This document shows, one piece after another, positions 1-64,000 of a stretch of DNA of 64,000 nt. Position 1 is the first letter of the stretch. Each line of letters opens with the position of its first letter. A program made the position numbers and the translations under genes. Source of the DNA: Actinocorallia populi. GTDB lineage: Bacteria > Actinomycetota > Actinomycetes > Streptosporangiales > Streptosporangiaceae. Where the stretch lies: assembly GCF_002995495.1 (NCBI RefSeq), contig NZ_PVZV01000009.1, positions 1 to 64,000 on the forward strand. The letters run 5' to 3'. The notes beneath the pieces are model-generated. The model did no database searches, had not been told where the DNA came from, and was given only the letters and a program-made list of their open reading frames with translations.

Positions 1-1
1 C

Positions 2-67
2 GCCGCGTTCCTCACCCTCGCCGCCGCCCTGATCTGCTACAAGAGACTCTCCCGAATCACCACATAA
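2..67 (+). CDS. 3' end of an upstream gene, probably a membrane protein
   Basis: An open frame enters from the left edge and stops with TAA at 65-67. The 21 visible residues are an Ala/Leu-rich hydrophobic stretch followed by a short basic tail (YKRLSRITT), which looks like a last membrane helix with a cytoplasmic C-terminus. Too little is present to name the family. The next gene starts 12 nt downstream on the same strand. Confidence 0.5.
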   Translation, partial: AAFLTLAAALICYKRLSRITT

Positions 68-79
68 GACGTGCTCTAA

Positions 80-604
80 GTGATGCCTGACCGGCATGAC
101 CGTCGAAAGAGGGGACTTCGGGTGATCGGCTGGATTGTTGCTGTCGGTGGGAGTGTGGCCGCTTTTCTGGTGACCAGTGGGATCACGGCCTGGCAGACCA
201 GGGAGACGGCGCGGCAGACGAAGATCAGCAACCGGGCGGCCTTGCAGGAGATGCGTTGGGCGTACGTCGCGGGGCTGCGTGAGGTCTCCGGGCACCTCCT
301 GCAGTGGCCGGAGCTTCGGCAATACGTCCTCGAAGGGAAACCGTGTCCGGAAGAAGGCGATGATCGGGCCCGCGTGCTCCTGATCGCGGAGATGTACGCG
401 GACGTTCTCCAAGTCGGGCTGAACGGGGTGGAGGAGGCGATGTCCGAAGAAGAGGCCGAGGTCTGGGTGAACTACTGCCGGGACATGCTCAAGCTCTGTC
501 CGGCCTTGGAGGACCTCCTCCGTACGCATCCCGGCTGGTGGAAGACCCTGGACGGACTGCTCGAAGAGGTCACCGCCCTGGAGGGACCCGCGCAGGCGGC
601 GTAG
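80..604 (+). CDS. Small single-pass membrane protein of unknown function
   Basis: A 174-residue protein starting at GTG 80, with an alternative in-frame ATG at 83; neither has a convincing ribosome binding site. A basic N-terminus (RHDRRKRG) precedes one hydrophobic helix at about residues 15-38. The rest is soluble, acidic and helical, with a Glu-rich stretch near residue 120 (MSEEEAE). This layout (short cytoplasmic end, one helix, helical domain) is common in actinobacterial proteins that interact with other membrane components, but I recognise no family. It lies 12 nt after the preceding partial gene and is convergent with the SNF2 helicase, 20 nt away. Confidence 0.7.
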   Translation: MMPDRHDRRKRGLRVIGWIVAVGGSVAAFLVTSGITAWQTRETARQTKISNRAALQEMRWAYVAGLREVSGHLLQWPELRQYVLEGKPCPEEGDDRARVLLIAEMYADVLQVGLNGVEEAMSEEEAEVWVNYCRDMLKLCPALEDLLRTHPGWWKTLDGLLEEVTALEGPAQAA

Positions 605-624
605 GAACGGTTCCCCGGGCGGGG

Positions 625-2754
625 TCAGGCGGTGGCGAGGCGGAGTTGTTCCTCCTCGACGATCTGGCGGGCGATGGAGGGGTCGGACAGGTCGATGGCC
701 TCGGGGGTGGTCTCGGCTATGTCGCTGCGGCGGGCGTAGGCGTCGAAGAGGGCCTTCTTGTGGCGGAGGAGGGCGAGGACGCGTTCGTCGACGCTGTCGG
801 GGGACAGCAGGCGGTGGACCTGGACGCGGCGGACCTGGCCCATGCGGTGGGCGCGGGCGATGGCCTGGCTCTCGACCGTCGGTTTGAGTTGCGGTTCGCA
901 GAGGATGACGACCGAGGCGGCCTGGAGGTTCAGGCCCACGCCGCCGGCCTGGATCTGCGCCAGCAGCACGGCGTGGCCGGGGTGGGCGGCGAACAGGTCG
1001 ACGATCTCCTGGCGGCGGGTGGCGGGCACGTCTCCGGCGAGCGGGCCGAACGCGTCGGGGAGTGCGGTGTGCACGGTCGTCAGCACCTCGCGGAAGAAGG
1101 AGAACACCACGACCTTGTGGCCGTTCTCCCGGGCTTCGGCGACCAGCTCCAGCAGGCGTTTCAGTTTCCCGGACGTCTTGGGGGCGGCGTAGGCGGCGCG
1201 GCGCATGGCCATGAAGTTGCCGTCCTTCACCGCTCGGCGGTAGGCGGCCAGGTCGGTGCGGCTGAACTCCTCCCATTCCTCGGTGTGCACCAGCTCGGGC
1301 AGTTCGGTGAGCACGTCGCTCTGGTTGCGCCGCAGGTAGGCGGGGCCGACGGAGCGCCGGAACGCCTGGGCTCCGGCGATCGCGTCGCTGCCGTCGATCC
1401 GCAGGCCGGGCTGGAGCATCGCGACGAGGTTCTGGAACTCCTCCACCCGGTTCTCCATGGGGGTGCCGGTCAGGAAGAGGACGTGGTCGGCGCGGTCGGC
1501 CCAGGCGGCGACGGCCTTCGCGCGGCGTGTGGCGGGGTTCTTGACGTAGTGGGCCTCGTCGACGACGAGCATCGCCACGTCGGTGACCGGCAGGGCGTGG
1601 AGGCCGTCGATGGTGGTGACGGCGACGCCGCCGGTCCGGCTCCACTCGGCGAGCGCGGCGTCGCGGTCGGGGCCGTGGGCGCGCAGGGCTCGCAGGGTGC
1701 TGCGGTGCTCGATCTCGCGGATCCAGTTGACGAGGACGCTGGCCGGGCAGGCGACGAGGAAGCGGGTGCCGCCCTCGGAGCGCAGGTGGGCGAGGGCGGC
1801 GACGGCCTGGACGGTCTTGCCCAGCCCCATCTCGTCGCCGAGGATGCAGCGGCGCTGCGCGAGCGCGAACCGGGCGCCGAACTCCTGGTAGCCGCGGAGG
1901 GAGACGCGCCGGTGGGCGTCGTCGAGGGGCTGGGCGTTGACCCGGTCGGCGATCTCGTGGGGCAGGAAGCCCTCGGCGCGGTCCCGGTCGGGGCGGGCGC
2001 CGGCGAGCTCGGTGAGCACGCCGTAGTAGGCGGGGGCCTGGAGCTCGAAATCGATCCACGCGCCGGTGCCGTCGAGGGGCGGCCGTCCCAGGTCGAGGGC
2101 GGTGTCGAAGACGAGCCGCGGGGTTTCGGGGTCGTTGCGGAGCCCGGCGAGGGCGGTGAGGGCGGCGCGGGACTCCGCGCGGCGGCGACGCCCGGCGAGG
2201 AGGCGGCGGAGCCGGCTGCGGGCGGGAGCGGCGGCGGCCAGCAGGGGTTCGAGCGTCCCGGCCACGGAACGGGCGGCGGAGATCGCCCGCGGCAGCTCGG
2301 GACCGGCGTTCACCAGCGGGTGGAGCGCGATGACCAGCGCGGTGGCCTCGGGGGTGCGGTCGTCGGCGTCGAGACGCATCGGGGCGGTCTCGGCGGCCGC
2401 GGCGGCGATCTGGCGCGCGGCGGCGTGCAGCTGGGTGGCGGTCTGGACGCCCACGCCCGGCAGCAGCTGCAGCGCGTACGGGGTGGCGTCGAGGACGTCC
2501 AGGACGGTGGCGTACCCGGCCTGCTCGACGGGGCCGAGGCGGAGCCGCCCCTCGGTGACGTCCTTGAGCCGGGCGGCCGGGATCCGGGCCAGCTCGGCAC
2601 GGGCCGCGTGCTCGCGGAGGGGTTCGAGGGCGGCCCGCACGGCGGCGACGGCACGGCCGTGCTCGGCGAGGAACCCGCGGGCGATCCGATGCGTGCGGCC
2701 GGCTTTGCCGAGCAGCGCCCGTATCTCGCCCGGCGTGGGCCATTCGTCAGCCAT
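625..2754 (-). CDS. SNF2-family DEAD/DEAH-box ATPase (helicase-like)
   Basis: A 709-residue ATP-dependent DNA translocase of the SNF2 group. Visible motifs are Walker A GDEMGLGKT (about 306-314), DEAH box (399-402), motif III-like LTGTPMENR, and C-terminal motif VI with QAIARAHRMGQ (about 630-640), so both RecA-like lobes are intact. The N-terminal 290 residues are not part of the motor; they include a helix-hairpin-helix-like motif LLPGVGVQTA near residue 98, suggesting extra DNA binding. No bromo- or chromodomain is seen. In bacteria such proteins act in DNA repair, transcription recycling or defence. It starts 69 nt downstream of the NACHT gene on the same strand. A CATAAT element 6 nt before the ATG suggests it may also have its own promoter. 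Confidence 0.9.
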   Translation of the reverse strand: MADEWPTPGEIRALLGKAGRTHRIARGFLAEHGRAVAAVRAALEPLREHAARAELARIPAARLKDVTEGRLRLGPVEQAGYATVLDVLDATPYALQLLPGVGVQTATQLHAAARQIAAAAAETAPMRLDADDRTPEATALVIALHPLVNAGPELPRAISAARSVAGTLEPLLAAAAPARSRLRRLLAGRRRRAESRAALTALAGLRNDPETPRLVFDTALDLGRPPLDGTGAWIDFELQAPAYYGVLTELAGARPDRDRAEGFLPHEIADRVNAQPLDDAHRRVSLRGYQEFGARFALAQRRCILGDEMGLGKTVQAVAALAHLRSEGGTRFLVACPASVLVNWIREIEHRSTLRALRAHGPDRDAALAEWSRTGGVAVTTIDGLHALPVTDVAMLVVDEAHYVKNPATRRAKAVAAWADRADHVLFLTGTPMENRVEEFQNLVAMLQPGLRIDGSDAIAGAQAFRRSVGPAYLRRNQSDVLTELPELVHTEEWEEFSRTDLAAYRRAVKDGNFMAMRRAAYAAPKTSGKLKRLLELVAEARENGHKVVVFSFFREVLTTVHTALPDAFGPLAGDVPATRRQEIVDLFAAHPGHAVLLAQIQAGGVGLNLQAASVVILCEPQLKPTVESQAIARAHRMGQVRRVQVHRLLSPDSVDERVLALLRHKKALFDAYARRSDIAETTPEAIDLSDPSIARQIVEEEQLRLATA

Positions 2755-2760
2755 GCGGAG

Positions 2761-2766
2761 ATTATG
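2761..2766 (-). promoter_or_regulatory. Possible -10 element for the SNF2 gene
   Basis: CATAAT on the minus strand ends 6 nt before the ATG at 2754, the spacing expected for a leaderless transcript. No good -35 is visible at 17-18 nt, so this is only a candidate. Confidence 0.3.
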
Positions 2767-2823
2767 ACGAGGTGCACCGACACGGCGTGCGGTTCCCGCC
2801 CTGATGGGTCCCCCCCCGTCGGA

Positions 2824-4947
2824 TCAGGGGGAAGAGGGTTCGTGGCAGGCCGCGAGGTGGTCCTGGAATTCGGCGTGGCGGAACTGGTACAGGGGCCCCA
2901 CCGCACGCAGGAGGCCGAGCCGGTGGGCGTCGTCCAGGAAGGGCATCAGCCGGCGGGGGAGGCGTTCGTCGCGGGCCAGCCAGAAGGTGGCGACAAGGTA
3001 GCCCAGCCATGCGCGCTTTCCACCTATGGAGCCGGTGAGGAGGCCGCCCATCAGGCCGGTGAGGACGCCGCCCATGAGGCCGAAGGGGACGTCCACGGCG
3101 AAGCCGCTGATGAGGCCGACCACGAGGCCGAGCGCGAGGCCGAGCGAGGCCGTCTGCAGGAGGACGAGGGCGCGGTCGGCGCGCCAGACGGCGAGCGGGG
3201 AACCGGGCCGGCCGGTGCTCGCGGGCACCTCCGCCCATTGCGCGAACCCGGTCACGAGTCCCATCGTGAGGCCGAACACGAGTCCGCCCGCGATCACTTG
3301 GGGGACCCCGCCCAGGTAACTGATGACGAGCCCGATGGGGATCCCCAGCGCGACCTTGTAGGCGAGTTCGGCGAACAGCAGGGAGGTCCGGCCGCGCAGG
3401 CTCAGGTCGGCGTGGCCGGGCTCGCTGCGGAACAGGCCGGCGGCCGAGAACCAGGCGGTGGCTCCGGCGAGGAGCGTCATCACCAGGGCGACCAGGTACC
3501 CGGCGGAGACGCCGAACCGGAGGTCGCTCTTGATCGTGAAGTAGAGCCCGGCCGAGACCCCGAACGCGAGCCCGGCGGGGAGGCACACCGCGAGCCCTGC
3601 CGTGATCCTGCGGCGGGCGGGCGTGAGGGTGTCCCGGCCCAGGTGCCACCAGGTGAAGTCGCGGGTGCGGGGCCTGCCGTCGCCGGTGCGCGGGTGGGTG
3701 AGGATCCCGGCGAGATGGCCGAGCCACCGGGTGACGTCGTCGGGGTCGTGGCGTCTGCGGGGGCGGAACAGGTCGGCGGGGTCGCCGGTGGGCGGCCGGG
3801 CGGCGACGAGGACGGGGACGAGCCGGTCGAACAGGTGGGAGCGCAGTGCCGCCGCGGTGGGGTGGAGGCCGATGTCGGCGAGGGCCGCGGGGTCGGCGCC
3901 GGGCCTGTCCTGGGTGGTGCGGACCAGCCACAGCCCGAGGGGGGTGGAGCAGACCCGGGCGAGCGGTGACCTCCCGCCGGCGGCCAGGGTGTCGAGGACG
4001 ACCTGCCAGGAGGGCGGGGGGACGGGCGGCAGGACGGAGACGAGGTAGGCGGCGGCGGCCTTGGGGGAGAGGGGTTCGGGCCGGATGACGGCGGCGCCGG
4101 TGAGGACGGAGGCGGCGTCGGCGATGGCGCGGTCGTACTCGCGGGTGCGGCACGTGAGGATCAGCCCGCCGGTGCCGAGCGAGGCGTTCAGGGCTTTCAG
4201 GACGGCGGCGCGGGCGGGGGCGGGCATCTCGTCCAGGCCGTCCAGGACGGGGAGCACCATCCGGTCGCGGGTCAGTTCGCGGTGGGCGTGCCCGCCGAAG
4301 TCGGGCGCCGACAGGGCCGGGTAACCGAGGTGGAGCTGCTCGGCCAGCCATTCCCACACGTCAGGCTGCGCGGCGGCGTCCCAGCCGGAGACCGACAGCA
4401 GCACCGGGACGGGTTCCCCGTCCTCGCGGACGGCCAGGAGCTCCCGTACGAGCTGGACGGCCAGCGTCGTCTTGCCCGATCCGGGTTCGCCCAGCACGAC
4501 GAGCCGCGTCCGCCTCAGTCTCCGGAACCAGGCGGCGACCTCGTCGATCCGGTCGCCTCTCCCGCTCCAGTCCCGGTCCTTCGACCGGGCGACATGCCGG
4601 GGATGGTCCATCATCTCGGGTTCGGCCGACCGCCAGCGGACGGGAATCGGGTCGGGATCGTCCAGTGACCGGATCGCGGCCTCGGTCGTCCACTGCGCTT
4701 TGACCAGCCGCGCGAGCACCTCCGCCGCGCTCCTGACCGTCTCCGGTGTCACGGCCCCCGCCTGGCCGCGTGCGTCCAGATGCTCCAGCCACTGGTTCAC
4801 GGCCTCCGCCGCCGCCGCGATGGCGACCGCGATCCCCAGGGCCCACAGGTTCCACTCGTCGTCGTTGAGCACCTGGTTGACCGCGATCCCGACCGCGACG
4901 GTCCCCGCCACCCCGGAGACCGTCCGCAGCAATCTCCGCCGGACCAC
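2824..4947 (-). CDS. NACHT-domain STAND NTPase with membrane segments
   Basis: About 708 residues from the GTG at 4947, preceded by a purine-rich AAGGAGAAGGG tract; an in-frame TTG at 5001 would add 18 residues but lacks a ribosome binding site. Two hydrophobic helices lie in the first 55 residues. The NACHT core follows: Walker A GEPGSGKTT (about 153-161) and Walker B VLDGLDE (about 233-239) with the small-residue-plus-acidic pattern typical of NACHT. The C-terminal third is Gly/Leu-rich with several predicted membrane helices (GLALGLVVGLISGF, GVLTGLMGG), followed by a short cytoplasmic tail. STAND NTPases act as ligand-triggered switches in signalling and defence; here sensor and output may both sit in the membrane. 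No separate effector domain is visible. The SNF2 helicase gene is immediately downstream. Confidence 0.85.
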   Translation of the reverse strand: MVRRRLLRTVSGVAGTVAVGIAVNQVLNDDEWNLWALGIAVAIAAAAEAVNQWLEHLDARGQAGAVTPETVRSAAEVLARLVKAQWTTEAAIRSLDDPDPIPVRWRSAEPEMMDHPRHVARSKDRDWSGRGDRIDEVAAWFRRLRRTRLVVLGEPGSGKTTLAVQLVRELLAVREDGEPVPVLLSVSGWDAAAQPDVWEWLAEQLHLGYPALSAPDFGGHAHRELTRDRMVLPVLDGLDEMPAPARAAVLKALNASLGTGGLILTCRTREYDRAIADAASVLTGAAVIRPEPLSPKAAAAYLVSVLPPVPPPSWQVVLDTLAAGGRSPLARVCSTPLGLWLVRTTQDRPGADPAALADIGLHPTAAALRSHLFDRLVPVLVAARPPTGDPADLFRPRRRHDPDDVTRWLGHLAGILTHPRTGDGRPRTRDFTWWHLGRDTLTPARRRITAGLAVCLPAGLAFGVSAGLYFTIKSDLRFGVSAGYLVALVMTLLAGATAWFSAAGLFRSEPGHADLSLRGRTSLLFAELAYKVALGIPIGLVISYLGGVPQVIAGGLVFGLTMGLVTGFAQWAEVPASTGRPGSPLAVWRADRALVLLQTASLGLALGLVVGLISGFAVDVPFGLMGGVLTGLMGGLLTGSIGGKRAWLGYLVATFWLARDERLPRRLMPFLDDAHRLGLLRAVGPLYQFRHAEFQDHLAACHEPSSP

Positions 4948-5058
4948 TACAGGACCGCCCTTCTCCTTCTTGGAGCACCTGCACCCAACATCGAAGATCA
5001 AACAGCCACAAACCGCTACTTGTCCGGCGAATCGGCAATCCTCGGGAAGCCCGCCCGG

Positions 5059-5108
5059 GGCCCCGGCACGATCTCCCGGCCGCGGTGGAGGGGGATCGTG
5101 CCGGGGCC
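5059..5108 (-). terminator. Strong hairpin terminator after the ABC-F gene
   Basis: Perfect 15-bp inverted repeat: arm GGCCCCGGCACGATC at 5059-5073 and its complement at 5094-5108. It extends inward by a G-U pair and three G-C pairs. It lies just past the ABC-F stop codon and separates that gene from the NACHT gene. There is no T-run, as is usual for actinobacterial terminators. Confidence 0.8.
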
Positions 5109-5112
5109 GCGG

Positions 5113-6735
5113 TCAGATCCGCAGGCGCGGCCAGGCGGCGGTGTCACGGAGCAGCTGGCGGTCGTGGGTGGCCAGGACCACCGCCGCGCTCGTGGCGGAC
5201 AGGGCCTGGGTGAGTTCCTCGACCAGGGCCATGGACAAATGGTTGGTCGGCTCGTCGAGCAGGACGACCTGGGGCCGGGAGGCCAGCAGGAGGGCCAGGT
5301 CGAGCCGGCGCTGCTGGCCGATCGACAGCTCGTTCACCGGGCGGTGCGCGGCCTCGGAAGGCAGCAGGCCGAGCTGGGTGAGGCCGACGCGGTCGTTCTC
5401 GTCGAGCACACCGGAGCTGACGAGGCGGCCCACGGCGGCGTCGTAGACCTCGAAGGCCCGCCTTCGTGAGGGCGGCGGGGACTCCTGGGCGAGGAGGCCG
5501 ACGCGGGCGCCTCGCCTGCGTTGCACGGTCCCCGCATCAGGCGTCAACGTCTGCGCGAGCACGGCGAGGAGGGTCGACTTGCCGGAGCCGTTGGGACCCG
5601 TCACCACGAGGCGGTCCCCGGAGCGCAGGTGCAGGGAGCAGGGTGTTTCGAGCCTGCCGTCCACCTCGACGCCGTCGGCTCGCAGGAGCGTGACCCCCGG
5701 CGTCGCCTCCAGTGCCGGCATCTGGAAGCGCAGGGGCGGCTTGGGGACGTCGAGTACGTGGGCTTCCAGGTCCTCCTGCCGCCGGTGGACGGCCCGCACC
5801 AGGGCGGGCGCCCTGGTGGCGCGGGTGTGCTTGCCGGTTCCCTTCTCCGGCCGCCATCCCGTGACCAGGCGGTTCTGGGCGGCGGACAGGTCCTGTGCGA
5901 GGCGTTGGCGTTCGTTCTGCTGGTCGCGGTACTCGGTCTCCCAGCGTTCCCGTTCGGCGCGGTGGCCTTCGCGGTAGCCGGTGTACCCGCCGCCGTAGGT
6001 GCGGGGGAGCCCGTCGCTGGTCGGGTCGAGATCGAGCACGGACGTGACGACGTCCGCCAGCAGCGCGCGGTCGTGGCTGACCAGGACGACCCCGCCCGGG
6101 TGCTCACGCAGCCGGGCGGTGAGATGGTCGAGGCCGCTCGCGTCGAGGTGGTTGGTCGGCTCGTCCAGGAGCAGCAGGTCGTGCCCGGCGCCCAGCAGGC
6201 AGGCGAGCCGGATCCGGTAGCGCTGCCCGACGGACAGGCCCCGCAGCGGCCGGTCCCGCTCGTCGACGGCGCCGAGGGCGGCGAGGGAGATGTCGACGCG
6301 GCGGTCGGCGTCCCAGGCGCCGGTGGCCTCCGCGGCCGCGAGCGCCTCGTCGTAGTCGCGTTCGGCGCCGGGACGCCCCTCGGTGAGGGCGAGCGTCGCC
6401 GACTCGAACGCGCGGAGCACGGCCCGCACCTGCGCGAGCTCGACGTCGATCAGGTCGCCGACCGTGCGGTCGTCGCCGACCGGCATCTCCTGGTCGGCGA
6501 CGCCGACGGTGCCGACCCGGTTGACCGAGCCGGAGTCGGGCGGCAGGCTCCCGGCGAGCACCTGCAGCAGCGTGGTCTTGCCGCGGCCGTTCTCGCCGAC
6601 CACGCCCAGCCGGTCGCCGGGGGAGACGGTGAGGTTCACGCCGGTCAGGACCGGCCGGCCGCCGCGGGCGAGGCACACGTCGACGGCGTTGAGATGGGCC
6701 CGCGCACGGGCGGGCAGGGAAATGTCGATGGACAT
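5113..6735 (-). CDS. ABC-F ATPase, probable ribosome-protection antibiotic resistance protein
   Basis: A 540-residue soluble protein with two ABC ATPase domains and no membrane segment. Domain 1 has Walker A GENGRGKTT, signature LSVGQ and Walker B LLLLDEPTNHLD. Domain 2 has GPNGSGKST, signature LSIGQ and VVLLDEPTNHL. Between them is the charged interdomain linker characteristic of ABC-F proteins, which in antibiotic-resistance members reaches into the ribosomal exit region to displace drugs. The start at ATG 6735 is chosen because GGAGGAAGC lies directly upstream; an ATG 30 nt earlier has no such site. The 5' region carries a short leader ORF and competing stems, as in inducible ARE ABC-F genes. 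Which drug it protects against cannot be read from the sequence, and a housekeeping role is possible. Confidence 0.85.
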   Translation of the reverse strand: MSIDISLPARARAHLNAVDVCLARGGRPVLTGVNLTVSPGDRLGVVGENGRGKTTLLQVLAGSLPPDSGSVNRVGTVGVADQEMPVGDDRTVGDLIDVELAQVRAVLRAFESATLALTEGRPGAERDYDEALAAAEATGAWDADRRVDISLAALGAVDERDRPLRGLSVGQRYRIRLACLLGAGHDLLLLDEPTNHLDASGLDHLTARLREHPGGVVLVSHDRALLADVVTSVLDLDPTSDGLPRTYGGGYTGYREGHRAERERWETEYRDQQNERQRLAQDLSAAQNRLVTGWRPEKGTGKHTRATRAPALVRAVHRRQEDLEAHVLDVPKPPLRFQMPALEATPGVTLLRADGVEVDGRLETPCSLHLRSGDRLVVTGPNGSGKSTLLAVLAQTLTPDAGTVQRRRGARVGLLAQESPPPSRRRAFEVYDAAVGRLVSSGVLDENDRVGLTQLGLLPSEAAHRPVNELSIGQQRRLDLALLLASRPQVVLLDEPTNHLSMALVEELTQALSATSAAVVLATHDRQLLRDTAAWPRLRI

Positions 6736-6816
6736 GCTTCCTCCGAGGACCGGGCTCCCGGGCACGCCGGCGCACGCGGCGGCGTGGAGTGCGGGACACC
6801 CGTGAAAGATGAGAGA

Positions 6817-6899
6817 CGACGTCAGAAACGTCCGGCCGCGCCCGGTGCCCGTCGATCAGGGCGGAACCGGGTCAGCATCAGCGGCCGACGTCGTCGTCC
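6817..6899 (-). promoter_or_regulatory. Candidate ribosome-mediated attenuator upstream of the ABC-F gene
   Basis: Three segments of the minus-strand leader can pair in mutually exclusive ways. Segment A (ACGTCGGCCGC, within 6881-6899) complements segment B (GCGGCCGGACGT, 6828-6839) except for one bulged C. A's GACGACGTC also complements segment C (GACGTCGTC, at about 6817-6824). B and C form a small GACGT/ACGTC hairpin. The segments lie between the leader peptide stop (6900) and the ABC-F start (6735). A ribosome stalled on the leader could select one fold. The pairing is seen; the regulation is inferred. Confidence 0.5.
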
Positions 6900-6923
6900 T
6901 CAGAGGAAGAAGAGGTATTGCAT
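6900..6923 (-). CDS. Seven-residue leader peptide (MQYLFFL)
   Basis: Minus-strand ATG at 6923 followed by six sense codons and TGA at 6900, encoding MQYLFFL. GGAG lies 2-3 nt before the ATG, giving a plausible ribosome binding site; TAGCCT at 6930-6935 could alternatively be a -10 for a leaderless start. Very short, hydrophobic aromatic leader peptides ahead of ABC-F or Erm resistance genes are known to stall drug-bound ribosomes (the msr(D) leader MYLIFM is the closest analogue I recall). It lies 165 nt upstream of the ABC-F start. Translation of this peptide is inferred from position and Shine-Dalgarno, not proven. Confidence 0.5.
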   Translation of the reverse strand: MQYLFFL

Positions 6924-7057
6924 GTCTCCAGGCTACCGAACGGCCGCCATGGGCCGCCACGGAATATCCCTCCGCCGGGAGGGTGCGGGCGGTCCGGGAC
7001 GCCGGTTCGATCATGCCGGTCTCGGGTGACTCGGGGGTGGCCGGTGTGGCGTCTCGA

Positions 7058-7063
7058 TAGAGT
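7058..7063 (+). promoter_or_regulatory. Probable -10 element of dnaE
   Basis: TAGAGT at 7058-7063 matches the TANNNT -10 pattern and would place transcription start near 7070. The position overlaps an in-frame TTG at 7063 and therefore argues for the downstream GTG (7105) as the true start of dnaE. The -35 is weak. Confidence 0.4.
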
Positions 7064-7104
7064 TGGGGCACCGCTCGCTTGACTCCGGAAGGCCGAGATC
7101 TCCT

Positions 7105-10695
<3,591 letters not shown>

Positions 10696-10698
10696 CGG

Positions 10699-10755
10699 GC
10701 CGCGGGGCGGCGGCGGTCTGCGCCGGCGCCCCGCGGCAGCCCGGCCGGAGGCCGG
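10699..10755. terminator. Double hairpin between convergent dnaE and phosphatase genes
   Basis: First hairpin: perfect 10-bp arms GCCGCGGGGC (10699-10708) and its complement at 10728-10737. Second hairpin: CCGGCC / GGCCGG at 10741-10746 and 10750-10755 with a 3-nt loop. It sits between two converging stop codons, so it can terminate both transcripts. Confidence 0.65.
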
Positions 10756-10757
10756 TC

Positions 10758-11555
10758 TCAGGCCGGTGGCGGGGCTTCGGCGAGGAGTTCGCGGACCTGG
10801 GCGGTGAGGCCGGGGGCGGTGACGATGATGGAGTCGGCGGCCAGGGTGTAGGGGGCGCCGCGGGCGTCGTGGACGCCGGCTCCGGCCTCGCGGGCGATGG
10901 CGGCGCCGGCGGTCATGTCCCACGGGTTGTTGGACAGGGTGAGGGAGGCGTCGAGCCTGCCTTCGGCCGCCCAGGCCAGGTCCAGGGCGGCCGAGCCGAG
11001 CATGCGGACGCGCTGGACGCGGGAGGCCAGGAGGCCGGTGAGCGCCAGGCGGCGGGCGTTGTCGGCGTCGGGGCCCACCGCGTAGTCGCCGATCGCGACG
11101 ATGGCGTCCGTCAGGGAGGTCGCGGTGGAGGCGCGGATGCGGCGGTCGCCCAGGTAGGCGCCGGCGCCCTGCGCGGCGAAGTAGCGGGCGCCCAGGAACG
11201 GGAGGTCGATGACGCCGAGCACGGGGGTGTCGTCGCGGGCGAGGCCGAGGGAGAAGCCGCACAGCGGGATGCCGTGGACGAAGTTCGCGGTGCCGTCGAC
11301 GGGGTCGGCGATCCAGGTGAGGCCGGATTCGGCGGGGCCGGTCCGTCCCTCCTCCTCGCCGAGGAAGGCGATGGACGGGGTGAGCTCCCGCAGGTGGTCG
11401 CGGACGGCGCGTTCGACGGCGTAGTCGACCTCGGACGCCATGTCCCGGTCGCCCTTGGCGGTGACGGCGCCGGGCACGCGGGTGAGGATGAGGTCGTGGG
11501 CGAGCGCGGCCGCCTCCAGCGCGACCGGCAGCAGGGAAGCCATCGAATCGGTCAT
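10758..11555 (-). CDS. Inositol monophosphatase family protein
   Basis: A 265-residue Mg2+-dependent phosphatase of the IMPase/HisN/SuhB family. It contains the family signatures: GEEEG near residue 70, the metal-binding loop IADPVDGTANF near residue 85, and the C-terminal NNPWDMTAGAAI motif with the last metal-binding aspartate. Substrates in the family are inositol phosphate, histidinol phosphate, fructose-1,6-bisphosphate or PAP; nothing here decides among them. ATG 11555 is chosen because GGAG lies 10 nt upstream; an earlier ATG at 11594 lies only 15 nt from the stop codon of the preceding CGNR gene. It follows the CGNR gene on the same strand by 54 nt. Confidence 0.9.
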   Translation of the reverse strand: MTDSMASLLPVALEAAALAHDLILTRVPGAVTAKGDRDMASEVDYAVERAVRDHLRELTPSIAFLGEEEGRTGPAESGLTWIADPVDGTANFVHGIPLCGFSLGLARDDTPVLGVIDLPFLGARYFAAQGAGAYLGDRRIRASTATSLTDAIVAIGDYAVGPDADNARRLALTGLLASRVQRVRMLGSAALDLAWAAEGRLDASLTLSNNPWDMTAGAAIAREAGAGVHDARGAPYTLAADSIIVTAPGLTAQVRELLAEAPPPA

Positions 11556-11609
11556 GTCGGTGGTGCTCCGTTCGTCGGGGGGAGGCCTACCCATCCGGCC
11601 GCAGGGTGA

Positions 11610-12182
11610 TCACCCGTTCGGCGGCTTGCGGCGCTGGTAGTGGCGGGCGACGCGGACGCGGTTGCCGCAACGGGCCGCGGAGCACCAGCGGCGGCGCGGG
11701 TGGGCGGGCAGGAACAGCATCACGCAGTCGTCGGCCTCGCACTGGCGGACCCTGGCGGCTGACGGGTCCGCCAGCAGCCCGGCCGCGGCTTCGGCGAGCC
11801 ATGCGGCCGCCCGCGCTTCGGGCGGGCCGGTGCGGCGCCGGGTCAGGGTCACGGCTTCACCGTTCCAGCCGAGCTCGGCGACGGCGGGGGCGGCGCGTTG
11901 CGCCTGGTTGAGGGCGGCCAGGGCATCCGCCGGAGGCCGCTCGCCGTGCCGGACGCGGTCGAGGGAGCGGGCGGTGTGCTCCCTGACGGCGCGGACGGCG
12001 GCCAGGCCGGCGGCGTCCGGTCCGGCGGCGGCGAGGTCGCGCGCCTCGGGGAAACGTTCGGCCTGGAGTCCCAGCCAGATGTGCAGGTCCTGCGGGGCGG
12101 CCAGCAGGTCGCCGCCGGCCGGACGGGTGTTGACGAGGTCCAGGGCCAGGTGCTCGCCGGTCAGCGGCAGGGCGTCACTCAC
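11610..12182 (-). CDS. CGNR zinc-finger protein with ABATE domain (putative transcription regulator)
   Basis: A 190-residue protein starting at GTG 12182. The N-terminal ABATE-like part begins LTGEHLALDLVNTRP, the usual family signature. The C-terminal end carries the CGNR zinc finger: CEADDC, then WCSAARCGNRVRVARHYQRR, with four Cys in the expected order followed by basic residues. Proteins of this class are common in actinomycetes and are thought to bind DNA and control neighbouring genes. It is divergent from an alpha/beta hydrolase with an inverted repeat between them, so it may regulate that gene and itself. That link is inferred from position. Confidence 0.88.
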   Translation of the reverse strand: MSDALPLTGEHLALDLVNTRPAGGDLLAAPQDLHIWLGLQAERFPEARDLAAAGPDAAGLAAVRAVREHTARSLDRVRHGERPPADALAALNQAQRAAPAVAELGWNGEAVTLTRRRTGPPEARAAAWLAEAAAGLLADPSAARVRQCEADDCVMLFLPAHPRRRWCSAARCGNRVRVARHYQRRKPPNG

Positions 12183-12205
12183 AACGCTAATGGTACATCG
12201 ATCGG

Positions 12206-12241
12206 TTGACGCATTAGATCATCGCCCGCTATATCTAACGC
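12206..12241 (+). promoter_or_regulatory. Promoter of the alpha/beta hydrolase with overlapping inverted repeat
   Basis: -35 TTGACG (12206-12211), an 18-nt spacer, and -10 TATATC (12230-12235). The inverted repeat GCATTAGAT (12211-12219) and ATCTAACGC (12233-12241; 8 of 9 positions complementary) spans the promoter. A related half-site CGCTAAT lies at 12185-12191 beside the start of the CGNR gene. This looks like a repressor operator. Confidence 0.55.
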
Positions 12242-12267
12242 ATCAAAGCCGAAGAAAGGCATTAGTC

Positions 12268-13143
12268 ATGTCGCTCCCCCCGGTCGCCCGCACCATCCAC
12301 CGCCACCTCGACGTCGAAGGCGTCCGCGTCTTCTACCGCGAGTCGCTGCCCGCGCGCCCGGACGCCCCGGTGCTGCTCCTGCTGCACGGCTTCCCCTCGG
12401 CCTCGCACCAGTTCCGCCGCCTCATCGACGTGCTCGGCCCGTACTACCGCCTGATCGCGCCCGACTGCCCCGGCTTCGGCCGCACCGAGGCCCCGCCCGG
12501 CTTCACCTACTCGTTCGACCGCCTCGCCGACATCACCGAGGGGTTCGTCCGCCGGCTCGGCCTGACCCGCTTCGTCGCCTACCTCTTCGACTTCGGCGCA
12601 CCCGTCGGCTTCCGCCTGGCCGAACGCCACCCGGAACGGATCGCCGGTCTCGTCATCCAGAACGGCAACGCCTACATCGAGGGCCTTTCCGCCGGCGCCC
12701 GCGACTTCATCGCCCTGCGCCCCGAGACGCCGGGCGCCGAGAAGACGATCCGCGACCTCTTCACCCTGGAGGGCACCCGCGGCCAGTACGAGACCGGCGT
12801 CCCCGAGCCCGCCGTGATCGCCCCCGACGGCTGGACCCTCGACCAGCACTTCCTCGACCTGCCCGGCCGCAAGGAGGCCCAGCTGGCACTGGCCTTCGAC
12901 TACCGCTCCAACCTCGACCTCTACCCCCGCTGGCAGGCCTGGCTGCGCGACCGCACTCCGCCCGCCCTCCTCACCTGGGGCGCCGACGACCCGTTCTTCC
13001 CCGAGCCCGGGGCCCGCGCCTACCTCCGCGACCTCCCCGACGCCGAACTCCACCTGTTCCCCACCGGCCACTTCGCCCTGGAGACCCACCTCGCCGAGAT
13101 GGCACCCCTCATCGCCGACTTCCTGGACCGCACTCACCTCTGA
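12268..13143 (+). CDS. Alpha/beta hydrolase, epoxide hydrolase/dehalogenase-like
   Basis: A 291-residue cytosolic alpha/beta hydrolase. The oxyanion-hole motif HGFPS is at 40-44. The nucleophile elbow reads LFDFG with Asp108 rather than Ser, which is the arrangement of epoxide hydrolases and haloalkane dehalogenases. The acid is in WGADDPFF and the catalytic His in PTGHFALE near the C-terminus. An alkyl-enzyme mechanism is therefore likely; the substrate is unknown. ATG 12268 is preceded by GAAGAAAGG. It is divergent from the CGNR regulator and carries a strong promoter with an operator-like repeat, which suggests induction by a specific compound. Confidence 0.88.
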   Translation: MSLPPVARTIHRHLDVEGVRVFYRESLPARPDAPVLLLLHGFPSASHQFRRLIDVLGPYYRLIAPDCPGFGRTEAPPGFTYSFDRLADITEGFVRRLGLTRFVAYLFDFGAPVGFRLAERHPERIAGLVIQNGNAYIEGLSAGARDFIALRPETPGAEKTIRDLFTLEGTRGQYETGVPEPAVIAPDGWTLDQHFLDLPGRKEAQLALAFDYRSNLDLYPRWQAWLRDRTPPALLTWGADDPFFPEPGARAYLRDLPDAELHLFPTGHFALETHLAEMAPLIADFLDRTHL

Positions 13144-13466
13144 TTCCGGGCCGCCCTCCGCACGGGAGATCCGGCACACACCGGACAGGCGTTCTCGCTG
13201 CGTGAGCAGCCGCTGCGTCGTGTCCGCGCGGTTTCTCGCGCAGCACACCCCAGATAACGGCTTTTACCTGCCAAAAAGCGGCCATAATTCTCTTATGATC
13301 TCTGGGCCCTTGCGCTTACTCGGAGTGCGAGAGGTAGTGTGATCCAAATACACAACCGGTCTTTGTGAACTTTCAATCACCTGGGAGTTGCAGGGCGCCG
13401 GGCGGACGGCGAAGAGGTCGGTCGGACGACCGTCACGTCGGGGGCCGCTGGGACGCTGGAGAGAGT
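13144..13466 (+). other. Intergenic region with candidate promoters of the methylase gene
   Basis: 323 bp without a credible gene. The middle is AT-richer than its surroundings (about 13260-13345). Candidate -10 boxes are TATGAT at 13294-13299 and TAGTGT at 13335-13340, the latter with TTGCGC upstream at a long 19-nt spacing. GGAGAGA just before GTG 13467 is the ribosome binding site. No hairpin terminator for the upstream hydrolase was found by eye. Confidence 0.45.
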
Positions 13467-15320
13467 GTGAAGAACGAGAGCGAAGCCGCCACGGTGACCG
13501 CCGCCGACATCGCGCGGCTCACCGGATACGGGCGGGCCGCGGTCAGCAACTGGCGGCGGCGGTATGACGATTTCCCCCAGCCTGTGGGCGGGACGGCGAG
13601 CAGTCCTCAGTTCGCGCTCTCCGAGGTCGAGGACTGGCTGGAACGGCGGGGAAAAGGGGTGCAGGTCCCGCTCGAGGAGCGGATCTGGCAGCGGCTCAGG
13701 TCGGTGGCCGACGACCTCTCGCTGGCGGAGGCCGTCGCCGACGTCGGGGATTTCCTCGCCGAGAGGAAGCGGAATGTGCGGCTCGACGGGGTCTCCGTTG
13801 ACCTGTCCGAGTTGGTGAAGGACGGGAAGGCGCCGGAATTCTACGAATTCGTCGTCGACCGGTATCTGGAGGCGCATTCACGCCGGGTGGCCACCACCCG
13901 GCACGAGAGCGCGAAACTGATGGTCGCGCTCACCGGTGTGCGCGGGGCGACGGTGCTCGACCCGGCGTGCGGGACGGGGACGCTGCTGTTCGCCGCGCAG
14001 GAGGCGGGCGCGGAGCGGCTCTTCGGCCAGGAGATCGATCCGGTCGCGACGCGGATAGCCGGGACGCGGCTGGCCCTGCACGGAGGGGCGACCGACCTCC
14101 GAGCCGGCGACTCCCTGCGCGCGGACGCCTTTCCCGACCTGCGGGCGGACGTCGTCCTGTGCGATCCGCCCTTCGGGGAACGTTCCTGGGGATACGAGGA
14201 GCTGACGGGGGACGTCCGGTGGGCCTACGGGCTGCCGCCGCGCGGGGAGTCGGAACTCGCCTGGGTGCAGCACGCGCTCTGGCATACCAAGCCGGGAGGG
14301 CACGTCGCATGCCTCATGCCGGCTGCCGCGGCCGACCGGCGTTCAGGACGCCGCATCCGTTCGCAGCTGCTGCGTTCGGGCGCGTTGCGGGCGGTGTTCG
14401 AACTGCCCATGGGCATGGCGGCGGGCTCGCCCGCGGCACCGCACCTGTGGTTGCTGCGCCGCCCCGCGGAAGGCGACCCGTTGCCCACGCTGGTGCTGAT
14501 GGCGGATCTGACGGAGCTCGAGGACTTCCAGGAGCCCGCTTTGGCGGCGTGGAAGGCGGTGGCACGCGAAGACCAGCCGGACGCGGAGTTCGCACGGGGC
14601 GTCCCGGTCATCGAACTGCTCGACGACACCGTCGACCTGACGCCTTCGCGGCACCTCGTCCGGCCGGTGGCGCGCGGACTGGACTTCGTGACGGCCCGCG
14701 ACGGCCTCACCGGGATGATCGGCGCGGTGCGTGAGGCCGTGGACGGGCTCCGGACGCTCACCGACGACTCACGCGACCTGCCGATGACGACGATGACGGA
14801 GCTCCTGCAGAGCGGCGCGGTCTCCCTCAGGCAGCCGCCGATGCGGATGGAGACCGCTTCCGGCGAGGTCCCGGTGCTGATGGCCAAGGACGTGATGCTG
14901 GGCAGGAAGCCGTCCGGCCGCACCGCGGACGCCCCGGGGATCGTCCTGCTGGAACCGGGGGACGTGGTCGTGGCGCTGAGCCCGCACCGGCTGGAGGTCC
15001 ACGTCGTCACCGAAGGCGGAACGGCGGCAGGTCCGCAGACCCAGGTGCTCCGCCCCGAACCGGACCGCTGCGACCCGTTCTTCCTGGCCTGCTTCCTGCG
15101 CGCCGCCGGTCTCGCCCGCTCCTCCACCACCACGACCTCGCGCTCGGACGTGCGGCGCGCGGCCGTCCCCCGCCTCCCCCTGGACGCGCAGCGCCCCTAC
15201 GGCGCTGCGTTCCAGCGGCTCCGCGAGCTGGAGAAGGCGCTCAACGCCCTGCACGAGGCGGGCGAGACCCTCGTCAACCTGGGCTACCAGGGCCTGGCCG
15301 GAGGCGACCTGACACCCTGA
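13467..15320 (+). CDS. Stand-alone N6-adenine DNA methyltransferase with HTH and specificity-like tail
   Basis: A 617-residue protein starting at GTG 13467 (GGAGAGA immediately upstream). An N-terminal helix-turn-helix (TAADIARLTGYGRAAVSNW, about 11-29) precedes a helical region. The HsdM-like methylase core has AdoMet motif I DPACGTGTL (about 165-173) and catalytic motif IV DPPF (about 233-236). The C-terminal 190 residues (LLEPGDVVVAL, FFLACFLRAAGLA, VPRLPLDAQRPYG) resemble half of a type I HsdS target-recognition domain, so methylation and site recognition may be in one chain. No restriction subunit is nearby. It could be an orphan regulatory methylase or part of a split defence system. 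It is followed 104 nt later by the kinase gene on the same strand. Confidence 0.88.
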   Translation: MKNESEAATVTAADIARLTGYGRAAVSNWRRRYDDFPQPVGGTASSPQFALSEVEDWLERRGKGVQVPLEERIWQRLRSVADDLSLAEAVADVGDFLAERKRNVRLDGVSVDLSELVKDGKAPEFYEFVVDRYLEAHSRRVATTRHESAKLMVALTGVRGATVLDPACGTGTLLFAAQEAGAERLFGQEIDPVATRIAGTRLALHGGATDLRAGDSLRADAFPDLRADVVLCDPPFGERSWGYEELTGDVRWAYGLPPRGESELAWVQHALWHTKPGGHVACLMPAAAADRRSGRRIRSQLLRSGALRAVFELPMGMAAGSPAAPHLWLLRRPAEGDPLPTLVLMADLTELEDFQEPALAAWKAVAREDQPDAEFARGVPVIELLDDTVDLTPSRHLVRPVARGLDFVTARDGLTGMIGAVREAVDGLRTLTDDSRDLPMTTMTELLQSGAVSLRQPPMRMETASGEVPVLMAKDVMLGRKPSGRTADAPGIVLLEPGDVVVALSPHRLEVHVVTEGGTAAGPQTQVLRPEPDRCDPFFLACFLRAAGLARSSTTTTSRSDVRRAAVPRLPLDAQRPYGAAFQRLRELEKALNALHEAGETLVNLGYQGLAGGDLTP

Positions 15321-15424
15321 GCCCGAGTTCTCCCTTGTTTTCCGTTCTGGATCTTTTCGGAGCGAGCGGAGAGCGTTACCTTCATGGGATTCGGGTGAGC
15401 TCGGGGCCGGCCGGAAGGTGCGCG

Positions 15425-17368
15425 GTGCAGCTGCTGTCGGGCAGGTACGAGTTGCTGGAACCGCTCGGCGAGGGCGGGATGGGGACGGTGTACCGGGCCC
15501 GGGACCGGCAGCTCGGACGGGTCGTCGCGGTCAAGACGGTGCGGGCGGAGGTGCGGCGGACCCGGGACTACCGGGTGCGCTTCGAGCGGGAGGCGCGTTC
15601 GGCGGCGGGGCTCAACCATCCCAACATCACCGTGGTGCACGACTTCGGGGAGGACGTGCTGGCGGGGGAGGCCGTTCCCTACCTGGTGATGGAGCTCCTG
15701 GAGGGCAGGACGCTCGCCGAGCTGGTCCTGCGGGAGCCGCCGGGGGCGGACGAGGCGGTGCGGATCGTCGTCGCCGTGCTGGACGCGCTGGAGCACAGCC
15801 ACGGGCGCGGGCTCGTGCACCGGGACGTCAAACCCTCCAACATCATGATCCAGGACGGGGAGGGGCGGCCGGAGGTCAAGGTCATGGACTTCGGCATCGC
15901 CAAACCGGTGGGACGGGACACGACGAGGGTCACCGAACTGGGGGCGGCGGTCGGGACCCCCGCCTACATGTCGCCGGAGCAGGCCAGGGGCGAGGCCGTC
16001 GACGAGCGGTCCGACCTGTACTCCGCGGGATGCGTGCTCCACGAACTGCTCACCGGGCGGCCCCCGCCGGGTGACGGGCGGCCGTCACCGACCCGGCCGG
16101 GCCTGGACGAGAGGTGGGACGGGATCCTGGCCACCGCGCTGGCCCGCGACCCCGGGAAGCGGTACCGGACGGCGGCGGAGATGCGGACCGCGTTGCTGCG
16201 GGCCCGGACGGCTCCCGAGACGGCGCTCGACGCGACGGCGAGGAAGGGGACGTCCCGGAGGAGGTTCCTTTTCGCGGGCGGGTGCGTCGTCCTGGCCTCG
16301 GGGGGCGCCCTGGTCCCCCGGCTGCGGGACGGCCGGACCTCCCTCTCCGGCGGAGGCTGGCGGTCGTTGTTCATGGACGCGGACGTCCAGCGGATCCTTC
16401 GGGAGGAGGGTTTCGACGTGGCGGTCAACGACATCTCCGGCGGGGAGATGGCCTCCCTGCGGGGCAGGGAGCTGGACGGCTACCACTTCTTCCTCTGCCC
16501 GGACGAGGACACCGCCTCGGAGGTGGAGGGAAGTCTCCGGGCCGCCGGCCACTCGCCGCCGAAGGCCGGTCTGGTGTTCCACGACCGGATGGTGGTCCTC
16601 GTCCACCGGGCGCTGCTGGACTGCCTGGAGGAGCAGCGCCTCGTCCGGGACGACCGGGGGTACCGGATCTTCGACTCGGCCGTCTACCTGGACCGGCGGC
16701 TGGCCGAGCGGGACTGGACGTGGGGCCGGATCGGCGGGCCCGTTCAGCACACCCAGCGGGACGCCCAGGTGGAGGTGGTCTCCGGGGACCCGTGCGAGAC
16801 CGGGGGCGGGAACCTCTACCTCAGCCTGCTCGCCCATGTCTACCGGACGCGGCTCGGCCTGCCCGAGGACGAGATGGCCGTCCGGTTGGAGGCGCTGTTC
16901 CGCAACGGCTGGCCGGAGAGCACCTTCAGGCTGGTGCGGGAGTTCTTCTCCGGTTTCCCGCAGTATCCGATGATCTTCGTCTACGAGCATGACGCGCTGA
17001 TGTACCTCGACCGCCGGGCGAGGGAGGATCCCGGGTTCAGGCCTGGCGACTACACCCTGCTGTATCCCGATCCGGGGGTGCTCTCCCGGCACATGTTCGT
17101 GGGGCGGAAGGAGGCCGTGCGCGTCGGCGAGGTCCTCGTCAGCCCGTCCTCGGAGCTGCAGAAGGTGCTGGCGCGGTCGTTCTTCCTGCGGGGCACCGAC
17201 GGGGGGACGCTGTTCGAGGAGGCGGTCCGGCGAAGGGGGCTGGCCGGGTGCATCCGGCCGGGAGGCGGTGGGTCCCTGACCGCGCCGAACCCGTCGAGCA
17301 CCGCTTCGTTCCCCGGGGCGGACTCGATGGCCGGGCTGAGGAGGGCCGTCGTCGGATGCTCCGCCTGA
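15425..17368 (+). CDS. Ser/Thr protein kinase with C-terminal exported binding-protein-like domain
   Basis: A 647-residue protein from GTG 15425 (GGAAGG 7 nt upstream). The kinase domain (about 7-265) is complete: Gly loop GEGGMG, VAVK Lys37, catalytic HRDVKPSN (His132-Asp134), DFG (from Asp155) and APE-like SPEQ. A twin-arginine-like SRRRFLFAGG motif and a hydrophobic helix (about 276-300) follow, so the C-terminal 340 residues should lie outside the membrane. That part has no kinase-associated repeats; its layout (repeated alternating strands, a YPDPG-type loop) suggests a type 2 periplasmic-binding fold like its downstream neighbour's. Its stop overlaps the next gene by 13 nt, so the two are translationally coupled. 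The ligand is unknown. Confidence 0.88.
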   Translation: MQLLSGRYELLEPLGEGGMGTVYRARDRQLGRVVAVKTVRAEVRRTRDYRVRFEREARSAAGLNHPNITVVHDFGEDVLAGEAVPYLVMELLEGRTLAELVLREPPGADEAVRIVVAVLDALEHSHGRGLVHRDVKPSNIMIQDGEGRPEVKVMDFGIAKPVGRDTTRVTELGAAVGTPAYMSPEQARGEAVDERSDLYSAGCVLHELLTGRPPPGDGRPSPTRPGLDERWDGILATALARDPGKRYRTAAEMRTALLRARTAPETALDATARKGTSRRRFLFAGGCVVLASGGALVPRLRDGRTSLSGGGWRSLFMDADVQRILREEGFDVAVNDISGGEMASLRGRELDGYHFFLCPDEDTASEVEGSLRAAGHSPPKAGLVFHDRMVVLVHRALLDCLEEQRLVRDDRGYRIFDSAVYLDRRLAERDWTWGRIGGPVQHTQRDAQVEVVSGDPCETGGGNLYLSLLAHVYRTRLGLPEDEMAVRLEALFRNGWPESTFRLVREFFSGFPQYPMIFVYEHDALMYLDRRAREDPGFRPGDYTLLYPDPGVLSRHMFVGRKEAVRVGEVLVSPSSELQKVLARSFFLRGTDGGTLFEEAVRRRGLAGCIRPGGGGSLTAPNPSSTASFPGADSMAGLRRAVVGCSA

Positions 17369-18897
17369 GGAGACGGTGGGTCGGGGCGCTGTCCGCCGCG
17401 GTGCTCGTCGTGGTCGCGGCGGTCGCGGTGCTGGTGGAGAGGGCCGAACCGATCCGGATCCTGGCGGTGCCCGAGCTCGCCGACCTGCGTCCGGTGCTGG
17501 CGGATTTCACCGATGAGACGGGCATTCCGGTCGAGCTGCAGGTGGCGGAGACCGCGCGGATCACCTGGCGCGTCGCGCGGGAGCGGCCGGACGTCGACGC
17601 CGTCTGGTCGCACGCCGACCACGGGTCCGCCGGGCGCAGGCTGGCGGCCGGAGCCGTCGTCGTGTCGTCGCCCGTCCTGCTGGGGCTGCGGGAGTCGCTC
17701 GCGAAGGAGCTCGGATGGACGGGCGAGGGGGTGGGCTGGGAGGAGCTCGCCGAGGCGGCGCGGAACCGTGAGTTCACCTTCGGGATGAGCTCGCCGGAGA
17801 GCTCCTTCAGCGGGAGGGCCGTCGTGCTGGCCGCGGCGACGGGACTCGCGGGCGTCACCGACGCCCTCACCGTGCGGGACGTCCATCCGGCGGCGGGCGG
17901 GCTCGGCTCGCTCGCTTCGGCGCAGGCCTTCCGCGCGTCGACGGATGGAGGGCTGACCGGGGCCTTCCTGGCGGAACAGGGGGAGACCGCAGACGGGATC
18001 TTCACCTACGAGTCGGAGATCGCCCGGCTCAACGCCTCCGGACGGCTCGCAGAGCGGCTCGTCCCCGTCCGGCTCCGCGACGGCGTGATCGCGGCGCGGT
18101 ACGCGCTCCGTCCCCTGCTGGAGCCCCGGACGGCAGGGAGCCTGAGCCGGCTCACGGAGTACCTGCTGGACGGGGAGGTGCAGGAACGGATCGCGCGGTC
18201 GACGTACCGGCGTCCGAGTTCGCCGGGCGTAGCGCTTCCCGAGGCGCTCGCCGGCCCCGTCCCCCGGCTCCGTGGCCTGCCGAAAGACGAGTATGTCGTC
18301 AACCGGCTGGTCGACGCCTATCTGGGGCGCTACCGCTATGACGTCCGCACCCTCTTCCTGCTGGACGTCTCGGGCTCCATGGGCGGGCGGGGGATGGCCG
18401 CGTTGCGCCGTGCCGCCTCGGTGCTCGCCGAGGCCCCGCTGACGGACAGTCCGCGGAGCGGGGACGTGCACTTTCTCTTCCTGCCGTTCGCGTCCCGTCC
18501 CGGCGGGGCGAAGTCGGTCCGCCTGTCGGCCGGAGAGCCGGAAAAGGGGCTGCGGGCGGTGGCGCCCCTGCTGGACGGGCTTGCTCCCGGCGGCGGGACC
18601 GCGATCTACGACGCGCTGGTGGCCGGTTACCGGGAGCTGGAGAAGCTCCCCGAGGAGGACCGCGTCGTCTCGATCGTGCTGATCACCGACGGGCGGAACG
18701 GAGAAGGGCGCGGTCCGGCGGACTTCCTGCGCTTCCACGCGGGCCTCGCACCCTGGCTCCGGGAGGTGCCGGTGTACCCGGTGCTGGTCGGCGGCTCCGG
18801 GCTGCGGGAACTCGCCGACCGCACCGGGGGGCGGGTGCTGGACGCGCGGCAGGACGACCTGGCGGCGGACTTCCTTACTTCGCTTTCTGGTCGATGA
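17356..18897 (+). CDS. Membrane-anchored substrate-binding + von Willebrand A domain protein
   Basis: A 513-residue protein with an N-terminal basic stretch and one hydrophobic helix (about 8-28) acting as signal anchor. Residues about 33-300 look like a type 2 solute-binding domain (opening RILAVPELADLRPVLADF, with DVDAVWSHAD and later FTYES). The C-terminal vWA domain has a complete MIDAS: DVSGS (Asp337, Ser339, Ser341), the Thr in GGGTAIYDAL and the Asp in LITDGRNG. vWA domains bind partners through a metal ion. Overlap with the kinase gene suggests a two-protein surface sensor: binding-protein-like kinase plus binding-protein-vWA adaptor. The stop codon overlaps the 3' end of the convergent Clp-N gene by 23 bp. 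Confidence 0.88.
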   Translation: MLRLRRRWVGALSAAVLVVVAAVAVLVERAEPIRILAVPELADLRPVLADFTDETGIPVELQVAETARITWRVARERPDVDAVWSHADHGSAGRRLAAGAVVVSSPVLLGLRESLAKELGWTGEGVGWEELAEAARNREFTFGMSSPESSFSGRAVVLAAATGLAGVTDALTVRDVHPAAGGLGSLASAQAFRASTDGGLTGAFLAEQGETADGIFTYESEIARLNASGRLAERLVPVRLRDGVIAARYALRPLLEPRTAGSLSRLTEYLLDGEVQERIARSTYRRPSSPGVALPEALAGPVPRLRGLPKDEYVVNRLVDAYLGRYRYDVRTLFLLDVSGSMGGRGMAALRRAASVLAEAPLTDSPRSGDVHFLFLPFASRPGGAKSVRLSAGEPEKGLRAVAPLLDGLAPGGGTAIYDALVAGYRELEKLPEEDRVVSIVLITDGRNGEGRGPADFLRFHAGLAPWLREVPVYPVLVGGSGLRELADRTGGRVLDARQDDLAADFLTSLSGR

Positions 18898-19606
18898 AGG
18901 CGGCGAGGGCCTCGACGGTGATGCGCTCGCTCGCCTCCTTGGTCAGGCCGGTGGAGCTGAGGGGACCGGAGCCGTTCTCGTGCTCGAGGAGCGCGAGGAG
19001 GACGTGCTCGGTGCCGATGTAGTCGTGACCCAGGCGCAGGGCCTCGCGGAAGGTGAGCTCCAGGACCTTCTTGGCGGCCGCGTCGTAGGGGGTGAGCTCG
19101 GGCGGCTCCGCGGCGGAGGGGGGCAGGGCCTCGGTCGCGGCCTGCCGGACGGCGTCCAGGAGGACGTCCTGGGCGAGGATCACGTGGGCGGCGAAGCCGT
19201 CGGACTCGTGCAGCAGGCCCAGGGCGAGGTGGGCGGGCGTCAGTTCGGCGCTGCGGGCGGCGTGCGCCTCGTTCGTCGCGGCGACGATGATGTTCTTCGC
19301 GCGGGGGGTGAAGCGCTCGAAGCTCTGGGAGGAGTCGGGGGCGAACTCGTCGGCCTTGGGCACGAAGCGCTTCTGGACCGCCTGCTTGCTGACGCCCATG
19401 CTGCGGCCGATCTCCGTCCAGGACGCGCCGGAGCGGCGGGCCTGGTCGACGAAGTGGCCGACGAGGTGGTCGGAGATCTCGCCGAGGGCGTCGGCGGCGA
19501 TGACGGCGTTCGAGAGCTGGCCGAGCACGTCGGAGTCGCTCTTCCTGACCGCGTCGATGAGGTCGTCGAGCCGGAGGGGGTTGCTGAGCTTCAATGGATT
19601 CGTCAT
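18875..19606 (-). CDS. HTH + Clp N-terminal-repeat protein (ClpC-N-like regulator/adaptor)
   Basis: A 243-residue protein without any ATPase domain. Residues about 60-85 form a helix-turn-helix (SWTEIGRSMGVSKQAVQKRF). From about residue 92 there are two Clp-N repeats (RFTPRAKNIIVAA, HLALGLLHE, then ALRLGHDYIGTEHVLLALL), the module that recognises substrates or arginine-phosphorylated proteins in ClpC. Such stand-alone proteins may be stress-responsive regulators or decoys for the Clp machinery. It starts at ATG 19606, 6 nt after a perfect -10, so the mRNA is probably leaderless. Two identical palindromes cover its promoter; autoregulation through its own HTH is the simplest reading but is inferred. 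Confidence 0.9.
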   Translation of the reverse strand: MTNPLKLSNPLRLDDLIDAVRKSDSDVLGQLSNAVIAADALGEISDHLVGHFVDQARRSGASWTEIGRSMGVSKQAVQKRFVPKADEFAPDSSQSFERFTPRAKNIIVAATNEAHAARSAELTPAHLALGLLHESDGFAAHVILAQDVLLDAVRQAATEALPPSAAEPPELTPYDAAAKKVLELTFREALRLGHDYIGTEHVLLALLEHENGSGPLSSTGLTKEASERITVEALAAFIDQKAK

Positions 19607-19608
19607 GC

Positions 19609-19653
19609 GTCAACCATAGGTTGACGCACTCCGATCGTCAACCCTGGGTTGAC
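19609..19653 (-). promoter_or_regulatory. Clp-N gene promoter covered by two perfect palindromic operators
   Basis: Minus-strand -35 TTGACG (19636-19641), 17-nt spacer, -10 TATGGT (19613-19618), then 6 nt to the ATG at 19606. Two perfect 17-bp palindromes of form GTCAACC-NNN-GGTTGAC lie at 19609-19625 and 19637-19653, 28 bp centre to centre. One covers the -10 and the other the -35. This indicates tight repression by a dimeric HTH protein. Confidence 0.8.
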
Positions 19654-19668
19654 GATATTCGCCGGATG

Positions 19669-19696
19669 CCCCGGACGGCTCGCAAGCCGTCCGGGG
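19669..19696 (-). terminator. Hairpin terminator after the acyltransferase operon
   Basis: Perfect 12-bp stem CCCCGGACGGCT (19669-19680), 4-nt loop, and complement at 19685-19696. It lies 7 nt beyond the stop of the acyltransferase gene and upstream of the Clp-N promoter, isolating the two units. Confidence 0.8.
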
Positions 19697-19703
19697 CCTC
19701 GGA

Positions 19704-21497
19704 TCACCCTTCGGCCAGCAGGGCCTCCAGTTCACGGACGGCGGTCCTGAGGTGGGCGGCGAAGTCGAACATCGCCGCGGCGACCGGTTCGGGAGTGCTG
19801 AGGTAGAGGTTGAAACGGTCGGGGAGCAGGACATAGGCGATGCCTATGCATTTGTCACTGGTGGAGCCGAAACCGAAGTACTGGATGTTGACCGAGGGCG
19901 CGGAACTGGTGCTGAGGTAGTCGTCGCGGGTGACGGTCCAGCCGGGGGTGTCGTAGAGGGCCAGGTGCTCGGTGACGCCCAGTTCGGGTCCACGGCGGCG
20001 CTGGATCCACTGCAGTTCCCACAGGTGCTGCTCGGGGGCGTCACCGGCCTGGCACTGCTTGGCGCGTTCGACGTGTTTGTCGGCGGCGGCACGGAAGGCG
20101 GCCAGACGGGTGGCCTTGTCGGCGGCGGCATCGTCCATGACGGAGACGAAGCGCAGGATCTCCGGGGTGACGACGCGCATGGCCTCGGTGCGGCCGCGAC
20201 GGAAATGGCGGGTCGCGATGGACTCGTAGGTGGCGCCCGTGAGGCCCTTGGAACGCTTGTGGGCGAGCTGGTAGGCCATCTGGACGAAGGCGTCGGGGGA
20301 GATCTTCAGCTGCTTGGCACGGGTCGTGCCGAAGTCCGGGAACGACAGAGTGCTCGTCGCGGTGTCGGCGGCGTACTGGGCGAAGGCGTCGGCGGCCGCG
20401 CGCACGTCGGCGCGCAGCGTGTCGTCCAGGACGAACTCCACCGGGCGGACGGGCGGGGAGCCGAGAGAGGGCGTCTCGGGGAAGGTGGCGAGGATGTCCT
20501 CGGTGAACGACAGGATCGTGGTGCCGTCCAGGCCGCAGTGCTCGACGTTGATGCCGGCCTGACCGTCCGGGAAGACGATCAGGGAGACGGCCTTGTCGAA
20601 CCAGCGGTCGCCGCTGTCGCCGTGCAGCAGCAGGTCGCAGGCCTCCAGGGAGGTGGCGGGTGCGACGTCCTCCAGGCACAGGCAGAACAGCGCCGACTCG
20701 ACCTCCTCGAGCGCGGCGGGGTTCGCCGGGTCGCAGGCGATGAGGCGACGCCGGGTCCCGGCCCACTCGGCGCGGGCCATGGTCGTCAGGTGCCCGACGG
20801 ACGTGTCCCGCTCCGCCCGTACCTCACCGTCCTTCAGGACGGCCTGGACGCCCGCCGCGAGGTCCTCGCGCGAGTAGGGGCGGCCCTCGGCGTCCAGGAC
20901 CTCCATCCGGAACATGTTGCCCCGGTGGAACACCAGGATGTGCGTGGACTTCGAGGGGCCCGGCTCCGTCTCCGAATACGGGGCGCGGACGGTGTCCTGC
21001 TCGACGCCGGGGATGCGCGTGGTGGCGAACAGGAACTTGTTCTGGTCCATCGACAGGGCCTGCCCGCGCCGCTGGACGGGCGGGATGCGTTCGCCGTCCA
21101 GGCGCAGCTTGTAGTCGACGGCCGCCGCGACGAGCTGCGCGGCCCGCTCGACCTGCCCGAGCGGCGACTCCTCGAAGAGGAAGAAGAAGTTGGCGTTCAG
21201 CGCGATCCTGTCGCGGCGGCCCAGGTAGCGGGACGGCCAGAACAGGTCGAGCCAGCTGTGCACGTCCTCGCGGGCGTCGTACTCCTCCAGCGCCGCGTGC
21301 AGCCTGCGTCCGGGACCGTCGGGGCGCAGGAAGTCGGCGACGGCCGCCTCCGTCTCGGCGAGCTGCTCGTCGGTCAGGAGCGGCGAGCACCACTCGATGA
21401 ACCGTTCGCAGGTGTGGTCGAGCGTCGGCAGAGGTACCCGCGGCAGCCCGTCCTCCAGCGCGAAGGTACGGGCGGGCGTCTCGTGGCTGCTGTTCAC
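19704..21497 (-). CDS. Choline/carnitine O-acyltransferase family protein
   Basis: A 597-residue member of the CoA-dependent choline/carnitine acyltransferase family, best known from eukaryotes and relatively rare in bacteria. The catalytic motif HCGLDGT is present with His320 and the HxxxDG pattern. The N-terminal LPRVPLPTLDHTCERF opening and the middle FFFLFEESP region fit the family, and the length equals that of carnitine acyltransferases. Its start overlaps the stop of the methyltransferase by 4 nt (ATGA), so it is the last gene of a leftward set with a 2-oxoglutarate oxygenase and a TenA-like protein. It may transfer an acyl group to a small hydroxylated, methylated amine made by these neighbours; the acceptor is unknown. 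Confidence 0.88.
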   Translation of the reverse strand: MNSSHETPARTFALEDGLPRVPLPTLDHTCERFIEWCSPLLTDEQLAETEAAVADFLRPDGPGRRLHAALEEYDAREDVHSWLDLFWPSRYLGRRDRIALNANFFFLFEESPLGQVERAAQLVAAAVDYKLRLDGERIPPVQRRGQALSMDQNKFLFATTRIPGVEQDTVRAPYSETEPGPSKSTHILVFHRGNMFRMEVLDAEGRPYSREDLAAGVQAVLKDGEVRAERDTSVGHLTTMARAEWAGTRRRLIACDPANPAALEEVESALFCLCLEDVAPATSLEACDLLLHGDSGDRWFDKAVSLIVFPDGQAGINVEHCGLDGTTILSFTEDILATFPETPSLGSPPVRPVEFVLDDTLRADVRAAADAFAQYAADTATSTLSFPDFGTTRAKQLKISPDAFVQMAYQLAHKRSKGLTGATYESIATRHFRRGRTEAMRVVTPEILRFVSVMDDAAADKATRLAAFRAAADKHVERAKQCQAGDAPEQHLWELQWIQRRRGPELGVTEHLALYDTPGWTVTRDDYLSTSSAPSVNIQYFGFGSTSDKCIGIAYVLLPDRFNLYLSTPEPVAAAMFDFAAHLRTAVRELEALLAEG

Positions 21498-22321
21498 TTT
21501 TCCTCTATCGGAGTGGGGCGAGTTTCCTCGCGGGGACGGGAGATGAAGAGTCGCGCATGGAACCAGCCGTCGGCCTCTCTGCCACGCGGACTCAGCCCGA
21601 TCGTGGCCAGCCGGTCCAGGACGAGCGTGCGCTCCTCGTCGGTGGCGAACCTGCGCTGGCGGAAGAGGCCTTCGGCGCGGACGGTCTCGTAGCCGGCGTC
21701 GGTGAGGACCTCCTCGATGGGATCGAACGGGAACATGCGCAGGACGAAATGCGCCATCCAGGGGCGCCGGTCGCCGAAGGCGTCGATCAGCCGGGAGATG
21801 CTCTTCTCGCCGACGTAGCCCAGGCAGCCGGTGGAGACGACCAGGTCGGTGTCCGCGAGCTTCGCGCGCTGGCGGTCGGTGGGGTCGGCCTCCTCGAAGT
21901 CGGCGTGGACGGCGTCGTCCAGGAACCCGGCGGCCAGGGCGTAGTCGAGCGCGGGCCGCGAGACGTCCAGCCCGACGAAACGTACGGCGCGGGGCGTGCG
22001 GGAGCCGACGAACTCCCGGTCGCGGGCGAGGACGGCCTCATGGCTCTGCGGGCCGTCGCAGTAGCGCTCGTACAGCTCGTCCATCGTCGCGTCGTACTTC
22101 ACCAGCGCGGCGTTGATGCCGTACGAGCAGCCGATGTCCAGGATCCGGGGGACGGCGACTCCGGTGGCGCGGCGGTAGTCCTCGACGAGCCCTTCGAAAT
22201 GGGGCTTGGCGGCCTGCGGAATCCGGTATTCCAGCCTGCGCAGGGTGCTGAAGTAGGTGAGGGGTGTGGGTTCGGTGTAGATGTGATCCAGTGAGACTTT
22301 GCCTGTGCTGTCGACGTGCAC
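21494..22321 (-). CDS. Class I SAM-dependent methyltransferase
   Basis: A 275-residue methyltransferase starting at GTG 22321, with AAGGAGGA 10 nt upstream. AdoMet motif I is ILDIGCSYGINAAL (about residue 60), followed by an acidic second strand region (FVGLDVSRPALDYAL) and later VVSTGCLGYV in place of the usual post-II/III strand. It has no domain that reveals the substrate. It overlaps the acyltransferase by 4 nt and follows the 2-oxoglutarate oxygenase by 112 nt, so it probably modifies the same small molecule, possibly on an amine or a carboxylate. That is inference from context. Confidence 0.85.
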   Translation of the reverse strand: MHVDSTGKVSLDHIYTEPTPLTYFSTLRRLEYRIPQAAKPHFEGLVEDYRRATGVAVPRILDIGCSYGINAALVKYDATMDELYERYCDGPQSHEAVLARDREFVGSRTPRAVRFVGLDVSRPALDYALAAGFLDDAVHADFEEADPTDRQRAKLADTDLVVSTGCLGYVGEKSISRLIDAFGDRRPWMAHFVLRMFPFDPIEEVLTDAGYETVRAEGLFRQRRFATDEERTLVLDRLATIGLSPRGREADGWFHARLFISRPREETRPTPIEEK

Positions 22322-22433
22322 GGTCTCGTCTTCCTCCTTGAGTGGTGCGGGATGCCGGGGAGGTGAGGGCCGTCCCCCGGAGAGGCGGAGCCGGACGGAC
22401 GCGGCGAACGGATCGGCCGGCCGGGGTCCGGGA

Positions 22434-23279
22434 TCAGTCGAGCAGGAGGTCGCCCCGGACGGCGCGTCCGGCTTCCACGTGGACGGGGAGCACGCGGCCG
22501 AACAGCTGTCTCGTGCGGGAGGCGCTGCCGATCACCCCGGGGCGCCCGCTGTAGGCGAAGATCGCCGAGTGCCGTTCGGCGGCGCCCGCCACGGGACTCA
22601 CGCGGTGCAGCGAGAAGCGGCCCTTGAACAGCTGGAGGTCCCTGGGCCGGAGGGCGAGGCGGCGGACGAGGTGATCACCGCGGCCGTCGATGACGGCGCG
22701 GACGTCGTCGAAGTTCTCCGACTCCGCCGATCTGATGCCGGGGCAGTACTCGAAGACGCCGCCGGATTCGGGGGCCTGCGTCAGCATGCTGACGGTGAAC
22801 TCGTTGGTGTCGAAGTGCCAGGGGTGCTCCATGCCCGGACGGACGACGTTCAGGCACAGGCCCGAGAGGGGGTCGGCGAGTTCGTGCACCCGCTCCAGGC
22901 CGAAGCAGTCGGCCACGAAGCGCTGGAACACCGGGTGGGTGTAGAGCCGGTGGACGATCAGTTCCCCGGGGATGAGGTCGCGTGCGACGAAGGCGTTCCC
23001 GCGCTGGAACTCGACGCGTCCGGGATGGTCGGCGGGCAGGTCGCCGTCCACCGCGATGTTGTAGACGTTGACGGTCTCGACGTCATAGTGGGCGCGCGGG
23101 GCGACCTTGGCGCCCTCGTCCCGGAGGACCTCCTCGAGTTCCGGCCGGACGAAGTCGGTGAGCACGCAACAACCGGTATCCGCCAATTCTGCTCTGACCT
23201 GGGATATCACCGCTTTCCACTGCGGTCCGCCCGCCTCGTGGAGGGGATATCTTGCCGTGTCGACCACCTGCTCCAACAT
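22434..23279 (-). CDS. Fe(II)/2-oxoglutarate-dependent oxygenase, HalD/BesD-like fold
   Basis: About 281 residues from ATG 23279; an upstream in-frame ATG at 23318 is also possible and neither has a good ribosome binding site. The facial triad is visible: HPWHFDTNEF gives His155 and Asp157, and RFSLHRVSPV gives His225, with Arg236 placed to bind 2-oxoglutarate. The sequence pattern (ADPLSGLCLNV, GGVFEYCPGIR, LRPRDLQLFKGR, RTRQLFGR) matches the family that includes free-amino-acid radical halogenases such as BesD. Halogenases replace the Asp with Gly; here Asp is kept, so hydroxylation or desaturation of an amino acid-like substrate is more likely. It is part of a leftward gene set with a methyltransferase and a carnitine-type acyltransferase. 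Confidence 0.85.
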   Translation of the reverse strand: MLEQVVDTARYPLHEAGGPQWKAVISQVRAELADTGCCVLTDFVRPELEEVLRDEGAKVAPRAHYDVETVNVYNIAVDGDLPADHPGRVEFQRGNAFVARDLIPGELIVHRLYTHPVFQRFVADCFGLERVHELADPLSGLCLNVVRPGMEHPWHFDTNEFTVSMLTQAPESGGVFEYCPGIRSAESENFDDVRAVIDGRGDHLVRRLALRPRDLQLFKGRFSLHRVSPVAGAAERHSAIFAYSGRPGVIGSASRTRQLFGRVLPVHVEAGRAVRGDLLLD

Positions 23280-23398
23280 GGCAAATGATCTAACCCCGGA
23301 TTCCTCCGCGGTCTCCATACCCCGCGGATGAAAAATGGCGAAAATCAACTTCCGAGAGTTTTCTCGAGAGTGTTCTCCCCGGTCGGTCCGGTCGCCGG

Positions 23399-24064
23399 TC
23401 ACTCCAGTCCGGTGACGAGGGAGTCCCAGAAGGCCGCCTCGTACACGTGGAGCGCCTGGGCGGCCCGCAGCGCCTCGACCGGGTCCTCGCCGGCGTCCAG
23501 CCCCTCCACGACCGCCGCCTCGGCCTGCTGCGCGAACCCGGGCGGCGGTGTCGCGAAGAACCGGAAGAAGCCCACGGCCTCCTCCGCCAGGCCGTACCGG
23601 GACGTCAGGGCGTCGGCGACCCGCCCGCAGTAACCGCCCCATTCGTCGAGGTTCGCGATCATCGCCAGGGCCACCGCGCTGCGCGTTCCGTAAACGGCGC
23701 ACCAGGCGAGGTAGGCCGGATAGACCTGCGCGAACGGAAGCGGCGCATACTCGTTGAGCTCCTTTTCCCCCCAGCCGAGCGCGGTGGAGAAGTCCAGCAG
23801 CAGAGAAGACGCCTGCGCCTCGCCCTGAGCGAGCCCGAGGAACAGGTCACCGGCCGATCCGTCGGGAAAACGCGACGCGAGCAGCGCGAAACTCCGCTGG
23901 TCGCTCCTGACGATCCGGAATTCCTCGCCGGCCAGCCAGTTCAGCCGTTCTCTCGGCAGTTCTCCGGATTCCAGCAGCTCGACGAAACGGTTCTCATCAG
24001 GTCGGGTGGCGATATCGTCGCGGGCCTGGCGGACCAGCTCCCCGGCGAAGAAGTCCTCACTCAT
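23399..24064 (-). CDS. TenA/heme-oxygenase-like helical protein
   Basis: A 221-residue all-helical protein from ATG 24064, directly preceded by a run of six G. Landmarks such as WLAGEEFRIVRSDQRSF, YLAWCAVYGTRSAVALAMIANL and FWDSLVTGLE fit the heme-oxygenase-like superfamily that holds TenA thiaminases, PqqC and the diiron oxidases (HDOs). I could not confirm a full set of diiron ligands, so its chemistry is undecided. In bes-type pathways an HDO works next to a BesD-like oxygenase, and that pairing is echoed here. It is the first gene of the leftward enzyme set, 119 nt upstream of the oxygenase. Confidence 0.7.
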   Translation of the reverse strand: MSEDFFAGELVRQARDDIATRPDENRFVELLESGELPRERLNWLAGEEFRIVRSDQRSFALLASRFPDGSAGDLFLGLAQGEAQASSLLLDFSTALGWGEKELNEYAPLPFAQVYPAYLAWCAVYGTRSAVALAMIANLDEWGGYCGRVADALTSRYGLAEEAVGFFRFFATPPPGFAQQAEAAVVEGLDAGEDPVEALRAAQALHVYEAAFWDSLVTGLE

Positions 24065-24087
24065 CCCCCCAAGGGATCACCGCGGGG

Positions 24088-24510
24088 TCAACCTGTCAAC
24101 GCCCCCAGATACTTCTCTATGCTCACGCGGAAGTCCGGGACGATCTCATAGCGTGACAGCTCCCCGAAGGGCACCCACCGTGCCTCCGAGATCTCCGACG
24201 GGTCGGGCGTCAGCTCCCTGCCGCGAGCCCGGAAGGCGAAGTCGAAGAAGACGAAGTGCACCGGACGGGACCTGCCGTCCGGATCGATGAGCTCGCCCCA
24301 GTGCACCAGCCGCTCCAGGGCGACCTCGAGCCCCGTCTCCTCCACGGCCTCCCGCAGCGCCGCCTCCGCGAGCGTCTCCCCGGGCTCGACGTGACCGCCG
24401 GGAGGCGTCCAGAGGTCGCCCCACTTCGGCTGCCGGATCAGCAGGACCTCGTCCTCCGGACTGACGATGAGCGCCGACACGATGACCTCGACCCCACGCG
24501 GAAAATTCAC
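24088..24510 (-). CDS. Nudix hydrolase
   Basis: A 140-residue protein with a complete Nudix box (GGHVEPGETLAEAALREAV followed by EETGL), which binds Mg2+ and hydrolyses nucleoside diphosphates linked to another moiety. GTG 24510 is used because purine-rich GAGGAAAGAGGG lies upstream and the fold begins right after it (GVEVIVSALIV). The family is broad and the substrate cannot be read. It lies 23 nt upstream of the TenA-like gene on the same strand, so it may share a transcript with the enzyme set, and it is divergent from the HNH endonuclease gene. Confidence 0.88.
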   Translation of the reverse strand: MNFPRGVEVIVSALIVSPEDEVLLIRQPKWGDLWTPPGGHVEPGETLAEAALREAVEETGLEVALERLVHWGELIDPDGRSRPVHFVFFDFAFRARGRELTPDPSEISEARWVPFGELSRYEIVPDFRVSIEKYLGALTG

Positions 24511-24548
24511 GGCACCCTCTTTCCTCCGTCGATGTCCCTCGGCGTCGT

Positions 24549-24554
24549 TAGTCT
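24549..24554 (+). promoter_or_regulatory. -10 element of the HNH endonuclease gene (leaderless)
   Basis: TAGTCT at 24549-24554 ends 7 nt before GTG 24562, and no ribosome binding site is present in that gap. This is the usual geometry of leaderless actinobacterial genes. The -35 is not recognisable. Confidence 0.45.
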
Positions 24555-24561
24555 GGCAGCC

Positions 24562-25428
24562 GTGAGCCTCGTGGAGCGGATCATGAACATCCGCATGTGG
24601 CAGCAGAACGGCAGGCGCGCGCCGCACAAGCCGCTGCTCCTGCTGTACGCGCTCGCCCGCTTCCAGCGCGAGGGCGAGGGGCCGATCCTCTACTCGGCGG
24701 CCGAGAAGGAACTCGCCGAGCTCATCCGCGACTTCGGCCCGCCGGGGGCGGCCGGGCCCTACTATCCCTTCGACCGCCTCGCCAACGACGACGACCTGTG
24801 GACGGTCGCGACCGGCGACGGGCTTCCCAGCCCCGGCGACTCACCCGTCAGACTCCGCGAGACGGGCGCCGTCGGCCGTTTCACCCCCAGCGTCGTCGCC
24901 GAGCTCCGCACCCGTCCCGAGAAGCTCCTCGAGGCCGCGCGCGCCCTCCTCGACGCGAACTTCCCCGAGTCCCTCCACGAGAGCATCTGCGACGCCGTGG
25001 GCCTGGACCTCCACCGGACTCCGTACGTCCTGCGCCGGGTGACGCGCCCCCGCGACCCGGCCTTCCGCCGGGCCGTCCTGAACGCCTACGCCCACCGCTG
25101 CGCGTTCTGCGACTACGAGGGCCGCCTGGCCGGGACCACGGTCGGCCTGGACGCCGCCCACATCCGCTGGTTCGCCTTCGACGGCCCCGACACCCTCGAC
25201 AACTCCCTCTGCCTCTGCTCCCTGCACCACGTCCTCTTCGACAAGGGCGTCCTCACCCTCACCCACGACCACCGCGTCCGCGTCACCGACGCCTTCACCG
25301 GCGGCACCCCCACCACCCGCGCCCAGGTCCACGCCCTGGCGGGCCGCCCCGTCGCCCCGCCCGTCCCGGCCCTCGCCTCCGCCCACCTCACCTGGCACCA
25401 CGCCCAGGTCTTCCACGGCGCCGCCTGA
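24562..25428 (+). CDS. HNH endonuclease of the phosphorothioated-DNA-binding type (type IV restriction)
   Basis: A 288-residue protein from GTG 24562. The N-terminal half starts with MWQQNGRRAPHKPLLLLYAL and EFGP/YPF-like elements (here DFGPPG, YYPFDRL), the pattern I associate with the sulfur-binding domain of ScoMcrA/SprMcrA-type enzymes. The C-terminal HNH nuclease has CAFCDYEG, a DAAHIRW histidine, DNSLCLCSLHHVLFDKG, and a second Cys pair for zinc. These enzymes recognise phosphorothioate-modified DNA and cut nearby, restricting incoming modified DNA. No dnd modification genes are in the window, consistent with a stand-alone type IV restriction enzyme. Loss of sulfur-binding specificity in this copy cannot be excluded. 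Confidence 0.85.
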   Translation: MSLVERIMNIRMWQQNGRRAPHKPLLLLYALARFQREGEGPILYSAAEKELAELIRDFGPPGAAGPYYPFDRLANDDDLWTVATGDGLPSPGDSPVRLRETGAVGRFTPSVVAELRTRPEKLLEAARALLDANFPESLHESICDAVGLDLHRTPYVLRRVTRPRDPAFRRAVLNAYAHRCAFCDYEGRLAGTTVGLDAAHIRWFAFDGPDTLDNSLCLCSLHHVLFDKGVLTLTHDHRVRVTDAFTGGTPTTRAQVHALAGRPVAPPVPALASAHLTWHHAQVFHGAA

Positions 25429-25488
25429 CCGGAAGGGCGGTTCCCGGACGGGCCTCGGCGGTGTGCCCGGGGCCGTGCGGGCCTCGGG

Positions 25489-26076
25489 TCACACGCGGGA
25501 GTACCAGGTGACGAGGACGCCGTTGTCGAAGGGGCGGCGGCGGGTGGGGGTGAAGTAGGCGGGGCTGAATCCGGTGGAGAAGAGGGGGATCCCGGTGCCG
25601 GCCACCACGGGGTAGCTCTTGATGATGAGCTCGTCGACCTCGGGGAGGAGGGAGCCGGCGAGCCTGCCGCCGCCGCACAGCCAGATGTCCAGGCCGTCCT
25701 CCTTCTTGAGGTCCCGCACCAGGGAGAGCGGGTCGCCGTCCACCAGTTCCACGGACGGGTCGGCGATCTCGCCGAGGGACGTGGAGACCACGTACTGGCG
25801 CAGGTGGGCGTAGGGGCTGGTGATGCCGATGTCGAGGGCGGGCCGGTAGGTGCCCAGGCCCATCACGAGGGTGTCGCACCGCTTGTTCGGCGCGTTCTCG
25901 AGGCCGACGGCGGCGCGGATGTGGGTCGGGACGAACTCCGGGTGCTGCTCGTTCATCCAGGCGCTGTAGTCGGCGGCCTCCTGCCCTTCGCCCTGGGGGT
26001 AGAAGTCGACCTCGCCGCCGGGCCCGGCGATGAAGCCGTCGATGGAGGCGCCGACGTAGTAGACGAGTTTGCGCAT
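25489..26076 (-). CDS. Dihydrofolate reductase family (RibD C-terminal domain) protein
   Basis: A 195-residue protein from ATG 26076 with AAGGAGAGG directly upstream. It opens with KLVYYVGASIDGFIAGPGGEVDF, the typical start of the RibD-C/DHFR-like reductase family, and contains VMGLGTY, WLCGGGRLAGSLL and IPLFSTGF, which form the NADPH-binding fold. Such stand-alone proteins are NADPH-dependent reductases of unknown substrate, unlike true FolA. It is divergent from a TetR gene whose operator-like repeats fill the 97-nt gap, so it is probably the regulator's target. It is convergent with the HNH gene. Confidence 0.88.
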   Translation of the reverse strand: MRKLVYYVGASIDGFIAGPGGEVDFYPQGEGQEAADYSAWMNEQHPEFVPTHIRAAVGLENAPNKRCDTLVMGLGTYRPALDIGITSPYAHLRQYVVSTSLGEIADPSVELVDGDPLSLVRDLKKEDGLDIWLCGGGRLAGSLLPEVDELIIKSYPVVAGTGIPLFSTGFSPAYFTPTRRRPFDNGVLVTWYSRV

Positions 26077-26085
26077 GCCTCTCCT

Positions 26086-26148
26086 TAGTACTGCGGTTGA
26101 TGTACTCCGCTTGCAGTGGTCTGAACTTAGTACTCTGGTTGCAGTGGT
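26086..26148. promoter_or_regulatory. Triple direct repeat in the divergent DHFR-like/TetR promoter
   Basis: Three related units of about 20 bp: TAGTACTGCGGTTGA (26086-26100), TGTACTCCGCTTGCAGTGGT (26101-26120) and TAGTACTCTGGTTGCAGTGGT (26128-26148). Each contains a GTACT core followed by YTTG; the last two share TTGCAGTGGT. They occupy the space between the two divergent starts and are likely binding sites for the TetR protein. Confidence 0.6.
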
Positions 26149-26173
26149 GTCAACGCGCTCAAGGGAGAGGCAC

Positions 26174-26797
26174 ATGCGACAGAATCCGGCCCGCCGTACC
26201 GCGCTGCTGGACGCGGCCATCGAGGTGCTCGCACGGGAGGGCTCGCGAGGGCTGACCCTGCGGGCCATCGACGCCGAGGCCGGGGTGCCGGGCGGCACGG
26301 CGTCCAACTACTTCGCCAACCGGGGGGACCTGCTGGCCCAGGTGATGCGGCGGACCAGGGAGCGCCTCGTCCCCGATCCGGTCGTGCTGGCCAAGACGCT
26401 GCGGCGCGCGCCCGACCAGGCGCTGGCCGCGGACCTGATGCGCGACCTCCTGGCCCGGATGCGCGGCGACCGCGCGAGCAACCTCGCCATGCTGGAGCTG
26501 CGCCTGGAGGCCACCCGCCGGCCCGAACTCCACGCCGAGCTCAGCGAGTTCCTGACCGCCGAGCACCGGGAGAACATCGACTACCACGTGGAGGCGGGCC
26601 TGCCCGGCGGCCGCACCGGCGTCGCGCTCCTGTACTTCGCGATGCTCGGCATCGTCATCGACGACCTCACCGTCCCCGAGATCACGGCCGCCTACTCCAC
26701 CGACGACCTGATCGGGGAACTGGCCGTCCGCCTCCTTCCCGACGGGGTCGGGACGCCCACTCCGGACGACGGACCGCCGGCCGGCACCGGGGCGTGA
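26174..26797 (+). CDS. TetR-family transcriptional repressor
   Basis: A 207-residue regulator from ATG 26174 (GGGAGAGG upstream). The N-terminal HTH reads TLRAIDAEAGVPGGTASNYFANRGDLL, a standard TetR recognition helix region ending in the YF motif. The C-terminal ligand domain is helical and ends in a Pro/Gly/Asp-rich tail (about residues 193-207) that looks disordered. It is divergent from the DHFR-like reductase with three repeats between, so local repression of both genes is likely. Ligand unknown. Confidence 0.9.
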   Translation: MRQNPARRTALLDAAIEVLAREGSRGLTLRAIDAEAGVPGGTASNYFANRGDLLAQVMRRTRERLVPDPVVLAKTLRRAPDQALAADLMRDLLARMRGDRASNLAMLELRLEATRRPELHAELSEFLTAEHRENIDYHVEAGLPGGRTGVALLYFAMLGIVIDDLTVPEITAAYSTDDLIGELAVRLLPDGVGTPTPDDGPPAGTGA

Positions 26798-27437
26798 AAC
26801 CCGGCCTCGCGGGGCTTCGTCGGCTTCGACCCTCCGGCCGGCTGCTCGCCGTGCCGGACCACTTGACCGCCGCGGTCCCGTCAGGGGTCCCGTCGACGCC
26901 TGCCGGCTGGCCGTTATGGGCCATTTCGCGGGTGGCGGCGGAGCCCCGCGCGCCGCCGGGAGGCGGCCGTCCCCGCAGGTTGCGATCCCGTCGTGGTCCG
27001 GGCCGTCGACATCCGCCACGGCGGCCGGTGTTGTTCGGCGTTATGTGGCGGCTGACGCAATACTCGTTAAATCTGTAGAGAAAGATTGGGTTAGGGTGAT
27101 GCCAACGGTTAGAGTGCACATTCGCCGGAGTGATGGTGTGGAGTGGGAGGCCGTTGGCGGACGAGCCCGGAGTGGACGGGGAACATTCCCCGAACAGGGC
27201 GAATGCTAATCTTTCGGGCGGTCCTTTCGGACTTCCCCAACTGGACGTCCTGGTCGCGCGTATCCTGGCGCTCGGGGCGGGGGCATGGCGGCTCCGGACC
27301 GCGTCGTGGACGCGGCGCTCCCGGCTTGTGCGCAGGCGGGAGGGCGTGGCGCGCTTCACCCCTCCTCCCCTCCTGAGAGGGACCTTCCAGGGCTCTTCCT
27401 CCCCGGACGAAGGGGACGGCCGGAAAAGAGGAGGGGA
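26798..27437 (+). other. 640-bp non-coding region upstream of the nine-gene GAP1 system
   Basis: No credible gene is visible on either strand. Positions 27040-27140 are clearly AT-richer than the surroundings. Candidate -10 boxes are TAGGGT (27092-27097, within GGGTTAGGGTGA) and TAATCT (27207-27212). The 5' leader to ATG 27438 would then be 220-340 nt. GAGGAGGGG right before the ATG is the ribosome binding site. I see no strong terminator for the upstream TetR gene. Confidence 0.45.
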
Positions 27438-28991
27438 ATGACCGGGCAGTCGTCCGAGACCGAAAGAGAACGCCGGGGATTCGGGTCATTCCTGATATGG
27501 CTCTCCGGGGCCAACACCGAGATACTGCGGCTCGCCCCCTCTGAGCGCCCGAAATACCAGGGCATGGGGGGCGCGGTCCTCACCACGGCGCTGCTCGCCT
27601 CCCTCGCGATGTTCTTCGCCATGCAGATGGCGGTCAAGGCCTCCTTCCTCGGCGCGCTCGTGGTCTCCCTCGTCTGGTTCTGGGCGATCCTCAACCTGGA
27701 CCGGTGGCTCGTCACCTCGCTGCAGCGCAGCTCCAGCCGCTGGGACCTGGTCAAGGTCGCCGTCCCCCGGCTCGTGCTGGCGCTGCTGCTCGGCCTCGTC
27801 ATCTCCACCCCGCTCGTCCTGCAGGTCTTCGACGCGGAGATCCGGACGGAGATCAGCAAGATCCGCCAGGAGGAGAGCGAGGCGTTCCAGCGGGAGCAGT
27901 CGCAGGGGTCCATCGGCGCGCGCATCGAGGAGCTGGAGGGCCTGGAGACACGGCTGCTGGCGACCATCCGCAGCGGCGGCACGGTGCTCAACGTCGAGGA
28001 CGACCCGGAGGTCAAGGCGCTGCGCGAGCGCCTGGAACCGTTCGAGAAGGAACGGTCCGAGTACGAGGACAAGGCCACCTGCGAGCTGACCGGTGACAGG
28101 TGCGAGGGCGGGAGCCGCAAGTCGGGCCCGGGACCCCGGTACGACAACTACCGCAAGAAGGCGCAGCGGGCCGCGCAGGAGATCCGGGACATCAAACAGC
28201 AGATCGACACCAAGATCGAGGCGCTGCAGGAGACGTCCCGGCAGAACAGCGGGCAGGTGCTGAACGAGGCCAAGGAGAAGCTCACCGGCGTGCAGGGCGA
28301 GCTAGGGAGGCTGAAGACCCAGCAGTCCGACCAGCAGAGCATGTTCGAGGAGAACAACGCGGCCAACACCGGCCTGCTGGTCCGCCTCGAGGCGCTCGGC
28401 CAGGCGTCCGGCGGCAACAGCACCCTGCTGTGGGCGCGGATCATGCTCTTCCTGCTGATCACCACGCTGGAATGCCTGCCGATCTTCGTCAAGGTCCTGT
28501 CGCTGGTGGGCCGCCCCAGCGCCTACGACCGGCTGCTGAAGGTCTACGAGGAGCAGTCCGTGCAGACCGGCAAGCAGACCCTGCGCACCCGGCGGGCCAC
28601 CACCTTCATCCAGAACTCCGACGAGCTCTCCTACGCCAACCATCTGCGCGACGAGCGGGAGCGGACGACCCGCGCGATGGCGCAGGCGACCGCGCAGGCG
28701 GAGTACGAGATCGCCCAGCGGGCCCTGCGCCTGTGGCGGGAGCACCGGCTGCGCGAGATCGAGGAGGATCCCGGCCGGTTCGCGCAGCCGGGCAGCCCGC
28801 TCCCGCCGCCCGGCCCGTCCCCCGAGGCGCTCCCGCCGTCCCGCCCGCCGCTCCAGGCGGAACGCGCCTCCCGGGAGGAGCGGCCGGAGGAGGGCTTCGC
28901 CCACGACCCCTACTTCCTCGCCGAACCGACACGAAGGCGGCGGCGCCGTTCCAGGTGGTGGCAGCTCCGCCCCTTCTGGAGGCGGACTTGA
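27438..28991 (+). CDS. DUF4407-type membrane protein with large extracytoplasmic coiled coil
   Basis: A 517-residue protein starting the nine-gene system. Membrane helices are at about 45-66, 68-88, 108-130 and 330-352. The loop between helices 3 and 4 (about 131-329) is a long charged coiled coil outside the membrane with a Cys pair (CELTGDRC, 215/222) that could form a disulfide. The cytoplasmic tail has a second helical stretch rich in Arg/Glu and Gln/Ala, then a Pro-rich segment and a strongly basic end (RRRRRSRWW). This matches DUF4407 proteins. A role as membrane anchor or pore-forming output of the system is inferred. The next gene starts within its stop codon. Confidence 0.85.
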   Translation: MTGQSSETERERRGFGSFLIWLSGANTEILRLAPSERPKYQGMGGAVLTTALLASLAMFFAMQMAVKASFLGALVVSLVWFWAILNLDRWLVTSLQRSSSRWDLVKVAVPRLVLALLLGLVISTPLVLQVFDAEIRTEISKIRQEESEAFQREQSQGSIGARIEELEGLETRLLATIRSGGTVLNVEDDPEVKALRERLEPFEKERSEYEDKATCELTGDRCEGGSRKSGPGPRYDNYRKKAQRAAQEIRDIKQQIDTKIEALQETSRQNSGQVLNEAKEKLTGVQGELGRLKTQQSDQQSMFEENNAANTGLLVRLEALGQASGGNSTLLWARIMLFLLITTLECLPIFVKVLSLVGRPSAYDRLLKVYEEQSVQTGKQTLRTRRATTFIQNSDELSYANHLRDERERTTRAMAQATAQAEYEIAQRALRLWREHRLREIEEDPGRFAQPGSPLPPPGPSPEALPPSRPPLQAERASREERPEEGFAHDPYFLAEPTRRRRRRSRWWQLRPFWRRT

Positions 28992-29611
28992 CGGTGCTGA
29001 ACGTCGCGGAGACCTGCGCCGCGACGCGCGCGCTCGGGCCGGGACTGCGCGCGGTGGCCTGGGTGCAGGGCTGCCCCTTTCACTGCCGGGGGTGCCTGGC
29101 GCCCGAGTGGATCCCGCAGAGGCCCGCCCGCCGGATCACACCGCGGGAGCTCGCCGCGGAGCTGCTGCGGGACGAGGCCGTCACCGGCCTGACCTTCTCC
29201 GGCGGGGAACCGATGGCGCAGGCGGAGGGGCTCGCGGAGACCGCGCGGCTGGCGCGGCGGGAGCGCGACCTCACCCTGATCTGCTTCACGGGCTTTCGCA
29301 GGGAGGAACTCGACGGCCGGGCCGGCGCGGCCGAACTGCTGGCCGAGACCGACGTGCTCATCGACGGCCGCTACGTCGACGCCCGCAATGACGACCGGGG
29401 CCTGCGCGGCAGCGACAACCAGCGCGTCCACCACCTGACCGACAGCCTGCGCGGTTTCGACTTCGACGAGGGGCGGCGCCGGGCGGAGTTCCGGTTGCGC
29501 GGCACCGAGACGCTGCTCGTCGGCGTCCCGCCTCTGCGGGTGGCCGCAGCCTGGCAGGCCATGGAGACACCGCGGACCGTACGGGACGCGGAGGGAGAGG
29601 ACGCGCAGTGA
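28988..29611 (+). CDS. Small radical-SAM activase-like protein (4Fe-4S single-cluster)
   Basis: A 207-residue protein; TTG 28988 overlaps the upstream stop (TTGA), with GTG 28994 as an alternative. The cluster motif is CPFHCRGC (Cys29, Cys33, Cys36: CxxxCxxC), followed by FSGGEP (70-75), which binds the AdoMet methionine, and LICFTGF and DVLIDGRY, as in NrdG and pyruvate formate-lyase activases. Activases install a glycyl radical in a partner enzyme, but no glycyl-radical protein is encoded nearby, so its target is unknown. Translational coupling to the DUF4407 and coiled-coil genes places it firmly in the same system. Confidence 0.88.
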   Translation: MTVLNVAETCAATRALGPGLRAVAWVQGCPFHCRGCLAPEWIPQRPARRITPRELAAELLRDEAVTGLTFSGGEPMAQAEGLAETARLARRERDLTLICFTGFRREELDGRAGAAELLAETDVLIDGRYVDARNDDRGLRGSDNQRVHHLTDSLRGFDFDEGRRRAEFRLRGTETLLVGVPPLRVAAAWQAMETPRTVRDAEGEDAQ

Positions 29612-30915
29612 GCGGGGCGAAGCGCATCAGCGTCGACCAGGGGGCCTGGAACAGGGCCCAGAAGGCCGCGCGGCGGCTGGCCGACGTGCAACGGGACCTG
29701 CCTCGGATGCTGGAGGAGGTGCGCAGGCAGCACCAGGCCGACCTCGACCGCGCCCTGGGGGCGGTCGACCGCAGGCAGCAGCAGGTCGAGAACGACCTGG
29801 GCGGGCTCAGCCGGTACACCCGCGACCTGGAGGAGCAGACCAACCGGCGGCTGCGCGAGCAGGCATCCCGGCTGAAGAGGCTGCGCGTCGAGACGGGCGA
29901 GGAGGCCCAGCGGCTGCGCAGGGAGCTCGACGAGGAGCGCGCCGCGCGAAAGCTGCTCGACGACAAGGTCGCCGAGCTGGAGAGCGGCCGTGACCGCGCC
30001 TCCGAACGGGCGCTCGCCACCTTCTCGGACGCCGTGAAGATGAGCGAGACCGTCGGGTCCATGCCGCACGAGAAGTTCGCCCCCGGACGGCTCGACAGGA
30101 TCCGGCAGCGCCTCGTCCACATCAGCGACACGCTCGAAGGGCAGGAGGCCGCCTACTCGCTGGGCCGGATACAGGAGGCCTACTTCGACCTGAGCGACCT
30201 GCGCGCCGAGGTGCAGCTCGCCGAACGGGAGTGGTGCCTGGCCCAGGCCGAGGCGCTCGGCGCGCTGCGGCTGGCCGCCGAACGCGCGGCCGCGCGCGCC
30301 GACCTGCCCGTGCCCGGCGAGGACGGCGAGCCACCGGCCGACGTCAGGCTCGTCGTCGACTTCTGGACCGACGGAGGGCTGACGGCGCTGCGCGAAGAGA
30401 TCGCCGCACTGATCCGGGAGGCGGAGGTCCTCGACGGCCCGCTGACCGTCGAGGACCTCCGCCTGGCCGTCCGGGAGCACGCCCCCCGCTACGAGGCGGA
30501 ACTGGACGCCCTGGTGGAGCGGGCGGCCGCGCGGCTGTACGCCTCGCAGCTGCGGGCCGAGACCGCCGACCACATCATCGACGCCCTGGAGGACCAGGGG
30601 TACGAGCTCGTCGAGGAGACCTACGAGGGAGAGGACTACCGGGAGGCCCACTACAGCAAGGTGCGCCACCTGGGGGACGGCAGCGAGGTGGTGGTGGAGG
30701 TCGCCCCCGAAGGCGACACGGGTCTGGCGATCCGGTTGTTGTCGTACGGCGACGGGCGTTCGGAGACGCGGCGCGTGCAGCGGGCCGAGAACCTCCTCGC
30801 CGCGCTGCGGCGGCAGGGCGTCCCCGTCGGGTCCCCCACCGACCTGGGCGTCGAGCCGTCCCCCGGGGAAGGAGACTTCCAGCTGATCCGCGGCCGTCGG
30901 CGGCGCCTTGACTGA
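29608..30915 (+). CDS. Long coiled-coil protein with conserved C-terminal domain
   Basis: A 435-residue soluble protein; GTG 29608 overlaps the previous stop (GTGA). Residues about 10-135 form an uninterrupted coiled coil (for example RRELDEERAARKLLDDKV). A helical middle part follows. A compact C-terminal alpha/beta domain lies at about 340-420 (HIIDALEDQGYELVEETY, EVVVEVAPEGDTGLAIRLL). The end is basic. I recognise no named family. Length and position suggest a scaffold that connects the membrane coiled-coil protein with the AAA+ ATPase encoded next, which overlaps it by 8 nt. Confidence 0.8.
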   Translation: MSGAKRISVDQGAWNRAQKAARRLADVQRDLPRMLEEVRRQHQADLDRALGAVDRRQQQVENDLGGLSRYTRDLEEQTNRRLREQASRLKRLRVETGEEAQRLRRELDEERAARKLLDDKVAELESGRDRASERALATFSDAVKMSETVGSMPHEKFAPGRLDRIRQRLVHISDTLEGQEAAYSLGRIQEAYFDLSDLRAEVQLAEREWCLAQAEALGALRLAAERAAARADLPVPGEDGEPPADVRLVVDFWTDGGLTALREEIAALIREAEVLDGPLTVEDLRLAVREHAPRYEAELDALVERAAARLYASQLRAETADHIIDALEDQGYELVEETYEGEDYREAHYSKVRHLGDGSEVVVEVAPEGDTGLAIRLLSYGDGRSETRRVQRAENLLAALRRQGVPVGSPTDLGVEPSPGEGDFQLIRGRRRRLD

Positions 30916-33388
30916 GCCGATCGCGACCCGCTTGAGGCCGTTCAGCCGGGCGGCCGCGGAGGGGGAGTCGCCGCTGATCCTCTACGGGCAGGGCACGCGG
31001 GACGTGTTCGTCGACGAGGCGTACCGCCGCGCCGACCTCGGCCAGGCCGTCCACGACGCCCTGGCCGCCGCGGGTTTCCAGCGGGTGGTCTTCTTCTCGC
31101 TGAAGGGCATGCTCACCGTGCGGGACCCGGCTTCCCGCCTGCGGCCCGCGCCGGAGCCGGAGCTTGCGGAGCCGCCGCGGCGCAGGCCCAGGGTGAAGGG
31201 GCCGATGGGGGAGCACCGGATCTCCCCGCGCGCGCGGCCCCGGCACGAGCCGGCCGCCCCGCCGGGTCCGGCCATGACCGACGACGCCGCGCTGCAGATG
31301 ATCGTCTCCCTGATGGGGCAGCGGGAGACGCGGACGGCGATCGTCCTGGAGAAGGTCGAGCTGATCGAGCGCTGGCTCCAGGCGGCGACGCAGCGCGACC
31401 TCGCCGTCGCGCTCGACTCCTGGCTCGGCGACCGGTCCGGCCACGGGAACGTGTGCGTGCTGGTCTTCAACAAGGACCACCTCGCGGAGGTCGAGGAGTA
31501 CGCCAGGACGAGCCGGAACCTGCCGGGCCTGCTGGACTCCGCGGTCGCCGCGGAGCGCAGGCGCCCGGGGAGTCCTGGCCTCCTCGGGCCGCCGGAGGAG
31601 GGCGAGCTGGCCGGGCTCGTGCACCGGACGCGGGTGGGCCGCGGGCTGGAGATCGGCGACTGGAGCCGGCTCGCCCACCTGGTGCGGCTCATGGGGCGGG
31701 ACGGGCTGCCGCTGGTCACCTGGGAGAACCGGCTGGACCGGCTCCGCGCGCGGCGGCGGCCGCTGACCCACGAGGCGCTGCGCGAGCAGGGCTGGGTGAG
31801 CGGCCCGGAGCTGCCCGAAGGGGACGTCTGGCAGCGGCTGGCACGGCTCAGGGGCCTGGACGGGGTCCGCGAGCACCTGGAGGGCCTGCGCTGGCGGCCT
31901 CCTTCGGGCCGGGAGGCGGTCACCCGCCACATGGTCTTCACCGGCAACCCCGGCACGGGCAAGACCACCGTCGCCCGCCTGGCCGGGGAGGTCTTCCTGG
32001 AGCTGGGCCTGCTGCGCCGCGGGCACGTCAAGGAGGTCGGCGCCGCGGACCTGGTCTCGCCGCACGTGGGCGAGACGGCCCTCAAGACCCACCGGGCGGT
32101 CGACGAGGCGATCGACGGGGTGCTGTTCATCGACGAGGCCTACATGCTGAGCGACCAGAGCGACGGCTTCGGCGGCGAGGCGATCGACACCCTCCTTGCC
32201 CGCATGGAGAACGACCGGTCGCGGCTCGTCGTCATCGCGGCCGGGTACCCGGCGCGGATCCGGGAGTTCCTGCGGGCCAACCCCGGCCTGAGCAGCCGCT
32301 TCCCGAAGGCCAACATCCTGGACTTCCCCGACTACCCTCCGGACGTCCTGACGGACATCGCCCGCAACGGGCTGGACGAGCTCGGCCTGACCCGGGGAGC
32401 GGGCTTCGACGCCGCCCTGGAGAAGGCCGTGCACCGCATGCACCGCCACCGGGACCCCGGTTTCGGGAACGCGCGGGCGATGCGCGAACTCGTCGAGGAG
32501 ACCGGTGCGCGCTGGGCGCGCAGGGTCAAGCACCTGCGGACGGCGCCGCTGGAGCCGGAGGACCTCCCCGCTGACGCGCCGCGGGGGGAGCCTCCCGCGG
32601 CGCTGGCGGAGCTGCTCGGGCCGCTCGACGGCATGATCGGCCTGGGCCCGGTGAAGGAGGGGGTGCGGTCGCTGCTGGTGCGGCTCCAGCACAACCGCCG
32701 CCGGGGCAGGGGCGAGGTGGTCGCCCCCCACCTGCTGTTCCTCGGGCCGCCCGGCACCGGCAAGACGACGGTCGCCAGGGAGCTCGGCCGGATCCTGCGG
32801 GAGCTGGGGCTGCTCGGCCGGGGTCACGTCGTCGAGGCGGGCAGGGCGGACCTGGTCGGCGCGTACGTCGGCCACACCGCGCTCAGGACCAGGGAGCGGA
32901 TCGAGGAGGCGATGGACGGGATCCTGTTCGTCGACGAGGCGTACAGCCTCTCCCGGGGCGCCGCGGAGAACGACTTCGGCCGGGAGGCCATCGACACCCT
33001 GGTGCAGGAGATGGAGAACCGGCGCGGCCGGCTCGTGGTCGTCGCCGCCGGGTACCCCGAGGAGATGTCCCGCTTCCTGGCCGCCAATCCCGGGCTTGCG
33101 TCCCGCTTCCCGGGCGTGATCGACTTCCCGCCCTACACGGTGCCCGAACTGGGGGAGATCCTGCGGACGATGGCCGAGGCCGAGGGGTACGCGCTGGGGG
33201 AGGGCGTGCCCGAGCGGGCCGCCCGGTGGCTGGAGCGGGCGAGGAGGGCACCCGACTTCGGGAACGGCCGCGGTGTGCGGGAGCTGCTCGGGCTGATGGA
33301 GGCCGGGATCGCCGAGCGCACCCAGGCCGACCCCGCAGCCGACCTCGACACCTTCCGGCCGGAGGACGTGCCCGATGCCCGTAGGTGA
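30908..33388 (+). CDS. Tandem CbxX/CfqX-type AAA+ ATPase
   Basis: 826 residues, starting at TTG 30908 inside the previous gene's end. Two complete AAA+ modules are present. Module 1 has GNPGTGKTT (346-354), Walker B VLFIDEAYML (about 404) and the sensor region LVVIAAGYPARI with SSRFPK. Module 2 has GPPGTGKTT (613-621), ILFVDEAYSL (about 672) and LVVVAAGYPEEM with SRFPG. This is the CbbX/SpoVK group, ring ATPases that remodel proteins by threading peptide tails. The N-terminal 330 residues resemble a degraded third P-loop module: AIVLEKVELIERWL sits like a Walker B strand but no Walker A is visible. There is no EccA-type TPR domain. Likely the motor or remodeller of the system. Confidence 0.92.
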   Translation: MTEPIATRLRPFSRAAAEGESPLILYGQGTRDVFVDEAYRRADLGQAVHDALAAAGFQRVVFFSLKGMLTVRDPASRLRPAPEPELAEPPRRRPRVKGPMGEHRISPRARPRHEPAAPPGPAMTDDAALQMIVSLMGQRETRTAIVLEKVELIERWLQAATQRDLAVALDSWLGDRSGHGNVCVLVFNKDHLAEVEEYARTSRNLPGLLDSAVAAERRRPGSPGLLGPPEEGELAGLVHRTRVGRGLEIGDWSRLAHLVRLMGRDGLPLVTWENRLDRLRARRRPLTHEALREQGWVSGPELPEGDVWQRLARLRGLDGVREHLEGLRWRPPSGREAVTRHMVFTGNPGTGKTTVARLAGEVFLELGLLRRGHVKEVGAADLVSPHVGETALKTHRAVDEAIDGVLFIDEAYMLSDQSDGFGGEAIDTLLARMENDRSRLVVIAAGYPARIREFLRANPGLSSRFPKANILDFPDYPPDVLTDIARNGLDELGLTRGAGFDAALEKAVHRMHRHRDPGFGNARAMRELVEETGARWARRVKHLRTAPLEPEDLPADAPRGEPPAALAELLGPLDGMIGLGPVKEGVRSLLVRLQHNRRRGRGEVVAPHLLFLGPPGTGKTTVARELGRILRELGLLGRGHVVEAGRADLVGAYVGHTALRTRERIEEAMDGILFVDEAYSLSRGAAENDFGREAIDTLVQEMENRRGRLVVVAAGYPEEMSRFLAANPGLASRFPGVIDFPPYTVPELGEILRTMAEAEGYALGEGVPERAARWLERARRAPDFGNGRGVRELLGLMEAGIAERTQADPAADLDTFRPEDVPDARR

Positions 33389-35120
33389 GGCCTCCTGCCC
33401 GGTCTGCTCGCTGCCCGCCGGGCGGCTCGACCGCTGCGCCGAGTGCGGCTGGGAGCTGCGGACGGACTGGCGGCAGGGCCGCGCCGACCGGAGCGGGTTC
33501 GCCGCCGCGCTCCAGGAGGCGGTGCTCGACCACGACCTGCGGGTGGCCGCCCGGCTGGACGAGGACTGGAAGCCGTACGCGGCCTGGCTGCGCGGCGTCC
33601 CCGACGAGGCCGCCTGGACGCGGGCGCGGACCAGGCAGGGCCCGCCCGTCCGGCCGCTGCGCCCGCTGCTGGCCAGGGTGCTGCCCGCGCTGGGCGCCGC
33701 CGACTCGCTGGCCGTGTTCGAGACGGACGCCGAAGGCGTCGCGGTGACCCTGGTCCGGGCGGGGGAGCTGGAGCAGGCCGACCGTTCGGCCCGGCACGGC
33801 GTCACCTGGCGGGAGCTCGTGCCGATGCTCGCGCAGGACCCCGCCGAGCGGAGGTTCCAGCTCGCGGGCGGGCTGGCCGGGCTCGACCGGGCCACCCTGG
33901 AGGCGGTGCTGCGCCAGCGGCTCACCCGCTGGGCCGAGGGTCTGGCCGAGGGCATGGTGCGCATCGCCGTCTGCCGCGCCCCGGGCTGGACCCTCCCGGA
34001 GCAGGCCGTGCGGTCGCTGGGTTCGATGACGGCCCGGGAGACCGGGCGGGTCCAGGACGCGCTGGACGGGATACGGGCGGAGCTGCCGCTGCGCGTGCCG
34101 TACGGGCTGCTGGTCGCCGCGGTGAACCCCGACCGGACGGTGCGCATGGCCACCAGGCCGCTGTTCGCCGCGGGGACCCGGCCCGGGACGTCCGCGCGGG
34201 CGGGCGTGCGGTGCGTCGAGGGCGGCGTGGCGCAGGACACGGTGCTCGCGGTGGTCACCGAGGAACCCGCGCGGCGGCTGGTCTCCGCCTGGTCGGGGCC
34301 GCTGGACCCGGGCGGGGCACACGAACTCGAGGTCCTGCTGGAGGCGCCCGGCCGGGTCCGCCTGGTGCGGCCGGGCGGCATGGCGGCCGACCCCCGCAGC
34401 CTCGCGGAGCTGGAACGGCTGGCGCCCGCCCGGCTCGACCTGCGGGCGGAACAGATCGAGCTGGTCTGCCTGCTCGAACTCAACGGCCGTCCGGAACCGG
34501 TCGCCCGGCGCAGGGAACTGCTGTCCGGGCTGTTCGAGCTGCTGGCGCGGGAGGCGCCCGGCCGGGTCTCCGCGGCGGTCCTCGGGTACGGGGAGCACTT
34601 CGCGGCGGGCAGGAAGCACCCGGCCGTGCTGCACGGCGACTGGCTCAGGCCGCTGCCGGAGGCCCGGGAGGTGCTCGACGCGCTGCCCGACCGTGCCACC
34701 GGCTTCTACCCGAACGCGGCGCCGCTGGAGGACGCCCTGCACGAGGTCGTGGACCGCGGCGCGCGGGACCCGTTCGCCTACTCGCGGGTCCTGCTCGTCC
34801 TGGCCGGGCGCACCGCCCACCCGCCGTCCACCCCCCTTCTCCAGGACGTGGACAGGCCCGCCCACGCCTGCCTGAACGGCCTCGACTGGCAGGACTCCGC
34901 CGCGCGCCTCGACTTCGCGGCGAAGGTGACCCGGCGCTTCGCCGTGCTCGACCGCCTGGACGAGGCCGCCCGCGCGGAACCCCTCTGGCGGGAGCTCGGC
35001 AGGGACCTGCTCGTCGAGCTCCCGAAGGCCACGCCGCGCCGGCTGGCCGTCGACATGAACCTGATCCCGGCGGATCCGGTCCGCTGCCCGTTTCCGCTCG
35101 CCGACGTCCCTGCGAGGTGA
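33375..35120 (+). CDS. Zinc-ribbon protein with possible degenerate vWA domain
   Basis: 581 residues, ATG 33375, overlapping the AAA+ gene by 14 nt. The N-terminus is a zinc ribbon with two Cys pairs (Cys8/Cys11 and Cys21/Cys24, CPVC and CAEC). The middle is helical. From about residue 360 the pattern ELVCLLELNGRP, a long helix with ELLSGLFELLAREA, then VSAAVLGYGE and VLLVLAGR has the strand-helix order of a von Willebrand A fold, but the DxSxS metal site is missing. vWA-like and AAA+ proteins often work as pairs. The fold call for the C-terminal part is inference and needs profile or structure comparison. Confidence 0.75.
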   Translation: MPVGEASCPVCSLPAGRLDRCAECGWELRTDWRQGRADRSGFAAALQEAVLDHDLRVAARLDEDWKPYAAWLRGVPDEAAWTRARTRQGPPVRPLRPLLARVLPALGAADSLAVFETDAEGVAVTLVRAGELEQADRSARHGVTWRELVPMLAQDPAERRFQLAGGLAGLDRATLEAVLRQRLTRWAEGLAEGMVRIAVCRAPGWTLPEQAVRSLGSMTARETGRVQDALDGIRAELPLRVPYGLLVAAVNPDRTVRMATRPLFAAGTRPGTSARAGVRCVEGGVAQDTVLAVVTEEPARRLVSAWSGPLDPGGAHELEVLLEAPGRVRLVRPGGMAADPRSLAELERLAPARLDLRAEQIELVCLLELNGRPEPVARRRELLSGLFELLAREAPGRVSAAVLGYGEHFAAGRKHPAVLHGDWLRPLPEAREVLDALPDRATGFYPNAAPLEDALHEVVDRGARDPFAYSRVLLVLAGRTAHPPSTPLLQDVDRPAHACLNGLDWQDSAARLDFAAKVTRRFAVLDRLDEAARAEPLWRELGRDLLVELPKATPRRLAVDMNLIPADPVRCPFPLADVPAR

Positions 35121-35122
35121 CC

Positions 35123-36157
35123 ATGTCCACGCCCCCGGCTCCCGCGACCCCCACGCCCCCGCCGCCGCCCGATCCCGCCGCGTCCCGGGGCCGGATCGGG
35201 TTGTGGGGGCCGCCCGCCAGCGGCAAGACCACCTTCCTGGCGGCGCTGGGCCTGGCCCTCGACCGCGGCGACTTCCCGTGGCTGCTCTACGGGCGGGACG
35301 AATGGTCCAACACGTTCCTGTCCTCCCACACCGACCTGCTCCGGCAGAAGACGTTCCCCCCGGCCACGACCGACCTCTCGCGGGAGCTGTCGTGGGTGTT
35401 CCGGGGCAGCCGGACGATCCGGGAGGGCAGGCTGCTGCGCAGGTCCACACGGGAGGTCGTCTCCGAGCTCGACCTCGAGCTGATCGACGCGCCGGGCGGC
35501 TACTTCATCGGCAGGTCGCAGCCGGCCGAGCCGTCCAGGGTGCGGTTCGACGACGATGACGACGAGGAGGAGAGCCAGGAGGAGCGGCTGTACCGCCACC
35601 TCGGCGCCTGCCACGGCCTCATCTACCTCTTCGACCCCACCCGGGAGCGCACCAGGAAGGACTCCTATGACTACTTCCACCACACGGTGCTGCAGATCGC
35701 GCGGCGGTCGGCGGCGCGGAGCGGGGACCGCTTCCTGCCCCAGCACCTCGCGGTGTGCATCACGAAGTTCGACCACCCGCACGTCTACGGACCGGCGTTC
35801 AAGAACGGCTTCATCGACCAGACGCTCAACCCCCAGCACTTCCCCGCGGTGCCCGACGACCTGGCCGAGGAGCTGTTCGAGTTCCTGGGCGAGGCCGACC
35901 GCGAGAGCAGCGCGGTCCTGCTCAGGAACAGCATCCGGCGGCACTTCCACCCCGACCGGACCCGCTACTTCATGACCTCGGCGGTCGGCTTCTACCTCGA
36001 CCCCGACCTCGGCAGGTTCCGGCACTCCCAGTACTGGAACGTCGTCGAGGAGGAGGGCGACGAGGGGCGGACCTCCCGGATCCTGGGCGACGTCTACCCC
36101 GTCAACGTGGTGGAGCCGCTGGCATGGCTGGCCGAGACCCTGCTGCCGAGGAGCTGA
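35123..36157 (+). CDS. P-loop GTPase of the GAP1-associated type
   Basis: A 344-residue protein with a Pro-rich N-terminal tail (2-20), Walker A GPPASGKTT (29-37), a G3-like DAPGG (from Asp122) and the specificity motif TKFD (214-217), so guanine specificity is likely. The insertion after G3 includes a run of acidic residues (DDDDDEEE). The C-terminal half is helical. It abuts the GAP1 gene (1-nt gap), an arrangement expected for a GTPase and its dedicated partner. As I recall, such GTPase-GAP1 pairs were described computationally as cores of predicted conflict systems. Likely the nucleotide-driven switch of the system. Confidence 0.88.
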   Translation: MSTPPAPATPTPPPPPDPAASRGRIGLWGPPASGKTTFLAALGLALDRGDFPWLLYGRDEWSNTFLSSHTDLLRQKTFPPATTDLSRELSWVFRGSRTIREGRLLRRSTREVVSELDLELIDAPGGYFIGRSQPAEPSRVRFDDDDDEEESQEERLYRHLGACHGLIYLFDPTRERTRKDSYDYFHHTVLQIARRSAARSGDRFLPQHLAVCITKFDHPHVYGPAFKNGFIDQTLNPQHFPAVPDDLAEELFEFLGEADRESSAVLLRNSIRRHFHPDRTRYFMTSAVGFYLDPDLGRFRHSQYWNVVEEEGDEGRTSRILGDVYPVNVVEPLAWLAETLLPRS

Positions 36158-36158
36158 G

Positions 36159-38663
36159 ATGGTCCGCGCACGGATCGGCTGGGGACTGCGGGGCAAGCCC
36201 GCGGGCAGCCACGACGAGTACGCCGTTCTCGCCGCGGGCGGCCCGGCGTTCGGCAAGGGCGACTACGCGGGCATCTTCTCGCGGTTCTCCCCGGGCAACC
36301 CGCCGGTGGGCCGGGAGAGCCCGGGGTCGCTGCCCTGGGTGGTGCTCAGCGTGTTCCGCGACGACCACGAGCACTACCTCGGCCTGACGGTCCAGGACTG
36401 GTCGAACGACACCGACGCGGCGGGCCGCCCCATCTCGCTCAGCAGGTGCTTCGCCGTCCCGTACACGCTGGTCGCGGAGAACCGGATCTCCTACCGGGAC
36501 CTCTACACGGCCCTGCACGCGGTGGACCTCCCGCCCGACGGCAGGACGCTGGACGTCGAGCTGCCCGAGACGGCGGAGGGCGCGCAGGCCGCGCTGGTGG
36601 AGCGGTTCGGCTTCGAACGGGCCGCCGCGGCGGCGGCCCTCCTCCTCGAAGGCCCGGTGACCGTCACCCGCGCGGAGGAGCTGACCCCGCGGGACAGGGT
36701 GGACTTCTTCGAGGCGGTCGCCGCCCTGCTGCCCTGCGGCTGGCGCACCCGCTTCACCGCGAGCACCTGGCACAACGACGGAAGCCGGCATCTCGGCCTG
36801 GTCTTCGCCCGGCAGCGCCGGTCCGGCTCGGTGGAACTGGACTGGCAGACGCCCCGGTTGCCGTCCGAGTCGGTGATCGCGGGCGACTACTGGGGGCAGC
36901 TCCACGAGCTGAAGGGGGTGCGGGGCATCCCTCTGTCCGTCATCGTGGCCCACCTGGCGGGCTGCGGGGAGCCGCTCGCCGGAGCCGAGCCGTCCGAGGC
37001 CGTCCACATCTTCGCGGACCTGGACAGGCCCCGCACCGTTCTGAAAGCGGCCATGGGCGGCAGGGCCTCGGCCGAGGACCTCCGCTGGGTGTTCACCTCG
37101 GGACGCTTCCGGGAACTGCGCGCCGAGGAGCGGGCCGCCCTGTTCGACCAGCTGGTCGGGCTGGGAGACGTCGAGGACATCCCGCTCGTCGAACGGCTCT
37201 GGGCGGAGGCCGGAGGCGACCTGAAGTCGCTCGTCCGGGCCGCACGGACGGATCTGCGGCGGCGGGACCCGTCGGAAGAAGGAAGCCGCTATCTGGGGGC
37301 CGCCGAGCGGCTGGGGCTCGCGGATCCCTTCCTGGCCGGGTTGGTCCGGCTTCTGGAGCCGGGAGAGGATCCCGGCGGGGAGGTCATGGTGGCGCGGCTG
37401 GTGATGGCCCGCTCCCAAAGGGACCACATTGCGACGTTCCAGGCCGTGGCCGACAACAAAGCGGTGCTGCACCAGCTGCTCTGCCACCTGGCGGTCGACA
37501 GGGGAGCGGATCTCGTCGGCTGGTTCCGGCAGCTGTCCCGTTTCGTTCCGGCGGACTTCCTCCATCCCTTCTTCCGTGTTCTCCACGGGGACGCGGAGCG
37601 GCCCCTGGACGCCGAGACCCTGTCGGGGTTCCTGGCCCACGGCTCCGCGTCGCTCCATGCGCTGCTGGTCGCGGCGGAGGTCAGGGGGCGGCTGGACCGG
37701 GTGCTTCCCGAGTTCGCGTCCCTGGTGATCACCGACGCCAGGCTCGGCCACGCCTTCTGGACCGACTGGATCTTCGAGCTCGACCCGGTCGGAGGGCACG
37801 ACCGGGGAATGCTGGACGTGCTCCTCCTCTGGCGGGACCGGTCGCCTCGCCATCTGGAGAAGGCCGCGCTGGAGGACTGGCGCGGATACCGGGAGGGGTT
37901 CGTCGCGGGGTGCGCGATTCCCGGGGTGGAGGCCGGGCTCGACAGGATCCTCGCCGGGCTGGCCGCCCACCTGCGGGAATGGAACTGGTGCAAGGACCCC
38001 CGGCAGGTGGCCGTGGTGCTCGCGCTGGCCACGGCCTACCGGGAATCCCCGGTGCTGACGGCGGCGGTGCTCGCGGCCCGGGCCGCGGCACCGGAGCTGT
38101 CGGACGACGAGGGGTACCGCTCCTGGCGGGAGCAGGCGCTCCAGAGGCACGCGCCGCTGGAGGGCCAGGAGCCCGTGATCGTCCTGAAGGCGCTGCCGCG
38201 GGACGCCGCAGCGGAGAACGTGGGACGGCTCTGCGCGGAGATGCTCGGGCGCGGCGTCCTGCCGAGCAGGCTGGTGGAGTGCCTGGACCAGTCGCACTGG
38301 CGGCTCACCGGGGACCGTCTGGTCGGTCTTCTGACCGGGGCCCGGAGTTCTCTCCGCGCGAGCGGGGTGTCCGAGGCCGGAGCCAGGGAGAAGTGCCGGA
38401 TCCTGACCGCCGCGATCCAGCGGAGCAGGAGCCGGCCGCATATGAGCGACGCGCATCTGAGTGATCTGCGGTACACGGCCGTCCAGAGCATCTGCACGGA
38501 GCTGGAGCACTACTCCTTCCTGCTGGAGACCATCGCGGCGGACACCGAGGACAAGAAGTCCTTCCACGTGGGCGACCAGTCCCGGCAGCGGCTGATCGAG
38601 CTCTCCGCCTGGCTGAAGGGCGTCATCGAGGCGAGCCGGTCCAGGAAGTTCTTCGGCCGATGA
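36159..38663 (+). CDS. GTPase-associated protein 1 (GAP1) family protein
   Basis: An 834-residue helical protein starting at ATG 36159, one base after the GTPase stop. The N-terminal domain opens with IGWGLRGKPAGSHDEYAVLA and continues with SLSRCFAVPY, YRDLYTAL and LLPCGWRTRFTAST; this layout fits the GAP1 N-terminal type 2 domain. The remainder is an alpha-solenoid-like middle and C-terminal region (ALFDQLVGLGDVEDIPLVERLW, WRLTGDRLVGLL). A paralogue at 55963-58359 is alignable along its whole length. The likely role is to read or regulate the nucleotide state of the adjacent GTPase and recruit the downstream chaperone-like protein, whose gene overlaps by 4 nt. The mechanism is not known. Confidence 0.85.
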   Translation: MVRARIGWGLRGKPAGSHDEYAVLAAGGPAFGKGDYAGIFSRFSPGNPPVGRESPGSLPWVVLSVFRDDHEHYLGLTVQDWSNDTDAAGRPISLSRCFAVPYTLVAENRISYRDLYTALHAVDLPPDGRTLDVELPETAEGAQAALVERFGFERAAAAAALLLEGPVTVTRAEELTPRDRVDFFEAVAALLPCGWRTRFTASTWHNDGSRHLGLVFARQRRSGSVELDWQTPRLPSESVIAGDYWGQLHELKGVRGIPLSVIVAHLAGCGEPLAGAEPSEAVHIFADLDRPRTVLKAAMGGRASAEDLRWVFTSGRFRELRAEERAALFDQLVGLGDVEDIPLVERLWAEAGGDLKSLVRAARTDLRRRDPSEEGSRYLGAAERLGLADPFLAGLVRLLEPGEDPGGEVMVARLVMARSQRDHIATFQAVADNKAVLHQLLCHLAVDRGADLVGWFRQLSRFVPADFLHPFFRVLHGDAERPLDAETLSGFLAHGSASLHALLVAAEVRGRLDRVLPEFASLVITDARLGHAFWTDWIFELDPVGGHDRGMLDVLLLWRDRSPRHLEKAALEDWRGYREGFVAGCAIPGVEAGLDRILAGLAAHLREWNWCKDPRQVAVVLALATAYRESPVLTAAVLAARAAAPELSDDEGYRSWREQALQRHAPLEGQEPVIVLKALPRDAAAENVGRLCAEMLGRGVLPSRLVECLDQSHWRLTGDRLVGLLTGARSSLRASGVSEAGAREKCRILTAAIQRSRSRPHMSDAHLSDLRYTAVQSICTELEHYSFLLETIAADTEDKKSFHVGDQSRQRLIELSAWLKGVIEASRSRKFFGR

Positions 38664-39784
38664 CCGGGACCCTGGTGCTGGATCTCGACGAGTTCACGGC
38701 CACGCTCGTGCGTTCGGGCGTGCCGGAGGTGCACCGGCTGCCGCCCGGCCTCCGGCTGGACGGGCTGGCCGTGCCCGGTTGCCGTTTCGTCGTCCTCCTT
38801 CCGGACTCGGGGGACGAGCTCGGCTGGCAGGAGGCGGCGCACCGGGTGGTCGCGCCCTTCGGGCGGCCCGTCTACGCCGACCGGTTGACCGCGGTCGCCG
38901 CGGCCGCGGGGGCCGGGGGGATCTCGGGGGCGTTCCCGGTGTGCGATCTGGCGGCGGGAGGACTGCACGCGGGCTTCGCCGAGGTCGCGGAGAACCGGAT
39001 CCGGGTGGACCACCGGATACGTGAACCCGAACTGGGCTGGGCGTCCTTCGTCGGCGCCGTGGTGCGCGCGCTGCCCGGCCGGAGCGGTCCTGCCGTCCAC
39101 CGGGCCCTGGCCGACGGCGGGGAGCGGCTCGCGGTCACCCTGCGGCTCGCCCGGGAGGACGCCGCCTACGGGGACACGCCCGCGGTGTGGGTGGAGGGGC
39201 AGGCGGTCCCCGCGGGCCTGCTGCTGGACTGCCTCACCCCTTACGCGCAGCGGCTGCGTTCCGCGCTGGCGGAGCTGCGCGTGCCGGCCGCCGAACCGGT
39301 GCTGGCGGGGGAGTTCGTCGGTTTCCCGCTGCTGCGCGAATTCGTCTTCGACGTCTCCGGTGAGAAGCCCGGAGCGTTCTCGCCGGGGCCGCACGCGGCG
39401 GCGCACGGGGCCGTCCAGCTGGCCTCGGGCCGGTTCACCCGGCAGGAGCCCCTCCCGCTGCCGCTGAAGCTGCCTCTGCACCGGGTCAGGAACGGCCTGC
39501 TGGAGGAGGCGAACATCCCGATCCCCGTCGGGCCGGGGGAGTTCGCCTCCCTGGGGGAGCGGCCGCTGCGTCTGGGGGCGGGCCCCGGTGACGTTCCGCT
39601 GGGAGACCGCGCCGAGCTCGTCCTGGAAGCGGCGGACGGGGTGCGCAGGCTCGACCTCTCCGCGCTGCCCGCGGGCTCCTACGAGGTGGGGCTGCGCGTC
39701 TCCCGCCGGCTCGGGGCGGTGCTGGCCTTGCGCGCCGGTGACGGAGCCACTCCCGTCTTCATCCCCTTGGAGGCCAGGACATGA
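38660..39784 (+). CDS. Degenerate Hsp70/actin-like (ASKHA) ATPase-fold protein
   Basis: 374 residues; ATG 38660 overlaps the GAP1 stop (ATGA). The N-terminus LVLDLDEFTATLV sits where Hsp70 has its phosphate-1 motif, FPVCDLAAGGLHAGFAEV matches phosphate-2, and EPVLAGEFVGFPLLREFV matches the adenosine-binding strand-helix, in the right order and spacing. The first glycine-rich loop (GTT/GTS) is replaced by DEF and the second lacks GGGT, so ATP hydrolysis may be lost. The end (about 290-374) is a small beta-rich module, not an Hsp70 substrate-binding domain. This looks like a chaperone-derived structural or sensing partner. The fold assignment rests on motif order only. Confidence 0.65.
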   Translation: MTGTLVLDLDEFTATLVRSGVPEVHRLPPGLRLDGLAVPGCRFVVLLPDSGDELGWQEAAHRVVAPFGRPVYADRLTAVAAAAGAGGISGAFPVCDLAAGGLHAGFAEVAENRIRVDHRIREPELGWASFVGAVVRALPGRSGPAVHRALADGGERLAVTLRLAREDAAYGDTPAVWVEGQAVPAGLLLDCLTPYAQRLRSALAELRVPAAEPVLAGEFVGFPLLREFVFDVSGEKPGAFSPGPHAAAHGAVQLASGRFTRQEPLPLPLKLPLHRVRNGLLEEANIPIPVGPGEFASLGERPLRLGAGPGDVPLGDRAELVLEAADGVRRLDLSALPAGSYEVGLRVSRRLGAVLALRAGDGATPVFIPLEART

Positions 39785-40680
39785 GCGATTCGTCCCGTAC
39801 GGAGCTGCGCGCCGCGCTGGCCGCCGTGATCGAGGAGGCGCGGTCGGTCGACCTCACCGACGACACCGCCGCGCTCGTCTTCGTCACCGGTCTGCAGCGG
39901 GCGCTCGAAGACCTGCCTGAGCTGTTCGGCCTGGCCGGGACGCTCATCGAGGCGGCCATGCTGGGTTCGACCGCCCGCGAGCGCCTCGCCGGCCGGATCG
40001 CCGAGCTCGACCGGCTGCGTGCCGAGCTCGGCGAGGAGCAGCAGACCCTGCGCCGGCTGCAGCCGGTCCTCGCCGAGCTGAAGGCGGCCGCCGCCGAGCG
40101 GGAGAGGGTCGCGCAGGAGCTGGCCGAGCTCCAGCGGTTGCGGTCGTTGGCCGAGGAGCTGCCCGCACTGCGGGAGCAGCGGCTTCTGCTGGAGCGCCGG
40201 CGTGCGGAACTGGAGTCCGCCGAGGCGGCGGAAGCGGCGCTGGCCTCGGCCGCCGACGAACTCGTCCGGTCGTCCGACGCCCGGCTCGCCTTGCTGGCCC
40301 CGTTGGCCAGGGAGGCGGTCGAGCATGCGGACAGGGCCGATCGCGAACTCGCCGCCGCCAAGGCCAGGCTGCTGGAGGAACAGGTCAGGTCGAAGACCCT
40401 GACCGCTGAGCTGGCGGCGCTCACCGCGGACTTCGAGGCGCTGCGTGAGCAGAGCGAGAGGCGGATCCCCTTTCTGCAGCGCTACCGGGAGGCCGACGCA
40501 GAGCTCAGGGACGGCCTGGCCCGCGGCGCCCCGGACGGGAGAACGGGCCTGGACCAGGCCCGGACCGCCCTCGCCGAAGTCGAGGAGCGGCTCCAGGAGA
40601 TCGACGGGCTGCTCCGCTCCGCCCTGCACGCGCACGACAAGTCGTATGCCGAGCTGCGGGCGGAGACGGGACTGCTCTGA
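39781..40680 (+). CDS. Coiled-coil protein, last gene of the GAP1 system
   Basis: A 299-residue soluble protein; ATG 39781 overlaps the previous stop (ATGA). After a 65-residue helical head (LVFVTGLQRALEDLPELFGL) it is a near-continuous Leu/Glu/Arg/Ala coiled coil (for example RIAELDRLRAELGEEQQTL and LREQRLLLERRRAELE), ending in short helices. There are no membrane segments and no enzymatic motifs. With the other coiled-coil protein and the DUF4407 membrane protein it provides a third helical rod in one operon, suggesting a large assembled complex. No family name recognised. Confidence 0.8.
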   Translation: MSDSSRTELRAALAAVIEEARSVDLTDDTAALVFVTGLQRALEDLPELFGLAGTLIEAAMLGSTARERLAGRIAELDRLRAELGEEQQTLRRLQPVLAELKAAAAERERVAQELAELQRLRSLAEELPALREQRLLLERRRAELESAEAAEAALASAADELVRSSDARLALLAPLAREAVEHADRADRELAAAKARLLEEQVRSKTLTAELAALTADFEALREQSERRIPFLQRYREADAELRDGLARGAPDGRTGLDQARTALAEVEERLQEIDGLLRSALHAHDKSYAELRAETGLL

Positions 40681-40681
40681 T

Positions 40682-40687
40682 TAAACT
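40682..40687 (+). promoter_or_regulatory. -10 element for the secreted-protein pair (leaderless)
   Basis: TAAACT at 40682-40687 ends 8 nt before GTG 40696, with no ribosome binding site between. It starts right after the stop codon of the coiled-coil gene, so the following pair can be expressed separately from the nine-gene unit. The -35 is not evident. Confidence 0.4.
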
Positions 40688-40695
40688 CGCTCACT

Positions 40696-41343
40696 GTGCG
40701 CCACTTCATGGGACTTTTGGCAACTTTGTCAATCTTGGTATGTCTATGTCCCGCCCCGGCGGTGGCCGAACCGGTGAGGAGCCGGGCGGACCTGCTGGCG
40801 GAACGGCTGAAGAAGCGGCCCGTCCAGGTGGGCGACCACGAGCTGCGGGTGGTTCCGGAGGGGGCGGCGGAGCGGATCGAGCAGACGCTCGGGGCGCTGG
40901 GGGTGCCGTTCTTCGTCGTGGTGGAGACGGCGGGCCTGTACCGGGTGGAACGGGAGGAGCCCGGAGAGCTGATCCCGCTGCTGCGAGACCGGCTCAGGAA
41001 GAAGGGCGTCTACCTGGTGACCGACCCGTCGGGAGACGGGACGGCGCGGCAGTACGGCGGGGCGTTGCCGGTGGAGCAGGCCTGGCACACGGCACGGATG
41101 GAGATGCCGTACGACGCGGACGTGACGGAGTACGTGGCGCGGTTCGTGGAGATCCTGAAGGCACCCGACGTCAACGCGCGGATCGAGGCGCGGCGGCAGG
41201 CGCCGAAGCCGGAGTACCAGGTGCGCGCCGAAGCGCGTGACCGGGCGGAGATGAAGGCTTTCACCATCGGCGCGGCGGTGGGCGGGCTGCCGCTGCTCGT
41301 GCTGCTGGCCTTCCGTTTCGTGCGGAAGGGAGCGCGGAAATGA
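40696..41343 (+). CDS. Secreted/anchored protein, TPM-like, first of a paralogous pair
   Basis: A 215-residue protein with an N-terminal signal peptide (hydrophobic core LLATLSILVCLC, cleavage near AVAEP) and a C-terminal membrane helix (about 191-207, AAVGGLPLLVLLAF) followed by a basic tail (RFVRKGARK). The extracytoplasmic domain (ADLLAERLKKRPVQV, VPFFVVVE, LRKKGVYLV) has the helix-strand pattern of TPM-like domains: a degraded strand-loop core where a family member would have acidic residues. It shares architecture with the next gene. A link to the upstream GAP1 system is positional only. Confidence 0.7.
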   Translation: MRHFMGLLATLSILVCLCPAPAVAEPVRSRADLLAERLKKRPVQVGDHELRVVPEGAAERIEQTLGALGVPFFVVVETAGLYRVEREEPGELIPLLRDRLRKKGVYLVTDPSGDGTARQYGGALPVEQAWHTARMEMPYDADVTEYVARFVEILKAPDVNARIEARRQAPKPEYQVRAEARDRAEMKAFTIGAAVGGLPLLVLLAFRFVRKGARK

Positions 41344-42572
41344 GGGCGGCTGCGTTCTTGCTGACGGCGGTGCTGGTGCTGCTCGTCCCGGGAGGCGGCG
41401 CGTCCGCCGACGAGCCGCCGTACGCGCTCACCCGCCTGGACCGGGTGGCCACGGCGCTGGAGAAGGACCCCTTCTTCATCGACGAGGAACTCCTGGGGAC
41501 GCTGGACGCCAAGGAGCGCAAACGGATCCGGACGGCGATCAGGAGGACGAGCAGGAGTCTGGGCATGCCGGTGTTCGTGCTCCTGATCCCCAACCCGTCG
41601 AGTTCGGAGGCCGACGGCCGCAACGACGTGTTCCTGCACTGGCTGCACGACGAGCTCGGCAAGGACGGCCTCTATCTGATGGCCGACCACGAGGCGGACC
41701 TGGAGGTCGTGCCGTTCGAGGTTCCGCGTGACATCGGATACATGCTCATCGGCGAGGAGCTGGTCGACTCCGCCGACCCTGGAGACCCCTTCGCCGACCT
41801 GCCCCAGCGGATCGAGGGCGCGCTCGACGAACTGGCCGGGACGCCGCCGGGAGAACCCGCCACACCCAGGCTGTACGCCACCGCCGACCCGTTCGGCCGG
41901 AAAGAGCTCCCGGTGAACGAACCGGAGACGTGGGGCTCTTTCTGGGGAGGCCTGTTCGCGGGCCTGAGCGCCGTCCTGGCGCTGTACGGGATCGCCGTGG
42001 CGATCCGGGGACGCTACCGGTCCCTGACGCGCTCTCCCCACGATTCTCCCCAGCCCCGGGTCAAGAGCCTGCGCGCGCTGGCGGACGAGGAGCTGGCAAG
42101 GCTCGCCGCGCTGATGCCGCCTCCCGACGACGCGCCGGGCCGCCTGTACGTCCAGCGGTCCTACGACGCCGCCCGGTTCCTGTCCGAAGGCGTCGGCCCC
42201 GACCCGGGCCCCCGCGACACCGGCGCGGCACTCGACCTGGTCGGGGTCATCGTGCTGGCCAGGCAGGGCCGCGAGATCCTGGAGAAGGACCTGCTCCGCC
42301 CGCTCGTCCCGTGCCGGATGAATCCGCTGCACGGTCCGGGTGTGCTGAAGCGCAAGGTGGTCGGGATGCCCACGGGCAAGGTGTGCCGGGCATGCGCGGA
42401 CGTCCGGCCGAACGAGCGCGGTGACAAGGTGCTCAGGGTGCCCGGCGGCTACCGCTACCACGAGGTGGACGGCCGCTGGAAGCGCGGTTACGTCGGCCAG
42501 GACCTGGCCGAAAGGGTGCTGGAGTCCCTCAGCGCCGAACGGTTCGGAGATGAAGATCGCCCCAGGGGCTGA
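41340..42572 (+). CDS. Secreted-domain/membrane protein, second of a paralogous pair
   Basis: 410 residues; ATG 41340 overlaps the previous stop (ATGA). A signal peptide (LLTAVLVLLVPGGGASA) is followed by an extracytoplasmic domain that repeats the layout of its neighbour (VATALEKDPFFIDEELL, LGMPVFVLLIP, DELGKDGLYLMAD). A membrane helix lies at about 202-222 (LFAGLSAVLALYGIAVAI). The cytoplasmic half is unlike the neighbour: helical, then a late segment with CRMNPLHGP and KVCRACADV, a possible metal-binding Cys/His cluster. It may transmit an outside signal to a cytoplasmic partner. Family not identified with certainty. Confidence 0.7.
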   Translation: MRAAAFLLTAVLVLLVPGGGASADEPPYALTRLDRVATALEKDPFFIDEELLGTLDAKERKRIRTAIRRTSRSLGMPVFVLLIPNPSSSEADGRNDVFLHWLHDELGKDGLYLMADHEADLEVVPFEVPRDIGYMLIGEELVDSADPGDPFADLPQRIEGALDELAGTPPGEPATPRLYATADPFGRKELPVNEPETWGSFWGGLFAGLSAVLALYGIAVAIRGRYRSLTRSPHDSPQPRVKSLRALADEELARLAALMPPPDDAPGRLYVQRSYDAARFLSEGVGPDPGPRDTGAALDLVGVIVLARQGREILEKDLLRPLVPCRMNPLHGPGVLKRKVVGMPTGKVCRACADVRPNERGDKVLRVPGGYRYHEVDGRWKRGYVGQDLAERVLESLSAERFGDEDRPRG

Positions 42573-42604
42573 CGTTCTCGCCGTTCGCGTTGAAGAATGG
42601 GTGG

Positions 42605-43129
42605 ATGGACGCTGAGCGAGAACGGCCCGTGGTCGTGGTGATGGGGGTCTCGGGAAGCGGGAAGACGACCATCGGGCGGATGCTGGCGGAGCGGTTGGAC
42701 GTCGAGTACGCCGAGGGCGACGAGTTCCACCCTCCGGGCAACGTCGCGAAGATGGCCGCCGGGCTGCCGCTGAACGACGAGGAGCGGTATCCGTGGCTGG
42801 CGGCCGTCGCGGAGTGGATCGGAGAACGCCTTCGGAGCGGTGAAGGCGGGGTGGTGGCCTGCTCGGCCCTGAAGCGCCGCTACCGCGACGTGCTGCGCGG
42901 GGCGGGGCCGGGGGTGAGGTTCCTGCATCTGGACGTCGACCAGGGGGCGGTCGCCGCGCGGGTCGCGGCGCGTGCCGGCCATTTCATGCCTGTTTCGCTT
43001 GTCGGGTCGCAATTCGAGGCGCTGGAGCCGCTGCATTCCGATGAGCAAGGAGCGGTGGTCGACGCGGGGCAGCCGCCGGAGGAGACAGTGGAGGACGCGG
43101 TCGAACGGCTGGAACTCGACAAGGGCTGA
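42605..43129 (+). CDS. gntK: Gluconokinase
   Basis: A 174-residue protein from ATG 42605 (an in-frame TTG at 42590 is less likely). It has the P-loop GVSGSGKTT near residue 14, the substrate-binding segment EGDEFHPPGNVAKMAAGLPLNDEE characteristic of GntK kinases (HP..N..KM..G.PL.D), VACSALKRRYRD, and the FMP..L..SQF..LE. motif typical of the family end. It phosphorylates D-gluconate to 6-phosphogluconate, feeding the pentose phosphate or Entner-Doudoroff route. No gluconate transporter lies nearby. It stands alone between the secreted-protein pair and a DUF574 methyltransferase. Confidence 0.93.
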   Translation: MDAERERPVVVVMGVSGSGKTTIGRMLAERLDVEYAEGDEFHPPGNVAKMAAGLPLNDEERYPWLAAVAEWIGERLRSGEGGVVACSALKRRYRDVLRGAGPGVRFLHLDVDQGAVAARVAARAGHFMPVSLVGSQFEALEPLHSDEQGAVVDAGQPPEETVEDAVERLELDKG

Positions 43130-43247
43130 ACCGGCGGCATGAGGCGCCTCCCGCCCTCCGGAGAATGCTCTCTTTAAACGAGCATGCTGCTGAGATCACG
43201 GCATATGATCAGCTTTGCGATATTCCATGATGCCGGGGGAGGCGTCC

Positions 43248-44093
43248 GTGAGCGATTCTGGATCAGAGTGGGACTTCACGTCCATCAGCAGCGACCGGGC
43301 GCCGGTGAACATCGACACCACGGTCGCGCATCCGGCGCGGATGTACGACTACTACCTCGGCGGAAAGGACAATTTCGCCGCGGACCGTGCCGCCGCCGAC
43401 GCGGCGATGGCGGCCGCGCCGGGGATGGAACTGACGGCTCGGATGAACCGCGCATTTCTCGGTCGCGCTGTGCGTTTTCTGGCCGAAAGCGGCATCAAGC
43501 AGATCATTGACATCGGTACCGGCATTCCCACCGCGGGCAACACCCACCAGGTCGCCCAGGAAGTGGACCCGCAGATCCGCGTCGTCTACATCGACAACGA
43601 CCCGATGGTGCTCATCCACGCGCGGGCGCTGATGGAGACGCAGAGCCAGGGCACGACCACCGTCATCCAGGCCGACCTGCGCGAACCCGAGGCGATCCTG
43701 GCGCACCCGCAGGTGCGTTCGCTCATCGACTTCACCCGGCCGATCGCCGTCAACCTCGTCGCGATCCTGCACTTCATCAAGGACGAGGAGAACCCCCGGG
43801 AGATCCTGAAGACGCTGCGGGAGGCCCTCCCGAAGGGCAGCTACCTCGTCGTCTCGCACTGCACCCTCGACTTCACCCCGCCCGAGATCGGCGCCGCCCT
43901 GCGCGAGATCTACAACAAGGCCACCGCGCCCCTGGTGCCGCGCACCCACGCCGAGATCCTCGAGTACTTCGAGGGGTTCGAGCTGGTCGAGCCGGGGCTG
44001 GTGCTGCCTCCCCTGTGGCATCCCGACCGCATCGTCTCCCAGGAGGAGGCCGAGAACGCGCACTTCTACGCGGGGGTCGGCCGCCTCCTCTGA
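43248..44093 (+). CDS. DUF574-family SAM-dependent methyltransferase (copy 1)
   Basis: 281 residues from GTG 43248, with GGGGGAGGC 4 nt upstream. Family landmarks: HPARMYDYYLGGKDNFAADR near the start, AdoMet motif IIDIGTGIPTAGNTHQVAQ, VYIDNDPMVL and a C-terminal FYAGVGRL. This family is expanded in Streptosporangiales and Streptomyces and its substrates are unknown. The usual GLPT motif reads GIPT here. It is one of three copies in the window. It is monocistronic and convergent with the kinase gene 9 nt away. The upstream region has a 6-bp inverted repeat ATGCTC/GAGCAT (43165-43185). Confidence 0.9.
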   Translation: MSDSGSEWDFTSISSDRAPVNIDTTVAHPARMYDYYLGGKDNFAADRAAADAAMAAAPGMELTARMNRAFLGRAVRFLAESGIKQIIDIGTGIPTAGNTHQVAQEVDPQIRVVYIDNDPMVLIHARALMETQSQGTTTVIQADLREPEAILAHPQVRSLIDFTRPIAVNLVAILHFIKDEENPREILKTLREALPKGSYLVVSHCTLDFTPPEIGAALREIYNKATAPLVPRTHAEILEYFEGFELVEPGLVLPPLWHPDRIVSQEEAENAHFYAGVGRLL

Positions 44094-44102
44094 ACCGGGA
44101 CG

Positions 44103-46127
44103 TCAGGGAGACCAGGCGAAGAGCGAGACCTTCGGCACCCTGGTCGTCCTCCCGTCGCGGGAGACGGTGAGCGTCGCGGGCACGGACAGGCCGGTGAGCC
44201 TGGCCTCGCTGCCGTCCTTGGCGAACCGGGCCGCGGAGGTGCCGCGCCCGGCGGGCGTCCAGGCTCCCGACGCCAGCCGGAACAGGGCGGGGCCGCGCGG
44301 GATGCCCGCGTCGGCGTTCGGGCACTCCTTCTCCTGCGGCAGGAAGGTGCCGTTCAGAACACCGGAGGCGTCATACCAGGTGGACTTGACGGTGACGTAG
44401 CCCGCGGGCATCTCCGGCTCGGTGACCTGCCCGGTTGCCAGGTCGCTGAGCCGGACGCTCTCGTAGTGTTCGCAGTGGCCGCCGCGCCTGGCGCCGATGT
44501 AGACGAGGGTCCGCTCGTCCGGCGAGACGGAGAACGAGTGCGGCCCGACGTTGCCCCTGCCGTCGTCGTCGAAGAGCAGGGCGGCCTGCCCGTTCTCGGA
44601 GACGCGGTAGTACGCGACCGGCCCGCCGTAGGCGCTGGTCCCCACGCCGTAGTAGACGATCAACGTGTCCCTGGTCGCGGCCTCCAGGGAGGGCCCGTTG
44701 GGTGGGAAGTCGGGGAACGGGTTCTCGGCCAGGCCGGTGATGGGGACCTTGCGGGGCGGGCCGTCCCCATGCGGGTAGAGGACCAGCTGCCGGGACGTAC
44801 GTTCCGCGGTGACCAGCTGCTCGCCCCGGAAGACCGCGGTGCCGCAGGAGCCGTCCGCGCAGTCCCAGGAGTACGCCTTGCGGCCGTCGGCGGACGCGAG
44901 GTGGACCTTGTCCCCTCCTGCGTTCTTGCTCTTGGCGGTCGTCCAGGCGAGCCAGGATCCGCTCGCGGACCAGACGAGAGAGTCCCCGGGAGCCCTTCCG
45001 GACAGCGAAGCGACCTTCCTGGGCCGTCCGTCCGGACCGCTCACGATGACGGCGCTGTTCGTCATGTAGGCGAGGGACGGTTTCGTTGGAGTGGAGGCGG
45101 CCACCGCGGGCGGTGACGGCTGGTCTCCGGTGAACTTCTGCACCGCGAAGACGCTCACGCTGGCCGTGACGAGCACGCTGAGGACGGCGCTGGCGACCGT
45201 CAGGGAAGTACTGCCGAGGATGGTCGCGCTCAAGCCGGTCTTGGCGGTGGTGGCGGCGGTGGTCGCCGCGGTGCCCCCCACCATTGTGGACAGCATCGCC
45301 CCACCGAGCATTCCGGCCGCTATACCGCCGAGCACGGCACGTCCCCGGGCTTCCCAGTCCCGCCCGTACGCGGCGGTCGCGGCGGCTTCCAGTTCGATGA
45401 CGAAGCTCTGCGCGGACGGGGGCCGTGCGGATGCGTCCTTGGCCATACCGCGCATGATGAGCCCGCGCAGCGGCTCGGGGACCTCTTCCACTGGGACAGG
45501 GGCGAGCCGGTGCAGGTCGGAGAGCAGCCCGTCACGGAAGGGGAGGCGTCCCGTGACGCACTCGAAGAACACGCATGTGGCGGCGTACACGTCCGTCGCG
45601 GGCGTGGCGGCTTCTCGCGTCCACTGTTCGGGCGCCATGTATGAGGGTGTCCCGGAGCCGCCGCGGCTGCCCGCGAACACCGCGACACCGAAGTCGATCA
45701 GTTTGCTCTGCCCCTCACCCGTCACGATGACGTTGGCGGGCTTGTAGTCGCGATGCACGATTCCGAGCCGGTGGGCGGCCTCCAGGCCGAGCAGCGAGCC
45801 CTTGAGCACGAGCAGCGCCGCTTCGGGAGTGAGCGCCCCGTGTTCGTCCAGGAGGGCCCGCAACGATGTTCCGTCGACCGCCTCCATGACGATCGCGGCT
45901 CCGTCGGCGAGTTCGCGGAACTCGTACAGAGCGGCCACATGCGGGCTCTCGACGCGCTGGAGCAGCACCGCCTCGTCCCGGAAGCGTGCCACGGCCGCGG
46001 CTTTTGCGCGGTGCAGGAACTTGACCGCGACGATACGCCCGGACGGGCCGTGCTGCGCCAGCACGACCCGTCCCTGGGCGCCCGAGCCCAGCTCCCGCAG
46101 TTCCCTGTATTCGGGAAGATCCCTCAT
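44103..46127 (-). CDS. Transmembrane Ser/Thr protein kinase with extracellular beta-propeller-like domain
   Basis: 674 residues from ATG 46127, overlapping the MFS stop (ATGA). Kinase domain (1-265): GSGAQG loop, VAVK Lys36, HRDYKPANV (Asp127; Tyr in place of the usual Leu/Val), DFG (145-147) and MAPEQW. After an Ala/Thr-rich region with one or two hydrophobic helices (about 275-330), the C-terminal 330 residues hold repeats such as LVWSASGSWLAW, FSVSPDERTLVYIG and ARFAKDGSEARLTGL, consistent with a WD40/TolB-like beta propeller facing outside. Four Cys in that part may pair. Coupling to an efflux transporter gene suggests sensing of envelope stress or a transported compound. Confidence 0.87.
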   Translation of the reverse strand: MRDLPEYRELRELGSGAQGRVVLAQHGPSGRIVAVKFLHRAKAAAVARFRDEAVLLQRVESPHVAALYEFRELADGAAIVMEAVDGTSLRALLDEHGALTPEAALLVLKGSLLGLEAAHRLGIVHRDYKPANVIVTGEGQSKLIDFGVAVFAGSRGGSGTPSYMAPEQWTREAATPATDVYAATCVFFECVTGRLPFRDGLLSDLHRLAPVPVEEVPEPLRGLIMRGMAKDASARPPSAQSFVIELEAAATAAYGRDWEARGRAVLGGIAAGMLGGAMLSTMVGGTAATTAATTAKTGLSATILGSTSLTVASAVLSVLVTASVSVFAVQKFTGDQPSPPAVAASTPTKPSLAYMTNSAVIVSGPDGRPRKVASLSGRAPGDSLVWSASGSWLAWTTAKSKNAGGDKVHLASADGRKAYSWDCADGSCGTAVFRGEQLVTAERTSRQLVLYPHGDGPPRKVPITGLAENPFPDFPPNGPSLEAATRDTLIVYYGVGTSAYGGPVAYYRVSENGQAALLFDDDGRGNVGPHSFSVSPDERTLVYIGARRGGHCEHYESVRLSDLATGQVTEPEMPAGYVTVKSTWYDASGVLNGTFLPQEKECPNADAGIPRGPALFRLASGAWTPAGRGTSAARFAKDGSEARLTGLSVPATLTVSRDGRTTRVPKVSLFAWSP

Positions 46128-47548
46128 GCGGGCAATTTAGCGATATCTGATCGGGTGCGGAGGATCCACACGGTCAACACGATCGCGGCCGCGGTGAGGC
46201 CCGCGCCGATGCCGAAGGCGAGCCGGAAGCCGTCGGTCAGCGCGAAGGCCTCGGACTCCCCCCGCCCGGTGAGGCTCTCGGTGCGGGAGGCCGCCAGGGT
46301 CGTCAGCACCGCGACGCCCAGGGCCGAGCCGATCTGCTGGGTGGTGTTGAACAGCCCCGAGGCCACCCCGCTGTCCTCCGGCCGTTCGACGGACATGCCC
46401 AGGCCGGTGAGGGCGGGCATGGCGAGCCCGAAACCGCCGGCCAGCAGCAGGGCCGGCAGGACGTCCACCAGGTAGGAGCCGTCGGAGGGGAGGCGGGTGA
46501 GCAGGAGGAACAGCGCGAACAGCAGGCCGAGCCCGGTCAGCAGCATCGGGCGCTGCCCGAAGCGGGTGATGAGGCGGGCGGAGAACCCGAGGGAGACGAC
46601 GCTGATCGCGAGCGCGGCGGGCAGCATCGCCAGCCCGGTCTCGTAGGCCCCGTAACCCAGGACGTTCTGGAGGTACAGGGCGAGGACGACCTGGAAGCCG
46701 TACGTCGCGGCCAGCGCCAGCATCTGGACGAGGTTGGCGCCCCAGACGTTGCGGGCGCGCAGCATCCCGAGCCGCAGCAGCGGGCTGGCCGCGGTGGCCT
46801 GGCGGGCGAGGAAACCGGCGAGCAGGACGAGCGACAGGGCGGCGAGCCCCGCCGTGCGGCCGGTGGCCCAGCCGTGCTCGTCGGCCTGGACGATCGTGTA
46901 CACGCCCAGCATCACGCCGCCGGTCACCAGGGCGGCGCCCAGCGCGTCGGCGCCGCCGCTCAGACCGGGGCCCCGGTCGTCCTGGAGGATCCGCAACGCG
47001 AAGAAGACGGCGGCCGCGCCGATCGGCAGGTTGATGAGGAAGACCCAGCCCCAGCCGAGCGTGTCGGTGATCACCCCGCCGAGCACCTGCCCGATCGAGG
47101 CGCCCGCCGATCCGGTGAAGGCGTAGGCGCCCAGCGCCTTGCCGCGTTCGACGGGCTCGGTGAACAGCGTCACCACCATGCCGAGGCCGACCGCCGAGAC
47201 CAGCGCGCCGCCGGCGCCCTGCAGGAAGCGGGCGGCGATCAGCGCCTCGGGGCTGCCCGCGATCCCGCACAGCAGTGAGGCGAGGGTGAAGACGACCAGG
47301 CCCGCGACGAACACGCGCCGGCGTCCGAGCAGGTCGCCGAGCCGTCCGGCCAGCAGCAGGAGGCCGCCGAACGCGATCAGGTAGGCGTTGACCGTCCAGG
47401 TCAGCCCGGAGGCGGAGAAGCCCAGCTCGCGCTGGACGGCCGGCAGCGCCACGGTCACGATGCTGCCGTCCAGGATGATCATCAGCGTTCCCGCGCACAG
47501 GACGGCGAGCGCCGACCAGCGCGAGGGGGCGGTACGGGTGCGCGTCAT
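46124..47548 (-). CDS. MFS efflux transporter, DHA2 (14-helix) family
   Basis: 474 residues from ATG 47548 (GGAAGAGACC upstream). The opening LAVLCAGTLMIILDGSIVTVALP and motif A GRLGDLLGRRRVF are typical of EmrB/QacA-type drug:H+ antiporters; motif C-like GPS/GSAGASIGQVLGG and about 14 hydrophobic segments are present. It probably exports a hydrophobic drug or metabolite. A MarR gene lies upstream on the same strand, and a perfect palindrome sits between them, so it is likely derepressed by a ligand. Its stop overlaps the kinase start, making transporter and kinase one transcript. Confidence 0.92.
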   Translation of the reverse strand: MTRTRTAPSRWSALAVLCAGTLMIILDGSIVTVALPAVQRELGFSASGLTWTVNAYLIAFGGLLLLAGRLGDLLGRRRVFVAGLVVFTLASLLCGIAGSPEALIAARFLQGAGGALVSAVGLGMVVTLFTEPVERGKALGAYAFTGSAGASIGQVLGGVITDTLGWGWVFLINLPIGAAAVFFALRILQDDRGPGLSGGADALGAALVTGGVMLGVYTIVQADEHGWATGRTAGLAALSLVLLAGFLARQATAASPLLRLGMLRARNVWGANLVQMLALAATYGFQVVLALYLQNVLGYGAYETGLAMLPAALAISVVSLGFSARLITRFGQRPMLLTGLGLLFALFLLLTRLPSDGSYLVDVLPALLLAGGFGLAMPALTGLGMSVERPEDSGVASGLFNTTQQIGSALGVAVLTTLAASRTESLTGRGESEAFALTDGFRLAFGIGAGLTAAAIVLTVWILRTRSDIAKLPA

Positions 47549-47582
47549 GGTCTCTTCCGGTTCGTTGAACACGGAAGAGACT

Positions 47583-47602
47583 GTAACAGATAGTTCTGTT
47601 AC
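47583..47602 (-). promoter_or_regulatory. Perfect palindrome upstream of the MFS gene (probable MarR operator)
   Basis: GTAACAGA (47583-47590), spacer TAGT, TCTGTTAC (47595-47602). It lies 34 nt upstream of the MFS start and 18 nt after the marR-type gene. MarR dimers bind palindromes of this size, so local autoregulation or MFS control is likely. Confidence 0.65.
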
Positions 47603-47620
47603 GGACGATCCTTGATGGAT

Positions 47621-48109
47621 CTACTTTTGGCGCTCGCGCGGCCGCCGGCTCGTGCCCGCCCCTTCCACGGGCGCGGCCAGGTGTCCCGTGGCCAGCCGTT
47701 CCAGGGCGCGCAGCAGTACCTCCCGCTCCTCCTCCGGCAGTGAGCCGAGCGCGGCCCCGTGCACGCCGTCGACGATCTCCTGGCTCCGCCGCGCCGTCTC
47801 GGCGCCCTTCTCGGTCACCGCGATGATCCGCGCCCGCCGGTCGGTGCTGGACGGCCGCCGCTCGGCCAGCCCGGCCTTCTCCAGCGCGTCGACCGTGACC
47901 ACCATGGTCGTCTTGTCCATGTCCCCGAGCTCGGCGAGCTGGATCTGCGTCCGCTCCTCCTGCAGCGCGTGCACCAGCACGCAGTGCATCCGGGCCGTCA
48001 GGCCGATCTCCGCGAGCGCCGCGGCCATCCGCGTCCGGAGCACGTGGCTCGTGTGGTCCAGCAGGTAGGACAGGTCGGGCGCGGTGCGGGAGGGAACCAA
48101 GGCAGTCAT
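47621..48109 (-). CDS. MarR-family transcriptional regulator
   Basis: A 162-residue winged-helix regulator from ATG 48109. The central part reads LAELGDMDKTTMVVTVDALEKAGLAERRPSSTDRRAR, i.e. recognition helix plus the DRRA wing that defines MarR. The C-terminal end is basic and disordered. It precedes the MFS transporter by 72 nt on the same strand with a palindromic operator in the gap, so it most likely represses the exporter and responds to its substrate. A TAGGGT box 6 nt upstream of the ATG suggests leaderless transcription. Confidence 0.92.
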   Translation of the reverse strand: MTALVPSRTAPDLSYLLDHTSHVLRTRMAAALAEIGLTARMHCVLVHALQEERTQIQLAELGDMDKTTMVVTVDALEKAGLAERRPSSTDRRARIIAVTEKGAETARRSQEIVDGVHGAALGSLPEEEREVLLRALERLATGHLAAPVEGAGTSRRPRERQK

Positions 48110-48115
48110 GCCACC

Positions 48116-48121
48116 ACCCTA
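48116..48121 (-). promoter_or_regulatory. -10 element of the MarR gene (leaderless)
   Basis: Minus-strand TAGGGT at 48116-48121 ends 6 nt before ATG 48109; TTATCC 18 nt further upstream may serve as -35. Confidence 0.45.
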
Positions 48122-48157
48122 AGTGATTCATCCAGTGCGGGATAATCCGCTAGTCAT

Positions 48158-48697
48158 CTACCCGGCGGCGACCGGGCGCGAGCCGCGCAGGGCGGCCCAC
48201 CCGCAGCCGCCGAGCAGGACGATCCCGGTGCCGACCCCGGCGGTCAGCGCGATGCCGTCGTCGGAGACCCCGGCCACGGCCATGCCCAGGCCGACCGCGC
48301 CCAGGAGCGCGACCCCGCCGCCGACCCAGCCGACCGACCGCTCGCCCCACACCCTGGCCAGCGCGACGAAGTGCACGCCGACCACGACCGCGATCCAGGC
48401 CACGACGCCCTCCGGCAGGCCGAGGGGTCCGTTGAGCAGCAGGTTGCCGCCGAAGAAGGCGATCGCCTCCACGGCCACGACCAGCCAGAAGCCCCGGCCG
48501 AAGCCGGGCCGCTGCGCCCCGCCGGCCGGCCGCGGCCCCCTGGCCCGCCACAGGGCGGCGAGTATCCCGGCGAAGACGAGGGCCCCGAGCACCCGGAGCA
48601 CCAGGTCGACCGGCGACGGCGCCGCGCCCGCGTTGACCTCCACCCACACCAGCCCGAAGGTCGCGCCGATCACCAGTCCCAGACGGTCCGGGCTCAT
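48158..48697 (-). CDS. Small multi-pass membrane protein of unknown function
   Basis: 179 residues from ATG 48697, with GGAGGAGAG directly before it. About six hydrophobic helices alternate with short loops (LGLVIGATFGLVW, VLGALVFAGILAALW, FWLVVAVEAIAFF, VVAWIAVVVGVHFVAL, GGVALLGAVGLGMAV, TGIVLLGGCGWAALRG). No charged catalytic motif. The pattern resembles small DUF-type integral proteins found widely in actinomycetes; no name can be given. It is 48 nt upstream of the MarR gene on the same strand. Confidence 0.75.
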   Translation of the reverse strand: MSPDRLGLVIGATFGLVWVEVNAGAAPSPVDLVLRVLGALVFAGILAALWRARGPRPAGGAQRPGFGRGFWLVVAVEAIAFFGGNLLLNGPLGLPEGVVAWIAVVVGVHFVALARVWGERSVGWVGGGVALLGAVGLGMAVAGVSDDGIALTAGVGTGIVLLGGCGWAALRGSRPVAAG

Positions 48698-48950
48698 CTC
48701 TCCTCCGCTCCCCGCGGAGCGGGCCGGATCCGGTGACCCGCGCTCCCCCTGCCCGCGTGAAGTACAGCAGTATCTCCCAGCGGGGATGATCGGAAGAAAT
48801 CGGGATAGGTCGCCATTTGTGCGGCCGAAGTGCACACCCTGCCCAGCCGGGGCGTGTCTTATCCCTACTTCGTGGTCTTTGTGAGCTTTTCTTGGTGTTT
48901 CATGTGGCTTGCGTGGTTAATCATTTACTTGCATATTAAAGATGTAGTGC

Positions 48951-48977
48951 GACTAATGACCGATTAGTCCGTATGGT
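48951..48977 (+). promoter_or_regulatory. Palindromic operator and -10 of a TetR gene
   Basis: Perfect inverted repeat GACTAAT (48951-48957), spacer GACCG, ATTAGTC (48963-48969). TATGGT (48972-48977) follows and ends 6 nt before ATG 48984, so the message is probably leaderless and self-repressed. The 100 bp to the left (about 48850-48950) are unusually AT-rich for this genome. Confidence 0.6.
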
Positions 48978-48983
48978 GAGGGC

Positions 48984-49589
48984 ATGGACCAGGGGCTTAG
49001 TGAACAGAGGGTCGTCGAGGTCGCCACGCGGCTGTTCGCCGGCCTCGGCTACGACATGACCTCCCTCGAACTCATCGCCGACGCCCTGGGCGTGCCGGCC
49101 GCCGAGGTGCGGGAGGTGGCCGGGAGCAAGCGCGAGCTCTACATGCTCGTGATGGAGCGCGTCTTCGAGGCCAAGCGCGTCAAGGTGCAGGAGATCGTGG
49201 ACACGGTCGAGGACGGGCGGGAGGCGGCCTACCGGATCGCCGAGGCGTATCTCGACTTCTACGTCGAGCGGCCCCAGCTCCTGGCGTTGTGGACGCACCG
49301 CTGGGTGTCGGACGCGGCCGAGATCACCGATGTCGAGGACCGCTACCTGCGCCCGCTCATGCGGCTGGCGGCCCACCGGATCGACGAGGTGGTGCCGGAC
49401 GACCTCGGGCCCTACGGGTTCCTCGGCGTGGTGCTGTGGTGCATCAACGGCTTCCTGGGCACGGGGCTCCTGGCCCCGGGCCGGGGCATGATGCGGGTCG
49501 ACGACCCGGAGGCGGTGAAGTACTTCCGCGCCATCCTGCACACCGTCATCGAGCGGATGCTGGTCCCGCCGCCGAGCCGGGCGGCCTGA
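48984..49589 (+). CDS. TetR-family transcriptional regulator
   Basis: 201 residues from ATG 48984. The N-terminal HTH (TSLELIADALGVPAAEVREVAGSKRELYMLV) is a slightly atypical TetR domain: the usual Y-Y/F before the H/K-K-E-L segment is replaced by VREVAGSKREL. The helical C-terminal domain includes a Trp-rich segment (LLALWTHRWVSDAAEI). The adjacent palindrome argues for autoregulation. It is convergent with the amidohydrolase gene (6-nt gap), so its targets are not obvious from position. Confidence 0.88.
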   Translation: MDQGLSEQRVVEVATRLFAGLGYDMTSLELIADALGVPAAEVREVAGSKRELYMLVMERVFEAKRVKVQEIVDTVEDGREAAYRIAEAYLDFYVERPQLLALWTHRWVSDAAEITDVEDRYLRPLMRLAAHRIDEVVPDDLGPYGFLGVVLWCINGFLGTGLLAPGRGMMRVDDPEAVKYFRAILHTVIERMLVPPPSRAA

Positions 49590-49595
49590 CCCCGC

Positions 49596-51242
49596 TCAGG
49601 CGTCGGGGGCGGCGTGCACGCGCCGCCCGTCCACGTAGGTGAGCGCCACGCGGGTGCTCGCGACGGCATCGGCGGGGCCGTCGAAGGGGTCGCGGTCCAG
49701 GACGACGAGATCGGCGCGGTTCCCCGGCCGCAGGCTCCCGGTGTCGTCCAGGTGGTTCACGTAGGCGCTGCCCGCGGTGTAGGCGGCCAGCGCGGTGGCC
49801 AGGTCCAGGGACTGCCCGGGGAGGAAGGGCGGCGCGTCGTGGCCCGCCACGACCCGGTTGACCGCCACGTGGACGCCCTGCAGGGGGTCGGCGCTGCTGA
49901 TGGGCCAGTCGCTGCCCGCGGCCAGGGTCGCCCCGGCGCGCAGGAGATCGCCGAAGGGGTACTGCCAGGAGGCGCGCTCGGGGTCGAGGAACGGGATCGT
50001 CAGCTCGTCCATCTGCGGCTCGTGCGCGGCCCACAGCGGCTGGATGTTGGCGGTGGCGCCCAGCTCGCGGAACCTCGGCACGTCCTCGGGGTGGACGACC
50101 TGCAGGTGCGCCAGGTGATGGCGGGTGTCGCGCCATCCGTTGGCGGCGCGGGCGGCCTGCACGGCGTCCAGCGCCTCCCGGACGGCCCGGTCGCCGAGCG
50201 CGTGGAAGTGCACCTGGAAGCCGAGCGCGTCCAGCGCGGGCACGTACTCCTTCAGCGCCTCCGGGTCGACGAAGCTGAGCCCGCTGTTGGCGGTGGCGCA
50301 ACCGCAGCCGTCCAGGTACGGGCCGGTCATCGCGGCGGTGAAGTTCTCCGCGATGCCGTCCTGCATGATCTTGACGGTGTGGCAGCGCAGCCTGCCGAAG
50401 GTGAGCTGCTCGCGCAGTTTCAGCAGCTCGGGGATCTGCTCCATGCCGCGGTGGCGGGACCACCACAGCGCGCCTTCCACGCTCGCGGTGAGCAGCCCCT
50501 CGCGTGCGGCGGTCAGGTACGCGTCGGAGAAGTCGGGGTAGCCGTCCCTGCCGCCGAGCAGGGCGTCCTGCCAGGCGGTGATGCCGAGTCCGTGCAGCAG
50601 TTCCTGGGCGCGCAGCAGCCCGTCGAGCCGCTCCTGCGGCGTGGCGTCGGGGATGTGCGCGTCCACCAGGACCATGGCGCCCTCCTGGAGCGCGCCCGCG
50701 GGCTTCCCGGCGGCGTCCCGCTCGATCCGGCCGTCGGGCGGGTCGGGGGTGGCGGCGGTGATCCCGGCGATCTCCAGCGCGCGGCTGTTGACCCACGCCC
50801 CGTGGTGGTCGCGGTTGGCGAGGTAGACGGGCCGGTCGGGCACCACCGCGTCGAGCAGGTCGCGGGTGGGCACGCCGCCCTCGAAGCTCTCCATCGACCA
50901 GCCGCCCCCGGTGATCCACTCCTTCTCGGGGTGGGCGTCGGCGTAGGCGCGGATCCGGCGCAGGTACTCCCGCCGGTCGACGGTGCCGGCCAGGTTGCAC
51001 TGGTTCAGCTCCATCCCGCCCATGACGGCGTGGACGTGGGCGTCCTGGAAGCCCGGCATCAGCACCCGCCCCCGCAGGCCGACGCGCTCGGTGCGCGGTC
51101 CGGCGAGCTCGGCGACCTCGCCGTGCCCCACGGCGATGATCCGCCCGCCGCGCACGGCCAGGGCGGTGGCCCGCGTGCGCGCGGAGTCCATGGTCAGGAC
51201 GGGGCCACCGGTGAACAGCAGGTCGGCGGGGTGGTGCGTCAT
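49596..51242 (-). CDS. YtcJ-like metal-dependent amidohydrolase
   Basis: 548 residues from ATG 51242. It shows the amidohydrolase family 3 layout: N-terminal beta-sandwich LLFTGGPVLTMD, metal ligands DAHVHAV (HxH), a central HALGDRAV histidine, LAHLQVVHPEDV, and the C-terminal AGSDWPISSADPLQGV aspartate, closing with LRPGNRADLVVLDRDPF. Members hydrolyse N-acyl, formamide or related bonds; the substrate is not known. It follows the DUF574 methyltransferase copy 2 by 13 nt on the same strand and probably shares its transcript. Confidence 0.92.
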   Translation of the reverse strand: MTHHPADLLFTGGPVLTMDSARTRATALAVRGGRIIAVGHGEVAELAGPRTERVGLRGRVLMPGFQDAHVHAVMGGMELNQCNLAGTVDRREYLRRIRAYADAHPEKEWITGGGWSMESFEGGVPTRDLLDAVVPDRPVYLANRDHHGAWVNSRALEIAGITAATPDPPDGRIERDAAGKPAGALQEGAMVLVDAHIPDATPQERLDGLLRAQELLHGLGITAWQDALLGGRDGYPDFSDAYLTAAREGLLTASVEGALWWSRHRGMEQIPELLKLREQLTFGRLRCHTVKIMQDGIAENFTAAMTGPYLDGCGCATANSGLSFVDPEALKEYVPALDALGFQVHFHALGDRAVREALDAVQAARAANGWRDTRHHLAHLQVVHPEDVPRFRELGATANIQPLWAAHEPQMDELTIPFLDPERASWQYPFGDLLRAGATLAAGSDWPISSADPLQGVHVAVNRVVAGHDAPPFLPGQSLDLATALAAYTAGSAYVNHLDDTGSLRPGNRADLVVLDRDPFDGPADAVASTRVALTYVDGRRVHAAPDA

Positions 51243-51255
51243 GCGTCCAAGCCTC

Positions 51256-52056
51256 TCAGACGAGGCGGCCGATCCCGGCGTAGACGGGCGCCTCCTCCAC
51301 CGGGCGCGGCTCGGTGCCGGGCTCCGGCCGCCAGTGGACGGCGTGGACGATGCCGGGTTCGACCGGTTCGAGGCCGTCGAAGAAGGCGGCCACCTGGGCG
51401 TGGTCGCGCAGGAAGAGGCTGCTGCTCACCCGCTGGGAGTAGGCGTCGGTGAAGGTCTTGGAGTCGTCGCTGCCGATGTCGCCGGTGCCGTGGGAGAGGG
51501 CGATGTGGCCGCCGGGGGAGAGGGCGTCGCGCAGGCGGCCGACGAGCGGGTACGGGTCCTGGTCGTCGGTGAAGAAGTGCAGGACGGCGCTGAGCAGCAC
51601 GGCCACCGGGCGGGTGAAGTCCAGGGTCTCGCGGGCCCGCTCCAGGACGGCGTCGACGTCCGCGAGGTCGCCCTCGAAGACGGCGACGTTCTGCGACCCG
51701 GCCAGCAGCGCCTGCCCGTGCGCCAGGACGACGGGGTCGTTGTCGACGTACACGACGCGGCAGGACGGGTCGACGGCCTGCGCGACCTGGTGCACGTTCT
51801 CCTGGGTGGGAAGCCCCGCGCCGATGTCGAGGAACTGCCGGACGCCGGCCTCCCCGGCCAGGTACCGCACGGCCCGTCCCAGCCAGGCGCGGTTCTCCCG
51901 TGCGGTGGTCGCGGCGTGCGGGTAGAGGTCGCTCAGGAGGCCCAGGACCCGGCGGTCGGACTCGTAGTTGTCCTTGCCGCCGAGCATGGCGTCGTAGATC
52001 CGGGCGGGAGAGGGAACGGTGGGGTCGACGCCCTTGGGCGCGGTTGCTTCCGTCAC
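51256..52056 (-). CDS. DUF574-family SAM-dependent methyltransferase (copy 2)
   Basis: 266 residues from GTG 52056. Landmarks are PSPARIYDAMLGGKDNYESDR, FLDIGAGLPTQENVHQVAQ, VYVDNDPVVLAHG and VYAGIGRLV. Compared with copies 1 and 3 it has A-M instead of Y-Y before LGGKDN. A -10 TAAGAT lies 7 nt upstream of the GTG, so translation is likely leaderless. The amidohydrolase gene follows by 13 nt. It is divergent from the NmrA-like gene with a perfect palindrome between the two. Confidence 0.92.
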   Translation of the reverse strand: MTEATAPKGVDPTVPSPARIYDAMLGGKDNYESDRRVLGLLSDLYPHAATTARENRAWLGRAVRYLAGEAGVRQFLDIGAGLPTQENVHQVAQAVDPSCRVVYVDNDPVVLAHGQALLAGSQNVAVFEGDLADVDAVLERARETLDFTRPVAVLLSAVLHFFTDDQDPYPLVGRLRDALSPGGHIALSHGTGDIGSDDSKTFTDAYSQRVSSSLFLRDHAQVAAFFDGLEPVEPGIVHAVHWRPEPGTEPRPVEEAPVYAGIGRLV

Positions 52057-52063
52057 AGAGGTG

Positions 52064-52104
52064 ATCTTAGGTGCGAGGCAGGCAGATCACTAGAAAATAG
52101 TGAT
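52064..52104 (-). promoter_or_regulatory. Leaderless promoter of methyltransferase copy 2 with palindrome
   Basis: Minus-strand -10 TAAGAT (52064-52069) is 7 nt from GTG 52056; -35-like TAGTGA is at 52087-52092 with 17-nt spacing. A perfect palindrome ATCACTA-GAAAA-TAGTGAT (52086-52104) covers the -35 and may be an operator. Confidence 0.5.
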
Positions 52105-52183
52105 TCTCCATTCGCGGCGCCCCGGGGCCTCCCGCCGGGCCGGTGGTAGGACGGAAGAACGAGAACGACTCTGGGGGACGAGA

Positions 52184-52924
52184 ATGAAGATCGTGGTCAT
52201 CGGCGGTACCGGGCTCATCGGCTCGAAGGTGGTGCGGGAGCTGGAGGCGCGGGGGCACGAGGCGGTGGCGGCGTCGCCGAGCTCGGGGGTGGACGTGCTC
52301 ACCGGGGAGGGGCTGGCCGAGGTGCTGGAGGGGGCGTCGGCGGTCGTCGACGTGACGAACTCGCCGTCGTTCGAGCCGGACGCGGTGCTGGAGTTCTTCC
52401 GGACCTCGACCCGCAACCTGATCGCCGCGGAGAGGGCGGCCGGGGTGGGGCACCACGTGGCGCTCTCGATCGTGGGGACCAGGCGGCTGCCCGAGAACGG
52501 CTACTTCCGGGCGAAGGCCGTGCAGGAGGACATGATCCAGGAGTCGGGGATCCCCTACTCGATCGTCCACGCGACGCAGTTCTTCGAGTTCCTCCCCGGG
52601 ATCGTGCAGGCGGCGGCCGACGGCGACGTCGTCCGGGTGCCGCCGGTGCTGTTCCAGCCCATCGCGGCGCAGGACGTCGCCAGGACGGTCGCCGAGGTGG
52701 CCGTCGAGGAGCCGCTGAACGGCGGGATCGAGGTGGCGGGGCCGGAGCAGTTCCGGTTCGACGAGATCATCCGGGACTTCCTGGCGGCGAACGGCGACCC
52801 GCGCGAGGTCGTCGCCGACCCGCACGCCCGCTACTTCGGCGCCGTGCCCGCCGAGCGCTCGCTCATCCCCGAGGTCGGCGCGCCGCTGGCGCAGACCCGT
52901 TACGAGGACTGGCGCAAGGCGTGA
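52184..52924 (+). CDS. NAD(P)-binding protein, atypical SDR / NmrA-like
   Basis: A 246-residue protein from ATG 52184 (GGGGGACGAG upstream). The Rossmann motif IVVIGGTGLIGSKVV opens the protein, followed by VVDVTNSPSF and HVALSIVGTRRLPENGYFRAKAVQE, i.e. an SDR-like fold whose Tyr-x-x-x-Lys is present as YFRAK. PYSIVHATQFFEFL and the closing RYEDW are typical of the NmrA/SDR-a group. It may be a reductase or redox-sensing regulator; the substrate is unknown. A strong hairpin ends its transcript. Confidence 0.88.
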   Translation: MKIVVIGGTGLIGSKVVRELEARGHEAVAASPSSGVDVLTGEGLAEVLEGASAVVDVTNSPSFEPDAVLEFFRTSTRNLIAAERAAGVGHHVALSIVGTRRLPENGYFRAKAVQEDMIQESGIPYSIVHATQFFEFLPGIVQAAADGDVVRVPPVLFQPIAAQDVARTVAEVAVEEPLNGGIEVAGPEQFRFDEIIRDFLAANGDPREVVADPHARYFGAVPAERSLIPEVGAPLAQTRYEDWRKA

Positions 52925-52931
52925 CCCGACC

Positions 52932-52959
52932 GCGGCGGCCCCGCCTCCGGGGCCGCCGC
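52932..52959 (+). terminator. Hairpin terminator after the NmrA-like gene
   Basis: Perfect 11-bp stem GCGGCGGCCCC (52932-52942), loop GCCTCC, complement at 52949-52959, located 8 nt past the stop codon. Confidence 0.75.
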
Positions 52960-52998
52960 CGGGGAAAGAGGGCTGATCAGGGAGGCCGCCGGCTGTCC

Positions 52999-53004
52999 TA
53001 GAGT
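52999..53004 (+). promoter_or_regulatory. -10 element of a TetR gene (leaderless)
   Basis: TAGAGT at 52999-53004 ends 6 nt before ATG 53011; no ribosome binding site fits in the gap. A short palindrome CTGATCAG lies about 20 nt upstream. Confidence 0.45.
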
Positions 53005-53010
53005 GAACGG

Positions 53011-53652
53011 ATGTCGACGCCACGCCGGTTGCCGAGGGGACGGAACGCGCTGCCCCCGCAGGAGGTGGCCCGCGTGCAGCGGGAGCGGCTCTGCCGGGCG
53101 ATGGCCGAGGCCATGGTCGAGGAGGGCTACGTCGGCACCTCGGTGGAGGACGTCCTGAAGCGCGCCGGGGTGTCGCGGTTGAGCTTCTACCGGCTGTTCG
53201 ACTCCAAGCTCGACTGCTTCATGGCCGCCCTGGAGTCCTCGACCCGGCTGCTCCTCGGACGGGTCGCGCAGGCGCTCGAGACGTCCGGCGGGGGAGGCCC
53301 GGTGGAGCGGTACGAGCGGGCCGTGACCGGCTACCTCGAGGCGCTCAAGGAGGAGTGGCCCGCCGCCCGGCTGTGCCTGGTCGAGGTCTACGCGGCCGGG
53401 CCCGAGGCCGTCGTCCGCCGCCGCGAACTCCAGGAGGCCATGACCTCCGTGCACGCCGACATCCTGGGCGCCTCAGGTGAGCGGGGCCTGCTGGCGTGCC
53501 AGATGCTCTCCGCGGCCACCGGCGCCCTCATCGCGAACCCGGTCGCGCAGAACGACCGCGACGGACTGGACGCTGTGCGGCTCCAGCTGGTCGCCCACGT
53601 CCGGGCCCTGTGGGAGTCGGGCGTCTTCGGCGCGGACACCGGCTCCGCCTGA
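53011..53652 (+). CDS. TetR-family transcriptional regulator
   Basis: 213 residues from ATG 53011. A basic N-terminal arm (PRRLPRGRNALPP) leads into a canonical TetR HTH: TSVEDVLKRAGVSRLSFYRLFDSKLDCF. The C-terminal ligand-binding part is helical with a Gly-rich linker at about residue 93 (SGGGGP). The gene is convergent with the cytochrome P450 (13-nt gap). It might regulate the P450-methyltransferase pair, but no operator was recognised at their start. Confidence 0.92.
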   Translation: MSTPRRLPRGRNALPPQEVARVQRERLCRAMAEAMVEEGYVGTSVEDVLKRAGVSRLSFYRLFDSKLDCFMAALESSTRLLLGRVAQALETSGGGGPVERYERAVTGYLEALKEEWPAARLCLVEVYAAGPEAVVRRRELQEAMTSVHADILGASGERGLLACQMLSAATGALIANPVAQNDRDGLDAVRLQLVAHVRALWESGVFGADTGSA

Positions 53653-53665
53653 CCACCCGGGACCG

Positions 53666-54850
53666 TCAGAAGCGGACGGGAAGGGACTCGAGGCCGCGGA
53701 CGATGGAGCCGTCGCGGTGCCACCGGAGGTCTTCGGGCGGCACGGCCAGGGCAGGAGACGGGAGGCGGGCCAGGAGGGCGCCGAGGGCGACCTGGCCTTC
53801 CAGCCGGGCCAGCGGAGCGCCGAGGCAGAAGTGCAGGCCGTGGCCGAAGGCCACATGGCGGGCGGTGGGGCGGGTGACGTCCAGGGTGTCGGGGTCGGGG
53901 AAGGCGGCGGGGTCGCGGTCGGCCGCGGCGAGGGAGACGTGCACCCAGGAGCCCCTGGGGACGGGAGTTCCGGCGATCTCCAGGTCCTCCAGGGCGACGC
54001 GCTGGCTCGCGCGCTCCAGGGGGCCGTCGTAGCGCAGAAGTTCCTCGACCGCGCCGGGGAGGAGCGAAGGGTCGCCGCGCAGCAGTTCGAGCTGGGCGGG
54101 GGAGCGCAGGAGGGCCAGGGCGCCGTTGCCGATGAGGTTCACGGTGGTGTCGTGACCGGCGATGATCAGCAGGGCGATGGTGTTGAGCAGCTCGGTCTCG
54201 GTGAGGGCGGCGTCGCCGTCGCGGGCGCGCAGGAGCGCGGTGATCAGGTCGTCGCGCGGTTCGGCGCGGCGGTCGGCGAAGACCTCGCGCAGGTAGCCGT
54301 TGAAGGCGCGGGCGGTCTCACGGCGGCGTCCGGCGGCCTCGCGGTCCAGGACGGGTGCGGTGAGGACGGACGTCCACGCGCGGAAGTCGTCGCGGTCCGC
54401 GGCGGGAACGCCCAGGAGCTCGCAGATGACCTGGACGGGCAGCGGGACGGCGAAGTCCGCGATGAGGTCGGCCTCGCCGCGCGGCGCGATCGCGTCGAGC
54501 AGCCCGTCCGCGAGTTCCCGGACGCGGGGCCGCAACGCCTCCACACGCCGTGCGGTGAACGCCTTGGCGACGAGACCGCGCAGGCGGGTGTGGTCGGGCG
54601 GGTCCACGCCCAGCATGGTGCCGCCGAAGAACAGCTCTCCCGAGACGGGCAGGGAGCTGTGCGCGGTGTCCTTGGACAGCCGGGGGTCGTTCAGCGCGGC
54701 CCGGCCGTGCTCGTGGTCGACGACGAGGAAGGCCTCGGCACCGGGCGGGAAGTCGATCCGGTGCACGGGCCCCTGTTCGCGCAGCTTCGCGTAGGCGGCG
54801 TACGGGTCGCTGCTGAACTCGCGGCTGAGCAGGAACTCCCACGACAGCAT
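53666..54850 (-). CDS. Cytochrome P450
   Basis: 394 residues from ATG 54850, which shares one base with the preceding methyltransferase stop (TGATG). It has the I-helix motif AGHDTT, the K-helix ExxR within EELLRYDGP, and the heme-binding loop FGHGLHFCLGAPLARLE with the axial Cys. The length and features are those of soluble class I bacterial P450s that take electrons from a ferredoxin; no ferredoxin gene is adjacent. Such enzymes hydroxylate or epoxidise natural products or xenobiotics. Translational coupling with DUF574 copy 3 suggests that they act together. Confidence 0.95.
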   Translation of the reverse strand: MLSWEFLLSREFSSDPYAAYAKLREQGPVHRIDFPPGAEAFLVVDHEHGRAALNDPRLSKDTAHSSLPVSGELFFGGTMLGVDPPDHTRLRGLVAKAFTARRVEALRPRVRELADGLLDAIAPRGEADLIADFAVPLPVQVICELLGVPAADRDDFRAWTSVLTAPVLDREAAGRRRETARAFNGYLREVFADRRAEPRDDLITALLRARDGDAALTETELLNTIALLIIAGHDTTVNLIGNGALALLRSPAQLELLRGDPSLLPGAVEELLRYDGPLERASQRVALEDLEIAGTPVPRGSWVHVSLAAADRDPAAFPDPDTLDVTRPTARHVAFGHGLHFCLGAPLARLEGQVALGALLARLPSPALAVPPEDLRWHRDGSIVRGLESLPVRF

Positions 54851-55662
54851 CAGGGAATCCTTCCCACGGCGGCGAGGAAGCCCGCCTTGGCCAGGTCGGG
54901 AGTGAACGGCTCGGTGTCCGGAGTCCACGCCTCCACCGGGACCAGGCCGGGCCCGAGCAGTTCGGTGCCGTCGAGGAACGCCATGATCTGCTCGGGGGTG
55001 CGGGGCACGATGTCCCCGGCGGCCGTCCCTCCGTAGGCGGAGCGGACCTGCGACTCGGCCTCCGGGGAGATCCGTCCCGCGTGGCCGTGCGAGAGGGCCA
55101 CGAAGCTGCCGGACGCGAGCCGCTTCCGCAGCTGCTCGACGATCCGCGCGGGCCCGTCCTCGTCGTGGACGAAATGCAGGATGGCCAGCATCAGGAGGCC
55201 GACGGGCCGGTCGAAGTCGATCTGCGCGGCGACCTCGCGGTGGTCGAGGACGGCCTGCGGCTCGCGCAGGTCGCCCTGGACGACCGTGGTGAACGGGTCG
55301 CCGGCCAGCAGGGCCCTGCCGTGGACGAGCACGATCGGGTCGTTGTCGACGTAGACGACCCTGGCGTCGGGGACGACGCGCTGCGCCACCTGGTGCACGT
55401 TCTCCTGGGTGGGGAGCCCGGAGCCGATGTCGATGAACTGACGGACGCCCCGCCGCGCCATCAGCGTCACCGCGTGGGAGAGGAACCTCCGGTTGGCCCG
55501 GACGAACTCCGCCACGTACGGCACGGCCTCCACCGCCCGGTCCCCGGCCCTGCGGTCGGCGGCGAAGTTGTCCTTGCCGCCCAGGTAGTAGTCGTACATC
55601 CTGGCCACGCTGGGGATCTCCGGGTTGATCACCCAGGAAGGCGGCCGTTCCTCGGTGCTCAT
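54850..55662 (-). CDS. DUF574-family SAM-dependent methyltransferase (copy 3)
   Basis: 270 residues from ATG 55662 (GGGGGAGACC upstream). It contains PSVARMYDYYLGGKDNFAADR, FIDIGSGLPTQENVHQVAQ, VYVDNDPIVLVHG and a C-terminal AAVGRI ending, so all family motifs are intact. It is closer to copy 1 in the YDYYLGGKDNFAADR block and closer to copy 2 in the GLPTQENVHQVAQ block. Coupled to the P450 (1-nt overlap). It is divergent from the orphan GAP1 gene across a 300-bp region. Confidence 0.92.
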   Translation of the reverse strand: MSTEERPPSWVINPEIPSVARMYDYYLGGKDNFAADRRAGDRAVEAVPYVAEFVRANRRFLSHAVTLMARRGVRQFIDIGSGLPTQENVHQVAQRVVPDARVVYVDNDPIVLVHGRALLAGDPFTTVVQGDLREPQAVLDHREVAAQIDFDRPVGLLMLAILHFVHDEDGPARIVEQLRKRLASGSFVALSHGHAGRISPEAESQVRSAYGGTAAGDIVPRTPEQIMAFLDGTELLGPGLVPVEAWTPDTEPFTPDLAKAGFLAAVGRIP

Positions 55663-55962
55663 GTGCGTGGTCTCCCCCCACTCGGGTCCCGGCAACTTGA
55701 TCTTAGGGACGTTCGGGTGTGCTCCGGCGGCCGCCGGCGGACCGGATGGCCGGATCCGGCCAGGCGCCGGGGAGAATTCCGCGGGAAGCCATTCGGTCTC
55801 GCTTTTCGGCTCCCTTTCACCGCACTGCCGGGGTGGCCGTAACTCGCCGGTCACCCGTCTTTCGGCAACTGTCAGAAAGGGGAGTGGATCAGTGGGGCGC
55901 CGGGGGTTAGGGTGAGAATTCATCAGGCGGTGGTTCCGGGGGCGGAGCCGAGGAGCTGAGGT
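55663..55962. other. Divergent intergenic region between methyltransferase copy 3 and orphan GAP1
   Basis: 300 bp without a gene. On the plus strand TAGGGT (55908-55913, within GGGTTAGGGTGA) is a candidate -10 for the GAP1 paralogue, about 50 nt before its GTG; GAGGAG at 55950-55955 is its ribosome binding site. The same 12-mer occurs upstream of the first GAP1 system (27088-27099). No clear palindrome was seen. Confidence 0.4.
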
Positions 55963-58359
55963 GTGATCCGGGCGGAGGTGGGCTGGGCGCTGCGCGCCTG
56001 CCATGAGGAGTACACGGTCCTCGCCTCCGGCGGGCGCGTGCCCGGTCTGGCCGGGGTCTTCGCGCGTTTTCCCGCGGCGGCCCCCTCGGCCGGCCCGCGG
56101 GTGACGTTCGGCGGGGTCGTCGAGGACCGGTTCGAGGTGATGATCCAGGAGTGGTCGCGCGATATCGACGCCATAGGCCGCCCCCTTCCGCTCAGCAGAT
56201 ATTTCTCCGTTCCCTACGCGATTCTCTCCGAAGGGCGGATCGGTTATGGCGATCTGTATGCGGCGCTGAAGGGGAGAGAGCCTCCGCCGGACGGCAAGGA
56301 GTTGCACGTCGAACTGCCCGCGACATCGGCGCAGGAGCGGACCGCTCTGGTGGAGCGGTTCGGGCACGACCGGGCGGCCGCCGCCGCGGCGCTGCTCCTG
56401 GCCGGTCCGGTGACCGTCACCCGGGCAGGGGAGCTCTCCCTGGAGGAGCGGCTGGCGTTCTGCGACGCGGTGGGCGCGCTGCTGCCCTACGGGCTGCGGG
56501 CGGGACTCGTCGTGAGCACTGGAGAGGGCGGGGACGGCTTGTCCTTCGCCTCCCGGTGCGCCCCGGGTTCGGCGGAGCTGGACTGGCAGGAGCCCTCCCC
56601 GCCCGCCGGGAACGTGTACCTGGCACGGTTGGCCGGGCTGCCGCCGGCGAAGGTCGTGGGCCACCTCGCGGAGCAGGTGGAGCCGCTCGCCGGGCCGGGC
56701 ACCGCAGCGGCACTCCAGATGCTGGACGAGCTGGACCTGCCCGGCGTGGTGTTGCGGGCGGCCAGGGAGGGGCGCCTCTCCTACGACGGGCTGCACCGGC
56801 TGTTCGCGTCCGGGCGCTTCCGGGAACTGCCCTCCGCCGAGGACCGCCGGTACCTGTTCAACGAGCTGGTGGCCCGGGGGAACGTCGAGGACCTCATGGT
56901 GGTCGAGCCGCTCTGGGCAGAGGCGGGAGGCGACTTCGAGGTGCTGGTCAAAGCAGCGCGGGCCAAGCTCTGGCAACTGGAGCCGGAGCTCGAGACGGTG
57001 CGCTACCTGTGGTCGGCCGAGCGGTTGGGTTTCGCGGACGCCTTCCTCGCCCGGCTCGTCAGATGTCCGGACCCGCAGAAGAGCCTGGAAGGAGCGCCCG
57101 GGGGAGAGAGCGCGGTGGCGCGGCTGGTGCGTACTCGCAGCAAAGGGGAGTACACGCTGACCTTCAGCGCTCTCGCGGACAACGGTCCGGTGCTGTACGA
57201 GCTGTTCCACCAGCTCGCGTGCGACCCGGAGAAGGATCTGGACGAGTGGTACGAGAGGTTGAAGCGCTTCGTACCGGCGGATCTCCTCGTGCCGTTCTCC
57301 CGCGTACTGCGTGGTGACGGGGCGTCCGTGGACACCAACGCGCTTTCCAGGATCGTGGTCCGCGGGCCCGGCTGCCTGAAGATGCTGCTGCGTACGGCGG
57401 CCGCTGCCGGGAGGCTGGAGAGCGTCCTACCCGCGTTCGCTGCGCTGCTGGCTCGCGGGACCGTGCCAGATCGTGGTTTCTGGTCCATCGAGCTGGCCGA
57501 ACTGGAACCGGTCCATGCGGGTGACCAAGGCGTCGCGGACGGCCTTCTTCTGCTGCTGGACCGCCCGCCTCGGCACCTGCAGAGCGCTGCGGTGGGCGAC
57601 TGGACGAGGTATCAGGAGTCTTTCGAACGGCTCTGCGCGCTTCCCGGCGTCGCGGCACCTGTCATCACGCGGCTGACCGCTCACTTGAACACCTGGTCCT
57701 GGCAGACGGATCCGCGTTGCGTGGCCGCGGTGCTCGGACTCGTCTCCGCCCGTGAGGACGTTCTGGAGCTGGCACGAGTGGTGCTCGCGGGCCGTGCCGT
57801 GGAGCCGGCGCTGATCGAGGACGAGCAGTACGCGGCCTGGCGCCACCGCGCGCTCACCCGCCTGCCGCAGCTGGCGGCCGAGGAAGTGCCGCTCACGCTG
57901 ACATGCCTGCGGCCGGAAGCCGAACCCGAGCTCGTGGCGAGGCTCTGCGCCGAGGCGATCGACCGTCACGTCCCGCTGGAAGTAGTGGTGGAGCACCTCA
58001 CCCGGTCCCGCTGGCACCTCACCGGCGACCGCGCCGTCCGGCTGCTGAACGGCATCCGCCACGCCTTCACGCTGCTCGGCTGGAGCAGGCGGGAGGCCGA
58101 GGAGTTCGCCCTGGCCCTCGGCCGCGCGGTCGTGCGGACGCTGCACCCCGCCCTGGTGGCGGAGATCCGCGAGCACACCGCCCGCGAGACCCTCCTGGAG
58201 ATCGAGTACCAGTACCAGCTCCTGCAGAACGTCATGATGGACCCGCTGGACGACGAGGTCCTCTACCTGTCCGACCGCACCCGCGGGGAACTGGAGGAAC
58301 TCGCCGCCTGGGTGCTGTCCCTCGCCCGCTCCGGCAGGTCCCGCTCCTGGTTCGGCTGA
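55963..58359 (+). CDS. Orphan GAP1-family protein (paralogue of 36159-38663)
   Basis: 798 residues from GTG 55963. It is collinear with the GAP1 at 36159: VGWALRACHEEYTVLA, IDAIGRPLPLSRYFSVPYAI, YGDLYAALKGR, LLLAGPVTVTRAGELS, LFASGRFREL, EPLWAEAGGDFEVLV and RWHLTGDRAVRLLNGI all have clear counterparts. Unlike that copy it has no GTPase, AAA+ or Hsp70-like gene beside it; its neighbours are a DUF574 methyltransferase-P450 pair and an MltG-like gene. It could work with the distant GTPase, act as an alternative specificity subunit, or be a remnant. The open frame is intact and well conserved, which argues against decay. Confidence 0.85.
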   Translation: MIRAEVGWALRACHEEYTVLASGGRVPGLAGVFARFPAAAPSAGPRVTFGGVVEDRFEVMIQEWSRDIDAIGRPLPLSRYFSVPYAILSEGRIGYGDLYAALKGREPPPDGKELHVELPATSAQERTALVERFGHDRAAAAAALLLAGPVTVTRAGELSLEERLAFCDAVGALLPYGLRAGLVVSTGEGGDGLSFASRCAPGSAELDWQEPSPPAGNVYLARLAGLPPAKVVGHLAEQVEPLAGPGTAAALQMLDELDLPGVVLRAAREGRLSYDGLHRLFASGRFRELPSAEDRRYLFNELVARGNVEDLMVVEPLWAEAGGDFEVLVKAARAKLWQLEPELETVRYLWSAERLGFADAFLARLVRCPDPQKSLEGAPGGESAVARLVRTRSKGEYTLTFSALADNGPVLYELFHQLACDPEKDLDEWYERLKRFVPADLLVPFSRVLRGDGASVDTNALSRIVVRGPGCLKMLLRTAAAAGRLESVLPAFAALLARGTVPDRGFWSIELAELEPVHAGDQGVADGLLLLLDRPPRHLQSAAVGDWTRYQESFERLCALPGVAAPVITRLTAHLNTWSWQTDPRCVAAVLGLVSAREDVLELARVVLAGRAVEPALIEDEQYAAWRHRALTRLPQLAAEEVPLTLTCLRPEAEPELVARLCAEAIDRHVPLEVVVEHLTRSRWHLTGDRAVRLLNGIRHAFTLLGWSRREAEEFALALGRAVVRTLHPALVAEIREHTARETLLEIEYQYQLLQNVMMDPLDDEVLYLSDRTRGELEELAAWVLSLARSGRSRSWFG

Positions 58360-58366
58360 GCGCCGG

Positions 58367-59788
58367 TCAGTCCTTCGGTTGGGGGTTGTCCTCCAGCCAC
58401 TGGTTGAACTCCGCCTTGAACTTGTCGAACTCTTCGGGGTCGTCGGTGAACTTGGTGATGCGCTTGGTCGGGTTCGTCGCCACGAAGAAGATCCACGGGC
58501 CCGGGGCGGGATTCAGGACCGCCTTGAGGGCGGTGACGCCCGGACTGCCGATCGGACCCGGCGGCAGACCCTTGTTCTGGTAGAGGTTGTAGGGCGAGTC
58601 GATCTCCAGATGCCTGTTCCGCACGTCGAGGGTGCGCTTCTGCCACGCGTAGAGGATCGCGGTGTCGAACTGGATCGGCATGTCGATCTCGAGCCGGTTG
58701 TACAGGACCCGCGAGATCTTGCGGTAGTCCCCGGGGCGCCCGGCCTCCGCCTGGATGAGGCTGGCCATGGTGACGACCTCGGAGGGGGTGAGCCCGAGCT
58801 TCGCGCCCTTGTCGAAATCGATGTCCTCGGTCTCCTCCTTGAACCGGGTGACCATCATCTTGAGCAGCTGCTGGGCGGTCGCGTCCGGCGGCAGGTCGTA
58901 GCGGCCGGGGAACAGGTAGCCCTCGACGTTGCCCTTGGCGGCGGCAGGGAGCCCGAGGGTGCGGGCATCGACCCGCTCGAACTTCCCGACGGGGATGCCG
59001 GTGGCCTTCGACAACTGCGCGTACACCTCGGCCGCCCATTTACCGGGAGGGACGTCCACGATCCCGGTACGGGACTTCGGGTCGAGCAGCAAGGCGACCG
59101 CGGCGGCCGCCGACATCTGCTTCCGCATGTCGTAGAAGCCGGGCTGGAGGCCCTTCAGCTGGTCTCCGGCGGCCTGCACGAAGGCCTTGACGGACTTGAC
59201 GACGTCGGCTTCCACCAGCGTCTCGCCCACGTGGGAGGTGTACTCGCCGACCGCCACCTCGATGGTGACGCTCCCCGTGCCCTGGCCCGAGTAGTCCGGG
59301 GCGCCGAAACGGTCCCTCACCTCGAGGTAGCCGAAGTAGCCGCCTCCGCCGAGCGACGCCACGAGGATGAGCACCGCGAGCGCGGTCACCAGCCCGCTGC
59401 TCCGCCGTTTTCTTCCGGATCGCCGGGAGGCGGGCTTGGCCTGGACCGGCAGGTCGACGGTGGTCGCCTGGCTGCTGCGCCGGTCGGCACCGGGTCGTGC
59501 GGTGTCGGGCCGGTCGGCGTCGGGTCGTGTGGGGCCGGGCCGCACGGGGCCGGGCCGTGCGGGCAGGGGCCGTGCCGGGGCGGGCCGTGCGGCGGGCCGG
59601 GCGGCCGCGGATCGGGCGGCGGGCCGGGCGGGGGCGACACGTGCCGCTCCCGTCCGGGCGGGAGCGGCGGGCGGATGGGGGCTGCGGCCGGTCGCGGGCG
59701 GCGCGCCGTGGCCCCGCCGGCCGGGCCGCCTCGCTTCCTCCCCCCAGAAGCCGCCTTCCTCGTCACTCCAGAAATCCGCGTTGACCAT
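58367..59788 (-). CDS. MltG/YceG-like endolytic murein transglycosylase
   Basis: 473 residues from ATG 59788. The first 125 residues are cytoplasmic and low-complexity, rich in Arg, Pro and Ala repeats (RPAARPAPARPLPARP). One membrane helix follows (130-154), then the extracytoplasmic YceG domain: EGYLFPGRYDLP, MASLIQAEAG with the catalytic-type Glu348, YNRLEIDMPIQFD and SPYNLYQNKGLPPGPIGSPG. MltG cleaves nascent glycan strands and sets their length. The usual mltG neighbours (ruvX, aroE) are absent here, so this may be a second, accessory copy. It is convergent with the orphan GAP1 (7-nt gap). Confidence 0.9.
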   Translation of the reverse strand: MVNADFWSDEEGGFWGEEARRPGRRGHGAPPATGRSPHPPAAPARTGAARVAPARPAARSAAARPAARPAPARPLPARPGPVRPGPTRPDADRPDTARPGADRRSSQATTVDLPVQAKPASRRSGRKRRSSGLVTALAVLILVASLGGGGYFGYLEVRDRFGAPDYSGQGTGSVTIEVAVGEYTSHVGETLVEADVVKSVKAFVQAAGDQLKGLQPGFYDMRKQMSAAAAVALLLDPKSRTGIVDVPPGKWAAEVYAQLSKATGIPVGKFERVDARTLGLPAAAKGNVEGYLFPGRYDLPPDATAQQLLKMMVTRFKEETEDIDFDKGAKLGLTPSEVVTMASLIQAEAGRPGDYRKISRVLYNRLEIDMPIQFDTAILYAWQKRTLDVRNRHLEIDSPYNLYQNKGLPPGPIGSPGVTALKAVLNPAPGPWIFFVATNPTKRITKFTDDPEEFDKFKAEFNQWLEDNPQPKD

Positions 59789-60025
59789 TGCTTCCCTCGA
59801 TCGGCCCTCCGGGCGGTCCCCGGTACGGCGCTCTCTCCGGTCCGCCGGCCACCGGCCCGGGACCTGGTCCCGACCGGCGACATGACCGCAGCGGCGGCTT
59901 TCTTAGCAAAAACCCCTATTGGGCCGGGAAGTATACGGCTTGTCGCGCGATCCGTCCTCTCCTCCTGCGTGACATATCAGTCGCAAATTGTTATCTGCGC
60001 CCGTCCGGCGAAAGGGGCGGCGGTG

Positions 60026-60086
60026 TTGACGTTCTCCGCGGCGCTGTCTAGTGTCTTCTTCGTCCGTATCGTACAGACCGGTCTGT
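60026..60086 (+). promoter_or_regulatory. Glutathione peroxidase promoter with TetR-like palindrome
   Basis: The 327-bp gap 59789-60115 holds a good promoter: -35 TTGACG (60026-60031), 17-nt spacer, -10 TAGTGT (60049-60054). Downstream, near the start of transcription, lies the perfect palindrome ACAGACCGGTCTGT (60073-60086), a form often bound by TetR-family repressors. A second possible -10 TATCGT is at 60067-60072. The remainder of the gap shows nothing else clear. Confidence 0.65.
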
Positions 60087-60115
60087 CTGGCCGGTGAACG
60101 AACAGGAGCCCCTCC

Positions 60116-60655
60116 ATGACCGTCCACGACTTCCAGGTGACCGCCGCCGACAACACCGTCCGCGACCTCGGGGACTTCTCCGGCAAGGTGCTGCTCATCG
60201 TGAACGTCGCGAGCAAGTGCGGCCTGACGCCCCAATATGAGGGCCTGCAGGCCCTCTACCGCGACTTCCAGGGCCGCGGCCTGGAAGTCCTCGGCTTCCC
60301 CTGCAACCAGTTCGGCGGCCAGGAGCCGGGCACCGACGCGGAAATCCAGGACTTCTGCTCCACCAATTTCGACGTCTCCTTCCCCGTCTTCGCCAAGCTC
60401 GACGTCAACGGTCCGGACGCGGCTCCGCTCTTCGCCCACCTCCGCGCCGAGGCGCCCGGTGACTTCGGCCCCGACCACGGGTTCCTCTACGAGCACGTCA
60501 AGAACACCCGTCCCGAGGCCATCGGCACCGACGAGGTCAAGTGGAACTTCACCAAGTTCCTCGTGGACGGCGCAGGCAAGGTCATCCGCCGCTACGAGCC
60601 CACCACCGCGCCCGAGGAGATCCGCGCCGACCTCGACGCCCTCCTCCCCGCCTGA
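60116..60655 (+). CDS. Glutathione peroxidase family thiol peroxidase
   Basis: 179 residues from ATG 60116 (AGGAG upstream). The peroxidatic Cys35 is in NVASKCGLTPQY; FPCNQFGGQEPG supplies the second Cys and Gln, and KWNFTKFLVDG the Trp-Asn pair of the catalytic tetrad. Actinomycetes lack glutathione, so the enzyme is probably reduced by thioredoxin or mycothiol-dependent proteins and removes lipid or organic hydroperoxides. The palindrome at its transcription start suggests repression, plausibly by a TetR regulator; the one nearest is about 0.6 kb downstream. Confidence 0.94.
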   Translation: MTVHDFQVTAADNTVRDLGDFSGKVLLIVNVASKCGLTPQYEGLQALYRDFQGRGLEVLGFPCNQFGGQEPGTDAEIQDFCSTNFDVSFPVFAKLDVNGPDAAPLFAHLRAEAPGDFGPDHGFLYEHVKNTRPEAIGTDEVKWNFTKFLVDGAGKVIRRYEPTTAPEEIRADLDALLPA

Positions 60656-60698
60656 AAACCCGTTTCCCGGCCGGTCGGCCGCGTGCCAGGGTCGGGCG

Positions 60699-61247
60699 AT
60701 GAACACATCGCGACGTGACCTGATGCGCTGGCAGTTCGACCTGACCTGGTCGTTGTCCGAGTACCACCTGGAGCGGCTGGTCCCGGAGGACTTCCTGTGG
60801 GAGCCGTCCCCCCTCAGCTGGACGGTGCGCCCCGCTCCCGACGGAACGTGGGTGACAGACTGGGCCGAGACCGAACCCGACCCGGTCCCCACCCCCACCA
60901 TCGCCTGGCTCACCTGGCACATCGACTGGTGGTGGTCCGTGGCCCTCGACCACGTCCGGTCCCGTGCCCCGCGCGACCGCGCCGAGATCACCTGGCCGGG
61001 CGACGGCGAAGCCGCCGTCGCCCGGCTGCGCGCCCTCCGCGAGGAGTGGCTGACGGTCCTGGAGCACCTCGACGAGCCCGCGCTGGACGCCCCCGCGACC
61101 TTCCCGTGGCAGGACGACCCCCAGTACACCGTCGCCCACACGATCGCCTGGGTGAACGCCGAACTCATGAAGAACGTCACCGAGATCGGCCAGCTCCGCC
61201 TCCTTCGCGCCGCCTCCCGCCCCGCCAGCAGTGACCGTATTGCCTAG
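60699..61247 (+). CDS. DinB-fold family protein
   Basis: 182 residues from ATG 60699. A four-helix DinB-like protein: DLMRWQFDLTWSLSEYHLERL at the start, TPTIAWLTWHIDWWWSVALDHV in the middle with His and Trp residues, and YTVAHTIAWVNAELMKNVTEIGQLRLL at the end. DinB proteins are metal-binding and include mycothiol-dependent transferases, which would fit next to a thiol peroxidase, but this member's activity is not known. It lies 43 nt after the peroxidase gene on the same strand. The AGGGTCGGG stretch before the ATG is a weak ribosome binding site. Confidence 0.85.
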   Translation: MNTSRRDLMRWQFDLTWSLSEYHLERLVPEDFLWEPSPLSWTVRPAPDGTWVTDWAETEPDPVPTPTIAWLTWHIDWWWSVALDHVRSRAPRDRAEITWPGDGEAAVARLRALREEWLTVLEHLDEPALDAPATFPWQDDPQYTVAHTIAWVNAELMKNVTEIGQLRLLRAASRPASSDRIA

Positions 61248-61269
61248 ATCGGTCAAATAGGCCTACGGT
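61240..61269 (+). promoter_or_regulatory. Leaderless promoter of the TetR-ABC operon
   Basis: -35 TTGCCT (61240-61245), 18-nt spacer, -10 TACGGT (61264-61269), 6 nt to ATG 61276. An interrupted repeat TGACCG (61232-61237) and CGGTCA (61250-61255) overlaps the -35 and may be the operator of the first gene's product. Confidence 0.55.
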
Positions 61270-61275
61270 GGGGGC

Positions 61276-61875
61276 ATGCCGAGAGCCTTCACCACCGAAG
61301 AGTCCGCACGGATACGAGAACGGCTGCTGAACGCCGGGCGGGAGGCCTTCGCGCGAAGCGGGGTCCGGGGAACGACCGTCGAGGAGCTCGCGAAGGCGGC
61401 GGCGATCTCGAAAGGCGCGTTCTACCGTTTCTTCGACGGCAAGGAGGCGCTGCTGGTGGCCCTGCTCGGCGAGCACGAGCGGGCCGAGCACGCCCGGATC
61501 GAGCAGGCGGTGCGGGCGGATCCCGCCCACGTGGTCGACGTGCTCGTCGACAGCGCCGTCTGCGCGCTCGAACGGGACCCCTTCCTCGCGGTCCTGATGA
61601 GCGAGGAAGGGCTGCGAGCGGTGCACTCCCGCCCGCTGGAGGAGCAGGAAGCGCTTCTGGAACGCGACAGCCGCCTGGTCAAACGGGTCTTCGCCGTGCT
61701 GCAGGAGGCGGGGATGGTGCTGGACGTCTCCGAGCAGGTCCTCCTCGGGTTGCTGCGCTCGCTGATCTTCACCGGATGGCACCGCACCGACATCGGGGAC
61801 GAGCACGTCGAGGAACTGACGGCGTGGCTGAAAACGTCGTTGCGGCGCGACGTGCACGTAGAGGTGCGGGAATGA
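61276..61875 (+). CDS. TetR-family regulator of the downstream ABC transporter
   Basis: 199 residues from ATG 61276. Typical TetR HTH: TTVEELAKAAAISKGAFYRFFDGKEALLVAL. The C-terminal helical domain is followed directly by the ABC ATPase gene, which overlaps its stop by 4 nt (ATGA), and then by the permease, so it is the first gene of a three-gene operon and likely represses it. Promoter geometry indicates a leaderless message. Confidence 0.93.
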   Translation: MPRAFTTEESARIRERLLNAGREAFARSGVRGTTVEELAKAAAISKGAFYRFFDGKEALLVALLGEHERAEHARIEQAVRADPAHVVDVLVDSAVCALERDPFLAVLMSEEGLRAVHSRPLEEQEALLERDSRLVKRVFAVLQEAGMVLDVSEQVLLGLLRSLIFTGWHRTDIGDEHVEELTAWLKTSLRRDVHVEVRE

Positions 61876-62783
61876 GCACCGCGATCCGGACACGTGGCCT
61901 GACGCACCGCTTCGGCCGGACGACGGCCGTCGACGGCGTGGACCTCACGATCGCCCCCGGTGAGATCTACGGCTTCCTCGGCCGCAACGGCGCGGGGAAG
62001 ACCACCCTGATCCGCGTCCTGCTCGGCCTCATCACGCCCACCTCCGGCGAGGTCAGCCTGCTCGGCACACCCGTCCGGGGCGGCCGCACCCCCTCCGCGC
62101 TGTGGGCGCGCGTCGGATACCTCGTGGAGGGCCCCGGCCTGTACCCGGGACTCACCGTCCTGGAGCACCTGCGCATCGCGGCACGCTACCGGGGCCTGGC
62201 GGCCGCCGCGGTCGACGACGCCGTCGACCGCCTGGGCCTCCACCGGTACGCCGGTGTCCGCGCCCGCGCGCTCTCCCTGGGCAACCGGCAGCGCCTCGGC
62301 CTTGCGCTCGCCCTCCTGCACCGCCCCGACCTGCTGATCCTCGACGAACCCGTCAACGGCCTCGACCCGGCGGGCGTCGTCGACGTCCGGACGCTCCTGC
62401 ACGACCTCGCCGGCGACGGCGTCACCGTCTTCATGTCCTCCCACCTCATCGACGAGGTGGCCCGCCTGGCCGACCGCATCGGCATCATCCACGACGGCGG
62501 CCTCGTCGAGGAGCTGTCGGGCGAGGACCTGGGCGCCGTCCGGCTCGTCCTGAACTTCCGCACCCCCGAACTGGCGCGCCGCGCCGCCGCCGCGCTCCGC
62601 CACCACGGCATCGACACCCGCGACGAACCGGCCGGCCTGACGGCCACCGACCCCGAGGCCGTCCGGCGCCCCGACCTCGTCGCCACCCGCCTCGTGTCCG
62701 CGGGGACCCCGCCGACCCGCCTCGCCGTCGAGGCCGAGGACCTCGAAGAACACTTCCTGCGCCTCACCGGAGGACCCCGATGA
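61872..62783 (+). CDS. ABC-2 type transporter ATP-binding protein
   Basis: 303 residues from ATG 61872. Walker A GRNGAGKTT, Q-loop region VGYLVEGPGLYPGLTV (the usual Gln position is Val-Glu), Walker B LLILDEPVNGLDPAGV and switch His in SSHLIDEV are seen. The signature is LSLGNRQR instead of the common LSxGQxQR, a variation met in drug-type ABC-2 exporters. The last 80 residues form a C-terminal domain (LNFRTPELARRAAAALR). Works with the permease encoded next; a role in drug or lipid export is likely but unproven. Confidence 0.92.
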   Translation: MSTAIRTRGLTHRFGRTTAVDGVDLTIAPGEIYGFLGRNGAGKTTLIRVLLGLITPTSGEVSLLGTPVRGGRTPSALWARVGYLVEGPGLYPGLTVLEHLRIAARYRGLAAAAVDDAVDRLGLHRYAGVRARALSLGNRQRLGLALALLHRPDLLILDEPVNGLDPAGVVDVRTLLHDLAGDGVTVFMSSHLIDEVARLADRIGIIHDGGLVEELSGEDLGAVRLVLNFRTPELARRAAAALRHHGIDTRDEPAGLTATDPEAVRRPDLVATRLVSAGTPPTRLAVEAEDLEEHFLRLTGGPR

Positions 62784-63562
62784 CCGGCTACCGGGCCGCG
62801 CTCGCCGCCGAACTGCTGAAGGCCCGCCGTTCCAAGGCCCCGCTGCTGACGCTTCTGGCGATGACGGGGGCGGGCGCGATGGCGGCGCTGTTCATGTTCG
62901 TCCTGGCCGATCCCGTGCGGGCCCGCCGCCTCGGCATCCTCCACCAGAAAGCGCAGCTCTCCGGCCTCACCGCCGACTGGTCCGGCCTGCTGGGCCTCCT
63001 CGCCCAGATCATCGCCGTGGGCGGCCTGTTCGTCTTCGCGTTCATCACCGTCTGGATCTTCGGCCAGGAGTTCGCCACCGGCACCCTGCGCTACCTCCTG
63101 GCCCTCCCCGTCCCCCGCTCCGCCGTCGTCCTCGCCAAGTTCACCGTCGCTGCCCTGTGGTCGGCGCTCCTCACCGGCTGGCTCACCGGCGTGGTCATGA
63201 TCGCCGGCCTGGCCCTGGACCTCCCCGGAGCCACCCCGGCCCTCCTGCAGGACGGCCTGGCCCGGACCGCGGCGGCCGCCGCCCTCATGCTGGCGGCCAC
63301 CACCCCGGCGGCCCTGGTCACCTGCGCCACCCGCAGCCACCTGGCGGCCCTGTCCGCCGTCGTCGCGGCCCTCGTCCTGGCCCAGATCGCCGCGGCCCTC
63401 GGCCGGGGCGACCTCCTGCCGTGGTCCGTTCCGGCGGTGGCGGCGGGCCTGACCCCCGACACCCGTCTGGGCCCGGCCTCCTTCGCGATCACCCTGCTCA
63501 CCGCCGCCGGCGGCGTCCTGGCCACCCTCGCCTGGTGGCGGAGCCCCCGGGCCGGCCGCTGA
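62780..63562 (+). CDS. ABC-2 type transporter permease
   Basis: 260 residues; ATG 62780 overlaps the ATPase stop (ATGA). Six hydrophobic segments with the ABC-2 order: cytoplasmic start AALAAELLKARRSKAPLL, helix 1 near residue 25, a loop, FAFITVWIFGQEFATGTLRYLLALPVPR (the coupling region with E-F-x-x-G-T characteristic of these permeases), and further helices to LAWWRSPRAGR. It forms the membrane channel of the exporter. Ends the TetR-regulated operon. Confidence 0.9.
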   Translation: MTGYRAALAAELLKARRSKAPLLTLLAMTGAGAMAALFMFVLADPVRARRLGILHQKAQLSGLTADWSGLLGLLAQIIAVGGLFVFAFITVWIFGQEFATGTLRYLLALPVPRSAVVLAKFTVAALWSALLTGWLTGVVMIAGLALDLPGATPALLQDGLARTAAAAALMLAATTPAALVTCATRSHLAALSAVVAALVLAQIAAALGRGDLLPWSVPAVAAGLTPDTRLGPASFAITLLTAAGGVLATLAWWRSPRAGR

Positions 63563-63616
63563 CCGCCGCCGCCCGCGCACCGCGCCGGGAAAGGCCCGCA
63601 GGGGGAGGGGCAGGCC

Positions 63617-63622
63617 TATAGT
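63617..63622 (+). promoter_or_regulatory. -10 element of the amidase gene
   Basis: TATAGT at 63617-63622; transcription would start near 63630, giving a leader of about 30 nt with an AAGGG-type ribosome binding site before GTG 63659. Confidence 0.45.
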
Positions 63623-63658
63623 GCTCGCGGGTCTCGGCTCCGATAAGGGCAGGTACGT

Positions 63659-64000
63659 GTGAGATATGAGGAGTACCGGCGGTTCGACGCCGTCGGACTG
63701 GCTGAGCTCGTCGCGAAGAACGAAGTGCAGCCGGACGAGGTGCTGGAAGCGGCGATCGGGCGGGCCGAGGAGGTCAACGGCCGGCTGAACGCGATCGTGT
63801 ACCCGATGTACGACCTCGCCCGCGAACGGGCCCGCGCCGGGCTGTCGGGGCCGCTCGCCGGGGTGCCGTTCCTCCTCAAGGACCTGATGCAGGACTACGA
63901 GGGCTTTCCCACGGGCGGGGGCTCGCGGGCGCTGCGCGGCCACATGGCGATGGAGCACAGCGTCGTCGTGCGGCGCTGGCTGGAGGCGGGACTGGTCGTC
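63659..64000 (+). CDS. Amidase signature family enzyme (5' part only)
   Basis: 114 codons from GTG 63659 run off the right edge. The product begins RYEEYRRFDAVGLAELV, continues with AIGRAEEVNGRLNAIV and GPLAGVPFLLKDLMQ, the typical N-terminal part of amidase-signature enzymes with the catalytic Lys in LLKD, then SRALRGH. The Gly/Ser-rich catalytic segment lies beyond the window. Likely a carboxylic amide hydrolase; whether it is an aryl/acyl amidase or a GatA homologue cannot be decided, though absence of gatC upstream disfavours GatA. Confidence 0.88.
   Translation, partial: MRYEEYRRFDAVGLAELVAKNEVQPDEVLEAAIGRAEEVNGRLNAIVYPMYDLARERARAGLSGPLAGVPFLLKDLMQDYEGFPTGGGSRALRGHMAMEHSVVVRRWLEAGLVV

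Follow-up and report, generated by a model that had tools for sequence, protein, structure and literature searches.

The nine genes at positions 27438–40680 of the window (the whole 64,000-nucleotide stretch of Actinocorallia populi DNA analysed here) form a cassette of two joined modules, A-E-F-G and B-C-D, the second of which holds a radical-SAM enzyme of the LGPG family (B) and a coiled-coil protein (C) with a Met-Ser-Gly start that is associated with LGPG enzymes. Because distantly related bacteria also encode a Met-Ser-Gly start next to an enzyme of this type, the tail of C is a testable target of B. Activase-fold radical-SAM enzymes charge glycyl-radical enzymes, mostly in anaerobes; for one encoded beside an AAA+ gene in aerobic filamentous actinobacteria we found no assigned substrate, and the Met-Ser-Gly tail offers a small candidate amenable to experiment. 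Tail modification by LGPG enzymes, if true, would add a new form of post-translational control by radical-SAM enzymes. In the cassette, the GTPase core and the radical-SAM/AAA+ unit can be told apart as separable modules belonging to a single larger class of NTP-driven machines.

Composition of the cassette

All nine genes (A–I) lie on the plus strand and are tightly packed, as the earlier note had described: A/B, B/C, E/F, G/H and H/I overlap by 4 nt each, C/D by 8 and D/E by 14, and F and G are separated by 1 nt. The parts that it had listed were borne out by Pfam, alignments, Foldseek and profiles, with the exception of one firm label discussed below. Two more genes, J and K (40696–42572), start 15 nt 3′ of the cassette and were rejected as parts of it because they are absent from the other loci compared.

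Within the GTPase module, A (27438..28991, 517 aa) was assigned from Pfam and gene order as a DUF4407 membrane coiled-coil protein (PF14362, 256.9 bits against a cut-off of 31.3). E (33375..35120) combines a zinc knuckle (CxxC..CxxC in 17 of 22 aligned rows), a beta-rich middle and a vWA-like C-terminal domain, and its AlphaFold2 model (pLDDT 88.5) is matched in Foldseek by integrin beta I/vWA domains. Foldseek also placed DnaK first (E 1.2e-7), which raised E as a second Hsp70-like protein; a TM of ~0.2 and a null sequence profile (E 0.62) left only the vWA reading of E. F (35117..36157, GTG start at 35117) is a P-loop GTPase near DO-GTPase2, with Walker A in 22/23 aligned rows and the G3 and G4 motifs, DxxG and [TN]KxD, in 23/23 each. 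The window's copy scores 26.5 bits against PF19993, just under the cut-off of 27, and 22 of 23 homolog rows match this family at E≤1 (best 3.3e-6). The sole row without Walker A (locus L081) looks frameshifted.

G (36159..38663, 834 aa) had been labelled GAP1, which as a firm assignment was not supported. GAP1-M is matched at E≤1 by 9 of 26 rows (best 1.1e-4) and one homolog lies above the cut-off (26.4 bits against 24), while the window's copy has no match; GAP1-N2 is matched at E≤1 by 0 of 26. Comparison of the N-terminal 420 residues of G with 34 canonical GAP1-N2 proteins in hhalign gave a probability of 1.1 (E 0.05), and neither FNIII nor GrpE is among the Pfam matches listed for the ten scanned proteins (the best 25 of 35 families in the case of D). 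Canonical GAP1 membership was rejected after the Pfam and hhalign comparisons, and by sequence G would be a distant GAP1 at most. A separate canonical GAP1-N2 is encoded elsewhere in the host genome.

D (30908..33388) carries an N-terminal region followed by two AAA+ domains of the CbxX/SpoVK/EccA type, each with Walker A and B. Its AAA+ profile scores 263 bits against CbbX and 227 bits against EccA1; the SpoVK score (425.3 against a cut-off of 422.95) comes from two matched stretches and probably passes through the summing of the two domains. The N-terminal region of ~310 residues may be a degenerate NTPase-like domain. D shares the AAA+ profile with CbbX and EccA but differs in fusing two such domains to an additional N-terminal region within a single polypeptide, and the cassette has no recognised genes for Rubisco or type VII secretion.

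The last two genes encode a predicted reduced Hsp70-like protein, H (38660..39784, 374 aa), and a coiled-coil protein identified by alignment, I (39781..40680). The 50 Foldseek matches listed for the H model (pLDDT 88.5) are all chains of the Hsp70 family (best E 1.0e-11, with a TM of 0.52 on the query and an rmsd of about 10 Å). Profile–profile comparison with DnaK gave E 4.3e-7 and a PDB sequence search retrieved DnaK chains at E 5.5e-7; the Pfam HSP70 family is weakly matched by 4 of 21 rows (best 0.029), with no match for the window's copy. By modelled fold and profile we regard H as a reduced Hsp70. The earlier description of this protein as degenerate fits the window's H, which has lost the phosphate-1 motif; D[IVL]GTxTT is kept in 5 of 21 aligned rows.

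Conservation and separability of the two modules

H matches occur in 22 of 341 family genomes, host included, two of them short and weak (G016 and G198) and placed outside the compared set; the 20 fetched H loci represent 19 genomes, some genomes being counted twice. The order E-F-G-H is found in 20/20 of these loci, and B-C-D order is also kept where the stretch reaches, with B in 17, C in 18, D in 18 and I in 19, the misses coinciding with contig or stretch ends. A is visible in 15/20, on the same strand in nine and divergent in six. Recurrence of the order in 20/20, within contig and stretch limits, is more than chance, and gene order is thus conserved beyond this strain, in more than one genus, so that one refuting condition set by the earlier note, an order confined to this strain, does not hold. 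E protein distances track those of the other cassette proteins less well (Spearman 0.31–0.67).

A second arrangement was seen in 15 other fetched loci, drawn from the 38 genomes other than the host that matched G. All 15 carry the A-E-F-G core alone, with no B, C, H or I matches and no D match of at least 120 bits. In 13/15 a gene cluster containing Ser/Thr kinases adjoins DUF4407 (two members were scanned, both kinases). The earlier note had proposed three nucleotide-driven switches feeding one assembly; because the core lacks an AAA+ or radical-SAM part in 15/15 reduced loci, this stands as a trait of the cassette and not of the core.

In Streptomyces, Frankia and Lentzea, B-C-D stays together with E, F and G, although the gene order can differ; S. 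lavendulae CCM 3239 (locus L181), for instance, has E-F-G-H-B-C-D with I reversed. B-C-D is also present in other actinobacteria, in Chloroflexi, on a cyanobacterial plasmid and in a gammaproteobacterium. Of the 44 best genome-scan loci, 43 have C, 42 have D, 41 have E, 36 have F and G and 26 have H. Related radical-SAM genes are located on plasmids, and flanking genes differ between the main clades of H loci. The cassette is self-contained and has probably moved laterally; an empty site was sought in two same-genus genomes, whose flanks were non-syntenic and gave no clean site.

The LGPG radical-SAM enzyme and the Met-Ser-Gly tail

The earlier note had singled out the mix of a radical-SAM activase and an ASKHA-fold protein with this core for first attention, and for the activase this proved sound. 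B (28988..29611, 207 aa, TTG start at 28988) matches Fer4_12 (105.9 bits) and Radical_SAM in Pfam, and shares the small Fer4_12 radical-SAM fold with PFL activase and NrdG; the B-family profile matches PFL-AE structures 3c8f/3cb8 (E 4e-13). CxxxCxxC and SGGEP are intact, and C29, C33, C36, SGGEP and the RGSxNQ region, which we take to be a motif of NrdG, are invariant in alignments. CxxxCxxC is invariant in the 14-row B alignment and the three cysteines in a 24-row LGPG alignment, one row having a longer spacing. The LGPG of this family aligns to the DGPG of PFL activase, so that Leu falls on Asp16 of PFL-AE, which is described as an anchor of substrate Gly734 (PMC9326890). This Leu stands in 24/24 rows, selected as LGPG enzymes, and the activase anchoring Asp is accordingly absent. 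B further departs from the activases in an Ala at Asn38 of PFL-AE (window's copy), a score below the NrdG (TIGR02491) cut-off (94.9 of 126.1 bits) and the lack of a linked glycyl-radical enzyme, none being recognised by Pfam in the cassette, where an NrdD-type partner also had no match. A glycyl-radical-like loop was seen by eye only in E, on a vWA strand, and judged chance.

C (29608..30915) is a coiled-coil protein, proposed from alignment and surveys of starts as a substrate of B via its N-terminal tail, (M)SGAK, encoded by codons 1–5 (29608..29622, a GTG start then Ser-Gly-Ala-Lys). An [M/V]SG tail is carried by 62 of 64 C homologs with a visible start, some genomes being counted twice; a script had tagged 59/65 as Ser-Gly, L161, L192 and L253 were added as MSG, and L084, which is cut off, was removed.

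We surveyed 80 genome-scan loci, 14 plasmid stretches (opened from 17 and 52 records) and 20 of 43 match places. The LGPG enzymes with neighbours span about ten phyla by record titles, several being MAGs, and 38 of the 44 LGPG loci tested for an AAA+ gene had one. Of 45 dereplicated LGPG loci, 29 have a neighbouring gene with an MSG start and five a partner that starts otherwise; the remaining 11, several of them on short contigs, gave no partner. The five exceptions among the 34 loci with a partner start MSSSPK, MSRSPK, MSNSPK, MSRGK and MSRLGDK, so Gly3 is not invariant. In the raw scan Ser-Gly led all start dipeptides with 26 loci, against 9 for the next and a mean of 1.2. From this raw 26/45, L268 was dropped (MSGELF, no Lys) and L175, L186, L195 and L262 (annotated) were added to reach 29, with a VSGPAD start in L191 (162 aa) left uncounted. 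Annotated starts agree with MSG on a Calothrix and an Aristaeella plasmid. Fourteen of the 29 MSG partners are C homologs and so not independent, and the remainder could be remote C homologs that merely keep the start.

Related enzymes with other motifs had no convincing MSG partner in 27 loci. The set had held 28, two with Ser-Gly: L146 (LGSG), which belongs to the family and was subtracted, and L264, where it falls inside an annotated phage baseplate gene. Beyond the distance limits or start codons of the scan, L265 has a TTG start (LSGRRP) close to its EGPG enzyme, while L284 and L285, with NrdG-like enzymes, each show an MSGFVK start (153 aa) at a distance of 3.4 kb; we take these as chance, yet they weigh against a clean split between LGPG and other enzymes. 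Five plasmid EGPG systems with AAA+ genes have neighbours starting MSR, MSK, MSA, MSE and MYL, hence MS in 4/5 but never MSG. Their layout (PIN, hypothetical, AAA, rSAM) resembles B-C-D in grouping a coiled-coil-looking hypothetical gene with adjacent genes for an AAA+ protein and a small radical-SAM enzyme; it differs in the EGPG motif, the missing MSG and the PIN partner, and the stretches inspected carry no annotated GTPase gene.

Since AAA+ proteins of the CbbX type act on the tails of proteins, MSGxK could be a docking or degradation tag read by D, with B a classical activase of an unlinked glycyl-radical protein and without direct contact with C. AAA+ genes also adjoin LGPG enzymes that lack MSG, and RGSxNQ is retained in B, both of which suit this alternative. 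We nonetheless consider it unlikely: MSG tracks the LGPG enzyme type and not the mere presence of an AAA+ gene, as the EGPG plasmid systems illustrate, and the cassette offers Pfam no glycyl-radical enzyme. A maturase reading is preferred, if with somewhat less than even confidence: LGPG enzymes would form a bacterial family that modifies an otherwise diverse neighbour at its N-terminal tail, Met-Ser-Gly-x(-Pro)-Lys, the adjoining AAA+ protein would read the modified tail, and in the cassette such a tail-tagging unit would be coupled to a GTPase switch at the membrane.

A proposed mechanism and its relation to known systems

We tentatively propose that the cassette encodes an NTP-driven two-module machine, a model that we hold to be possible though short of an even chance. 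A, E, F and G would act as a membrane-tethered GTPase switch and B, C and D as a protein-remodelling unit. B would modify the Met-Ser-Gly-x-Lys tail of C, at a residue and by a chemistry that we can only infer; the twin CbxX-type AAA+ protein D may then grip or thread the tail and thereby assemble or take apart C; and H, with I, could serve as an accessory chaperone and scaffold coupling both modules. It would most likely serve as a response induced by invaders or by damage to the cell, in which the coiled coils and DUF4407 form the membrane-side output. The action of B on C, that of D on the tail and the defence role are proposals, defence being plausible.

Open-access literature listings yielded no description of the cassette, and its nearest relatives in logic are NTP-dependent conflict systems, a kinship that the earlier note had anticipated. 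Some of these combine GTPases with GAP1, Hsp70, vWA and coiled-coil components (Kaur et al. 2020, PMC7159879). With the DO-GTPase/GAP1-N2 Hsp70 theme (PMC7159879) the cassette shares a GTPase upstream of a large GAP1-like protein, an Hsp70-like partner, vWA, membrane parts and an actinobacterial setting. It differs in lacking a GAP1-N2, FNIII or GrpE match, in the zinc-ribbon/vWA-like E, and in adding a radical-SAM enzyme, the MSG coiled coil, twin CbxX AAA+ domains and DUF4407. The cassette might still be a system of this theme with extra genes, as the proximity of F to DO-GTPase2, the GAP1-M similarity of G, Hsp70-like H, vWA-like E, the actinobacterial distribution and the text on the Hsp70 theme (PMC7159879) suggest. 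We find that doubtful given 26 G rows without a GAP1-N2 match, the weak profile comparison, the absence of FNIII and GrpE among the listed matches and the host's separate canonical GAP1-N2. FtsH ternary systems include a radical-SAM enzyme predicted to modify an adjacently encoded protein (PMC7159879). They share with our two-module proposal a radical-SAM enzyme and a proposed neighbour-encoded target; the cassette differs in that its AAA+ protein is of CbxX type, with no FtsH-type system, and the proposed site of modification lies in the N-terminal tail of a large coiled-coil protein.

A role in development or envelope stress (septation, spore formation, membrane integrity) in place of immunity would accommodate the membrane part A, the kinase-containing cluster beside DUF4407 in the reduced loci and the actinomycete bias, but seems improbable since the patchy distribution and clade-specific flanks better fit a dispensable, movable cassette, as does the plasmid location of related radical-SAM genes. 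In PADLOC, matches were limited to pVip for B (E 0.0046), coiled-coil matches of JetC type and AAA+ matches of D (best IetA, 3.7e-11, 41 bits).

Gene content and conservation of the cassette

As the earlier note had placed them, nine plus-strand genes occupy positions 27438–40680, and neighbours overlap by 4–14 nt with the sole exception of F and G, which are separated by a 1-nt gap. Pfam and NCBIfam profiles supported the assignments of A (DUF4407; 27438–28991), B (a small Fer4_12 radical-SAM protein; 28988–29611) and D (a twin CbxX/SpoVK/EccA-type, i.e. tandem, AAA+ protein; 30908–33388). The GTPase F (35117–36157) matched DO-GTPase2 at 26.5 bits, slightly below the cut-off of 27, and no Pfam match above cut-off was obtained for the coiled-coil protein C (29608–30915), the zinc-knuckle/vWA-like E (33375–35120), the GAP1-like G (36159–38663), the reduced Hsp70-like H (38660–39784) or the coiled-coil protein I (39781–40680). 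Within the cassette, PADLOC returned matches to pVip (B, E-value 0.0046), JetC-type coiled coils and AAA+ proteins (D, best IetA, 3.7e-11), and nothing beyond these.

H was matched in 22 of 341 family genomes (host counted; two of the 22 weak), and 20 H loci from 19 genomes were fetched for comparison. All 20 contained E, F, G and H. B was present in 17, C and D each in 18, and I in 19, and every absence falls at a contig end or at the end of a fetched stretch; A was found in 15 (nine on the same strand, six divergent). The gene order recurs across these loci and is thus not strain-specific. Cassette edges are sharp, since flanking genes outside A and I differ between the main clades and the two secreted/membrane-type genes J and K (40696–42572, plus strand, 15 nt downstream of I) are absent from all other loci compared. 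K is weakly TPM-like, below cut-off. Pairwise protein distances were correlated across the cassette (Spearman 0.31–0.85, lowest for E), as expected of a unit inherited mostly together. No empty site was seen in two same-genus genomes, because the flanks were non-syntenic in both.

A reduced core and a B-C-D module

Of the 38 non-host genomes in which G was matched, 15 supplied reduced loci, all of which carried DUF4407, E, F and G by tblastn, with no match to B, C, H or I and none of at least 120 bits to D. By coordinates, DUF4407 and E are encoded on opposite strands in all 15, and in 13 DUF4407 adjoins a gene from a cluster including Ser/Thr kinases. When the B alignment was scanned against the genome collection, 80 of 224 relatives were kept, and the 44 best B loci of these 80 (B identity 56–76%) contained C in 43 cases, D in 42, E in 41, F and G in 36 each, H in 26 and A in 21. 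Apart from one Chloroflexi MAG, these 44 come from genera such as Actinomadura, Nonomuraea, Streptomyces, Kitasatospora, Frankia and Lentzea, and nine (eight Streptomyces, one Kitasatospora) show the order E-F-G-H, B-C-D, then reversed I. B-C-D is found outside actinobacteria in the Chloroflexi MAG (L161; H-I-B-C-D-E), on a Calothrix plasmid (Hsp70, TPR, B, C, D, zinc-ribbon gene) and on a Thiocapsa contig (C, B, D), accompanied in two cases by Hsp70-like and zinc-ribbon genes.

The GTPase match of one F gene (locus L081) is split over two frames, an apparent frameshift in that copy, and the host contig carries a second DUF4407 gene (C9:124783–125799, minus strand).

A shared MSG start beside LGPG enzymes

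The B family aligned to PFL-activase (3c8f/3cb8; E-value 4e-13) with LGPG over DGPG and Leu on Asp16; the Asn38 position is Ala in the window's B, and Asn is retained in some Firmicutes members. Because Asp16 and Asn38 hold Gly734 of the PFL-activase substrate (PMC9326890), these replacements suggest that B may bind something other than the classical glycyl-radical loop.

Among C homologs with a visible start, 62 of 64 begin with [M/V]SG, and nearly all of these carry Lys at position 5. The MSG start also adjoins LGPG enzymes where the remaining partner sequence shows no detectable similarity: without their first ten residues, 14 partners formed five groups with no BLAST links between them at 1e-3, although coiled coils could still be remote homologs, and Pfam left eight of nine such partners matchless (one weak Exonuc_VII_L).

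We reduced 114 radical-SAM loci to 73 at 70% identity, 45 of them LGPG. When every start dipeptide close to the enzyme was counted, 26 of the 45 LGPG loci had Ser-Gly, against 9 for the next dipeptide and a mean of 1.2 over 400 dipeptides. After inspection an MSG partner was assigned in 29 of the 45 (14 being C homologs), the partner started with MSSSPK, MSRSPK, MSNSPK, MSRGK or MSRLGDK in five, and none was found in 11. The 27 non-family loci, in which D, N or E replaces Leu, gave one Ser-Gly start, within an annotated phage baseplate gene; three further such starts near non-family enzymes lie beyond the limits of the scan. Starts annotated in public records are consistent with this in Calothrix (WP_015173947.1) and Aristaeella (WP_084095654.1). 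An AAA+ gene was present in 38 of 44 LGPG loci tested.

The host genome holds another LGPG radical-SAM gene with an AAA+ gene (L269, C11:227833–240441), where no MSG partner was found; its 'H[HF]PVTxLGPG' branch also occurs in L263, L271, L278 and L279. In Calothrix, the annotation gives an MSG start (MSGSEDRG) to the TPR protein encoded upstream of the radical-SAM gene (L253:1049–4999) as well.

Folds and kinship of H, E and G

All 50 structure matches listed for the H AlphaFold2 model (pLDDT 88.5) were Hsp70-family chains, the top one being 7krv_B (E-value 1.0e-11, query-normalised TM 0.52, with an rmsd of about 10 Å). The H profile matched DnaK from 24 related loci (probability 92.7, E-value 4.3e-7), whereas five control profiles from other proteins of the cassette gave no alignment with DnaK (E-value 0.046 or worse). 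At 374 residues H is far shorter than DnaK, and the lid is probably missing; the phosphate-1 signature is lost in the window's H and kept in 5 of 21 rows.

The E model (pLDDT 88.5) matched integrin beta I and vWA domains (8fz4_A, target-normalised TM 0.59); DnaK chains ranked top, yet with TM of about 0.2. Its CxxC..CxxC knuckle is present in 17 of 22 rows.

The earlier GAP1 label for G held only in part: GAP1-M was matched at E≤1 by 9 of 26 G rows and one homolog in the genome search exceeded its cut-off, but none of the 26 matched GAP1-N2, so that G is at best a distant GAP1 relative. A separate, canonical GAP1-N2 lies elsewhere in the host genome, and a stand-alone G paralog (44–47% identity) occupies 55963–58359 (plus strand) with no adjoining E or F match.

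Proposed mechanism and role

The reading with the best support, which we hold as a whole tentatively and at somewhat under even odds, is that B would modify the MSG tail of C, D would handle that tail, and E, F, G and H would gate this process at the membrane through A. Gly3 of C is attractive as the modified residue by analogy, because related activases act on glycine; Ser2, Lys or the backbone could be what matters instead, because Gly3 is lost in five loci.

Kin systems of the cassette are treated in Kaur et al. 2020 (PMC7159879), the retrieved text of which mentions "radical SAM" once, for FtsH systems. By title and abstract, no description of the cassette or the MSG association was found in the open-access literature searched, in which three papers mention DUF4407. 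We therefore place the cassette, as a variant, among the NTP-dependent conflict-type systems. A putative defence role is argued from analogy with the systems of Kaur et al. 2020, together with patchy distribution and movable edges; the role may instead be developmental or stress-related.

Related radical-SAM rows on plasmids

An Aristaeella plasmid (L262) carries a row of kinase, MSG protein, FHA protein, LGPG radical SAM, AAA, phosphatase, DUF6273 and kinase genes. Rows of PIN, hypothetical, AAA and EGPG radical-SAM genes (EGPG marking related enzymes) occur on plasmids of Moellerella, Polaromonas, Leisingera, Acinetobacter and Photobacterium (L254, L255, L258, L259, L260), and rows of AAA, small genes (DUF2997) and a radical-SAM gene on plasmids of Paenarthrobacter, Rhodococcus and Paenibacillus (L256, L257, L265, L266), the Paenibacillus row additionally with DUF1257. 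Downstream of an LGFF-type radical-SAM gene on a Geminocystis plasmid (L261) stand several small genes whose starts resemble P-loops, and this region lies close to an anti-phage dCTP deaminase.
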